49,783 nt of DNA, from the NCBI GenBank assembly GCA_022798105.1, contig JAAWLV010000002.1, positions 1 through 49,783 of the forward strand, in the 5' to 3' direction. Shown here piece after piece: positions 1 to 49,783 of this stretch. A model generated the notes under the pieces. The model had not been told where the DNA came from. It was given only the letters and a program-made list of their open reading frames with translations, and searched no databases. The stretch's first letter is position 1. Every line of letters begins with the position of its first letter. A program made the translations under genes and the position numbers. This DNA is from Hungatella sp. Its GTDB lineage: Bacteria; Bacillota; Clostridia; Lachnospirales; Lachnospiraceae.

Positions 1-39
1 CCTGTGAACCGTAACCGCATATACCCTATAACCGTGTGT

Positions 40-804
40 CTATTCCACCGGAATCCAGGCTTCCGAGCAGGAAAGAGGCTGTCCGTTTTCCTCCACCTTC
101 CACACGGGATAGAATAACACCGGCCCCGTGCGCGTGATGCCGTGATCATCCAGGTAGGTCTGGATTACCCCTTTTGCCCCCGGCTGTCCCTCCTTAAGCC
201 AGAACATCCCGTGAAGGCACATTTGAGGCTCCCAGACCTTTACTCCGGGGATTTGGGAAAGCGTTTCCAGGCCGTAGCGTTTGCAGTCGTCAGCTTCCAA
301 AATATACAAAATCTCCAGATCCAGGTTGTCTCTGTGATTAACCGGCAGAAGCATGGCGGAGCGGACAATGGGTATGGCTTCCACCCACTGGCGGGTGCCG
401 CCTAAACGGGCAGGGATGACAAAAAAACGGGGGCGGAGTTTACGTTTAAGCCGGATCTCCCTCTCAAAACATCTCTTGAGCTTTCTGGCCTGTTCCCTCA
501 AATATTCGACGGTAGCCTCCATATGACACATTTTTTGTTCCAGTGCCCGGATTTTGTCCTGAAGGACACTGGCGGCCAAATCCTCGTCACCAATATTTAA
601 GACCTCCACCGTCTCCTCCATATTAAAACCGCAGCAGCGCAGATTCTGGTAGGCCAAAAGCCTGCCGATATCATTTTCATCGTAATACCGGTAGCCCCGT
701 TCATCCCTTCGGGCCGTTATGATCCCCTTTTTCTCAAAGAACCGCAAAGCCTGATCAGACAGCCCTAACAGCCGGGCGGTCTCGTGGATATAGTACTTGC
801 CCAT
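40..804 (-). CDS. MerR-family transcriptional regulator with C-terminal effector-binding-like domain
   Basis: N-terminal YYIHETARLLGLSDQALRFFEKKGII...RGYRYYDENDIGRL is a MerR HTH, followed by a coiled coil and a GyrI-like C-terminus. Confidence 0.9.
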   Translation of the reverse strand: MGKYYIHETARLLGLSDQALRFFEKKGIITARRDERGYRYYDENDIGRLLAYQNLRCCGFNMEETVEVLNIGDEDLAASVLQDKIRALEQKMCHMEATVEYLREQARKLKRCFEREIRLKRKLRPRFFVIPARLGGTRQWVEAIPIVRSAMLLPVNHRDNLDLEILYILEADDCKRYGLETLSQIPGVKVWEPQMCLHGMFWLKEGQPGAKGVIQTYLDDHGITRTGPVLFYPVWKVEENGQPLSCSEAWIPVE

Positions 805-831
805 GGAAAAACGCTTTCCTTTCTACCCAAT

Positions 832-2853
832 CTATTTTATCTGGGACAGAGCGTCCTTTACCGCCTCCTGCAAAGCCTTGGAGGTGATGGTGGCGGAAGA
901 AACCGTGTCCACACCGTCAATCTCCTCAGCCGTGGACAGGCCTTTGAACTTTTCTGTCATCCCATCAATGGCCAGGGTCCCGATGCCGTCGGTCTCGCTG
1001 TGCTCCAAAACTTCCACGGAACCGATGGCGTCCCCGTCCATGGTAACCTTCACGGTCACGGAACCGTTCATTCCGGTGCCGGTGCCCACATACTCATGTT
1101 CGCCCAGCTGATAGTCCTGAACCTTTTCCTGCCCGGCGTCCGTCTCGTCGCCCAGCTTCTTGGGGGAAGACTCCACAGGCACGGCATGTTCATAGGTTGG
1201 CAGCGCCTCCTTGGGAGCGGCTGCACTGCGTCCGGCAATCTGCCCGAAAATGATGCACTCCGCAATGTTGGTCCCGCCCTGGTACATTTCGCAGGTGATA
1301 CCGCCCATCTCCCCTGCTGAGTACAGATGAGGGATGGGATTGCCCGCTGTGTCCAGAATCTCCGCATTCTCATTTCGCTTGGGGCCGCCCTGGGTATTTA
1401 AGATCTCACACTTTAATTGGATTATGTAATACTTCGCGCCGTCAAAAGCCCTCATAAACTCCGGCTTCCGTCCGCAGGCATAGTCCTTGCCGTTTTTCGC
1501 AAATGAATTGTAATCCTCGATGGTTCCGGCCAGCTGTTCGCCGGAACATCCGATTGCCCCGGCCGCCTCTTCGATGGTGTCGAAGGCTTTCACGTCGCCT
1601 TTAAACCGCTCCGGGATGGCGCTCTCCGCTTCGATCAGCTCATACTGAGTCTGATCGAACATTAAAAACATTTTTTCCGGGAAATGGGGGTTCACCCAAA
1701 GGCCGTTGTCATAAAGATGGCCGTGACGCACAACCTCGGATTCATTTAAAAACCGGTCTCCGTCGGTTCCCACAAGGATACAGCTTCCGGTGTTTAAAGG
1801 TCCCTGGGTCAGAACCTGGATCTGGCTGGCATTCTCGCCTTCATTTACATAGAAGCTGGTTCCGCCCAGGCCGAATCCGCCTTCATAGGCAGTCATATGC
1901 CAGAGATCCGCACCCAGCTTCTGGCACATCTTAATGCCGTCGCCTGTGTTGTACAGACCGCCGATTGGCGCATAATCAATAAGGTTCAGGTAATGCTGCA
2001 CCATCTCCGCGTCATCCTCAAATCCTCCCGTGCAGACAACCACGCCGTTTAAGGCCCGCACGTTTCTCACGCTGCCGCCTCTTGCCACTTTCACGCCGAT
2101 TACCGCCTTGGACTGGGGATCCTGGATAAGTTCCTGGGCCGGGGACTCATACCAGATATCGATCCGGTCTTTCCTGTCCAGAACCCGCTGTTTTAAGCTG
2201 GTGTAGAGATATCCGTCGCTGATTCCCTGATGGGTGGTCCAAAGGCCGATCTTTTCACTGCCCGGCAGCTCCGGATATTCCGGTGACATATTGTTGATAG
2301 GCGCAATGGGCGTCCAGTCCAGAAACTCCTTGGAGTCAAAGCCAAATTCGCCTGCCAGGGTGTCGGCCATACCCGCCACGCCGTCGGCAATGGTTTTCAG
2401 CATGGCTTCCGGAACCTGACGGCCTCCTGCCAGGGCCTTGTAGTAGGTCAGGGCGTTTTCCGGGTCATTGTAGCCGTAGGCAAACAACTGGCCGCACACC
2501 TTGGAGTTTCCGCCGGAGTGGGCCTCCGACATCTTTTCCACGATAAGGACGCCGGCTCCCTCATCGGCGGCGGTTTTTGCCGCGACACAGCCGGAAGCGC
2601 CGATACCCAGAACCACCACGTCATACTCCGCGTCCCACACAATCGTATCCGCGTAGGTGTAGGTTTGCTGGGGCTGCGGGGCATTGTCCGGAGCCGGGGT
2701 GGTCTCGGGCGCCGCCGTCGTCCCCGCCTCCGATGTGGCAGCCGGTTCCCCGGCACTGGTGCAGGCCCCCAAGATCCCTGTCACAGCCAGGGTGGCAGCT
2801 CCTGCGGCAGTGCCCTTTAAAAACTCTCTCCTCGAAACTTCACGCTTGCTCAT
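832..2853 (-). CDS. Tat-exported FAD-dependent oxidoreductase (fumarate reductase/flavocytochrome c-like) with C-terminal FMN-binding domain; probable lipoprotein
   Basis: Twin-arginine signal VSRREFLKG; lipobox-like GILGACTS; FAD motif VVVLGIGASGCVAA; C-terminal FMN_bind with DGVDTVSSATITSKAL. Confidence 0.92.
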   Translation of the reverse strand: MSKREVSRREFLKGTAAGAATLAVTGILGACTSAGEPAATSEAGTTAAPETTPAPDNAPQPQQTYTYADTIVWDAEYDVVVLGIGASGCVAAKTAADEGAGVLIVEKMSEAHSGGNSKVCGQLFAYGYNDPENALTYYKALAGGRQVPEAMLKTIADGVAGMADTLAGEFGFDSKEFLDWTPIAPINNMSPEYPELPGSEKIGLWTTHQGISDGYLYTSLKQRVLDRKDRIDIWYESPAQELIQDPQSKAVIGVKVARGGSVRNVRALNGVVVCTGGFEDDAEMVQHYLNLIDYAPIGGLYNTGDGIKMCQKLGADLWHMTAYEGGFGLGGTSFYVNEGENASQIQVLTQGPLNTGSCILVGTDGDRFLNESEVVRHGHLYDNGLWVNPHFPEKMFLMFDQTQYELIEAESAIPERFKGDVKAFDTIEEAAGAIGCSGEQLAGTIEDYNSFAKNGKDYACGRKPEFMRAFDGAKYYIIQLKCEILNTQGGPKRNENAEILDTAGNPIPHLYSAGEMGGITCEMYQGGTNIAECIIFGQIAGRSAAAPKEALPTYEHAVPVESSPKKLGDETDAGQEKVQDYQLGEHEYVGTGTGMNGSVTVKVTMDGDAIGSVEVLEHSETDGIGTLAIDGMTEKFKGLSTAEEIDGVDTVSSATITSKALQEAVKDALSQIK

Positions 2854-2904
2854 TGCATAAGTACTCCTTTTCCTTTATTTAACAAAACGCTTTGTTATGT
2901 TATT

Positions 2905-2935
2905 ATTTTAACGGTTAAAGCTGCTTTAGAGTCAA
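2905..2935 (-). promoter_or_regulatory. MerR-type promoter: TTGACT - 19 bp - TAAAAT with a dyad in the spacer
   Basis: Minus strand TTGACT CTAAAGCAGCTTTAACCGT TAAAAT; spacer contains TAAAGC-A-GCTTTA. Confidence 0.65.
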
Positions 2936-2943
2936 GCGAAATT

Positions 2944-3642
2944 TCACGCTTCAAAGGGATCCGGCTCTTTAACCACAACAACGGTATAATAACCTGCCTC
3001 CCCGGGCATGGCGTCAAGCTCCTCATAAATGCGCTCATCATCCATGCCGCAGTTTTCCACCATAACCGCTTTCATATCCCGGGCTTTTAAAGCCTGCTTT
3101 ACCTGGGGCAGCCGGGAGGCTGCCTTCATCAAAATCTTCGTTCCGCCATAACCTAAAGCCTCCTCAATGTCATAGCTGGAGGGAATGATATGGAGCTGCT
3201 GGGATCTGTCAGCCAGGCTGTCCCCCAGCCTGGCTGAGACGGCGCAGAAGGAGGGCACGCCGCTGATGATACGTGCGTCGTATCCCAGCTTTTTCACGGC
3301 ACGGTGGAGATAAATGTAGGTGGAATAGATAGTAGGATCTCCCAAGGTCAGGTAAGCAATGTCTGCACCTTCTTCCAGTTTCTCTGCCAGCTGTGCTGCG
3401 GCCAGCTCATAGTGTTTTTCCAGCACGCCGGAATCCTTTGTCATGGGAATTGACAGATTCAGGCATTCCTTTTTATCCAGATCCGTTAGGATGCCTTTCG
3501 CAATCTGCCAGCTCATTTTGCGTCCCATGCCCCGGTCAGGAACTGCTATAACCGGACACTTTCTGATGGTCTCCGCCGCCAGAAAGGTCATCAGTTTCGG
3601 ATCCCCCGGCCCCACTCCCACTCCGTACAATGTTCCTCTCAT
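2944..3642 (-). CDS. cobI: Precorrin-2 / cobalt-factor II C20-methyltransferase
   Basis: GTLYGVGVGPGDPKLMT N-terminus and YLTLGDPTIYSTY; SAM-dependent tetrapyrrole methylase family. Confidence 0.88.
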   Translation of the reverse strand: MRGTLYGVGVGPGDPKLMTFLAAETIRKCPVIAVPDRGMGRKMSWQIAKGILTDLDKKECLNLSIPMTKDSGVLEKHYELAAAQLAEKLEEGADIAYLTLGDPTIYSTYIYLHRAVKKLGYDARIISGVPSFCAVSARLGDSLADRSQQLHIIPSSYDIEEALGYGGTKILMKAASRLPQVKQALKARDMKAVMVENCGMDDERIYEELDAMPGEAGYYTVVVVKEPDPFEA

Positions 3643-3659
3643 CGCTTTATCCTCCCTGT

Positions 3660-4853
3660 TTAAAAACCTCTCTGTTTCAGATCCGACACCAGTTCCACAT
3701 AAAATTCCTTTACGTCAAATCCCTCATAGTCCTCCCTGGTCAGATCGATCATATCCCCGTGGGAGATGCCCCGCAGGCGCTTGTTTTCCATTACCCCGCG
3801 AACATTCCCCCAGCGGGCCGAACGGACAGTCACCAGCCCATCATTGGGCCCGTCTAGCTTTTTTAACACCCAGTAGGGGACACACAGGAGCTTGCTGGAA
3901 AAGCCCGACTTCATAAGGCTTGCGCAGCTCTGGTAGTAAACGCCCGCTTTGTCGCCGTACGTTCCGTTAAACGCTTCGGTGTAGGCCACGGACAGCTGGA
4001 AGCTGGCCCGGTAGGCGTCCGGATTTTTATCCCCCAGGCGCCTGAAGTACGCGTCTATCATCCGGCAGACGCCGCGGTACACGCGGTCAGGCAGCCGTTT
4101 TAACAAATCCACCAGGGCCGACCCCCGGTGGGGCGTATTGATGGTGGTCAGGGACGCCACATCCCCTTCCATGTGAAGGCCGCTGATCAGATATCTGGAG
4201 TCCAGCCCTCCCTTGGAGTGGGCAATAATATTCACCTTCCTGCACCCGGTCTCCTTTTTTATCTCGCAAATTTTCTCCTGAAGAATCCGGGCATTGTCCT
4301 CCACCGTGCCCCAGGCCTCCTGATGGCCGTAGTATACCTTTGCCCCGTTTAAAGCCAGCTCCCTGGGGATCCTGCCCCAGTAATTGAAATAGTGGAAATC
4401 CCTGAACCCTACCCCGTGAACCAAAAGAAGCGGGTAACGGGTGGCGCATATCTGCCTGCAGGCCCTGACATCGTTAAGCTCTATCTTCACCAGGGTGTGA
4501 TCGATCTCCTGCCTTGCCAGCCTCCGCACATACAGGGCCAGGCCGAAATTCACCACAGGGATCCACATAAAAGTCCAGACCAAAAGCCTTTTTGCGATCC
4601 TCAGCCGTCTGCACAGCAGGCACAGCCACACCATCAGGCCCTGGAATCCCAAATACAGGGCTCCCAGCAGAAGAAGGGGAGCAATCACAGAAAGGCCAAA
4701 CCCACAGGATGCCCACTGATACCAGGCAGCTGCGCCGCAAAAGGCCATAAGCCACATGGATATGGTCAGAAGCCCGGTTATAAGCCGCAGAAAATGGATA
4801 TGTACTTTCTCTGCCGCCGACAGAAAGTTGTCATAGTCCCAGTTAAGCTTCAA
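3660..4853 (-). CDS. Membrane-associated alpha/beta hydrolase (triacylglycerol lipase/PGAP1-like)
   Basis: Hydrophobic N-terminus; YPLLLVHGVGFRD oxyanion region; nucleophile elbow IAHSKGGLD; INTPHRGS. Confidence 0.8.
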   Translation of the reverse strand: MKLNWDYDNFLSAAEKVHIHFLRLITGLLTISMWLMAFCGAAAWYQWASCGFGLSVIAPLLLLGALYLGFQGLMVWLCLLCRRLRIAKRLLVWTFMWIPVVNFGLALYVRRLARQEIDHTLVKIELNDVRACRQICATRYPLLLVHGVGFRDFHYFNYWGRIPRELALNGAKVYYGHQEAWGTVEDNARILQEKICEIKKETGCRKVNIIAHSKGGLDSRYLISGLHMEGDVASLTTINTPHRGSALVDLLKRLPDRVYRGVCRMIDAYFRRLGDKNPDAYRASFQLSVAYTEAFNGTYGDKAGVYYQSCASLMKSGFSSKLLCVPYWVLKKLDGPNDGLVTVRSARWGNVRGVMENKRLRGISHGDMIDLTREDYEGFDVKEFYVELVSDLKQRGF

Positions 4854-4877
4854 AAGCCGCGCCTCCCTTCCCGCAGA

Positions 4878-5516
4878 TTAATCATTCCAGTACACGCACC
4901 GCATCCGGTAAACCACGCCGCCGTGCCTGCTTAAAGGAACCGGCTCCCCGTCCTCCTCAAGGGGGTCCATGCACAGATACTCCCCGTCCCGGCTTCCCAC
5001 AAGGAGAACCCAGTGGGCCGCCCCGCGGCCTCCGACTTTCACCTTTACCACAGGATAGCGCCCCTGGTCCATAAGCTCCTCTATCTGCCTTTCGTCCACC
5101 GAGGCTGCCACCACCACTTCGGCTTTTGGCAGGGCCTTTGCAAGCTCGCCCCAGACAATATCGCCGGACTTGTTGTAAACGCCGGTTTCGCCCAGCAGCC
5201 GGTTTAACTCCCCGGCGCTGACAGCCTGCCCCGCCCCTGTGGCCTTGTGCTGGGTGGACAGGGCGGACGCGATGCAGCTGGTAAGACATCCGGAGCTTCC
5301 CATGGTGTAGGAGGAGGTCCCCAGACGGTCCTCCTTCCAGGCCTCGTTTTTCTGGCAGTAGGGGATCACCATATCTGTATCCGCCGGGTAATCTTTTTGG
5401 GGCTGCAAAAGGATTCCTTTATCGGCGGCGCCTCTGGAGTGGAGTTTTAAGGCCAGGGCGGCTATAAGACATAAGAACAGGCAGATAAGAATTGTAAAGG
5501 TAAGTTTCTTTTTCAT
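4878..5516 (-). CDS. C39-family peptidase-like secreted/membrane-anchored protein
   Basis: N-terminal TM/signal; MGSSGCLTSCIASAL Cys motif; AAHWVLLVG His motif; CMDPL. Confidence 0.75.
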   Translation of the reverse strand: MKKKLTFTILICLFLCLIAALALKLHSRGAADKGILLQPQKDYPADTDMVIPYCQKNEAWKEDRLGTSSYTMGSSGCLTSCIASALSTQHKATGAGQAVSAGELNRLLGETGVYNKSGDIVWGELAKALPKAEVVVAASVDERQIEELMDQGRYPVVKVKVGGRGAAHWVLLVGSRDGEYLCMDPLEEDGEPVPLSRHGGVVYRMRCVYWND

Positions 5517-5671
5517 CTTGACGTTCTCCTTTTATGCAGCTGTATATCCGTGACTCACGGCATGTTATTTCAGAACCCAGGCTGCGGAGGGTATATTTTT
5601 TAAATTGTACCAGAAAATCATCAAAAAATCAAATCCGCTGATTAGCCATAATATCTGCAAAAGCACCCTGC

Positions 5672-5721
5672 AGAATAAAAATGTACACCGCCTTTATTTC
5701 TGCTCCATAAAAGCGGTGTAC
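5672..5721 (-). terminator. Rho-independent terminator at the end of the tad/kinase/surface-protein directon
   Basis: Inverted arms GTACACCGC / GCGGTGTAC followed on the minus strand by ATTTTTATT, just after the stop codon at 5743. Confidence 0.8.
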
Positions 5722-5742
5722 GTGATACTTCTCTGATAAGTT

Positions 5743-8700
5743 TTAATTATGTTCTTTTCCGTCCCACACCCCGTTGCCGTCTACGTAGTACCCGTCCGGC
5801 GTGTTTTCGGCTTTATACATGGAACCGAATGGTTTTGATTTGCTTCTGGTATTATAATACCAGTTTCCTGTGTCTGCATTTAACTCCCAGGTCTGCGTCA
5901 GCGCCCTGGCATTGAAATAGTACCATTTATTGTCAATGGCTTTCCATCCCACAGCCATCTTCCCTGCCTGTGGTTCCAGGTAATATGTGTTTCTATCCTG
6001 CAAATCCGTATACCAGCCGCTCTGCATTCCGTTGTCCACCGACAGGTTGTACCAGCCTTTTAACTGGTAATCGTAAACCCAGCCGGATTTCAAATACCCG
6101 TCAGCCCCGAAGGCGTACCAGGATCCGTTTATTTTTTCCCACAGTATCTGGTCAACGGTGCTTTTATCCTCCAGTTCAGCCATGTGGCCGCACGCAAAAG
6201 TTCCGTCGGCGTAGAGGAATTTCCAGCCCTGTTCATCCTGTATCCACCGGGAATAGCCGGTGCCGGTTCCCGTAATGATCCCTGTCTGGGCGTGGACATA
6301 TCCTTTTTTTGAATTGTAAGTTATGGCGGATGAGCTTCCGGATCCACCCGAGCTTCTGCTGCCTCCTGTGCTTCCTCCCCCGCTTCCGTTAGATGTGCTG
6401 CCTCCGGACGGGGCGGCTTCCAGCCTGAAATTCTGAGCTGTACGCTTTAATTCCTTTGACCGGTCGCCCTGAACGCGGAATTCGGCTGCAAGGGTGTTGG
6501 TTCCCCGTTTGGCCTTCTTCTCAAACGTCTGCCTTCTGATGGTAATTCTGGTGCTGCCGCTCTCTTTCGTGTAGTCCTCACCTTCGACCAGTTTTTCGCC
6601 GTTGAGCCAGAAATCTATAAACTCTCCGTATTGGCCGGTGGAGACAAACAGCTGATCGCTTATACGGTTTAATAAATAATCCCGGCTGCCGGCGCCCACT
6701 TCTGTACCGACATGCTCCGCAAGGGTATATCCCGAATCAGACGCATTGTAAACATTCAGGTTGGTGTTATCTTTTACCGTAAGGGTAAAGGTTTTTTCAC
6801 TGGACTTAAATTTGCTGAATGAGTTTCTCATGCGGACGGTAAATGTAAATTCGCCGCTCTCTAAAGGAACGCCGTACAGTTCTCCGTTGGGATAAAGTCG
6901 CATACCGCCGGGCAAAGTGCCCCCAGCCAGGGAATAACTTACGCTGTTCCAGCTATACTTGTTGTTGTTCTGTATCATGGTTCCGTAGGGGACGTATTTT
7001 ACGGCGTCCGGGATTTCGGCGGTTGTAATGCCCGGATCTCCTATGGTACCGGTCAATGTCAGCACCATCAGTTCCTTATTGCCGGATTTGATGATCAATT
7101 TGCCGGAAATATCCCCGCTCTCCACATGTTCCTTGGCTTTAATCCGCACTTTTGCCATGTTGGCCAGTTCGCCGTGGGATTCCTGCTTGGCGATACTGCT
7201 AAAACCTGCCAGATCATGGGTTCCGTTAAGTGTCCAGTAGGAATCCAGCTCCACCTGGGCCGAATCCAGTTCCACGGTCAGCCCGGCAATCGGATCCGTT
7301 CCCGTGTTAATCAGCAAAATATCGTGGCGGTAATCGTATCTTCCGTCAATAATCATCTCGCGGACAGAAGTTATGGGATCGCCAAACCGGGTGTCTGCGT
7401 TTTTATCATTCAGACTGTTGATATAAAGCTTTCCGGGGCCGTCGGTCTGTTTTACCACCTGGAGCCAGTAATTTTGCTGTTCCTTCTTGCTCTCCGAGCC
7501 TGCCGTGTAATGTATAGGACCACTGGAAAAATCGTGGACGCTTACTCCGCTTATCTCAGGGGAGGTACTTCCTTTTGTATACAGTTTTATCCCGTTTTGA
7601 GTCGTGAAAACAGGAGCCAGGCTGCTTAAATCCACGGTTTTATCCACCAGAATCGTCCTGTAAGAGTAATCCCCATAAGAATCATTCGTATTCTTGACGC
7701 TGTAGCTTGGAATATCATTTCCGCCGGCATCTTTAAGGCCAATAAAACTTATGGCTGTGCTGTCGTCAAGCGTAACCTCCATCTCCTGGGCTTTTGCGGA
7801 GCATTTGTAGATTTCCTGGGTCTTCAGGCCGTCGTCTCCCACAAAAACCGTAAATTGAACGCCTTTGCTGTAATTGGCTTTATAACCTCCTGAGACTCCT
7901 TTGGCAAACAGGGAGTCTTTTATATTAACTGCCCCTGCATCTTTTGCCTGTGCTATGGATGAATAGTTCCCCACATAGGCTGCCGTCACGGAGGATGAGC
8001 TTTCGGTCCTGGCTGTGTAATAACTGAGAGACAGGTTATATTCTTTGTCTGCAGGGTAACCATAATCCAGTGTGATTGTATAATCATTCCGCCCGTCTGT
8101 GTACCCGTTTCTTATAGAATCAATGATGTTATCTCCCTGGCTGCCGGCGTCATAGACGCCATTGATGCTTACGTGATTTCCATAAGGATTCAGGCATATT
8201 TCCAGAGGCAGGCATCCGATAACCTTGCCCGCAGAATCATAGGCTGCCATGGTTATCCACTGGTTGTTGGACATCTTGAAACCGGCGTCTTTTGCAGCCA
8301 TATCCTTTGCAAAGATCTGCTCCGTAATATCCGCAGCATCGGATATCTCTCTGCCGCTGTACACCTTAAGGTTGCTGAAACGGTGACTTCCGAAAACAGT
8401 TTTATTAATCTCCAGCCCCACAAAGGCGTCCATATCCCATTCCAGCTGATCCGCCGTCACAGCGATATCCAATTGCCGGCAGTCATCCATATCCTTATTT
8501 TGGGATATGTAATCATAATACTCTCCGCTTAGTACTGTAACCTTTGTCCGGTTCCCCTCGCTGTCCTGTTTATAAACTGCGGGAGTAAGCCAGTTTACAG
8601 AGCTTTTTATTGTTGCGTCTATCAGATACCGGACATTGTCGGTATTCAGCTGATTGTCTTCCCCCACAATCAGCTCCCAGCATGTAGTTCCTGACCGGAA

Positions 8701-9528
8701 GGTATTGCGGCTGAGGTTTATGGTGTCCCCAGACCGGCTTACAACATAATCCTCATCCTGGCTGTCATAATAATAGTCGTCATACTTCCATATTACCTTG
8801 TCCCCGGTGCCAAGCTGCCCTCCTGAAAAGATGTAATCGACCGATACCATGGTCAGATCAATCGGTGTATAGTCCGACAGATCAACGGTCAGCCGGCGTT
8901 CTTCCAACGGCAAAAGCGATGCCGCGGCTGCGCCGTCTCCATCTGTAAACACCTTCTTTTCGGGGTACACCGCCACTGTGTCGCCTGCCACCTGAAGCTC
9001 CATCTGGGTGATAGCGGAACCGTCAAAGTAAGCGGACACATAGAACGGATGTCCTCCCACGGTCACCGTGTCCTCCGGCGTCATAAACCACTGATTGGTT
9101 TTCCTGCCGTCATATTCAAACTGCACCTCGTAAGGGAAAAACGGGTTTTCCTCCGGGATATGGATGGTATAGCTTCCGTCCTCCTGAAAAAAATCGTCCC
9201 CCAATCCGCTGTCAAAATCCTCGCGGCTGACAATATGGAACATACAGCTGCCTGTATTAAATCCGACCATATCCTCCGTCTCACGGACGGCGTTGCCGGC
9301 AGTTCCGGTAAGATATTTGTCCGGTTTTTGCTCCCTGTCGGAATCTGTCTTTCGCAGGGCATCTGCGGGGGAGGCAGCCGCTTCTCTTTCCGGTTCCTCG
9401 TTTCTTTCCCGGGCAGCCGTCCCGTCTGCGTACTCCTGCGGCGTTTTGTTAGAGGCCATAACCGGCCGGCCGGGAATCAGAAGCATCGCTGCCAAGCATG
9501 CGGCTATGCCGCGTTTAAAAACTTTCAT
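5743..9528 (-). CDS. Large secreted surface protein with putative-Ig (He_PIG-like) domain, X2-like domain, Ser/Gly linker and C-terminal cell-wall-binding (choline-binding-like) repeats
   Basis: Signal peptide; ...YSLAGGTLPGGMRLYPNGELYGVPLESGEFTFTV; GGSTSNGSGGGSTGGSRSSGGSGSSS; repeats such as GWKAIDNKWYYFNA and SGWYTDLQDRNTYYLEP. Confidence 0.85.
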   Translation of the reverse strand: MKVFKRGIAACLAAMLLIPGRPVMASNKTPQEYADGTAARERNEEPEREAAASPADALRKTDSDREQKPDKYLTGTAGNAVRETEDMVGFNTGSCMFHIVSREDFDSGLGDDFFQEDGSYTIHIPEENPFFPYEVQFEYDGRKTNQWFMTPEDTVTVGGHPFYVSAYFDGSAITQMELQVAGDTVAVYPEKKVFTDGDGAAAASLLPLEERRLTVDLSDYTPIDLTMVSVDYIFSGGQLGTGDKVIWKYDDYYYDSQDEDYVVSRSGDTINLSRNTFRSGTTCWELIVGEDNQLNTDNVRYLIDATIKSSVNWLTPAVYKQDSEGNRTKVTVLSGEYYDYISQNKDMDDCRQLDIAVTADQLEWDMDAFVGLEINKTVFGSHRFSNLKVYSGREISDAADITEQIFAKDMAAKDAGFKMSNNQWITMAAYDSAGKVIGCLPLEICLNPYGNHVSINGVYDAGSQGDNIIDSIRNGYTDGRNDYTITLDYGYPADKEYNLSLSYYTARTESSSSVTAAYVGNYSSIAQAKDAGAVNIKDSLFAKGVSGGYKANYSKGVQFTVFVGDDGLKTQEIYKCSAKAQEMEVTLDDSTAISFIGLKDAGGNDIPSYSVKNTNDSYGDYSYRTILVDKTVDLSSLAPVFTTQNGIKLYTKGSTSPEISGVSVHDFSSGPIHYTAGSESKKEQQNYWLQVVKQTDGPGKLYINSLNDKNADTRFGDPITSVREMIIDGRYDYRHDILLINTGTDPIAGLTVELDSAQVELDSYWTLNGTHDLAGFSSIAKQESHGELANMAKVRIKAKEHVESGDISGKLIIKSGNKELMVLTLTGTIGDPGITTAEIPDAVKYVPYGTMIQNNNKYSWNSVSYSLAGGTLPGGMRLYPNGELYGVPLESGEFTFTVRMRNSFSKFKSSEKTFTLTVKDNTNLNVYNASDSGYTLAEHVGTEVGAGSRDYLLNRISDQLFVSTGQYGEFIDFWLNGEKLVEGEDYTKESGSTRITIRRQTFEKKAKRGTNTLAAEFRVQGDRSKELKRTAQNFRLEAAPSGGSTSNGSGGGSTGGSRSSGGSGSSSAITYNSKKGYVHAQTGIITGTGTGYSRWIQDEQGWKFLYADGTFACGHMAELEDKSTVDQILWEKINGSWYAFGADGYLKSGWVYDYQLKGWYNLSVDNGMQSGWYTDLQDRNTYYLEPQAGKMAVGWKAIDNKWYYFNARALTQTWELNADTGNWYYNTRSKSKPFGSMYKAENTPDGYYVDGNGVWDGKEHN

Positions 9529-9529
9529 G

Positions 9530-12472
9530 TTACCCCTTCTCTCCTTTTTCTCGTTTGTGTGTTTCTAAATAAGCCTCTCCGAGAGCTTTCAGCTCCTGGA
9601 GGGAATACAAGCGGCACTGCCGCAGATTCCCGGAATGGTAGTCAAACACCAGCGTATCCCCCATGATATCGCACAGTCCCGGGAGATATGCCAGAGTCTG
9701 GAATCTGTCGTCCAGCAGAAGGCCGTACCGCTCCCCTTCTGCGCTGACATATTCCGTTATGAGGTATCGGCCTATCTGGGTTACATACGTGAGATAGGAT
9801 TCCTCCTCAAGAACAGCCACTTTTTCGTTGGATTCCAGGTCGTATACCTGGGGCGGCGTGTGAAGGGAGGATTCAATCCGGTACTTATCCGTAAAGAATT
9901 CTTCGTACAGATCCTTTGACGGAGCTTCTCCTTTACTCTCGCTGATCACCGATCCGTCAGCGGCGCTGTAGCACCGTCTGGTTCCGTCATACCATATGAC
10001 CTCCAGCCAGGAACCCTCTTCGCTTTTTCGAAACTGCTGGTCGTAAATATGCCGGGAGTCAGGCAGGTTTTTGCGGCAGATCACCTTTCCCTCCAAGTCA
10101 CAGACACAAAATTCTTCGCAGTCAAAAAGCATCACTGTGCTGTGATCATAGCTGACCCGGGCCTCATCGTGGAGATACCGGGCGTCATAGGACATAAGCT
10201 GCGACTGGTCATGGCTCTCCTTTTTTAAGATCCGCACCGTGGGACCGTTTCTGCCGGCCACCACCCCGTAGGGGCCTGCCATAGAGACAAAATCACAGGC
10301 CTCGCCGCATACTTCCGACAAAACCGGATTTGCGCCGCTGTCATAAAAAGAAAAGCCTTTGTCATCTGTGGCAATGAGGACATACCCCTTATCCCCGATG
10401 GAAAATCCCGTTATATTCCTGTCCTCTGTGTACGCCAGCTCGGTCTGGTTTAAAGTGTCCGGATCGAACCTGACCAGAAGATTTCCGTTGGCAAAACAGA
10501 TCCCCGTTTCATCTGTTTGAACCAAAAACGGATCTCTGGACTCATAGTCTCCTACATATACCCCTTTTTTTGTATCCACCAGGCCGAAGATGGATTCATC
10601 GCTTTTGTCCGCCCCAAAGGCAAAATACTGTTCATAGAAACCGCCTCCAAAATGGCTGTAAGCCGTATTCTCAAAAATAATCAGATCTCCGTCCTCCTGT
10701 TTCAGATCAAAAATCCTCAGGCCGCCGTCGGAGAAACTGACTGCCAGCAGATCACCTGTGTGGTTTAAAGCAAAGATCCGGTTTCCGGGATTGGCGAATA
10801 TATCATTGGCTGCTGCCGCCATGTGCTTTCCCTCAAAGAAACAGTCAGCCGTTTTTCGCCCGTCGTCCATGCGGTATACACAGGCAGAACCATCATCCCT
10901 GTTTACTGCCGCCACTGCGGTTTTGTCCCCGGAGACGGCCAGCGTGGTGGCTTTCTCCCCGATCCACAAGATTTCCTTTTTTTCCAGATCATAGGCCGTT
11001 ACGCCCTGGTCTCCGGCATAGACTATCCGCGTCTCATCTACAAACAGGATATCCGAGAGGGCGGAATTTTCTGCCGGCAGAAGGGCAATCCTTTCCAGGG
11101 TACCCATATCAAAAACCGCTGCCTCATGCTGGTAAATCACCCCAAGGTAGGAACCTCCCGGCGATAATGCCGAGGAAAAGGGGGCAGAGGGAAGGCTGAG
11201 CGTGTCAACAGCCCCAAATCCGTCTTCCAGATTGTAAACTCCCAGCGCATCTGTCAAAGCCTTCTGAGCCTGGGCCGTGACAGGAGCGTCAAGAATGGTT
11301 TTTTTCTCCGGCATGGCTTCCAGGGCAAGCTTTACAGCGCCGGATATATCCCCCTCACGAAGCCGGTTGGCAGAATACTCCGCCAGGGCCAGGGCTGCCT
11401 GAGTCTGTTTCATCTGGTTCATCCCCGCAAATGCGGCGGCGCCGCCGGACAGGAACAAAAACGTCAGCGATATGGTACAAAGTGCTATCCGTCTTTTCCG
11501 GCGCTTCACCCGCTTATCCTGCCTGTGAAGCCCGCGAAAAGCCTCCAGCATCTCTAAAGCCGACTGATACCGCTTATCCGGATCCGGGGCCATTGCCCGT
11601 TCTATAATTTTTGAAACCTGAGGACTGGATACAGTTCCGTCTAAAGGCTTCACAGCCGACGCATGTCTGTCAGGGCATTTTCCTGATAACAGGTGGTACA
11701 AAGTGGCCCCCAGGCTGTAAATATCGGATCGGGCGTCCAGCATGACCGATTTTCTTCCGCCTGTTTTGCTCTCCTTTTTCCAAGAGCCCTCCATGGTTTC
11801 TGTAGGTTCCCCCACGCCGGTCATCCATACCGTGTCCGCCCATTCCGGATCGCCGGCCATTGCCCTGCCCTCTTCTTCCGTCCCTGAACGTTGCCTGTGC
11901 TTTTTATGATCAGAACCGGAAACGCTTTCATATTCGGCTCCGTAGTGTTCCGGCGAAGCATACCCGCGGCTGAGCCCTGCTTTTACGGCTCCGCCTTCCC
12001 CCAGGGCAAGGGCAATGTTGTAATCTATCAGGCAGATATCTCCGCCGGGGCGCAGCATAATGTTGGCCGGCTTTATATCGCCGTGGAGTATCCCGTAAGG
12101 CGGACGGCTGTGAAGGTATAGAAGGGCCTCAAGAAGCTGGCATGCCCACCGGATTATCTCCGGCTGGGAAAAAAGCTCCCCCCTCTTTAAATATTTGTCC
12201 AGGCTCTCCCCTTCTATAAAATCCATGACCGTATAAACGACGCCGTCCTCCTGGACAAAATCGTAGACCTGAGGGATATAGGTATGGCTCAGCCCCTTTA
12301 ACATATCCACTTCCCGGCGCAGGCTTTCTGCTTTTGTACTCAAGGTCCGCTTGTCCGCCTTTAATACAATGGGCTTTTCCAGCCGCAAATGGCGCCCCAG
12401 ATAGACGATCCCGCCTCCTCCGGCCCCTATTTGGCGGTGTATCTCATATGTATCTGCGATGATCCTGGTCAT
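9530..12472 (-). CDS. Membrane Ser/Thr protein kinase with extracellular beta-propeller (WD40-like) region
   Basis: QIGAGGGGIVYLG, ILHGDIKPANIML, LIDYNIAL, GYASPEHYG, DARSDIYSLG; TM at RRIALCTISLTFLFLSGGAAAFAG; propeller-like repeats after it. Confidence 0.88.
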   Translation of the reverse strand: MTRIIADTYEIHRQIGAGGGGIVYLGRHLRLEKPIVLKADKRTLSTKAESLRREVDMLKGLSHTYIPQVYDFVQEDGVVYTVMDFIEGESLDKYLKRGELFSQPEIIRWACQLLEALLYLHSRPPYGILHGDIKPANIMLRPGGDICLIDYNIALALGEGGAVKAGLSRGYASPEHYGAEYESVSGSDHKKHRQRSGTEEEGRAMAGDPEWADTVWMTGVGEPTETMEGSWKKESKTGGRKSVMLDARSDIYSLGATLYHLLSGKCPDRHASAVKPLDGTVSSPQVSKIIERAMAPDPDKRYQSALEMLEAFRGLHRQDKRVKRRKRRIALCTISLTFLFLSGGAAAFAGMNQMKQTQAALALAEYSANRLREGDISGAVKLALEAMPEKKTILDAPVTAQAQKALTDALGVYNLEDGFGAVDTLSLPSAPFSSALSPGGSYLGVIYQHEAAVFDMGTLERIALLPAENSALSDILFVDETRIVYAGDQGVTAYDLEKKEILWIGEKATTLAVSGDKTAVAAVNRDDGSACVYRMDDGRKTADCFFEGKHMAAAANDIFANPGNRIFALNHTGDLLAVSFSDGGLRIFDLKQEDGDLIIFENTAYSHFGGGFYEQYFAFGADKSDESIFGLVDTKKGVYVGDYESRDPFLVQTDETGICFANGNLLVRFDPDTLNQTELAYTEDRNITGFSIGDKGYVLIATDDKGFSFYDSGANPVLSEVCGEACDFVSMAGPYGVVAGRNGPTVRILKKESHDQSQLMSYDARYLHDEARVSYDHSTVMLFDCEEFCVCDLEGKVICRKNLPDSRHIYDQQFRKSEEGSWLEVIWYDGTRRCYSAADGSVISESKGEAPSKDLYEEFFTDKYRIESSLHTPPQVYDLESNEKVAVLEEESYLTYVTQIGRYLITEYVSAEGERYGLLLDDRFQTLAYLPGLCDIMGDTLVFDYHSGNLRQCRLYSLQELKALGEAYLETHKREKGEKG

Positions 12473-12711
12473 AACGTTTTTCCCGCCTTTTTTGCGGCTG
12501 CCCCTTTCGCTTTTTTGGAATCAAAAGGCGGACCGTACTCCTTTTCCAGCTTTTTTTTAAGCCGCCGTCCTGTAAAGGAAAACACAATCAGGCATACAGC
12601 CGCCAAAAAAACCGCCGCAGCCATGGCGGCCGCTCCGCAGCCGGCCAGATACTGCCCGTGCGATAAATACTGCATACAATCCCCCCTAATCATACAGGCC
12701 ACATCCGCCAT
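12469..12711 (-). CDS. Small membrane protein of unknown function
   Basis: One hydrophobic segment, overlaps neighbouring ORFs by a few bp in the directon. Confidence 0.55.
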   Translation of the reverse strand: MADVACMIRGDCMQYLSHGQYLAGCGAAAMAAAVFLAAVCLIVFSFTGRRLKKKLEKEYGPPFDSKKAKGAAAKKAGKTL

Positions 12712-13217
12712 AAAGCGGCTGCGGCCCCTGCAAAAATACAGCAGCCAAAACTGAAATACCCGCAGTCATCTTCTGGTTCATAAGGTTTAATATTCTTTGT
12801 ATACCAGAGATTTTCCAGGTACAGCTTTAAGCGCCCAAACACGCGCCGGCCTCTTTTTTGGCTTATGACCAGCCATGCCGCGGCAATCCCGCCTAAAAGT
12901 ACGGAGTAAATCATGGCATATCCGCAGAATTTCCATCCGGCCAGAGCCCCGACGGCCATGTAAAGCTTCACATCCCCTGCCTTTAATGTTCCCATAAGCC
13001 ACAGCGCCATAAAAGAAGTCCCGAGCGCCAGTCCTAAAAGGCTGTTTTTTAAGCCCCAGATGCCGGCCAGAGCCCCGTTGAGGCCAATTCCGGCAGCCGC
13101 GGCCGGAAGGGTCAGTTTATTATAGATTTTCCGGCACTTTAAATCCGTAATGCCGCCCCACGCCGCCACGGCGGTGGCAGCTATGTATAAAAACAGCTGG
13201 CCTTTCATGCTGCACAT
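12690..13217 (-). CDS. Prepilin peptidase (A24 family, CpaA/TadV-like), copy 2
   Basis: GGITDLKCRKIYN and LKAGDVKLYMAVGALAG aspartate motifs, multiple TMs. Confidence 0.88.
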   Translation of the reverse strand: MCSMKGQLFLYIAATAVAAWGGITDLKCRKIYNKLTLPAAAAGIGLNGALAGIWGLKNSLLGLALGTSFMALWLMGTLKAGDVKLYMAVGALAGWKFCGYAMIYSVLLGGIAAAWLVISQKRGRRVFGRLKLYLENLWYTKNIKPYEPEDDCGYFSFGCCIFAGAAAALWRMWPV

Positions 13218-13224
13218 GCTCCTG

Positions 13225-13995
13225 TCAACTTATTTCCGCCACAATAGCAGATACATTGTCCTTAGCCTCTCCGGCGCCGATCATCTGCCGCAGATATTCT
13301 GCCCTTTCCCCCGGACTTTTCCCTTTTATCCGCATCCCCTCCTCCAGCTTCGGCTGTCCAAGGGGATTGTAGAGTCCGTCGCTGCACACAAGGAAGCAGT
13401 CCTTTTTTAACACCTGTCCGGTCTGATAGCCGGCCTGGGGAACCGCAAACATGCCCATACACATGGTCAGCTTGTTTTTGGCCGGGGAATGGCTGGCCTC
13501 ATCCTCTGTCATACAATGGCTCTCCACCATTTTAGCCGCCAGGGACTGATCTATGGTCAGCTGTCTCAGGCGGCGGCCCCGCAGGCGGTATATGCGGCTG
13601 TCACCCATATTTTCTATGTAATACCGCCTTCCATACAGCAAAAGCAATGACAACGTGGATCCGGATCTGCACTCCATCCGGTTATTGAACTGAAAAACCG
13701 CCTGATTAATGTCCCATATCTCCTGCTCCAGAAGTTCGCGGATATCCCCGGCCTGCTCCATGCCGTTGTGGATCATGGTGGAAAAATCATCATACCACCA
13801 GCGGTTAAACTGTTCCGCTATATAGCTGCTTACCTGGGCTCCGAAGGATAGGCCGCCCATGCCGTCCGCCACCACAAGGAGGGCGCAGGGGCGTTTCTTT
13901 ATCTCCCCGGTCAGAACCAGAATCCTGTCCTGGTTTTCCTCCCTCCTGTCACCTGCGTCGCTTATGGCCCCGCAGCTGTATGTGAACCTTCCCAT
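13225..13995 (-). CDS. PP2C-family Ser/Thr protein phosphatase
   Basis: SDAGDRREENQDRI, LLVVADGMGGLSFG, ENMGDSRIYRLR, LVCSDGLYN, EAKDNVSAIVAEI. Start taken as internal Met (ORF track 14061). Confidence 0.9.
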   Translation of the reverse strand: MGRFTYSCGAISDAGDRREENQDRILVLTGEIKKRPCALLVVADGMGGLSFGAQVSSYIAEQFNRWWYDDFSTMIHNGMEQAGDIRELLEQEIWDINQAVFQFNNRMECRSGSTLSLLLLYGRRYYIENMGDSRIYRLRGRRLRQLTIDQSLAAKMVESHCMTEDEASHSPAKNKLTMCMGMFAVPQAGYQTGQVLKKDCFLVCSDGLYNPLGQPKLEEGMRIKGKSPGERAEYLRQMIGAGEAKDNVSAIVAEIS

Positions 13996-13999
13996 GGAT

Positions 14000-15622
14000 T
14001 CAACCATCCGTACAGCGTATGGTAAATTCACTGTCAGCCAGCATGATCCGATCCTTGTCATGGAGGGGATATGGGGTGTTGCTCTCGATTCTTATGCCGT
14101 TTCCGTTGATGTACGTGCCGTTTTTTGAATTAATATCCACCACGTAGTACTGCCCGTTCTCATAAAAGAACCTGGCATGGATTTTTCCTACCCTGGGACT
14201 CTTTAACGCGAAATCCACCTGGGCTCTCAGACGGCCGATGAGCACCCCCTGTACAGGATCTACAGGGATTCTTTGAAGCACGCCGTCTTCATAATATTCC
14301 AGATAAGCCGCCGTATTGCCGCCGCTGCTCTCCTCCCACAGCTCCGTCTCCCCTTCCGCCTCCCCATCTTCCGGCTCATAAACAGCAGGATGTATGGGAG
14401 GCGCGGCGAAAGTCCTGGCTGCCGGAGGAACCGGGGCTTTTGGGGCCGGTGTTTTTGGAATCGGGGCTTTTGGAACCGGGGCTTTTGGAGCAGGCGAAGA
14501 TACGGGGGTCTGGCAGACGGCTGCAGGTTCCGCTTCCTGCATCAGCTGCTTCTTTGGCGGGGCGGGACGGGAATTGGCTGCCGCCTTTTTAGGAGGCGTC
14601 TTCTTCCCCTTGGCCGCTTTTGGGGCTTTTCCAGGCTTCTTGCCTTCTTTTTTATTTACATAGATCTCCCGGTAAAGGATCACTTCCGCCGCAGCAAGGA
14701 TAATCACAAAGGCCAGAACCGTGTTGACTGCAAGATTTCCGTTTTCATCCAGAAACAGGCCAAAGGAAATACCAGCTGCCGTAACCACCATGACCAGAGC
14801 CTGGGGAAGCAGAAACAGCTTTTTTCTTTTGTCTTTTTCGTTTACGTTTATTTCCGGTACTCTGTCCGCCTCCTCTTTTGGGGGCTGGGGCCGGAAGGAT
14901 TCCTTTCTGGGTGCCTGGCTGTCGGGTACCTGATATTCTGGCATCTGGTATTGAGGCATCTGGTATTGGGGCATCTGGTATTGGGGCATCTGAGGCTGGG
15001 GTGTCCTATTAACTTGGGGCGACGGCTTCTGCAAAGGCTTTTCTATTTCTTCTATTCGGGGCGCCTTTCCGGTTCTGTACGGCTTCAGGCTGTTCTCCAG
15101 CTGGTCGGGACAAAAGGGCTGGCTGTTCAGCTCTTTTAACAGAATCTGTATCAGATTGTCGTCGGCCATCTCTATTTGGTCCTTTAAGATCAGATCTGAG
15201 AGAAGTTCCTTTAACCCGTATCCTCCCGGGTTTTCTATGGGAAGAAACACGAACGCCGGGTCACAGTTGGAGGGATTCACATAGATATTCTCCGCTTCCA
15301 TCAAGATGCCGGAGGAAGGAAGCCGAAAATCAGATGCATCCCTAATGGCCGAAACCGCCCCGTCTATCAGGCAGATCAGCTCCTTTCTCGTAAGCTTGCG
15401 CTTTTTCAGCACGTCGGCCAGGCAAATTCTGGAGGTGATGTTATAGAAAACTACGGTTTCTCCGTCCAGGGACTGCCTGGATACTGACAAGAATTTTTTT
15501 ATGTCATTTGACAGAATCATTTCCAGCTGATAATGTATCACCTTCACATCAGCGGGATATGTTATCGTTATATAGCTTGAAGTCCCCACCGTCTCATGGG
15601 AAACTTTTAATTGCCTGTCCAT
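14000..15622 (-). CDS. FHA-domain protein with DUF6382-like N-terminus and Pro-rich linkers
   Basis: C-terminal GVLIGRLRAQVDFALKSPRVGKIHARFFYENGQYYVVDINSKNGTYINGNGI is an FHA fold; two TM segments; low-complexity linkers. Confidence 0.85.
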   Translation of the reverse strand: MDRQLKVSHETVGTSSYITITYPADVKVIHYQLEMILSNDIKKFLSVSRQSLDGETVVFYNITSRICLADVLKKRKLTRKELICLIDGAVSAIRDASDFRLPSSGILMEAENIYVNPSNCDPAFVFLPIENPGGYGLKELLSDLILKDQIEMADDNLIQILLKELNSQPFCPDQLENSLKPYRTGKAPRIEEIEKPLQKPSPQVNRTPQPQMPQYQMPQYQMPQYQMPEYQVPDSQAPRKESFRPQPPKEEADRVPEINVNEKDKRKKLFLLPQALVMVVTAAGISFGLFLDENGNLAVNTVLAFVIILAAAEVILYREIYVNKKEGKKPGKAPKAAKGKKTPPKKAAANSRPAPPKKQLMQEAEPAAVCQTPVSSPAPKAPVPKAPIPKTPAPKAPVPPAARTFAAPPIHPAVYEPEDGEAEGETELWEESSGGNTAAYLEYYEDGVLQRIPVDPVQGVLIGRLRAQVDFALKSPRVGKIHARFFYENGQYYVVDINSKNGTYINGNGIRIESNTPYPLHDKDRIMLADSEFTIRCTDG

Positions 15623-15663
15623 ATTAAAAACCTACCTTTCATTAAACCTTCATGGGGCCTGCC

Positions 15664-16302
15664 TCAGCCTGTTTTCGCGGCAATCACCATTTGTAGGGCA
15701 GCTGCCGCCGCCAGGAAAGGGACAAAGGGAAATTCCGTCGCCAGGCTTTTTTTCTGAAACGCTATAAGATACAGGCTGTAGACAAACGATAAAAACAGGG
15801 ACAGGACGAAAACATTCAGAGTATACTCCCACCCTGCAGTTATGGCAGTAATCCCAAGAAGTTTTATATCCCCCCACCCTACCTTCCCTCTTGAAAACCA
15901 TCCTGCGATCAAAAAAAGAATGGCCAGCCCTCCGCCTGCCAGGCAGCTTCTCATCAGATCCGCCGGCGCTCTCCAAAGCACACCCAAAAGCATCTGCCCG
16001 GCAAAAAAACATGTGAGAATCTTATGAGGCACAATCCGGCGCCGTTTGTCAATCACCGCCAGTATTCCGTAAGTACATAAAAGATCCGCCGTCTGCACAG
16101 GCTTTACGGCCTTTCCTGCCATAAGCCACACAAGGCCGTAAAAAGACGCCCATACTCCCCAGAAAACGTACAGGGTTTTGTTCCTCCAAAGGGGAATACC
16201 ATCGCTTTCTTCACCCGTCCACAGCCGGACTGCGCAGATGCTTTTTATTCCTCCCAGTGCCGATACCGCAAGCAGGACAGGAATCATCCATATTGTCATC
16301 AA
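15664..16302 (-). CDS. Prepilin peptidase (A24 family), copy 1
   Basis: AVIDKRRRIVPHKI and RGKVGWGDIKLLGI (GxGD) motifs. Confidence 0.85.
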   Translation of the reverse strand: MMTIWMIPVLLAVSALGGIKSICAVRLWTGEESDGIPLWRNKTLYVFWGVWASFYGLVWLMAGKAVKPVQTADLLCTYGILAVIDKRRRIVPHKILTCFFAGQMLLGVLWRAPADLMRSCLAGGGLAILFLIAGWFSRGKVGWGDIKLLGITAITAGWEYTLNVFVLSLFLSFVYSLYLIAFQKKSLATEFPFVPFLAAAAALQMVIAAKTG

Positions 16303-17402
16303 TCAATCTCCTTCGTCACGATCCGGATATCCGGATACTGGGACTGAACCTCCCGCACGGCCTGATCGTATATGGTCCTGTCCACCTCCCGCCCGTTTTT
16401 TGACGAGGGGATATAGAGAATCAGCTCCCTGCTCCTTATATCTTCACGTTTCAGGGTCACACCGTCATAGGTGGTATCTTTAAAGTTATCAATTTTGCCG
16501 CACTCCCGCCGCAGCTTCCCTTTAATTCCGGAAATCTCCTGATAGCTTGCATCGCGGATATCGATGGAACACTCTGCCGTGGCCTTTCCCGTAGCCGGAT
16601 CATAGGCGGAGAATGTAGAAAACCGTTCCGGAAGATTTCTTACCTTCTCCTGCGCCTGAATGGCCCCTCCCCGTTTCACAGGCGGCTGATCCCATACGCT
16701 CTCCTGTTTCTCCTCCTTTTTTTCGCTGTCGGAAAATACGGAGGTTCCGCTCATTCCCTGGATATAAGCCCGGTTTGCCAGGTTAAGCTCCGGCAGTATG
16801 TCAATGGGCATAATCGGATCAATGGTATAGCACACAATCAGATCAATGGTCTTTCCGTCCTCAAAAAAGCAGGAACTGTTCAGGTTCAGCCCTTTAAGGC
16901 CGCCTATAACCTGCAGATTCTTCAATCTCACATCCGCGCCCTGGCCGCGGGAATCGGCTCCGATGTAGCTTTCTATCAGAGAGCGGGCCACAACCTCAAA
17001 AAGCTGATGATTTACCTCTCTTCCGGCATTGCCGAATACAGCGGCCCCAATGTTTTTCAGGATTTCCCTGGGATCCGTGGTTCCGTTGTAGGAGGCGGCA
17101 TTGCCGGAACTGAAATCTTCATAAAACTGTATAAGCTCTCCCATATCTTTATTCAGCTGGCCCGTCCGTTCTCCCGCGGCACCTGAAATCTGTTGGTTGA
17201 GATCATTGAAACCGGCCGCCTGGTACAGATAAGAATACATGGAAAGTTCTTTGGCTGTCTGGCTGACTGCATGCTGCATGAGCCCATAGACATAGACAAT
17301 CCTCATGACAAAGAGGATTGTCACGATTATCATCAGAAATATGGAATAGGAAATACTGGCCTCTATGGTCAGTGCTCCCCTGTCCGTTCTCCTTTTGTCC
17401 AT
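16299..17402 (-). CDS. TadE-like pseudopilin/pilus assembly protein
   Basis: N-terminus RGALTIEASISYSIFLMIIVTILFV (G|ALTIE pseudopilin motif), in tad cluster. Confidence 0.7.
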   Translation of the reverse strand: MDKRRTDRGALTIEASISYSIFLMIIVTILFVMRIVYVYGLMQHAVSQTAKELSMYSYLYQAAGFNDLNQQISGAAGERTGQLNKDMGELIQFYEDFSSGNAASYNGTTDPREILKNIGAAVFGNAGREVNHQLFEVVARSLIESYIGADSRGQGADVRLKNLQVIGGLKGLNLNSSCFFEDGKTIDLIVCYTIDPIMPIDILPELNLANRAYIQGMSGTSVFSDSEKKEEKQESVWDQPPVKRGGAIQAQEKVRNLPERFSTFSAYDPATGKATAECSIDIRDASYQEISGIKGKLRRECGKIDNFKDTTYDGVTLKREDIRSRELILYIPSSKNGREVDRTIYDQAVREVQSQYPDIRIVTKEID

Positions 17403-17414
17403 ATCAATACTCTC

Positions 17415-19949
17415 CTAGTATCCCAGATAAACCGTATTGGTAAAGGTCATCCGCCCCATATACCCCTGTTTTCGGTAGGACTCTTCAAAGGGCATTACGC
17501 TGCCGAACATATAGCGGATAGACAGTTTTGTATCCCCATGAATCCAGGTATAAGCCTTTGCCATGGAAAAGTCCGTCTCCCCGCTGTTTTTCATATTCAT
17601 CTCAATCAGATCCGCTGTTCTCATGATCCGTTTCTCTCTCCCTTTGAGCAGAAGCAGGATCAGAAGGTAGTCCTCATAGGATACAAAGATTCCCTTTTTC
17701 CCGTAACCGGAGATCAGCCCCTGCCCGTCTGCGCTGGGGAAGTTCTTGAGAAGAATATTTTCCGTGGTTTTAATCAGAGGGATCCGGTATCCGCCTGATA
17801 TAAGGTAATCCATTTCAAGGATGGTCTCAGCTGTGGCCCAGGCGGTGAGGAAGATCCAGAAAAACACCGGTTCCGGAACCACCCCAAAGGTGGCTGCGCA
17901 GGCTGCTGCTGCCGCTGCATGGCATGCGGGGTTGATGATTTTCTTCTCCCCGTACATGACAACCAGGTTGTTGGCCATCCGCTCCGCAAAAATGGTAGCG
18001 TAGACGGCAGCCTCATTGGCCGTGTCGGTTTTATTTCCGTAAACCAGGTACTCGATCTCGCTTCTGAGAACCGTATTCCGGTCTTTTTTCGGGGAAAACC
18101 GCATGTCCAGCTCCCCGTCCGGATGGGCGTACCTCCATTTTGGCATGTAGAAGCTTTCTTTGTCGCTGTCTGAAATTCCCTGGGATGAAAATTTATTTAC
18201 ACCTGTCAGCCTGGTTTTAAAGGTTCCGAACATGTAGGTGAAACACAGGATATCGTCCCTGGCAGTCTCGCCAATGTCCAGAATCATGCTGCGCTTTCCC
18301 TGGTTTAGGATATCTTTTGACGCGGTCAAGTCTCCGTCCTTGTTGTAAAAGCCGGTATTGCTGTTTTTCCCCTTTTCGCCGCTCCAGGTCTTTGAAGGCC
18401 GCGCCTGATAGACCGAATCTTCCACAGCGCCTTTTTTCGCCTCACCGTCCAGGCTGCTCTCTGCACTGCCCTTTTTTTCTGACTGGCCCTTTGCAAACTC
18501 CTCATCAATTTCGGCCGGGAAGCTCTGGTTATATTTTTTAGACGGATTTACACGCTCCGGATCCCAGGATTTATCGTTAACATACCCGACAATGCCATCC
18601 ACAGATGGCTTATAGCTTTTCGGGCGTCCTTCCATAGCTTCCCCGGCATCCGGGGTGTATTCTTCGCTATGGAGAAAATAATAGTAATACTCTGTGTTCT
18701 CCTCTTCTGCCGGTTCTTCCTCATCTTCTCCGCCCTCCTGGCTGTCCTCTTTGGCATCCTCCATATCTTCCAGGATATCTATGTACCGGGTAACGGCCTC
18801 GTGGATGTCTTCCATAACCTGCTCCAACTCTTTTTTTATCCGTGCGTGTCCCTCCAGCTGATTGATAACCGGATCGTCTATGATTTCCTGTATATGGGGA
18901 AGGTATTCGAGTTTGTAAGCTTCAATGTTACCCTGTGCATCTTTTAACAGGTCTCCCGCCGATTCATTGCCTGCCGCTTTGCCCCGGTTGCCTGACTGAA
19001 AAGTCTCCAGCCGTTTTATGGCAGTCTCAACTTCTTTCTTCGCCTTTTTGGCCTGTTTCAGCACCGCTTTTGCCTGCTTGCGGGCAGAATCGGCCTTTTT
19101 TGTTAATGCATCCTGGCTCTTTTGGTACTCTTTGGCGGCATGTTTCTGGAACTGGGTCAGTTCCTCTTCACCATCTGTATGTTCCAGGCGGATCTCTTCC
19201 ATTTTCCCTGCAAGGGATTCAAAGTAAGTTTCTTTAGCATTATTCAGTTCCAAGACGGCCGAATTTAATTTGGCAAGCTCCTCCCGCAGCTTGGCAAGCT
19301 CCCGATCCGCGGATGCGTTGGCCTCGTCTGCATCCATCTTATCCTCCATGACTTCTGCCGTAACCTGGTTGACCTTGGCTTTATCTTTCGCATTGTCCAG
19401 GCTGGAGAATATATCCATCCGGTCGGCCATCACATACAAGCCGCGGAATTTGGCGTACTCCACCATCTGGGTCTCTAAAACTTCCTGGTTTGCCAGGGCA
19501 TAGATAGGCTCGACGCTGCACTGATCCACACTGAAATCATAGAGATTCAAAAAGGGCTGCCCTATGTAGGACTTTTGTCCTGTGAGGGTGGTCTTCATGA
19601 TTTCCCACAGCCTGTCAGAGTACTCTTTATCCCCGGACATTCCGTGAGCCAGCAGGGTGGCATTAAGACTCTCCTCAAAGACGGCCTTTATCTTCTGCGA
19701 ATCCCCCTCTTTCAGTGCAAAGAGCCCGAACTCATCCTTTAAAACCTGGTTGTAGGAGGCCAGCACGCTGAAAGCTGCCAGATCCGTGGCCTCCCGGGCC
19801 ATGGCCCTTGCACTGGCGCTGCGGCTGCCGTCAATCAGAACCGCCGATAAAAGCATGGTCGGGATCGTTATGATTACCAGAAAGATGGATATGGCGCCTT
19901 TAAGCCTTCTGTTTTCAAAGATCTTCATAGGTTCTTTATGCCTTCTCAT
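17415..19949 (-). CDS. TadG-like / DUF5702-type large pseudopilin-associated protein with coiled coil
   Basis: N-terminal GAISIFLVIITIPTMLLSAVLIDGSRSASARAMAREATDLAAFSVLASYN; long charged coiled-coil segment. Confidence 0.75.
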   Translation of the reverse strand: MRRHKEPMKIFENRRLKGAISIFLVIITIPTMLLSAVLIDGSRSASARAMAREATDLAAFSVLASYNQVLKDEFGLFALKEGDSQKIKAVFEESLNATLLAHGMSGDKEYSDRLWEIMKTTLTGQKSYIGQPFLNLYDFSVDQCSVEPIYALANQEVLETQMVEYAKFRGLYVMADRMDIFSSLDNAKDKAKVNQVTAEVMEDKMDADEANASADRELAKLREELAKLNSAVLELNNAKETYFESLAGKMEEIRLEHTDGEEELTQFQKHAAKEYQKSQDALTKKADSARKQAKAVLKQAKKAKKEVETAIKRLETFQSGNRGKAAGNESAGDLLKDAQGNIEAYKLEYLPHIQEIIDDPVINQLEGHARIKKELEQVMEDIHEAVTRYIDILEDMEDAKEDSQEGGEDEEEPAEEENTEYYYYFLHSEEYTPDAGEAMEGRPKSYKPSVDGIVGYVNDKSWDPERVNPSKKYNQSFPAEIDEEFAKGQSEKKGSAESSLDGEAKKGAVEDSVYQARPSKTWSGEKGKNSNTGFYNKDGDLTASKDILNQGKRSMILDIGETARDDILCFTYMFGTFKTRLTGVNKFSSQGISDSDKESFYMPKWRYAHPDGELDMRFSPKKDRNTVLRSEIEYLVYGNKTDTANEAAVYATIFAERMANNLVVMYGEKKIINPACHAAAAAACAATFGVVPEPVFFWIFLTAWATAETILEMDYLISGGYRIPLIKTTENILLKNFPSADGQGLISGYGKKGIFVSYEDYLLILLLLKGREKRIMRTADLIEMNMKNSGETDFSMAKAYTWIHGDTKLSIRYMFGSVMPFEESYRKQGYMGRMTFTNTVYLGY

Positions 19950-20617
19950 TTTAACAAATCCGCCACTTTTTCAATGGCCTTTTTAATTTTGTTGTAGCCT
20001 TCCTCCACCTTCCCGAATACTTTGGTCTGGCCGGCCACATCCGTCACAATGTCCACATTCCTGACAAAATCGGCCGGGTCTGTGACGGCGGAGACGGCAC
20101 AAGTGTCTACCTCAAAAGGCCCCCTGTGCCCGAACATCTCCGCGATGGAATCCGCCGGCGTGGTGTAGGCGCTGCGGATATTTACCTTCACCCGCTTTGC
20201 AATGAGGTAATCCTCCACCTGGGTATAATTCCCGTCGTTTTGGGACGTTCCTTCCAGGACGCTTTTGCTGTCAAGCCTTTCTGCCACGTATTGGTTGACC
20301 AGGGCCGTGTAGGTCTTCTTGTCGCCTCCGCCCATAAACGGGACGTTGCGGTAGGGATCCCGGTACTTGAAGTCCTCCAGGGTTTTTATGCCTGTGGTCA
20401 TGTCCGCCACACGGAAGCTGTAGACCACAGAACCCCTCTCCGACGCCTCCACAGCCAGGCTCTGGGCGTTCACCTCCTGGTACAGGACTATCCCCATGTA
20501 CAGGATCAGAATCAGAGAAAAGAAGATCACAGGAAAAATCATGGTCAGTTCTATGGTCAGGTATCCGTCCTCTTTTTGGGGAATGATGGTGTGATGATGG
20601 GGGGTTAATTTTTTCAT
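19946..20617 (-). CDS. TadE-like pseudopilin
   Basis: DGYLTIELTMIFPVIFFSLILILYMGIVLYQ; ATGA overlap with upstream flp. Confidence 0.75.
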   Translation of the reverse strand: MKKLTPHHHTIIPQKEDGYLTIELTMIFPVIFFSLILILYMGIVLYQEVNAQSLAVEASERGSVVYSFRVADMTTGIKTLEDFKYRDPYRNVPFMGGGDKKTYTALVNQYVAERLDSKSVLEGTSQNDGNYTQVEDYLIAKRVKVNIRSAYTTPADSIAEMFGHRGPFEVDTCAVSAVTDPADFVRNVDIVTDVAGQTKVFGKVEEGYNKIKKAIEKVADLLK

Positions 20618-20790
20618 TTTGGTGCTTCTACAATTTTTTGTTCAAACACTGTCTTCATAATGTTTTCACCAAACTCAGTAAGCTCTCGTCTGAACAACAG
20701 CGCAATACACATCAGGGCTGCGATGATCATAACCATCTCCACCGTCCCCATTCCCTCCTCTTCCTCATAAAACCGCTTCATTAAATCCAT
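20614..20790 (-). CDS. flp: Flp-type (type IVb) pilin, 58 aa, absent from the ORF track
   Basis: Translated by hand: MDLMKRFYEEEEGMGTVEMVMIIAALMCIALLFRRELTEFGENIMKTVFEQKIVEAPK*; EEEEG|MGTVE cleavage motif; RBS AAGGAGAA; stop TGA overlaps next ATG. Confidence 0.88.
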   Translation of the reverse strand: MDLMKRFYEEEEGMGTVEMVMIIAALMCIALLFRRELTEFGENIMKTVFEQKIVEAPK

Positions 20791-20963
20791 ATCCGGTATT
20801 CTCCTTCCTTCCCTTTTGTTTTATTCGGGCATTGCCAATCTCCGTGATCGGTCCAAAGTCCTCCTGACAGACCATACTTTTAAGCCGCCCGTCGTCTATA
20901 AAATTGCCGCTGTAACCGGCAGTTTTACCGTCTCGCTTTCCCTGCCTCAAAAAATGGCCGGGC

Positions 20964-21887
20964 TTACATCCCCGAAGTCATGCTCAGCACTGCCGGGGTG
21001 GCCACGATCAGCACGATCCCCAGAAACATGATCATCATGGGGATCAGGATCTTGGTTCCGGCCTGTTCCCCCAGCTCCTTTGCCGCATTCTTGCGCATCT
21101 CCCAGCATTCGCGGCCCTGCTCCCTCAAAACCGGGACCACCTCAGCCCCGCCCCGTCTCAGATTCATGACGATGACGGACACAAACTTGGTCACCTCTTT
21201 TACATGGCATCTCCTGGCAAACTCCTCATAGGCCCTTCCCTCCGGTTTTCCCGCCCGGATCTCAGCCAGGGCGTAGCCCATCTCCTCGTACAGAAGATGT
21301 TCCCGACGGTTTTCATTGATGATCTTTTCCCAGGCTTTTGAGATAGTCATCCCGGCGTTGACGAGAAGCGTAAGTTTGTTCACAAACTCGGGAAATTCCA
21401 TCTGAATGGAAAGCCGCCTCTTCTTTATATCCTCCTCCAGGCTGGCGTCCACCAAAAAGGGGACAGAAACAAAGGCCCCCACAGCCCCGGCCGTCAGCCC
21501 CAGACCGTCCATACTCCCCTGGCATACCAGGATACAACCTACCAGGGAAGCCCCGGCGGCCGCAATCAGGGCGGCCGCCAGGCGGTACCCTTTATGTATA
21601 TAGTGGTAAAATTCCGCGTTTCTTGGCCCCCGAAGTTCCAGGATCTTCTGATATATCCTGCTGTTGTACCTGGCCAGGGCTGAACGGAGAGACATGGGGA
21701 GAAACCTGTCTGTAGGCCACACATCACTCATAGCCAGACCTATGGGAATGAAATCCTTCAGCCCGTACTCCTCTTTGTCCAGATATTCCGTGTACTCATC
21801 ATAATTTCCCCTGGATTTGAAATAAAAAATCAGGAACAGCAACACAAATACCCCGCACACTGCGGCAGAAATAACCGTAAACACCAT
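20964..21887 (-). CDS. tadC: Type II secretion F-domain protein, TadC-like
   Basis: Three hydrophobic segments; SIQMEFPEFVNKLTLLVNAGMTISKAW; downstream of tadB. Confidence 0.85.
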   Translation of the reverse strand: MVFTVISAAVCGVFVLLFLIFYFKSRGNYDEYTEYLDKEEYGLKDFIPIGLAMSDVWPTDRFLPMSLRSALARYNSRIYQKILELRGPRNAEFYHYIHKGYRLAAALIAAAGASLVGCILVCQGSMDGLGLTAGAVGAFVSVPFLVDASLEEDIKKRRLSIQMEFPEFVNKLTLLVNAGMTISKAWEKIINENRREHLLYEEMGYALAEIRAGKPEGRAYEEFARRCHVKEVTKFVSVIVMNLRRGGAEVVPVLREQGRECWEMRKNAAKELGEQAGTKILIPMMIMFLGIVLIVATPAVLSMTSGM

Positions 21888-21904
21888 AAGCTTCCTCCTG
21901 GTTT

Positions 21905-22774
21905 TCAGACGCTGATTTTCATAAGTTTTGAGCCCACCAGATAGGAGATGCCGAACATCCCGATGGCCGCCGTCATGGCAATCCTGCCTGCCGGCTGGGT
22001 AAACACCGGTTCCATGTACTCCCCGGAGGTCACCGTCAAAAAGAGGATCATAATCACGGGAAGAGCCATCATAAAGTTAAATTCATACTTTCTACCGGAG
22101 ATGGTGGTCTCTATCTCCTGCTTCACCTCGATTTTTTCCCCGATGGTGTTGGAAGTGGAGCGCATAACCTCCATAAGGTCTCCCCCGGTCCTCTTGCAGG
22201 TGACGAAAATATCCACAAAATTTTCGATATCCTCCAGATGAGCTCTCTCAGCAAACTGGCTGAACATACTCTCTGTTGTGTTGTTCATGCCGATCCCCCG
22301 GAGAATGTATTCCATCTCCACCAAAATATCGGTCCGGGGATCCGGATAGATCACCTGCAAGTCCTTAAGGGCGTCCCCGATGCCCGACTCCACGGATTTT
22401 CCCACGGACAGAGCCGAAGCCAGGGAGTAGAGCATATCCTTAAACTGAAGTGTCAGCTGGTTCTTCCTCTTTTCAATAATCTGTCTGGTGCGGATCTTCG
22501 GCCATTTAAAGGCCAATGCCATAAGCAGCGCCGACAAAATCAGGCTGTGGTAAAACACATAACCAACCGCAAACAGAACTGCGGCGGCAAACACCAGATT
22601 GATAAGCTTCTCCCCTTTTCCCATGATGTACACGTCGTAATCAGTTAAGCCGTCCTCCCGCTCCTGAATCTCCTGGGATTCTCTCTTTTTTCCAAACACA
22701 CAGAATTCCTCCTTGTATCTGTCATGTACTCTCGGAATCTCTCCTGCACCTGCCTTTGTGACAGATTGGCACAA
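21905..22774 (-). CDS. tadB: Type II secretion F-domain protein, TadB-like
   Basis: LQFKDMLYSLASALSVGKSVESGIGDAL; FVDIFVTCKRTGGDLMEVMRSTSNTIGEK; true start probably downstream of the ORF-track start. Confidence 0.85.
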   Translation of the reverse strand: MCQSVTKAGAGEIPRVHDRYKEEFCVFGKKRESQEIQEREDGLTDYDVYIMGKGEKLINLVFAAAVLFAVGYVFYHSLILSALLMALAFKWPKIRTRQIIEKRKNQLTLQFKDMLYSLASALSVGKSVESGIGDALKDLQVIYPDPRTDILVEMEYILRGIGMNNTTESMFSQFAERAHLEDIENFVDIFVTCKRTGGDLMEVMRSTSNTIGEKIEVKQEIETTISGRKYEFNFMMALPVIMILFLTVTSGEYMEPVFTQPAGRIAMTAAIGMFGISYLVGSKLMKISV

Positions 22775-22809
22775 AGAGACTTAGAGAGTACATTGTCGTC
22801 TCAGCTTCT

Positions 22810-24045
22810 CTATACCAGGTCTGACAGCCCGGCATTGCGAAACTTTTCCCTGTGAATCATAGGATGTTCCGTCCGAACCAGCTCTCCTATGATCCGCTTG
22901 TTCTCATCTTCGCCTCTCTCCACAAACCGGTACAGAGGGTTTATGCGGATGGAACCGTTTTCATAGCCCGCCACCTCGCTGATCTCCACGGTTCTCCGGG
23001 ATTTATCCCGCAGCCTGGACAGCTGGATAATAATATCGACGGCGGAGGCAATCTGCTGGCGGATGGCCTCTATGGGAATGGAGTTGCCTGACACTACCAT
23101 GGTTTCCAGACGGCTCAACATATCCTTTGTAGAGTTGGAATGGCCTGTGGACAGAGAACCGTCGTGGCCTGTATTCATGGCCTGGAGCATGTCCAGCGCT
23201 TCCGCCCCCCTGACTTCCCCCACCACAATCCGCTCAGGCCTCATGCGCAGGGAGGAGCGGATCAGATCGCGGATGGTCACCTCCCCTTTGCCTTCCATGT
23301 TGGCGTTCCTCGTCTCCATCCGTACCAGGTTGTCCACCCCTTTTATCTGCAGCTCTGCCGAGTCCTCTATGGTGATCACCCGCTCATCCTTTGGAATAAA
23401 ATTGGAGAGTGCATTTAAAAATGTAGTCTTTCCCGACCCGGTACCGCCGCTGATGAATATATTGTATTTGGCCTTCACCATCCGTTCCAGAAGTTCCGCC
23501 ACCTGCGGGGTGATAGAACCGTAGGCGATCAGCTTCTCCACGGTCATAGGATCTTCCGGAAACTTGCGGATGGTCACCGTGGGGCCGTTAAGGGCAATGG
23601 GAGGAAGCACCACATTGACCCTGGATCCGTCCAAAAGTCTTGCGTCCACAATGGGATTGGCCTCGTTTACGGTGCGGTTTACCCTGGATACGATATTCAG
23701 GATCACATTCTCCAGCTTTTCATTGGTCTCAAAGCTTACGTTCCTGCGGTAAAGGCGTCCCGACTGCTCCACAAACACGTGATGGGGGCCGTTGATCATA
23801 ATCTCCGTAATGGTCGGGTCGTCAACCAGGGGCTGAAGCACATCCAGCCCTCTCATGGAATTGAAAACGCCCTCCATCACCTGCCGCTTTTGTGTTAACG
23901 GCATATACTGCCTCTGAGACTCCTCCCCGATGATTTCCCCGATCACTTCCCGGATCTCATCGTCCTCCACGTTCCGCGTCAGATCCAGCCGATCCGATAC
24001 CATCTGCCGAATCTTCTTTATGTATTCCTGCATGTCTTCTATCAT
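22810..24045 (-). CDS. tadA: Tad secretion ATPase CpaF/TadA
   Basis: Walker A NIFISGGTGSGKTTFLNAL; SSLRMRPERIVVGEVRGAEALDMLQAMNTGHDGSLSTGHSNS. Confidence 0.95.
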   Translation of the reverse strand: MIEDMQEYIKKIRQMVSDRLDLTRNVEDDEIREVIGEIIGEESQRQYMPLTQKRQVMEGVFNSMRGLDVLQPLVDDPTITEIMINGPHHVFVEQSGRLYRRNVSFETNEKLENVILNIVSRVNRTVNEANPIVDARLLDGSRVNVVLPPIALNGPTVTIRKFPEDPMTVEKLIAYGSITPQVAELLERMVKAKYNIFISGGTGSGKTTFLNALSNFIPKDERVITIEDSAELQIKGVDNLVRMETRNANMEGKGEVTIRDLIRSSLRMRPERIVVGEVRGAEALDMLQAMNTGHDGSLSTGHSNSTKDMLSRLETMVVSGNSIPIEAIRQQIASAVDIIIQLSRLRDKSRRTVEISEVAGYENGSIRINPLYRFVERGEDENKRIIGELVRTEHPMIHREKFRNAGLSDLV

Positions 24046-25145
24046 TGTTCAACCGCTCCCCCCATAACCGCCTGAAACACAGGGCCCATCAGCTGTGCAA
24101 TCGCCTCCTTAGCCTGCAGCATGGTTCGCTTTCTTTCCATCGCCGGAAAAAGCATGACGGTTGCGCACAAGGGCAGACGGCTGCCTGCGGTGTCCGGCAG
24201 AAGCACTGCCGGCTTCTTGTGGGGCTCCGCTTTATTTATGATGATGTTCATCTTGTGTATCAGAGAATCGTACATATCGTGCAGTGCGGATTCCTCCAGC
24301 AGACGGACGAGTTTTGAGACGCTTCCCTCATCCATAACAACAGGAACCATGACTGTGTCTGCCTCCGCCAAAACCGCTCTGGTTTTGTCCGTAAACCCTG
24401 AGGACTGATCGACCACCACCAGATCGTAATCCGCAAGCTCTCTGATAATGTTTAACAGCTCTCCAATCTCCTTCCCGTTAAGTTCCTCATACTCAGAGAC
24501 GCTCTCCACCCCTGATATATAGTCAAAGCCGGCCTGGGATTCTGTACGGATGGCCCCTTTCACCTTGATACCTGCATTCATCCCTCTGGTTTTCAGGGCC
24601 AGAAAGATATCGGAAAGGCTGCCGGATGTCCTCTCTAATACATCGTTTACCGAATCAATCTCCTCCAGGTTCAGATACATCACACGTACTCCCGCCATTG
24701 CCGCCGTCATGGCAAGGGCCAGGGCAAGGGTTGTCTTTCCTGTGCCTCCGGCAGGGCTGTAAAAGGCCGCAATCCTTGTATTGCTGTTTCCCCTGACCAT
24801 CTCCGGGGCGTTGTTTGCCTCCGCGTACTTAAACAGCACCGTGTTGGCCAGAGATTCCATCTTCTGGTATTTTTTCACCGTGTCAAATCCCTCTGCCGGC
24901 GCGGCGCCCATACTCATCACGATCCTGGTTGTATCAGGAGTCAGCATTTTAAGCTTTGTATCCCCAAAGCACTGATCCACCAGCAGGATATCTGCCTTTC
25001 CTCCCTGTTCCAAATACTGATGTAGTTTCTCTTTTTTCGTAAAGACAGTCAGCTCAAACTGCGGGATATGTTCCATAAAATAGCAGGATATTTCTTTTAA
25101 AAATAAATCATCGCTGTCTGCCAGTATCATTTTTCTCTTCATCAT
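24042..25145 (-). CDS. tadZ: TadZ/CpaE-like ParA-family ATPase with receiver-like N-terminus
   Basis: FYSPAGGTGKTTLALALAM deviant Walker A; DYDLVVVDQSSGF; start taken at internal Met with upstream GGGAG (ORF track 25184). Confidence 0.82.
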   Translation of the reverse strand: MMKRKMILADSDDLFLKEISCYFMEHIPQFELTVFTKKEKLHQYLEQGGKADILLVDQCFGDTKLKMLTPDTTRIVMSMGAAPAEGFDTVKKYQKMESLANTVLFKYAEANNAPEMVRGNSNTRIAAFYSPAGGTGKTTLALALAMTAAMAGVRVMYLNLEEIDSVNDVLERTSGSLSDIFLALKTRGMNAGIKVKGAIRTESQAGFDYISGVESVSEYEELNGKEIGELLNIIRELADYDLVVVDQSSGFTDKTRAVLAEADTVMVPVVMDEGSVSKLVRLLEESALHDMYDSLIHKMNIIINKAEPHKKPAVLLPDTAGSRLPLCATVMLFPAMERKRTMLQAKEAIAQLMGPVFQAVMGGAVEQ

Positions 25146-25192
25146 ATCCGTTTTCTCCCTGCACCCAGTCCGCGTTTCAAACATTTTTAGAA

Positions 25193-25221
25193 ATTATATC
25201 ACTTTCTTAAAAGAAAGTAAA
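25193..25221 (-). promoter_or_regulatory. tad promoter with palindromic operator in the spacer
   Basis: Minus strand TTTACT-17 bp-TATAAT; palindrome ACTTTCTT-aa-AAGAAAGT (plus 25201-25218) lies across the spacer. Confidence 0.65.
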
Positions 25222-25477
25222 CTAATTTCTATATACAAAGTATCGTTTTTTGCTTTTTTCGACAAACACGCGCAAAAATACGGCCTGGAGCCGGCCCTTC
25301 TCTTCGATTCTCCCGCCCCCGCATAAATTATCTGAAAACTCACATTCTATATAAGAAACTATTTTACTTCTCCAATTGACATGTAACGCCTTGGGAATTT
25401 TCCAACTACAATTAACTATTATCAGCAGCTGTTTGAGCCGCAAAGACTATTGCATACAGAAATGAGGGTATCAAGTA

Positions 25478-25798
25478 ATGAACGTAATGGAACGGATTGA
25501 TGAACTATGTAAACAGCACAATATAAGCAAGTACCGCCTGTCCCAGATAACCGGAATTGCCCAGTCTGCTTTTTCCAAAATGGCAAGGCAGCAGTCCTCC
25601 CTGTCCCTCGAGACCATCCAGCGGATCTGCGATGCCTTCGGCATCTCTGTGGCCCAGTTTTTTTCCAATGACGGGGAGTATCCTGATTTGACCGATGAAC
25701 AGAAGAAACTGTTGGACTGCTGGGCGCTGTTGGATCAAAAAAAGAGGGACTATGCCCTCCTTATGATTGAAAAACTGATTACTCTAACAAACCCATAA
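25478..25798 (+). CDS. XRE-family HTH transcriptional regulator
   Basis: RIDELCKQHNISKYRLSQITGIAQSAFSKMARQQSSLSLETIQRICDAFGISVAQFF. Confidence 0.9.
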   Translation: MNVMERIDELCKQHNISKYRLSQITGIAQSAFSKMARQQSSLSLETIQRICDAFGISVAQFFSNDGEYPDLTDEQKKLLDCWALLDQKKRDYALLMIEKLITLTNP

Positions 25799-28700
25799 GT
25801 TCTTCCTGGCTCAGGCTTCCAAGGCTCACCATACCTTCGGTCACCACCTGCCCTGCCAGGGCCTCCTTCGCCCTCTGAAGCTTTAAAATGTTCTCCTCGA
25901 TGGTGTCCTTCACAACCAGACGGAACACAAGCACCTGCTTCTCCTGGCCGATGCGGTGGGCCCTGTCAGTGGCCTGGTTCTGGGCCGCCGCGTTCCACCA
26001 GGGATCGTAGTGGATCACCATGTCCGCTGCCGTTAAGTTCAGGCCTGTCCCTCCCGCCTTCAGGGAAATAAGAAACACAGGCACACCGTCCCTGTGGAAG
26101 GCATCCACCATGGCCTGCCTTTCTTCCCCGGGAGTCTGTCCTGTCAGCATGTAAAATCTCACGCCTTCTTTCTGAAGGCGTTCTCCGATAAGCCGGAGCA
26201 TGGAGGCAAACTGCGAGAACAGCAGGATCTTGTGGCCGGCCTCAATTCCCGACATGACTAACTCCATACAGGTCTCCAGTTTCGCCGATCCGGCCCGGTA
26301 ATCCTCGTAAACCAGCCTGGGATCGCAGCACACCTGGCGGATCCGGGTCAGGGACGCCAGAATCTGCAGTTTATCGCCCTCCCCGGCCTGGGTTAAAAGC
26401 TGCTGTCTCAGCTGCCAGGCGTGGGCTGTGTAAAGCTGTTTCTGCTCCCCCTCCATCCGGGAGTACACCACGGATTCCAGCTTGCCGGGAAGCTCCTTTA
26501 ACACATCGCTTTTCAGCCTTCGCAGAATAAAGGGAGCCGTCAGCTGCTTAAGCCTCTCCAGCGCCTTTTGGTCCCCCTCCCTTGCCACAGGCACCTCATA
26601 GTCCTTCTTAAATTTCTGGTAGGAAAACAGAAATCCCGGCATCACAAAGTCGAAAATACTCCACAGCTCACCCAGCCGGTTTTCCACAGGCGTGCCGGTC
26701 AGCGCGTATTTGGTGGCCGCCCTGACGGACTTTACCGCCCTGGCATTCTGGGTCCCGGGATTTTTAATATACTGAGCCTCGTCAATCACCTGGAACCGGA
26801 ACGAAAATCCCTGATACAGGGGCAGATCCCTCCGCAGCAGATCATAGGAGGTAATGATTACGTCATACCCCTGGGCATGAAGCAACCGATCCGCCCTCTC
26901 CTTAGAGGGCCCTGTGATCATCAGAGACTTTAAGGACGGGGCAAATGCCTCAATCTCGCACTGCCAGTTGTACACTAAGGATGCAGGGCAGACGATGAGG
27001 GACTGGACGGTCCGCTCTTCCTTCCTGGCCGCCGCATCCGCCAGGATGCTGATAATCTGTATGGTCTTTCCAAGGCCCATGTCGTCCGCCAGAAGCCCGC
27101 CAAAGCCCCACATATCCAGGGTCTTCAGCCACCGAAACCCTGTCTTTTGGTAATCTCTCAAGACGGCATCCATCTCTTTCGGCGCCTGAAGATCGCTGTC
27201 CTTTACAGACCGCATCCCCCGCACCATGGACTTGTACCGCTCATCCCTCATAAAGCGGATGTCCTCCTGCTCCCGAAACAAACCGTCCAGGTACAGAGCC
27301 CTGTATCTGGGAAGCCGGATACAGGTTTGCCCCAGATCCTTTTTCGACAGCCCAAGGCCGTCCGCCATCCGCACCACTGCCAGGAGGCCGTTGTCCTCCA
27401 GGCGCAGAAAATTCCCGCCCTTTAGGCGGAAGTAAGGCTTTTTCTGCCGGTAGGCCTCCAGAAGGCCGGCCATATCGCCGGCTGTCATGCCCTCGGCCTC
27501 AATGGTCAGATCAAGCCAGTGTTCCGCCGCCTGGACGCCCACGGACACCTTAGGCGGCTTAAGGATTTTAAGCCCCCTTCCCTCCTGCAAAAAACGCACC
27601 TCCCCCAGTGCCTTAAGCTGCTCCACGCCCTGGGAGAGAAACAAGAACAGGGCCTCCTCGTCGTCCTTTATCATCAGGTCGTTGGTTACAGGATCCTTAT
27701 ACTTAAAATACCGGGTTAGAATTTGGCTGATATAAAATTCTCCGGGAACATCCCGGCAAATGCTTCTTGGCAGTTTTACATCCTCCACCGGATGGAAGGA
27801 ATACTCCCCGTAGCTTAGAACCGGGGTAAGTACCACCTGGCCCGGAGCCGGATTTTCCAGGTCAAACCTGGCCTTAAGCTTTTGAGGCCGCAGGCTCTCC
27901 AGATCCAGATCCCCTGTATCCAGAAGTCCGTGTCGGTTAAGCCTTCTAAGAACCCTCTCCCAGAAAAGGGGCGCATCCTTTTCCCCTGCCGCCGCCTCAT
28001 AGGGGGCGGCATATCCCTGGGTCATCTGGGAGAAAAACACGCTGCCGTCCCTGGTCAGGTCTTCGTCGCAGATGTAAAGATAGTCGCCCTTCTGCACATA
28101 CAGATGCCTCTCCCCCAGAAACGTGCAGATCTCTTTATCTATGGATACGTTCAGGCCCTGGCGGCCTAACCGCCTTACAGCCACCATTCTGCCCGGATTG
28201 CGGCGGACTACCTTTACCGTACGGCGGATCCCGCCCGGGGTCTCCGCCTCCACCTCCTTTTCGGCCAGAAGGGCAAAAAAACGGTCCCGGATGCTCTTAG
28301 TGACAGTAAGCTCCCGCATGGACGGGCCGGGGGAATAAATGCTTTTCTGAAACTGTGCGCAACACTCCTCATAGGTCCCTGCCAGCTCCAGAACCAGGCC
28401 CAGAAGTTCCCTTGACTCAGGAGAAAAAGCCTCCATCGTGTGGTGGAAAGCCAGGTTTTTCCCGTACTCCCCATAGGTCCCCTGGCCCATGGCCCTGGCA
28501 AATGCAGCCAGATCCTTTATCACATACTGCCGATCCCGGCACAGACGGAACTCTGCCTTGATCTCCCGGCGCCCTATGAGTATCCTTGGCACCAGTCCGA
28601 TGCCCCGATGTTCGTCCTCCATCAGGATCTGTTCCACATCCTTGTTGGTGTATTCCCGTATCATGGCCCGCACCTGGGAGGATGTGGATACAGGCTCTTC

Positions 28701-28940
28701 GGGCCGCTGGGAGGCCTGGGACATATAGTGGGCGAACAATGCCTTTTCATGGGGACACATGTCTTTGTAGGAATTTCCCCGGGCACAGGAACAAGAGCAG
28801 CTGTTGACATAGCTGCCCTTGACTTCCAACCGTACCTTGTAGATTTCTCTGCCGTCTTTTACCTGGCCGCTTATTCCGACCTCGCCTTTCCAGAAAGCCT
28901 TTGTCTGCATTCCGGTTATTTCCATCGGATCTTCCCCCAT
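25779..28940 (-). CDS. SNF2-family DEAD/DEAH helicase with SWIM zinc finger
   Basis: SWIM CSCSCARGNSYKDMCPHEKA; GGLLADDMGLGKTIQIISIL; DEAQ; ALTGTPVENRLGELWSIFDF; TDRAHRIGQ. Confidence 0.93.
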   Translation of the reverse strand: MGEDPMEITGMQTKAFWKGEVGISGQVKDGREIYKVRLEVKGSYVNSCSCSCARGNSYKDMCPHEKALFAHYMSQASQRPEEPVSTSSQVRAMIREYTNKDVEQILMEDEHRGIGLVPRILIGRREIKAEFRLCRDRQYVIKDLAAFARAMGQGTYGEYGKNLAFHHTMEAFSPESRELLGLVLELAGTYEECCAQFQKSIYSPGPSMRELTVTKSIRDRFFALLAEKEVEAETPGGIRRTVKVVRRNPGRMVAVRRLGRQGLNVSIDKEICTFLGERHLYVQKGDYLYICDEDLTRDGSVFFSQMTQGYAAPYEAAAGEKDAPLFWERVLRRLNRHGLLDTGDLDLESLRPQKLKARFDLENPAPGQVVLTPVLSYGEYSFHPVEDVKLPRSICRDVPGEFYISQILTRYFKYKDPVTNDLMIKDDEEALFLFLSQGVEQLKALGEVRFLQEGRGLKILKPPKVSVGVQAAEHWLDLTIEAEGMTAGDMAGLLEAYRQKKPYFRLKGGNFLRLEDNGLLAVVRMADGLGLSKKDLGQTCIRLPRYRALYLDGLFREQEDIRFMRDERYKSMVRGMRSVKDSDLQAPKEMDAVLRDYQKTGFRWLKTLDMWGFGGLLADDMGLGKTIQIISILADAAARKEERTVQSLIVCPASLVYNWQCEIEAFAPSLKSLMITGPSKERADRLLHAQGYDVIITSYDLLRRDLPLYQGFSFRFQVIDEAQYIKNPGTQNARAVKSVRAATKYALTGTPVENRLGELWSIFDFVMPGFLFSYQKFKKDYEVPVAREGDQKALERLKQLTAPFILRRLKSDVLKELPGKLESVVYSRMEGEQKQLYTAHAWQLRQQLLTQAGEGDKLQILASLTRIRQVCCDPRLVYEDYRAGSAKLETCMELVMSGIEAGHKILLFSQFASMLRLIGERLQKEGVRFYMLTGQTPGEERQAMVDAFHRDGVPVFLISLKAGGTGLNLTAADMVIHYDPWWNAAAQNQATDRAHRIGQEKQVLVFRLVVKDTIEENILKLQRAKEALAGQVVTEGMVSLGSLSQEELMGLLE

Positions 28941-30719
28941 CTACATCCGCTCCGGCGCCTCAAATCCCAACAGCTCAATGCACGTCTCCAGCACGCCCTT
29001 TGTCAGGGTGATGAGCTTAATAAAGCTTGCCTGGCGCGCCTCATCCTCCTCCTTTAAGATCATGGTGCTGTTGTAAAATTTATTAAATACGTCAGACAGC
29101 TCGTAAATAAACTGGCAGATTTTGTGGGGTGCCGTCTCCGCAAAGCTGTTCTCTATAACCTCGTTGTATTTGGTCAGCTGCAGCATCAGATTCTTCTCTG
29201 CCTCGCCGGCAGCCCCCAAAAGCTTCCCGCCGTCCGAAAGCTCTTTCCCAAGCTCCCGGTACTTTGCCAGGATCGATTTAATGCGCACAATGGTGTACAG
29301 GATGTAGGGCCCTGTGTTTCCCTCAAAGGAGATGAACCTGTCCATGTCAAAGATGTAGTCCTTGGAAGCCTGGTTGGACAGATCCCCGTATTTTAACGCC
29401 GCAAGCCCGATGATCCCTGCCGTCTTTCTGGCCTCCTCCGGGGACACGGTGCGGTTCTCCATAATACGGCCGTACACCGCCTCGTTGATATCCGCAACCA
29501 GATGTTCCAGCCGCATGACGCCGCCCTCCCTGGTTTTAAAGGGCTTCCCGTCCTTGCCGTTCATGGTGCCGAACATCAGGTGGATCATAGGCGTATCCTC
29601 CTTGACGTACCCGGCCCTTTTGGCAGTCCGGAACACCTGGATAAAATGCAGTTCCTGCCGCTTGTCCGTAATATAGATATATTTGGACGGAGAATACTCC
29701 TTCTCCCGCTCAATGAGCGTCCCCAGATCCGAGGTGGCGTACAGCGCCGCCCCGTCGGACTTTCGGATAATGCAGGGAGGAAGCTCCTTGGAATCCGTGT
29801 CCTTTGCAATGTCCACCACCAGGGCGCCCTGGCTTTCGTAGGCCAGCCCCTTTTTCTGAAGATCCTCAATAAGCCCCGGAATATACTGCTGGGCATCGCT
29901 CTCGCCCTTCCACAGATCAAAGGTCACACCCAGATTCCCGTAGTTTTTCTTCAGGTCCGCCAGGGACACATTCATAATATGCCGCCAGATGGCCCGGTAG
30001 GGCTCATATCCGTTCTGCAGCCTGAAGGTGGCCTCCTGGGCCCTGGCCTTAAAGGCCTCGTCCTCTTTTGACTTTGCGCTGGCCGCAGGGTAGATGTCCT
30101 CCAGCTCACTGATGGTAAACGGCGCCTCCGGGGGATACTCCCCCTCAAATGTCTGATCAAAATAGGGAAGATCCGGTTTGCGGTCCTTAAGCTCCTCGAT
30201 AATCAGCCCCATCTGCAGCCCCCAGTCCCCCAGATGCACGTCCCCGATCATGTTGTAGCCCAGAAATCTCCCCAGGCGTTTTATGCTCTCACCGATGATG
30301 GCGGATCGCAGGTGGCCCACATGGAGAGGCTTGGCCACATTGGCGCCGCCGTAATCCACGATGACCGTCTCGCCCTTTCCCGTCTCCTCCAGGCCGTATT
30401 TTGGATTCGCTTCCATGTCAGTCAAGTAGGACGCCAGGTAGGCCTCGGCGAGCCGGATGTTGATAAATCCGGGCATTACCGCCGTCACCTGGGCAAACAT
30501 GTCCTTTTGGGGGCCGGCTAAAAGCCTTTCCGTCACCTCCGCGGCAATGTCAATGGGTTTCTTTTTATATGTCTTGGCAGCCGCCATGGCGCCGTTGCAC
30601 TGGTACTCGCACAGATCCGGGCGGTTGGACAGAGTCACCCTGGCATAGCCGTCATCATATCCGCAGGCTGTAAACGCCGGCTTCATCGCTTCCGCAATGC
30701 AGTCAAGAATTTTTTTCAT
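28941..30719 (-). CDS. argS: Arginyl-tRNA synthetase
   Basis: VDYGGANVAKPLHVGHLRSAIIGESI (HIGH-type motif HVGH); full-length class I RS architecture. Confidence 0.97.
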   Translation of the reverse strand: MKKILDCIAEAMKPAFTACGYDDGYARVTLSNRPDLCEYQCNGAMAAAKTYKKKPIDIAAEVTERLLAGPQKDMFAQVTAVMPGFINIRLAEAYLASYLTDMEANPKYGLEETGKGETVIVDYGGANVAKPLHVGHLRSAIIGESIKRLGRFLGYNMIGDVHLGDWGLQMGLIIEELKDRKPDLPYFDQTFEGEYPPEAPFTISELEDIYPAASAKSKEDEAFKARAQEATFRLQNGYEPYRAIWRHIMNVSLADLKKNYGNLGVTFDLWKGESDAQQYIPGLIEDLQKKGLAYESQGALVVDIAKDTDSKELPPCIIRKSDGAALYATSDLGTLIEREKEYSPSKYIYITDKRQELHFIQVFRTAKRAGYVKEDTPMIHLMFGTMNGKDGKPFKTREGGVMRLEHLVADINEAVYGRIMENRTVSPEEARKTAGIIGLAALKYGDLSNQASKDYIFDMDRFISFEGNTGPYILYTIVRIKSILAKYRELGKELSDGGKLLGAAGEAEKNLMLQLTKYNEVIENSFAETAPHKICQFIYELSDVFNKFYNSTMILKEEDEARQASFIKLITLTKGVLETCIELLGFEAPERM

Positions 30720-32203
30720 AGATGTTTGTCTCCTCGTTTTATCGGTGGATCAATTATACTAGACTTTTCGGCGGAAATCAATGACAAGTCTGTTTTTTTG
30801 GCTTTCCTGTATATTGAATTTCCCCACGCCGCCAGAATAATCCCGTACACCGCCGTCCCCGCCAAAACGCTTGCTATGACGGAAAAAGCCCCGTCAAGGC
30901 TTCGCTGCACCGCGGCCACAGCCATGGCCATAGCCCCTGTAGGCAGCAAGTATCTGGCAAACGCCCGGATAATCGGTCTGTACCTGGCAAAGCCCCTGAC
31001 AGCATGCAGCTGTCTGATCGTGGAAACACTTTCAGCCGCGACGGAGGCGATGACAGCGCCCATTGCACCCATGCCCAGACCGCGGACAAAGACAACATTC
31101 AAAACCACATTGACGGCGGCGGCCAGAGTCACCGCAACGGTATAATCCCTCTGCCGGTTCATGGCAATTAAAAAATTGCCGGTCATCTGCCCCAGGCTTA
31201 AGATTATAAACAGCAAACTTTCCGCCTGCATCAGCCCTATAACAGGCTCATACCCTTTTCCGAAAAAGAGAGGGACAAACTCGTTTGAAACCAGTATGCA
31301 TCCTGCCGTCATCGGCATGGCCAGCAAACATACAGCGTTGAGAGTCTTTTTGTAATACGCTTCTATCTGGTCTGTTTCATGGTTCCTGCAGGCAACGGCG
31401 ATTCTGGGCGTCACCACCGTAATGAACGCCGAGGGCAGCATCAGGGCAAGCCTGACGATTTTTTCCGTCTGGGAATAGTATCCCACTTCCGTTGTATTGC
31501 AAAGGCTTCCCAGCATGGTCTTATCCAGCACCGTATATAACTGGATGGAGATGAGGGGAACAAACAGTCCCATTATCTCTCTTGTATTTCGGAACATATG
31601 TATTTGATGGATTCCCGGCCACAGAACCTCCCGAAACACATAGGGCCACATGGTCAGATTCCCAAGAAGCATTGCCGCCGCGAGAATCAGCGTATACAGC
31701 CACAGATCATCGGTTTTGTTCACAAACAGAAAAATAAGGACGGTTCCCGCAAGCTTAACGGCGCTGTTTTTTATGGCGGTTATTTTAAAATTTTCGGTTC
31801 CGTGAAAATACCAGGTTATATCCCCGCTCCATGAAAAAACCGTAAGATACTGGATTGCAAACAAGGTTCTGTACCGGGGCATAAAATTCAGAAAAAAGAC
31901 GGTATAGGCAGCCAGAACCAGAATGCCGGACAGCGCCCTGAAAAAAAATATCTCCCAGAACAGGATGCTTCGCTGCTTCTTGTCATTCTGACGGACGGCA
32001 ATTTCCCTCTGGGCAAAGTATACGGTCCCTGTGGCGGCCGCAAGGCCGAAATATGAGACAATTCCAAAGGTATAGCTGTAATCCCCTATGGCCGTGGCCC
32101 CAAGGACTCTGGAAATATAGGGCGTTGTGATCAGAGGGACCATGATTGTGACGATCTGATACAGCAGATTATAAATGTAATTGATTCCCATACTCTTTTT
32201 CAT
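30716..32203 (-). CDS. wzx: Polysaccharide flippase (Wzx/MATE-like)
   Basis: Multi-TM MOP-superfamily protein starting MKKSMGINYIYNLLYQIVTIMVPLITTPYISRVLG; within EPS cluster. Confidence 0.88.
   Translation of the reverse strand: MKKSMGINYIYNLLYQIVTIMVPLITTPYISRVLGATAIGDYSYTFGIVSYFGLAAATGTVYFAQREIAVRQNDKKQRSILFWEIFFFRALSGILVLAAYTVFFLNFMPRYRTLFAIQYLTVFSWSGDITWYFHGTENFKITAIKNSAVKLAGTVLIFLFVNKTDDLWLYTLILAAAMLLGNLTMWPYVFREVLWPGIHQIHMFRNTREIMGLFVPLISIQLYTVLDKTMLGSLCNTTEVGYYSQTEKIVRLALMLPSAFITVVTPRIAVACRNHETDQIEAYYKKTLNAVCLLAMPMTAGCILVSNEFVPLFFGKGYEPVIGLMQAESLLFIILSLGQMTGNFLIAMNRQRDYTVAVTLAAAVNVVLNVVFVRGLGMGAMGAVIASVAAESVSTIRQLHAVRGFARYRPIIRAFARYLLPTGAMAMAVAAVQRSLDGAFSVIASVLAGTAVYGIILAAWGNSIYRKAKKTDLSLISAEKSSIIDPPIKRGDKHL
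30753..30781 (-). promoter_or_regulatory. Putative argS promoter inside the 3' end of wzx
   Basis: Minus strand TTGATT-17 bp-TATAAT ending ~34 nt upstream of the argS ATG. Confidence 0.6.
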
Positions 32204-33345
32204 TGCTGTTCTCCCTGTGCATCCGCTGTCCCATGGCTGATAACCCGCCAAATCCTGGCAGCCACATTGTCCCATGAGTACTCATTCAGGTAATATTCCC
32301 GGTTGTCTTTCACATTTGCGAAAACCGCCTCATCGCCCAGCAGCCTCTCCATCAGGCCGGCCAGCTCTTCCGCGCTCTGACTGCGCAGAAGATACCCTGT
32401 GTTCCCCTCGTCAATAAAGTAAGGCATCTCAAAGGCATTGCGGCCGATACAGGGAAGCCCGAAAGCAAGAGCCTCCGCAAACACCAGCCCATAGGCCTCA
32501 AATAGGGAGGGCATGCAGAATATATCGCACAGGTTAAAATACTCTGCCAGCTTATCCCCGGGCACATCGCCTAAAACATAAATGTTGGAACCGCACAGCC
32601 CCAGATTTTTTGGCCCTGCAATATACAGCCTGGCGTCAGGCCGTTTCCTGCAAAGCCTTTTAAATGCCTCCACAACCAACGGCCCGTTCTTCCTTTCAAA
32701 ATCCCTTCCCACAAACAGTATTTTGTTCCGCTTTTTTCCTGACGTGTCGATCCGACCGGGATCCAGGTTTATGCCTCCGCCCGCATGGAACACATTATTT
32801 TGACCAATCCCGTACTGCTGTGTCAGTTCTTTTTTCAGCCATTTCCCCATGGTAAAGACGGCGGTCCCTTCCTGCATAAACATTCTCTGCCCGTATTCGT
32901 TACAGTCAATCAGCCTTTTGGGAAGATAGGAATAACCGCTGACTTTAAACAGCCCCGGCTCCTCCTCAAACATTTTTTTCACGTAGCCGTAGTGCAGATC
33001 GATGTAGAGATACTGGTTTCTCCCGTTTTCCACAGACGGCATGTACTCAAACTGCAGCATGGGATAAGGCGCCTGGCGGATGGCAGGTTCTAAGCGGCGC
33101 TCAATCAGCGCCTTTTGAGCCTTCACGGGAAGCAGGGTGCTGCTGCCTGATACCTGGCATACCTTTTTTAAAACCTTGTAGGACAGCGACAAAATACGCT
33201 TATTATCGGAAAACCCCGTATCCACATCAACCACCGAATAATACCTGCCAAGGCTCTGCCTTAAATTCCAGTATGTCCCGGACCATGATTTTATCTTATC
33301 CTTTTTCCAGGGGCAGGCGTATATCAGCTTCTGCTCATTTGCCAT
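32200..33345 (-). CDS. Glycosyltransferase group 1 (GT4-like)
   Basis: KILFVGRDFERKNGPLVVEAFKRL; CMPSLFEAYGLVFAEALAFGLPCI. Confidence 0.9.
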   Translation of the reverse strand: MANEQKLIYACPWKKDKIKSWSGTYWNLRQSLGRYYSVVDVDTGFSDNKRILSLSYKVLKKVCQVSGSSTLLPVKAQKALIERRLEPAIRQAPYPMLQFEYMPSVENGRNQYLYIDLHYGYVKKMFEEEPGLFKVSGYSYLPKRLIDCNEYGQRMFMQEGTAVFTMGKWLKKELTQQYGIGQNNVFHAGGGINLDPGRIDTSGKKRNKILFVGRDFERKNGPLVVEAFKRLCRKRPDARLYIAGPKNLGLCGSNIYVLGDVPGDKLAEYFNLCDIFCMPSLFEAYGLVFAEALAFGLPCIGRNAFEMPYFIDEGNTGYLLRSQSAEELAGLMERLLGDEAVFANVKDNREYYLNEYSWDNVAARIWRVISHGTADAQGEQQ

Positions 33346-34255
33346 CCTTTATCCCCTCCCTCTCATCCATAAGCCTTAAAAAAACGCGGGCGGATATTAT
33401 GGTCTGTTCAAATTCAAAGAGTGCCTTATCCACTCTCAGAGGCAGAACTGTCCTTGTGGCCGTCCCCTCATTGTGTATCACTTTAAGTTCAGGAGAAAAC
33501 AAAAGCTTAAGCCCCTGCTCCCGGCACAGATAGTGCAGAATCCCTTCCTCCAGGTACATAAACGTGCCGGGGTAAAGTCCCTCCGGAAAGTGTCTGATAT
33601 ATTCGGGCCCCAAAATTAAAAAAGCGCCATGAAGGACCACACCGCTTTTTTCCCGCTGATTTCCCCTGGCCTTGCGGCGTCTGCAAAGCGCCGTTTTCGC
33701 TCTGTGAAATACAGGGTAGGTTCCCGTAAGTTTGAGGAACGTGAAGAGTCTGATATTTTTCCTGTAAACCTTTATCAGCCTTTTCAAATCGCTTCTTCCA
33801 TACCCCTGTTCCCTCAATGGATTTTGATAAATCCCTTTGTAGGGCGAATAAATATCCGGCCCGCACACCCCGAAACCTTGTTTCTCAAAAACCTCCGCCA
33901 TTGTGTCAAAAAAGTTTTCCTGCTGTATCTCAATGTCGTTGTTCATAAGAATGATAAAATCCGGCTCCCCGTCCTTAAGGGCGCACCTGTAACCGATATT
34001 ATTTCCGCAGGCAAAGCCCCGGTTCTCTTTTTCCAGAATTATGCGTATCCCGTCTCCACAGCCGTACTTTTCATTTAACAGCCGCCCGCTTTCATTGGAC
34101 GAGCCGTTGTCGACCACGATTACCTTAACCTCCGTCCTGACGCTTACGGCCCTTTGCATCAATACAGACTCGATACACTTGACAGTGTCGTTAAAGGCAT
34201 TGTAGTGTAAAATGACGCAGTACACCTTTGCCGGACAGCTTTCATCAAACCTCAT
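33335..34255 (-). CDS. Glycosyltransferase family 2
   Basis: VYCVILHYNAFNDTVKCIESV; VIVVDNGSSNES; DFIILMNNDIEI. Confidence 0.9.
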   Translation of the reverse strand: MRFDESCPAKVYCVILHYNAFNDTVKCIESVLMQRAVSVRTEVKVIVVDNGSSNESGRLLNEKYGCGDGIRIILEKENRGFACGNNIGYRCALKDGEPDFIILMNNDIEIQQENFFDTMAEVFEKQGFGVCGPDIYSPYKGIYQNPLREQGYGRSDLKRLIKVYRKNIRLFTFLKLTGTYPVFHRAKTALCRRRKARGNQREKSGVVLHGAFLILGPEYIRHFPEGLYPGTFMYLEEGILHYLCREQGLKLLFSPELKVIHNEGTATRTVLPLRVDKALFEFEQTIISARVFLRLMDEREGIKDGK

Positions 34256-35456
34256 GGGTTACCTCCGTTTCCTTCTTTAGGCATACATCCGCCATTGCCA
34301 GCAACATGGAGAAAAACAGGATGGATGTCCTGGACACAATATGATTGGCATTGGCAATGCCCACAGCGCTTGCGATTATGACCATGATCATGGAATTCAG
34401 GATCACCTTTCCCTCTCTGGTCTCTGTCCTCATCAGCTTTTTTATTCTCGCCAGCATACATAAAAACACAGATATAAGCCATAAAATCCCCGTTATGCCT
34501 GTCTGAAATATGTACCCAAGCAAACCGCAGTCCTCAATAAAGAACCATAAATCTATCCGGTACACCCTGTCCGCCAGCAGAGAGCCGCCCTTTAAGATCC
34601 CCATGCCGAACCATGGAGACTTTCTTAATTCCTTAAAATAGTAGAACAGTTCGCCCAGCCTGGTGGCCCCGCTTCCCATTCCCTCCTGTATCTCATCAAA
34701 AAAGGAAAACAAAAAATCCCAGTACGCTGTCTTTGAAAATAAATACACTCCGCAGGCCAGAAGCATCAAAAACAGCAGGTTCTTCAAAAAGGAACGGATG
34801 GTTCTGTCATTCCAGTATTTTCTGATAACGGCAATGGTTCCCGACGCGCACAAAACGATCATGGCCCCTCTGGACTGGGAAACAAAAACCAGCCCCCAGA
34901 GCATGATCACCAGCTGGATTTTCATTGTCTTTGTGGCAAGCCCCAAGATCAGATGGGAAAACGCGATAATTTCCGCAAAAAAAGACAGTTCAATCTCATA
35001 TATGCGGATCCTGCCGTTTCGGAATGCGTATTCAAACAGATTAAAATACGGATATAAAAGGGATTGGGCAATGGCAAGGATCGCAATGCAGACCGCAATC
35101 CGTATGATAAGCTTCATAGCTGTCCAAATCCCGTCGTCGTACAGGCAAAAGTAGTCATAAAAAATAAAATACGAAAGAAGGATAAAGATAAAATATATCC
35201 CTACCATCCCCTGTATTAAGGATTGTCCGTATCTGACATAACACACAATCACACTGGCAAACGCCACGGCAATACCGGCCAGGATCACAGGTTTGCTCTC
35301 ATAATCCGTTTTTATTATGTTCTTAAAATGGGCTGCCCCGTAGCAGATTGACAGCACCGCAACAGGGATGATGAAATTAATCCCCACAAGGGTCATGCCG
35401 TGGAGCAGCATCAAAACTCCCACAAGCAATTTCGATTTTTTAAACTTGATTACCAC
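34245..35456 (-). CDS. O-antigen-polymerase-like (Wzy) membrane protein
   Basis: Multi-TM protein with large periplasmic-loop-like region, located between GT genes. Confidence 0.7.
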   Translation of the reverse strand: MVIKFKKSKLLVGVLMLLHGMTLVGINFIIPVAVLSICYGAAHFKNIIKTDYESKPVILAGIAVAFASVIVCYVRYGQSLIQGMVGIYFIFILLSYFIFYDYFCLYDDGIWTAMKLIIRIAVCIAILAIAQSLLYPYFNLFEYAFRNGRIRIYEIELSFFAEIIAFSHLILGLATKTMKIQLVIMLWGLVFVSQSRGAMIVLCASGTIAVIRKYWNDRTIRSFLKNLLFLMLLACGVYLFSKTAYWDFLFSFFDEIQEGMGSGATRLGELFYYFKELRKSPWFGMGILKGGSLLADRVYRIDLWFFIEDCGLLGYIFQTGITGILWLISVFLCMLARIKKLMRTETREGKVILNSMIMVIIASAVGIANANHIVSRTSILFFSMLLAMADVCLKKETEVTHEV

Positions 35457-36491
35457 TTATCGCCTTTCCCCTTTTATCCATATTTTCCGGCATCTTTCCA
35501 GGCATCTGTGGTACAGGAAAGAGACGGCCCAAGCGGCCGTAAGGGAAATACATCCGGCCCCATACTCTAACTTGTCCCATCCCCCGCCCACGGAAAAAAT
35601 CACGGAAAAAACCAGGACATGCACGAGATACAGCTCATAGGCTGCCTCTGAGAGGGCCAGGATCCAGCCTTTAACCCGTCTGCCTCCGCAGCAATAGAGA
35701 AGCAGCGCAAAAAAACCGTATCCCATAAGCCCGAACACGTCATTAAAATTTTTAATTGGGCCTCCCCGTAAAGCGGTGGCCGCCGTCACCCCCAGCCCCA
35801 CAGCCGACAGGGCTGCCATAGAAAAGGCATTCAGGCGAATGCAGCATCCCTGTTCAGCCTGCTTTGCCAGGCACATTCCCAGTCCGAATTCCCAAAGGAA
35901 CTGAAGGAAAAAACTGTTCCAGATCCGTTTTGCATATAACCCTGTTACCGATATAAACCCCCACCAGCACCCGCTAAGCAGAAACGACACAAGGAAAAAC
36001 ACCCTGCCGCCGAGTTTTTCTTTCCATCTGCACAGGGGGAGAAACAACAAATACAATTGAAACAGCGTGGAAATAAACCAAAATTGTTCGCCAAAGCTGC
36101 ATTCATATTCCGGAATAAACATTTTATAGAGGAAGATGTGGCTGAAAAGGGCTTTGATCCGATTTCCGCCGTACATAACCGGTACAAGGGCGGATATCCC
36201 TATGATTATCACATAGGGGATATAGATCTTTAAAAACCGGCGGCGCAGAAATTCCAAATATCCCACGGGGTTTCTCATATATGACAGATACAGGCCGAAT
36301 CCGGAGCAGAAAAAAAACACATGGACTCCTGTCCCCCCAAGAGAAGAAGCTTTCCAAAGGAAGCCCGGGCATGATTTCAGATAGCCCTGGATCAGATGCA
36401 TGAGCACAATCGTAAGGATGGAAAATCCTCTCAGGAAAGCGATCTCATCATAATAGGTTCGGCCCCCGCGAAATTCAAAGGTTCTGTTCAT
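35457..36491 (-). CDS. Acyltransferase 3 family protein
   Basis: YDEIAFLRGFSILTIVLMHLI; GGTGVHVFFFCSGFGLYLSY. Confidence 0.87.
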   Translation of the reverse strand: MNRTFEFRGGRTYYDEIAFLRGFSILTIVLMHLIQGYLKSCPGFLWKASSLGGTGVHVFFFCSGFGLYLSYMRNPVGYLEFLRRRFLKIYIPYVIIIGISALVPVMYGGNRIKALFSHIFLYKMFIPEYECSFGEQFWFISTLFQLYLLFLPLCRWKEKLGGRVFFLVSFLLSGCWWGFISVTGLYAKRIWNSFFLQFLWEFGLGMCLAKQAEQGCCIRLNAFSMAALSAVGLGVTAATALRGGPIKNFNDVFGLMGYGFFALLLYCCGGRRVKGWILALSEAAYELYLVHVLVFSVIFSVGGGWDKLEYGAGCISLTAAWAVSFLYHRCLERCRKIWIKGERR

Positions 36492-37657
36492 GTCTGCTCC
36501 ACTTTTGTTTCACTTAACAGGCCGTAATCCCTCAAAAAGGCGTCGGCAATTTTATTCCAGTCAAAGTATCCTGCAACCTTCCGGTTATCCTCCCGAATCT
36601 CTGCAAGCTCTGATTGATCCATGGCGGCAAAGCTAAGGATCCCGGCAATCCATTCCTCCTCGCCGCCGGCCATAAAGACCCCTTTATGGCCCTTTAACAG
36701 CTCCTTTGCCTCTTCATCCCCAGGGGATGTGACAATCGGGATCCCATGGGCCAGATATGCAAGAAAGCTGCCTCTTCTCAGGGTCAGGCCGTCCTCGTAA
36801 AACAGAGTTGCCACATGAGTATTCTGGATTTCCCTTGACACCTCCTCGTCGGGGATGTACCCTGTAATTTTCACAGAATCCCACAACCTATACTGTTTCA
36901 GCCAGGTTATAACCTGATTATGGTATTCCGAAAAATGGTTTTTGTTTCCGGGATCCACCTCCCCGATAATTTTAAACCGGAACCTTCCCTCCTTATCCCT
37001 CTCTTTAAGCTCTTTCCAGTTTTTAAGCATCCGCTCAATTCCCTTTCCTGGATAGACGCTTCCAAAATAAGAGATTACAATTGTTCCGTTTTCTCTTTCT
37101 GTTGTTTTTGCCGTGCAGACGGGGATGTTGTTTCCGATAAGGGTTCTTTTCACCCGTTTTCCCGCTATTTTTTTGACAGCCCTGCGATCAGGCAGCGCCG
37201 GGACGTAGATGGAATCGGCAAACAGAAGAATCGGCAGTATGGCCGCTTTTCTGAGAAACCTGGCGCATGTAAATTCATGGAGCCTGACATAGAAGGCGAT
37301 TTTAGGTTTTCCTATTCCATATAATTTTGTAATCAGAGGAAGAAAGCTGGCAAGCAGTGTTTTTCCATAACAGTCCCCCGGATACTCCATGTGGACTGCC
37401 TTTATTCCGTCTTTCTTCAGCATACTGATATATGTTTTAATATTTTTAACCGTTATATTCCAGTTATCCAGATACGTTACAGCTGCACAGGCTGTCCCGT
37501 TTGCCTCAACATAATTCCTTATAACCGGCAGATTGGTTGTCAGAAGTTCAATCTTGTGTTCCCCCGCAGATTTTGCCATTGCATCCAACAATATCTTTGC
37601 TGCCGCGGCAATCCCCTCATGACTTGCCGGATAGCTCCCGCTTATATAAAGAAGCAT
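36488..37657 (-). CDS. Glycosyltransferase (GT4-like)
   Basis: ISYFGSVYPGKGIERMLKNW; DGLTLRRGSFLAYLAHGIPIVTS. Confidence 0.82.
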   Translation of the reverse strand: MLLYISGSYPASHEGIAAAAKILLDAMAKSAGEHKIELLTTNLPVIRNYVEANGTACAAVTYLDNWNITVKNIKTYISMLKKDGIKAVHMEYPGDCYGKTLLASFLPLITKLYGIGKPKIAFYVRLHEFTCARFLRKAAILPILLFADSIYVPALPDRRAVKKIAGKRVKRTLIGNNIPVCTAKTTERENGTIVISYFGSVYPGKGIERMLKNWKELKERDKEGRFRFKIIGEVDPGNKNHFSEYHNQVITWLKQYRLWDSVKITGYIPDEEVSREIQNTHVATLFYEDGLTLRRGSFLAYLAHGIPIVTSPGDEEAKELLKGHKGVFMAGGEEEWIAGILSFAAMDQSELAEIREDNRKVAGYFDWNKIADAFLRDYGLLSETKVEQT

Positions 37658-37658
37658 T

Positions 37659-38204
37659 CTATTCCCCCGTTCCCCCAGCTGCTTTTCTGTCTAATATGCT
37701 GCTGACCAATTGTTCGAACTCTTCATTAAACTTTATATTATTGCCTGCCAGCCCGGTTTTCATGGAACCTGCGATTTTCTCATAGCTGTAAATCCGTTTT
37801 GCAAGCTCCTCAATATCCTCGACCACAATGATATTGCGTCTGCGTGCTTCCACCGCTTTTGCAAATTCCACCTGGTGGTCATTGACATGTTCCCGGAACT
37901 TTTTTTGCCTTGGCACTACAATAGGCACTTTTCCTGCCTGAAGAGCCATAATAAAACTGGACGGTCCGCCATGGGTAATAATAATCCTGGCTCTTTTCAC
38001 ATAATCTGCCATAACCTCATAGGGATACAGCTTGCTCCACTGGCAGTATTCAGGCACATAGGTGCTGTAACCTGTCTGTATCACCACAGTCTCTTTCAGC
38101 ACCTTTTGTCTGCACAGATCGTCCATGTAACTGACAAGCCGGTTAAAGGGCTGCTCATGAGTGCCGACGGTCACAAAAATCATCTGTTCTCTCTTCCTTC
38201 TCAA
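37659..38204 (-). CDS. EpsF/PssE-like (ALG13-type) glycosyltransferase subunit
   Basis: MIFVTVGTHEQPFNRLV; IITHGGPSSFIMALQAGKVPIVVPRQ. Confidence 0.88.
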   Translation of the reverse strand: MRRKREQMIFVTVGTHEQPFNRLVSYMDDLCRQKVLKETVVIQTGYSTYVPEYCQWSKLYPYEVMADYVKRARIIITHGGPSSFIMALQAGKVPIVVPRQKKFREHVNDHQVEFAKAVEARRRNIIVVEDIEELAKRIYSYEKIAGSMKTGLAGNNIKFNEEFEQLVSSILDRKAAGGTGE

Positions 38205-38662
38205 AATATGCTTCCAAGATTAACTGCCTTTTTATATACGTGTTTCATCTCTTCCCACTGAACCACAAACCCGTCTGCTGCCGGGTAGACCAGCTTCCCT
38301 GTCAAAGTGGGCCTGTCAATGCGGTCAAAGACCTCTATGTAGATTGTTTTTGCCCCGAATAATTTTCCGATATAGAAAAAAGGGACCGCAACCGCGGCGC
38401 CGGTTGATATAATCAGATCCGGGCGTTCTTTTTTTAATACGTTCCACGCAATCACAGTATTTTTTATCAGTGCCTTTATGCTCCTGTTGGTGGGAAAATA
38501 ACATGGATATATCCGCTCTCCTTTTAGCAGGCTTCTGGCATCCTCCTTGTCAAAAGTCACCCAAAAGCGATCTTTCTCCTGCCAGAAGGGCTTTAACATG
38601 TAAAGATGCGCCAGATGACCGCCGGAAGACGCTGCAAAGCAGATTTTACTTTTATCACCCAT
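38201..38662 (-). CDS. PssD-like (ALG14-type) glycosyltransferase subunit
   Basis: KICFAASSGGHLAHLYMLKPFW; LIISTGAAVAVPFFYIGKLFGAKTIYIEVF. Confidence 0.88.
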   Translation of the reverse strand: MGDKSKICFAASSGGHLAHLYMLKPFWQEKDRFWVTFDKEDARSLLKGERIYPCYFPTNRSIKALIKNTVIAWNVLKKERPDLIISTGAAVAVPFFYIGKLFGAKTIYIEVFDRIDRPTLTGKLVYPAADGFVVQWEEMKHVYKKAVNLGSIF

Positions 38663-38689
38663 ATCATTCCCCCTTCCTGTTTATCAGCG

Positions 38690-38723
38690 GGCCGGCCGAC
38701 CCTTAGGCCGGCCGGCCTTTTTT
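38690..38723 (+). terminator. GC-rich hairpin plus T-run reading on the plus strand, inside the EPS operon
   Basis: GGCCGGCC...GGCCGGCC immediately followed by TTTTTT on the plus strand. Confidence 0.6.
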
Positions 38724-38724
38724 C

Positions 38725-39105
38725 TTATGCCTCTTCGCTGCCCTTCTTCAGTTTCCTGCGGGTTAGCAGTTCCATAGCCGCAATTCCCAGGCCTGAGCCT
38801 GCAAACAGCATGAGCCACAAACTGCCGTTGCTGGTGTCTCCCATCCCAGGTGTTGATGCCAGCGGCACCTGCTGGTCGGGAATGGCTGCCAGGGGTACGG
38901 CCCCGTCCTCAATAACCATCTGAGCTAACGGCACATCGCCGTTCTCAATGGTTATGGTCTCCGGGCCGGTTACGTCTCCTGTGGGAGTCACCACTGTCCC
39001 TCTGGCGCTGGGGCTGACCGCGTACGCAGTCATGGTCGTACCTCCCACTGTCAGGATCCCCGACATCATCAATGTCATCAGACATTTCCTGCTCCGTTTT
39101 TTCAT
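38725..39105 (-). CDS. Small secreted surface protein with VPLA repeats and degenerate sortase-like C-terminus
   Basis: Signal peptide; GDVPLAQ..GAVPLAA..QQVPLAS repeats; STPGMGDTSNGSLWLMLFAGSGLGIAAMELLTRRKLKKG (motif-TM-basic tail). Confidence 0.65.
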   Translation of the reverse strand: MKKRSRKCLMTLMMSGILTVGGTTMTAYAVSPSARGTVVTPTGDVTGPETITIENGDVPLAQMVIEDGAVPLAAIPDQQVPLASTPGMGDTSNGSLWLMLFAGSGLGIAAMELLTRRKLKKGSEEA

Positions 39106-39182
39106 ACATGTTCACCCTCTTTCCTCTTTACTTTTTTATTCAATAAACAGGCTCCTGAAAGCCTGGTTATTGCACCCTGTTC

Positions 39183-40247
39183 TCATACTTCCCGGTAAAA
39201 CAGTTCTAAAAGGATCGGCGTCAGCCCTTCCTTATCCATGTAAAATTCATTGTACACCTGCCCCATCACCGACCGGCCGGGTACCGTATAGAAATCCCCA
39301 TCCTCCAGTCCGGCGCTTCCTGCCGCGTCCATGGCCATTTTCAGATACTCCTCTTTTCTCATGTCTGTCACCATGTAGCTTTCTATCTCCTCAAACAGCT
39401 CCCCGACAATCCCGCTGTCCTTTTTCGACTGTTCCTGGACCGCGCGGAGAAATCCCATAATAAACTCCTTCTCACGCTCCAGGCGGTAGATGGCAGAGTG
39501 GGCTTCTTCAATATCCCGGTATCTTACAAAGGCTTCTGCCTGCTCCCCTTTCAGGGTTACGACGGCTCCTTTCACAAAGGCCGGATCCTTTTTCTCCATC
39601 CCGTCTGACGGTATGGTTACGGTCACCCCTCCTACACGGTTGTTTAAAAGGTTTATCACCTCCGTGTCCGCGGCCATGTACCAGTCAAACTCAAATCCCC
39701 CAAGGGCCTGCGACAAAGCCTCTTGTACACGCTGGCAGCTGCCTTCCCTTCCGTCGCCGTAAGCGTACGCCAGGTTCAAATGCTGAATATCCTTCCCCAG
39801 CACATTACCGCTTAAATCCGTCAGGGTAATCTCCGTCATGGTATCCCTGGGCACAACCAGAAAGCGGATGGTATTCCGGGCCGTGTCCTGGGCGATGACA
39901 AAGATCCCGTCTGCCTGACCGCCCATGGTGTGAGTTACAATCTCCTCCATGGATCCCTGTCTGTCCACCCCCATGCACAAAATGGCTTTCACGTTGCTGC
40001 TTCTTTTGTAGGTCTTTCCGTTGTATTCCACAGTCCCCGTCAAATCCTTAGGAACCTGTGTGCTCTGCGGGGAAGATCTGCCGGCAATTTGTTTTTCCGT
40101 CAATGTCCGCTGCCGGTACAGATACACCGTCAGCACAGTGACGGCTGCTGCCAGAATCACCGCTGCCCCTGCCAGAGTCCTTCTCCATATCCTAAGCCTT
40201 TTGCCGGCATCCCTTCTTTTTTTGGCCCGCATCTGTTCTCCCCGCAT
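39183..40247 (-). CDS. LytR-CpsA-Psr (LCP) family protein
   Basis: N-terminal TM; AILCMGVDRQG; FLVVPRDTMTEI; HLNLAYAYGDGR; start set at ATG overlapping the cpsD stop. Confidence 0.9.
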   Translation of the reverse strand: MRGEQMRAKKRRDAGKRLRIWRRTLAGAAVILAAAVTVLTVYLYRQRTLTEKQIAGRSSPQSTQVPKDLTGTVEYNGKTYKRSSNVKAILCMGVDRQGSMEEIVTHTMGGQADGIFVIAQDTARNTIRFLVVPRDTMTEITLTDLSGNVLGKDIQHLNLAYAYGDGREGSCQRVQEALSQALGGFEFDWYMAADTEVINLLNNRVGGVTVTIPSDGMEKKDPAFVKGAVVTLKGEQAEAFVRYRDIEEAHSAIYRLEREKEFIMGFLRAVQEQSKKDSGIVGELFEEIESYMVTDMRKEEYLKMAMDAAGSAGLEDGDFYTVPGRSVMGQVYNEFYMDKEGLTPILLELFYREV

Positions 40248-40969
40248 TATCTGCCGCTTTCCCTGTCTGCTTTGTAGTGGCTGTACCTTCCGTATTTTCC
40301 ATATTTTCCGTATTTCCCGTAATAGCCCTTGCCCTGGATATCCACCTTGTTCAAGACTGCCCCCAGAATCCGGCACCCGGTCTTCTCCAGCTGGGATTTT
40401 ACCTTCTGCTCCAGACGGTAGCTGATGGCATTGCTCTCAATCACCAGAAGGACGCCGTCGCATCTTTTTGCTATAATCGCCCCGTCCGCCAGGCTGGCCA
40501 TGGGAGGCGTATCCACGATAATGCAGTCATAGCCGATGCGCAGCGCCTCAAACATCCGTCCGCAGGCCTCATCCTCCAGAAGCTCCGAGGGGTTGGGGGA
40601 GTAGGGACCTGAAAATATAACGCTTAAGTTTTCTTCGCTGGTTTCATAAATGATCTCCTCCAGCTCCCTCTGTCCGCTTAAAAACTGGGAAAGGCCGTTT
40701 ACCTCCTGCTCTATCTGATACCTGGCCGGAAGCACTGACTTCCGGATATCCCCGTCCACCAAAAGGGTCCTTCTCCCTATCTGGGCGAGGGACTGGGCAA
40801 GGGCAAAGGAAATATCGCTTTTCCCCTCGTCCGGCAGCGCGCTGGTCACCATGATCACCTTGATGCTTCTTCCGCAGAACTGCAGGTTGGTTCTCAGGGT
40901 CTTTACGGCTTCCTCATAGTGATAGTCTTCACTCATTGCCCTTCTCAGTTCCAGCACCGGCTTTGCCAT
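40247..40969 (-). CDS. CpsD/CapB-type tyrosine-protein kinase (BY-kinase) with Tyr-rich tail
   Basis: VIMVTSALPDEGKSDISFALAQSLAQIGRRTLLVDGDIRKS; VDTPP; tail YYGKYGKYGKYGRYSHYK; RBS GGGAGG before ATG at 40969. Confidence 0.92.
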   Translation of the reverse strand: MAKPVLELRRAMSEDYHYEEAVKTLRTNLQFCGRSIKVIMVTSALPDEGKSDISFALAQSLAQIGRRTLLVDGDIRKSVLPARYQIEQEVNGLSQFLSGQRELEEIIYETSEENLSVIFSGPYSPNPSELLEDEACGRMFEALRIGYDCIIVDTPPMASLADGAIIAKRCDGVLLVIESNAISYRLEQKVKSQLEKTGCRILGAVLNKVDIQGKGYYGKYGKYGKYGRYSHYKADRESGR

Positions 40970-41003
40970 CTTAAATCCTCCCTTTTCTTCCCTTGTCTTT
41001 TTC

Positions 41004-41762
41004 CTATCGGGATCCGCCTGATACACGGGCCACTTCCTGTTCCTTGATTTTTTTGTCTTTCCTGGCATCGCCTTCCCGTCCGGGCACCGACGCCAGCACG
41101 GTTATCCCCAGATACCGCTCCACATCCTCCTCGGTGCGGATCGTGTCATTGAATATTACCTCCATAACAAGGATAAAGCATACGGCCGCCGCCATGCCCA
41201 CAGCTCCTAACAGGGCATATTTTTTGACTGACGGCCTTGTGGGAAGCTCTGCCAGCTCCCCGTTTTCAATGAGCTTCGGCGGAACCATCTCCATGATGTC
41301 CCCGATGTAATCGGACGCCGAGGACGCCATCTGATCCACGATGGCCTTGGCCAGGGCCGGATCCGGATTATCGATGGAAATGGTGATAATACGGGTGTCC
41401 GCCGGATTGTCAATGTTAAGCCGGCGTCTTAAGGTTTTATAAGTAATATCCAGCCTCAGCTTCTCAATGACTTCCTGAAGCACCGGGCGGCTGGTGATGA
41501 TCACCTGATAGTCTTTGGTCAGCTGGCTCCCGATCTGCAGATCGGCCAGAGATGCCAGTGTCGTCTCTTTAGACAGCACATACAGCATCGCCGTCGAGGT
41601 ATACTGGGGAGTCATTATAAACTTGGCAAATGCCCCCGCGCCTGCCCCTCCAATGGCCATGGCCAGCAAAATCAGCCACAGCTTCTTTTTCCATGCCAGC
41701 AATATCTCCAGCAGATCAATCTCCGCCTCGTCTTCCTCATACGCTTTTCGTCTCTGTTCCAT
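41004..41762 (-). CDS. CpsC/Wzz-type chain-length determinant / BY-kinase adaptor
   Basis: EIDLLEILLAWKKKLWLILLAMAIGG N-terminal TM and second TM ALLGAVGMAAAVCFILVMEVIF. Confidence 0.88.
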   Translation of the reverse strand: MEQRRKAYEEDEAEIDLLEILLAWKKKLWLILLAMAIGGAGAGAFAKFIMTPQYTSTAMLYVLSKETTLASLADLQIGSQLTKDYQVIITSRPVLQEVIEKLRLDITYKTLRRRLNIDNPADTRIITISIDNPDPALAKAIVDQMASSASDYIGDIMEMVPPKLIENGELAELPTRPSVKKYALLGAVGMAAAVCFILVMEVIFNDTIRTEEDVERYLGITVLASVPGREGDARKDKKIKEQEVARVSGGSR

Positions 41763-41765
41763 CTT

Positions 41766-42494
41766 TTAGTTTCCCCGATTTATCCATTCTCTGTTTATGA
41801 TGTGCAGGGCGTTGTCCCTGGTTATATGTTCCAAAAGCTCCTGGTTTACGTGGCTCTTTAACCATTTTTCCGCGGCTGTTATCTTAGGCGGACGGAAATC
41901 CATACGGTGCATGTCGCTTCCAAGAAAATCGATCCTGCCCAAAAGCACCTGCCTCCTTCTCCATCTGGTCTCCGCCAGGTACCATTTCCCCGAAAGGCCG
42001 CTGTAGTTCATCTGCAGCAGGCACCCGCTCTTTGTCAAATCCAGTAAATTCTTTTCTTCCCTCAGGCACGCGTATCTCTCCATGTGGGCCAGTATGGGGG
42101 TGTAGCCTGCCTGGAACAGCCGGCTACACCCCCGATACAGTTCCCGGTATGAGACGCCCGGCGCAAATTCCGTCAGCACGTACCTGCTTCCTGCCATGGT
42201 CAGAGCCTCATGTTCCTTTAACTTTGCAGTCAGCTCCTCATGGTAATAATTCTCCTGCCCCAGATAGATCCTGAAATCCGGATACGTTTCCTGCAGCTTT
42301 TTTTCCAGATCGTTTGCAAGGGCGGCCAGTTCCTGCCCTCTCCCCCTTGTCTCGTGGGGCGTGGCAATGACGCCCCGCACGCCCTGGGCCGCCGCTATCC
42401 ACAGCATCTTCCGGGCCTCCTCCATGCTTCGTGCCCCGTCGTCCACCCCCGGCAGGACGTGGGCGTGCACGTCTATGAGCCCGCCTCCTAACAT
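41766..42494 (-). CDS. CpsB/CapC-type PHP-family tyrosine-protein phosphatase
   Basis: LIDVHAHVLPGVDDGARSMEEA; VIATPHE; PILAHMERY; FLGSDMHR. Confidence 0.92.
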   Translation of the reverse strand: MLGGGLIDVHAHVLPGVDDGARSMEEARKMLWIAAAQGVRGVIATPHETRGRGQELAALANDLEKKLQETYPDFRIYLGQENYYHEELTAKLKEHEALTMAGSRYVLTEFAPGVSYRELYRGCSRLFQAGYTPILAHMERYACLREEKNLLDLTKSGCLLQMNYSGLSGKWYLAETRWRRRQVLLGRIDFLGSDMHRMDFRPPKITAAEKWLKSHVNQELLEHITRDNALHIINREWINRGN

Positions 42495-43525
42495 GCCCCG
42501 TCCTTTGTCACCACTGCCTTCACCGTCTTTACAAGTATCCGGATGTCGCCTTTTAAGCTCCAATTGTCCACATACTCCTTATCCAGCCGTACCACTTCCT
42601 CAAAATCCTTTATCTTGCTTCTTCCGCTTATCTGCCACAGGCCTGTTATCCCCGGCTTGGTGGCCAGCCTTATCCTGTGATGCCATTCATATTTCATCCA
42701 TTCGTCCACCGTCGGAGGACGGCTGCCTATCAGGCTCATCTCCCCCTTGAGCACGTTCCAGAACTGGGGAAATTCATCCAGCGAATACTTCCTGATAAAG
42801 CCTCCGATGCCCCGCTCTCCTCCGATTATCCTGGGATCGTTTTCTATCTTGAACATCATTCCGTCCTTCACCTGATTTTTTTCTGTCAGCTCCTTTTTCC
42901 GCTCCTCCGCGTCCGGGTACATACTTCTGAACTTATACATGAAAAAACGCCTCCCGTTCTTTCCAACCCGCTCCTGGACAAAAAATATGGGGCCCGGGGA
43001 ATAAAAGCAGATAACCGGCCCTATAACTATCACCAGCATAAGTGTCAGCACACACCCCACAATCCCTCCGATTATGTCTAAAAGCCGTTTGCATGCCGCC
43101 TGTTTTACGGAGATCCTGTAAAAGCTGCTGCTCAGTACCGTGTACTCTCCAAGCTTTTTCACATCCTGTCTATGGCCGTCCTGCTTTACCGCCTTTAACA
43201 GGTTTAAGTGCACCGTCACCCCCATCTCGATCAGATACCGGTAAAACCCGTCCGGAAAGGGGGCCTCCCTGGGCAGGGCGATCAGGACCTCATCCACCCA
43301 TTCCCGGCATACAAACTCAATGACCGTATCCCCGCAGGCCCCTATCTCCACGCCGTTTATCCTCTGCCCGATTCGTTCCCTTCCCTCAGCATCCATCAGG
43401 ACAACCCGCAGCATGTACTGGCTTGCGTAATTGCTGGTTCTCACGTTCTCTATGACTGTGGCTGCCACATCCCAGACAGTCACAATAATCAGGGACTTTT
43501 TCTTCCCTTTTCTATCGTGCGTCAT
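42488..43525 (-). CDS. Undecaprenyl-phosphate sugar phosphotransferase (WbaP/CpsE-type catalytic domain)
   Basis: KRLLDIIGGIVGCVLTLM; YKFRSMYPDAEERK; FIRKYSLDEFPQFWNVLKGEMSLIGSRPPT; KPGITGLWQISGRS. Confidence 0.93.
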   Translation of the reverse strand: MTHDRKGKKKSLIIVTVWDVAATVIENVRTSNYASQYMLRVVLMDAEGRERIGQRINGVEIGACGDTVIEFVCREWVDEVLIALPREAPFPDGFYRYLIEMGVTVHLNLLKAVKQDGHRQDVKKLGEYTVLSSSFYRISVKQAACKRLLDIIGGIVGCVLTLMLVIVIGPVICFYSPGPIFFVQERVGKNGRRFFMYKFRSMYPDAEERKKELTEKNQVKDGMMFKIENDPRIIGGERGIGGFIRKYSLDEFPQFWNVLKGEMSLIGSRPPTVDEWMKYEWHHRIRLATKPGITGLWQISGRSKIKDFEEVVRLDKEYVDNWSLKGDIRILVKTVKAVVTKDGAC

Positions 43526-43596
43526 ATGTATCCCCCCGCCGCTTTCCCTTAATTCCCCTTGACATACCGGCTCTGGCGGCCGGCCAAGCGGCCTGT

Positions 43597-44280
43597 TCAC
43601 TCTCTTTTATAAATCACAGTCAATATCCCAGCCTCAGGCAGCGGTACTGTCACCGTCTTGGCCTCCGGCGCCACTTCCTTCGGTTCTATGACTTCCCATT
43701 TTTGGGATTCCCTTCCATAAAACAGGACGGACACCTCCTCAAGGCCTTTTATCAGGTTCGGAACATACACAGCCACCTCTCCGCCCCGGCCGGTAAATTC
43801 CCCGTTTTCACGGTCTCTTCCTATGATTCCGCTGGGGACTATAAGGGCATAAAACTTATCCAGCCCTTCAATCCCCGTGGCCTCTGCCAAAGATTCCCCA
43901 TTATGTATCCTCTCTATCTGTCCTGCGGCCTCCTCTGACAGGCCGGGGACGGCTGTGAAAAAATCCGTATATTCAAATATCACAGAGCCTTCCCGGGCGT
44001 TGGGTGCCTCTTTTCCCCGGCTCATTTGCTCCTTCTGGTTTTGCGTCACCGCAGCCTCCTTGGGGTTTACTGCCTCCTGTGTACCCTTAAGCCGGTCTTC
44101 CTCCTGGGATTCTCCAGTCTCCCAGGCGGTTTTTACACTGCTTTCGGCAATGCTTATGTCTTCGCCGATGTGGTTTCTTCCCCCCATCCAAGTGGAAACT
44201 CCATATCCTGCAGCCCCCAAGACACTCAGCATAATCAGCAGGGCTCTGATGATCTTCCTGTTTCTCTCTCCCATGGTCAT
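43597..44280 (-). CDS. Conserved hypothetical membrane-anchored protein of EPS operon
   Basis: N-terminal TM IIRALLIMLSVLGAAGYGVS then soluble domain; collinear with EPS genes. Confidence 0.65.
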   Translation of the reverse strand: MTMGERNRKIIRALLIMLSVLGAAGYGVSTWMGGRNHIGEDISIAESSVKTAWETGESQEEDRLKGTQEAVNPKEAAVTQNQKEQMSRGKEAPNAREGSVIFEYTDFFTAVPGLSEEAAGQIERIHNGESLAEATGIEGLDKFYALIVPSGIIGRDRENGEFTGRGGEVAVYVPNLIKGLEEVSVLFYGRESQKWEVIEPKEVAPEAKTVTVPLPEAGILTVIYKRE

Positions 44281-44318
44281 ATCCGCCTGTTTTTCTCAGA
44301 TTGCTTTTCCGCAGCTTC

Positions 44319-44813
44319 TCACCCGAAAATTTGATTTTCAGCTTTATGTCCCTGCGCCATAGCAAGCTCTCTCAAAAACCCGCCGTGCATCTCCTCCTCG
44401 GCCCTTTTTCTGGCTTCCACCGCATCCTCAAACCGATGGTAGCATCCCAGATAGTACCGCCTCCCTTTAAAGCAGATGGACGCCCGCCAGGTTCCCTTGG
44501 ATGCCCGCCAGTCCACCCCGGGGACTCCGCTGGTGTTATTTCTCCGGACTGTCCCGGCTTTAAGCATCTCCACACAGGTACCGTCAATATATGTCAGGCT
44601 GGCAAGGCCTCCTCCTGCTCTCTCCGCCCCTTCGCACCCGCAGCTTCCCACATGGCCGCTGCGCAGATAACAGGTTTTGACAACGAGTTCCTTTCCGCAC
44701 TCACAGCGGCACAGCCACGCGGTTTTGGTGCCCACGTTATCCGCAGGGCAAAGAACCGTCAGTTTCTTGTATTTCTGGCCGGCCAGATTTAGTTTTTTCC
44801 TGGAATGTGCCAT
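44319..44813 (-). CDS. AP2-domain DNA-binding protein with N-terminal Cys-rich (zinc-ribbon-like) segment
   Basis: WLCRCECGKELVVKTCYLRSGHVGSCGC; NTSGVPGVDWRASKGTWRASICFKGRRYYLGCYHRFEDAVEARKRAEEE is an AP2-like fold; RBS GAGGGCGG. Confidence 0.85.
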   Translation of the reverse strand: MAHSRKKLNLAGQKYKKLTVLCPADNVGTKTAWLCRCECGKELVVKTCYLRSGHVGSCGCEGAERAGGGLASLTYIDGTCVEMLKAGTVRRNNTSGVPGVDWRASKGTWRASICFKGRRYYLGCYHRFEDAVEARKRAEEEMHGGFLRELAMAQGHKAENQIFG

Positions 44814-44849
44814 TTTATCCGCCCTCTTTCACATGGCCCTTTTGTCACG

Positions 44850-44864
44850 GAATCCGTATTCTGT
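44850..44864 (+). repeat. Left inverted repeat (IRL) of putative invertible promoter: GAATCCGTATTCTGT
   Basis: Exact reverse complement of 45096-45110. Confidence 0.85.
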
Positions 44865-45028
44865 GACAAAAGGGCAGGGAAAAAGGCCTTCAAATATGGA
44901 TAATATATTATTTGGGAATAAAAAAAACACCTGACGATATGCCGCAGATGTATGAAGCCCATGAAAATGAAAGAACACAAATAACAAGTTTGTGGTCTTT
45001 ATTTTTGTACTGAATTTTTAGCTGTCTA

Positions 45029-45058
45029 TTGCAATTGAAAGCCGTACTATGGTATAAT
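45029..45058 (+). promoter_or_regulatory. Sigma-A extended -10 promoter TTGCAA-18-TATAAT (TGgTATAAT), currently pointing rightward
   Basis: ttgcaattgaaagccgtactatggtataat at 45029-45058. Confidence 0.75.
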
Positions 45059-45095
45059 AGGCAAAAGAAAAAAGAACATACAGCTCTTTTGGGGA

Positions 45096-45110
45096 ACAGA
45101 ATACGGATTC
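45096..45110 (-). repeat. Right inverted repeat (IRR): ACAGAATACGGATTC on the plus strand
   Basis: Exact reverse complement of 44850-44864. Confidence 0.85.
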
Positions 45111-45118
45111 TGTATCCC

Positions 45119-45976
45119 CTAACTGACCAGTCCCATCTGTTCCAGCTGCCGGGCATGCTCTGCGCCGGTAGTTATAAGGTAAATGCGCGTCGTTTCCACA
45201 CAGCTGTGCCCCAGCACATCCGCCAGTTTTACAATGTCCCCCGTCACCTGATAAAAGACGGTTGCGAACAGATGGCGAAGATTGTGGGGGAACACCTTGG
45301 AAGGTTCTACGTTCGCCTTTGCACACAGGGATTTCATGGCCCGCCATATTTTATATCGTGTCAGGCTTTTTCCGTCTTCGGCCCGAAAGATTTCGCCGGA
45401 GACGATTTTTTTTGTTTTTGCATATTTAAGCAGCTTCCTGCACAGCCTGTCCGGCAGAAGGATGGTGCGTATTTTGCCTTTAAGCGATACATCCGCCCGG
45501 CCTGCCCGCAGGGCCTCCACCGTAATATATCTTACCTCAGACACTCGGATGCCTGTGGCGCATATGCTCTCCATCACAAGAGCCAGCCATTCCGGGCACC
45601 CATAAGCGGCACCTTTAAGCAGACGGCTGTACTCCTCCTGAGTCAAATCCTGGGAGGCGTCGCGAAACGTCCTTCTCTGCCTCTTCAAAAGCCTTACCCG
45701 GCATCCGTCCCATCTCAAAAAGGCGAACAGGCTGTTGATGGCGGACAGCTTGGTGTTTACCGTAGCCGGCGCAAACCCTTCATCCAGAAGGGAATTTTTC
45801 CACTGCGCCGCCGATTCTTTCGTTACAGCCCTTCCATCCAGCCACAGGGCGAACATACGGATATCCCGCAGATACTTTTCAATGGTAGCCCCGGCCCTCT
45901 CCTCGTTGACGAGAAAACTCCTGTAATATCCGATCTGTTCTTCTGTCAGCCAATACTCAAATCCATAGTCAAGCAT
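45119..45976 (-). CDS. Tyrosine recombinase/integrase (XerC/D-like), candidate DNA invertase
   Basis: Core-binding SAM-like N-terminus; ATGIRVSEV, HNLRHLFAT, LGHSCVETTRIYL catalytic R-HxxR-H-Y motifs; RBS GGAGG before ATG at 45976. Confidence 0.92.
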   Translation of the reverse strand: MLDYGFEYWLTEEQIGYYRSFLVNEERAGATIEKYLRDIRMFALWLDGRAVTKESAAQWKNSLLDEGFAPATVNTKLSAINSLFAFLRWDGCRVRLLKRQRRTFRDASQDLTQEEYSRLLKGAAYGCPEWLALVMESICATGIRVSEVRYITVEALRAGRADVSLKGKIRTILLPDRLCRKLLKYAKTKKIVSGEIFRAEDGKSLTRYKIWRAMKSLCAKANVEPSKVFPHNLRHLFATVFYQVTGDIVKLADVLGHSCVETTRIYLITTGAEHARQLEQMGLVS

Positions 45977-46060
45977 AATCTGTACCTCCGCAAACACAAA
46001 CAGCCGTTTTCGGCACCCGCATACAATTCCATGAGGAAAACGCAGCCTGCCGGAAACGGC

Positions 46061-47368
46061 CTAATATTTCTGCTTATCGTTTTTGCTGATATCCCTGCCC
46101 AGCTGAACTTCTATAAGCTGCAGTTCCTCGCAGGCGATCACCCTATGGCGGCTTCCCGCCTTCATGGAGACAATATCCCCCGTCCGGATCTCTCTTGTCA
46201 CACCCTCTACGATTGCCTGTCCCGCCCCCTGGATCACGATCCAGACTTCATCCCTGTTGCGATGGCTGTGGTAGTTCATGCCGTGCCCTGCCTTCAAAGT
46301 AACTTTGATGGTCAGACTTTCCGATCCCACATCCAGAATCCGGAAGCTTCCCCATGATTTTTCGGCAAACATGCTCTGCGGCTCAAGCTTGTCGACAAAG
46401 GGTTTGATATAGCTGGACTGATCCTTGTCAGATACCAGGATCCCGTCCGGGCTGGCGGAGATAACCACATCCTTCAGTCCCATAGCCAATATGGGGATTT
46501 CCAGCTCGTTAACAATATGGACGTTGTCGCAGCCGTCATCCATTGTGGCATTGCCCACGCAGTGTTCTTCCATGGCTTCCGTCAGCGTATTCCATGTGCC
46601 CAGATCTTTCCATTGGCCGGGAAAACGCATTACCTGAATATGCTCCTCCTTCTCCGCAACCGCATAGTCAAAGCTGATCTTCGGCAGGCTTTCAAACTTG
46701 CGCACCAGATCGTTATAATCATCAAAATCTATCATCTCGTGGACCTTGCGCAGCATGTAGCCCAGCTTATAAGAAAAAACGCCTCCGTTCCACAGCGCCC
46801 CCGCGTTATTGATATATTCGCCGGCCGTTTTGGCGTCAGGCTTCTCTTTAAAAGCCAAAACCCTGCTGACTTTTTTATTATCTGCCGGGATAATGTATCC
46901 GTATTTTTCACTGGGGTATGTAGGCTGAAGCCCCATGAGGATAAGGTTTGCCTCCCCCTTGTCTGCCTGCTGCTGCAGCTCTTTTAAAGCCTGGAAATAC
47001 TCTTCCTCCGCATAAGGGTCAACCGGACACACCACGACCGATTCCTCCGGGTTCACTCCCTGAACCTCAGAAAGATACACGCTTGCCAGGGCTATGGCAG
47101 GAAATGTATCCCGGCGGCACGGTTCCACGGAAATTCCCACCTGGCTTCCAAGCTGGTTATGGATAGAGGAAACCTGTGCCCTGCTGGTGGCAATGGTTAT
47201 CCTGGCATCCTCATCCACCGCTTTGATCTGGCGGTAGATCCGCTGAACCATGGATTCATAAGAGCCGTCCCGGGTTTTAAAGATTTTTATGAACTGTTTT
47301 GAGCGGATGTCATTGGACAGAGGCCACAGGCGCTTGCCCGATCCTCCCGATAACAACACAATGTTCAT
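46061..47368 (-). CDS. manC: Mannose-1-phosphate guanylyltransferase / mannose-6-phosphate isomerase type II
   Basis: VLLSGGSGKRLWPLSNDIRSKQFIK; C-terminal cupin GMNYHSHRNRDEVWIVIQGAG. Confidence 0.94.
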   Translation of the reverse strand: MNIVLLSGGSGKRLWPLSNDIRSKQFIKIFKTRDGSYESMVQRIYRQIKAVDEDARITIATSRAQVSSIHNQLGSQVGISVEPCRRDTFPAIALASVYLSEVQGVNPEESVVVCPVDPYAEEEYFQALKELQQQADKGEANLILMGLQPTYPSEKYGYIIPADNKKVSRVLAFKEKPDAKTAGEYINNAGALWNGGVFSYKLGYMLRKVHEMIDFDDYNDLVRKFESLPKISFDYAVAEKEEHIQVMRFPGQWKDLGTWNTLTEAMEEHCVGNATMDDGCDNVHIVNELEIPILAMGLKDVVISASPDGILVSDKDQSSYIKPFVDKLEPQSMFAEKSWGSFRILDVGSESLTIKVTLKAGHGMNYHSHRNRDEVWIVIQGAGQAIVEGVTREIRTGDIVSMKAGSRHRVIACEELQLIEVQLGRDISKNDKQKY

Positions 47369-47426
47369 TTTCTTTTTGTTCCTTTCAAGTAATCGTACGC
47401 ATTCTTTCCTGCATAAAACAAAGAAA

Positions 47427-47459
47427 CGCCCCTTTCAAAAACAGAACGCAAAAGGGGCG
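47427..47459 (-). terminator. Rho-independent terminator downstream of the DUF1266-like lipoprotein gene
   Basis: CGCCCCTTT / AAAGGGGCG arms, then TTTCTTTGTTTT on the minus strand. Confidence 0.8.
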
Positions 47460-47472
47460 CCTTTTCTCTGCT

Positions 47473-48780
47473 TTACCAGGTCTTCTCCAGCGTCATCCCA
47501 AAGTCAACGGCGTAGGGGTTATCGTCCCTGGTCTTCAAATCCTCATAGATCCCGCGGCGCTCATCGCTTGACTCTTCGGCCCAGTACTCGTATCCTGCCA
47601 TGTAGCTGTCCATGAGTTCATCCCATGAGCCAAACTCCGCCTGAACAATCTGTGCAACCTCCAGGGATTTGTCCAGAGCCTCTGCGTCGGTGTAATACCC
47701 AGCCGTGTAGTAGTATCCCAAAAGATTTAAGGCACGGCAGTAATCCCAGCCGTCGATGGCCTTCTCGCCTACGGTTTCATAAACCCCGTAGCAGTCCGCA
47801 AAGAACTGGGCGCTGGTCTCATCCATCTCATAAATCCCCAGGATAAACCCGGGCCTCTCCTCTGCGGCCACGCTTCCGATTCCGGATGCTTCCAGATCCT
47901 TCATGTCCTCCACAAAGGAAGTTCTGTGGCCCTCTGTGAGAATCCACTCCAGATTTTCGTCGGCTGACGCCCGGTCTGTCACATCCCACCAGCTCTCCAG
48001 CATCTGCACAACGATCGCCTTGCTGTCCTCATTGACGGGAAGTCCGCCGAACCGGTTGTAATCCCAGCCGTTTATGTCTGTAAGGACTGCGTAGGAAGCG
48101 TTGAACCACTTAACCGTGTCAGAGATCTGGATGGTGGAATTGTCCTCCGCTTCCAGAGGCGTCTCAGCAAAGGTGGCGCAGGAAGCCTTCATAGAGGCAA
48201 TCAGATCGTCGTCCATCTTTTCAGCCACATACATCAGGGAATAATAAGCGTAGTCCGTCTCGCCGTACACCAGGTAAGCCTCTGCGCTCTCCCCTTCGGA
48301 GTTGATGGAGCAGATGCTGGCAATTACATCGCTCATTCCGGGAACGGACGGCGCGTCCGTGTTCGTCTCGTCCTGAATCCCATAGCTCTCCACTACCAGA
48401 GCCTTTACGGAATCCATGCTGTCTACCGGAAGGATACTTCCCTGTTTCGGAAACTGCATCACAAGGACTGCCTCAGCCCCGTCGCTGCTTCCGGCTCCCA
48501 GCCAGAAATCCACGCCCAGATCTTCCGTGCTCCAGTCCTTGTCAAGCTTGATGGACACGGAACCGTCGCCGGTGGTAAATTCCTTCATATCCGCGGTCAG
48601 ATCTGCCTCGGTCTCCTTGGCATCCCCGCCCTTGGCGGTTTCGTCCTTAGCCTCCGTAACCTTGGCATCCTTGTTTCCTGCATCGCTAGCCTTCCCACCG
48701 CAGCCCTGCAAAAGGGACGCAGCCATAACTACGGTGATGCCGGCCGCGGCCAACATCTTTGTGCATTTTTTTACATACAT
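47473..48780 (-). CDS. Lipoprotein with C-terminal DUF1266-like domain
   Basis: Lipobox AASLLQGCGG; GWDYCRALNLLGYYYTAGYYTDAEALDKSLEVAQIVQAEFGSWDELMDSYMAGYEYW. Confidence 0.75.
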   Translation of the reverse strand: MYVKKCTKMLAAAGITVVMAASLLQGCGGKASDAGNKDAKVTEAKDETAKGGDAKETEADLTADMKEFTTGDGSVSIKLDKDWSTEDLGVDFWLGAGSSDGAEAVLVMQFPKQGSILPVDSMDSVKALVVESYGIQDETNTDAPSVPGMSDVIASICSINSEGESAEAYLVYGETDYAYYSLMYVAEKMDDDLIASMKASCATFAETPLEAEDNSTIQISDTVKWFNASYAVLTDINGWDYNRFGGLPVNEDSKAIVVQMLESWWDVTDRASADENLEWILTEGHRTSFVEDMKDLEASGIGSVAAEERPGFILGIYEMDETSAQFFADCYGVYETVGEKAIDGWDYCRALNLLGYYYTAGYYTDAEALDKSLEVAQIVQAEFGSWDELMDSYMAGYEYWAEESSDERRGIYEDLKTRDDNPYAVDFGMTLEKTW

Positions 48781-48900
48781 ACTCGTTCTCTCTCCTTTTT
48801 CTTTTTCATCTATTCCAGGAGGCCTAGAGCAGGACCTTCCGTTGGAATCGGATTAAACTCACTCCCTGAGCGTATCACACAATGACGGCTTTTCAGGGCA

Positions 48901-48940
48901 AAAAAACGCCCTGAACTTGTCTGCTGCTGTCAGGGCGTTT
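48901..48940 (-). terminator. Rho-independent terminator of efp
   Basis: AACGCCCTGA...TCAGGGCGTT followed by TTTTT on the minus strand. Confidence 0.85.
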
Positions 48941-48950
48941 CTTACATCTT

Positions 48951-49508
48951 TTATACTCTGGACAGGTATTCGCCTGTACGGGTGTCAATCTTGATCTTAT
49001 CCCCCTGATCCACAAACAGCGGAACATATACCGTAGCTCCCGTCTCAACAACAGCCGGCTTCGTGGCTCCCGTCGCCGTATCCCCCTTGAATCCGGGCTC
49101 CGTATCCGTAATCTCCAGCTCTACAAATAAGGGAGGCTCCACGGAAAATACCTTTCCGTTGTAGGAGCAGACCTTACAGGTCTCATTCTCTTTCACAAAT
49201 TTCAAAGCGTCGCCGATGGTATCCTTGCTTAAAGCCACCTGCTCGTAGGTGTTGGAATCCATAAAGTTATACAGATCGCCGTCTGCATACAGATACTGCA
49301 TGTCCACCCTGTCAATTCTCGCCGCCGGGAATTTCTCGGTAGGACGGAAGGTTTTCTCCACCACGCCGCCGCTGATAACATTCTTAATCTTTGTCCTGAC
49401 GAAGGCGGCGCCCTTACCTGGTTTCACATGCTGAAACTCCAAAATCTGATACACATTCCCGTCAATCTCCAAGGTAACGCCGTTTCTAAAATCGCCCGCT
49501 GATATCAT
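48951..49508 (-). CDS. efp: Translation elongation factor P
   Basis: [21 protein letters not shown]-terminal [17 protein letters not shown]. Confidence 0.97.
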
Positions 49509-49783
49509 AAATGATATTCCTCCTTGTATTTCGCATTAATCGCTTCTATTCTATACTAAATGCTTCATAATTTCAACCGTTTTTTCTGTACTTGTCTTCT
49601 AAATACCGTTAGGGTCGTTACTGTTCACAGGCAATGTCACTAACTTAAGAACGATTTCTTGCGCAAAGTGGCAAAATAATGAATTTGCTGTATTATTGAG
49701 TGGGCAAATGGGGCGGATTTGGTCGTGGGGCCAGGGAGGGAAGGCAGGCTGTGTGCCGTTCGTGTTCAGATATGCCAGGCATT

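Follow-up and report, generated by a model that had tools for sequence, protein, structure and literature searches.

Phase-variable surface coats are well studied in Bacteroides and Clostridioides difficile, and little in many uncultured gut Clostridia. Several described systems resemble the locus reported here. In read-based work on a defined gut community, a Clostridia inverton group (group 139) with an adjacent tyrosine recombinase was described, and its example element of about 256 nt shifted orientation in culture (PMC11892184). In E. coli, a tyrosine recombinase (FimB/FimE) inverts fimS, a promoter segment of about 300 bp that lies beside a surface-structure operon. In the cwpV switch of C. 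difficile, the promoter stands outside a 195-bp element, and a terminator acts in the OFF state (PMC2784873). Phase-variable promoters of polysaccharide loci are also found in Bacteroides, where the invertase Mpi is a serine recombinase (PMC5903667).

The DNA analyzed here, referred to as the window, is a 49,783-nt stretch of a Hungatella sp. genome. It carries a locus that is strongly supported as a promoter switch operated by a recombinase; we put the probability that the locus is a phase-variation switch, in which a promoter-bearing segment is inverted, at about 0.93.

Recombination sites, promoter and recombinase

An exact 15-mer, GAATCCGTATTCTGT, is located at 44850-44864, and its reverse complement is located at 45096-45110. 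These repeats had been pointed out in an earlier note on this DNA, and we could extend the match to 18 nt (94%; 44847-44864 and 45096-45113), with 231 nt between the two copies. The chance expectation for 15-nt inverted pairs 80-700 nt apart is approximately 0.03 in DNA of the size of the window. Each repeat contains an inner dyad with an asymmetric 4-nt centre, as the note had also described: the distal site on the operon side (44847-44864) reads ACGGAAT-ccgt-ATTCTGT, and the proximal site on the recombinase side (45096-45113) reads ACAGAAT-acgg-ATTCTGT, its spacer being the complement of the distal spacer. The dyad form of the proposed crossover site therefore stood, but the motif given for it, ACRGAAT-CCGT-ATTCTGT, had to be corrected to ACARAAT-4nt-ATTYTGT. 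Judged by this form (ACARAAT-nnnn-ATTYTGT), both 18-nt repeats are tyrosine-recombinase-type sites. The operon-side site is embedded in a longer palindrome with 18-nt arms (44836-44875), so that transcripts made in the ON state could start with a strong hairpin before the start codon of the first gene.

The repeats enclose a putative invertible segment of 231 nt (44865-45095), which contains one outward promoter and, upstream of it, hairpins between A and T tracts that are terminator- or insulator-like. The predicted promoter (45029-45058, + strand), TTGCAA-18-TATAAT with an extended -10 TG, was the only strong sigma-70 match within 44250-46100, with a score of 13.0 (95% limit from shuffles, 11.1), and it now faces the 3' end of the recombinase gene. 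The promoter-bearing segment between inverted repeats was thus found as previously proposed. Since the sole good sigma-A promoter between the sites points away from the exopolysaccharide (EPS) operon, the window copy is correctly read as being in the predicted OFF state. Inversion would bring the -10 element to 44902-44907, about 90 nt ahead of the start codon of an AP2-like gene, which is the distance that the note had estimated.

The recombinase gene (45119-45997, - strand) ends 8 nt from the right-hand 15-mer, again as noted earlier, and encodes a 292-aa tyrosine recombinase in which R151, K175, H238, R241, H264 and Y273 are intact. These six catalytic residues (R, K, H, R, H, Y) were kept in 77/77 recombinases of our set. 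The protein contains a Phage_integrase domain (Pfam, 6.8e-21), rather than the Resolvase domain of Mpi-type enzymes, and an N-terminal SAM-like domain. By sequence, XerD-type structures were the nearest to it. It is accordingly described as Xer-like, its scores lying below the curated NCBIfam cut-offs for XerC/XerD (112.7 vs 329.6 for TIGR02225 and 96.7 vs 335.15 for TIGR02224). The model of FimB/FimE-type DNA invertases (PRK09870) did not match the window protein, and matched only one relative weakly (L010, 22.5 vs 221). A phage origin was rejected, as IMG/VR gave one 58% relative only. The same genome encodes a further recombinase with approximately 31% identity (G000:C200:3994-4773), which belongs to a second group in the genus; the genes of this group had no ACARAAT site pair next to them.

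On the operon side, the AP2-like gene (44319-44813, - strand) is followed by an EPS operon of the Wzx/Wzy type (30716-44280, - strand). The operon encodes a sugar transferase, a CpsB/CapC phosphatase, Wzz, a BY-kinase ATPase, an LCP protein, an LPXTG-like protein, Alg14/GT28, GT1 and GT2 proteins, an acyltransferase, a polymerase and a flippase (at 30716). A gene for a ManC-like mannose-1-phosphate guanylyltransferase (46061-47368, - strand) lies upstream of the recombinase gene, outside the switch.

Related loci and matched spacers

The site pattern was searched across the source genome, a partial assembly of 210 contigs that is 73% complete. Two further complete cassettes were detected, on contigs C126 and C8. 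In both, a recombinase gene (product 67-69% identical), the two sites and an AP2-like gene are arranged as in the window cassette. The next gene on C126 encodes an EPS-type sugar transferase, and the C8 cassette reaches the contig edge. These paralogous arrangements are the strongest support for the observation.

Relatives of the recombinase were sought in one genome per species, which yielded 75 proteins, mostly from Oscillospiraceae and Lachnospiraceae; within the genus, 15 of the 26 genomes searched contained a match. A site pair was present directly after the recombinase gene in most of the related loci, with a median of 12 nt from the recombinase match to the first site and a median of 250 nt between sites. 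A matched pair was not found in L038, L096 and L097. Because the pairs had been chosen on their arms alone, the centre could be tested afterwards. The arms are conserved, and the 4-nt centre, which varies from locus to locus, was perfectly matched within the locus in 61/65 loci, compared with 2.0% of between-locus pairings (binomial p about 1e-98; some loci are close kin, and L017 and L106 are identical in sequence, so that the set is not fully independent and p values are indicative). A matched centre is a requirement of a strand-exchanging tyrosine recombinase and not of a fixed operator. In L020, L037, L045, L047, L049 and L080, three sites were observed instead of two, two of them direct and one inverted, an arrangement by which deletion as well as inversion would be possible.

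The genes controlled elsewhere appear to be of several kinds. In other loci they encode giant proteins of the BspA type with leucine-rich repeats, collagen-like, SpaA-like and Ig-like surface proteins, an ABC exporter, or sugar-nucleotide enzymes. The earlier claim of an EPS phase switch is thus supported as regards a promoter inverted by a recombinase, and narrowed as regards its cargo: the wider switch family in Clostridia has several cargos, of which EPS is one. With the sequence rule of an ACARAAT-4nt-ATTYTGT pair right after the gene of an Xer-like recombinase, switches of EPS clusters and of giant surface proteins can be located in Oscillospiraceae and Lachnospiraceae.

Orientation of the segment among relatives

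Segments of related loci carry TTGnnn-17/18-TATAAT promoters with an extended -10 TG near one end, pointing outward. A locus was scored for orientation if its best promoter lay above the 95% limit of the shuffles and the two directions differed clearly. Of 50 scorable promoters, 42 were directed toward the recombinase gene (OFF) and 8 toward the cargo (ON), an excess of OFF across the family that could partly come from assembly consensus. The source genome holds both states, since the window and C126 cassettes are OFF and the C8 cassette is ON. The ON call for L045 was contradicted by homology to L039, L048 and L057 and was left out of the support. A strand-specific TATGTA was also observed 3-26 nt past the -10 element in 24/49 promoter-oriented segments (for example L010, L030, L053 and L093), compared with a mean of 1.4 and a maximum of 5 in shuffles and 1 on the opposite strand; the window segment has no TATGTA after its -10 element.

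Inverted homologues were detected by direct alignment. One assembly holds both L029 and L068, cassettes whose flanks are collinear but whose segments could be aligned only with one of them inverted (75% over 163 nt). Opposite-strand homology of the segments was also found between L010 of the source genome and L092 of another species (about 68 nt, including the promoter) and between L034 and L036 (33 nt). An inverted same-species copy, sought as a DNA pattern in viral contigs, was not found there. The earlier note had named a lack of inverted relatives and unconserved repeats as the outcome that would speak against a switch; instead, the sites are kept and segments are inverted among relatives. 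Sites, spacer rule, promoter direction and catalytic residues can all be read from the sequences, as can the existence of both orientations among relatives and paralogues of the window cassette.

Alternative readings

The family may invert while the window copy is a decayed switch, fixed in the OFF state by one arm-base difference or by a silent recombinase. The left arm, ACGGAAT, does differ from the right arm, ACAGAAT. However, arms that differ to this extent are frequent across the family, and paralogues and relatives retain such differences. The catalytic residues, the spacer and the promoter are intact in the window copy; we consider such a locked state unlikely, although it is the best of the alternatives.

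Another reading is that, as in cwpV, a terminator flips in front of an outside promoter and no promoter is moved. A GC stem between A and T tracts lies upstream of the promoter in many segments of related loci, and terminator-like matches opposite to the promoter were found in 33/55 segments, against 5/55 in one shuffle. Matches in the promoter's own direction were present in 13/55 segments, against 0 in one shuffle. However, many of the hairpins are flanked by A and T tracts at either end and thus look two-way, so that we softened the idea of a terminator strictly opposite to the promoter. Moreover, nearly all segments contain a strong extended -10 promoter, and within 44250-46100 of the window the promoter lies inside the segment, with no good promoter directed toward the operon. 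A flipping terminator is therefore improbable. The fold upstream of the promoter had a mean z of -1.6 across segments and only -0.75 in the window, where the weakly folding hairpins were absent from the results of the 44250-46100 scan. We assign moderate confidence to the predicted hairpins acting as an insulator against read-through.

Finally, the repeats might be operator dyads of a regulator or transcript hairpins in a fixed segment with an incidental recombinase, as each site is itself palindromic and the left one extends to 18-nt arms. A fixed operator, however, would have no need of a locus-specific asymmetric centre that is copied in inverted form and in every case accompanied by an intact recombinase. 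The spacer rule and the inverted homologues rule this reading out for practical purposes.

Proposed mechanism and the first gene behind the switch

In the proposed promoter switch, the recombinase encoded at 45119-45997 would bind both ACARAAT/ATTYTGT dyads, and strand exchange within the matched central bases would invert the 231 nt between them. As the segment now lies, transcription from its only strong promoter would lead away from the operon and run antisense into the recombinase gene. The hairpins beside this promoter probably stop read-through coming from the recombinase gene, which would leave the AP2-like gene and the EPS operon OFF. Inversion would turn both ON, with transcription from the promoter crossing the distal site and entering first the AP2-like gene and then the EPS cluster. 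We infer that the window copy flips by means of its own recombinase and that EPS expression follows.

The 164-aa AP2-like protein has a zinc-ribbon-like CxCxCG...SCGC motif, the cysteines of which are invariant, and an AP2-like region. Its score for Pfam AP2 (PF00847) was 19.8 bits, below the gathering score of 33.3. In a structure model (pLDDT 79.5), the top fold matches were AP2 domains of plants and Plasmodium, with E > 0.01. In the genomes searched, 12 of 13 close copies follow inverted-repeat segments, four of which are of a different type and two of these four lie beside serine-recombinase genes. Within the genus, 8/10 close copies follow a tyrosine-type switch, and the remaining two (G004: L121/L159 and L127/L160) follow a gene for a Resolvase-type serine recombinase and a separate pair of 20-22-nt inverted repeats, 113-117 nt apart. 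In G288, from another genus, two of three copies (L156 and L157) follow similar pairs with no adjoining serine recombinase; close serine recombinases are encoded elsewhere in that genome. In this second, shorter switch type (G004 and G288), the repeats are 20-23 nt long and 113-117 nt apart. A XerD-like gene beside L157 was set aside as the switch enzyme, being probably of the housekeeping type.

In about eight loci (L019, L022, L023, L029, L033, L062, L068 and L081), the first gene is instead a recombinase paralogue, kept as an open frame, that lacks the catalytic histidines and tyrosine; the L068 paralogue is cut by the contig end, its catalytic part falling outside the available sequence. 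In four further loci, the first gene encodes a small protein of about 90 aa. Any of these products, made in the ON state only, may act on the switch or on elongation through the long operon, and in the OFF state the promoter would yield antisense RNA to the recombinase gene. Together, the ON-only accessory and the antisense RNA would bias cells to OFF. Such a built-in, state-dependent feedback, with an AP2-like accessory common to unrelated tyrosine- and probable serine-recombinase switches, is a tentative idea that we hold to be somewhat doubtful. The strong OFF excess might be explained by feedback from the accessory and by antisense transcription across the recombinase gene. Among the papers searched, none links an AP2 domain, phase variation and a recombinase. 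The recurrent AP2-like and inactivated-recombinase genes can be tested directly as possible regulators of switching or of the operon that is switched.

Comparison with known systems

Group 139, or invertase group 35, shares with the window family the Clostridia host, the adjoining tyrosine recombinase and the element size, and its flipping was seen in reads (PMC11892184). It differs in that the main text of that report, in the parts available to us, does not describe accessory proteins. The two are probably related, a likeness drawn from host class, recombinase and size and not from the inverted-repeat motif. The window switch resembles fimS in its general plan, but invertases of the FimB/E type are about 200 aa long, whereas the window recombinase is a 292-aa, Xer-like protein with an added SAM-like domain. 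The cwpV and flagellar switches of C. difficile (RecV) are similar in their Clostridia tyrosine recombinase, in controlling surface structures and in the terminator idea. However, RecV works in trans on several sites, whereas every site pair of the window family has a recombinase gene of its own next to it. Behind the Bacteroides capsule promoters, the first gene is likewise a dedicated one (UpxY); the first gene in the window is AP2-like, and Mpi acts in trans. The earlier note had cited Mpi as a parallel, but since Mpi is a serine recombinase (PMC5903667), the parallel is functional only. The earlier reading was right on the essentials, and the switch belongs with fimS, cwpV and the invertons; what is new here is how often an accessory gene directly follows the switch.
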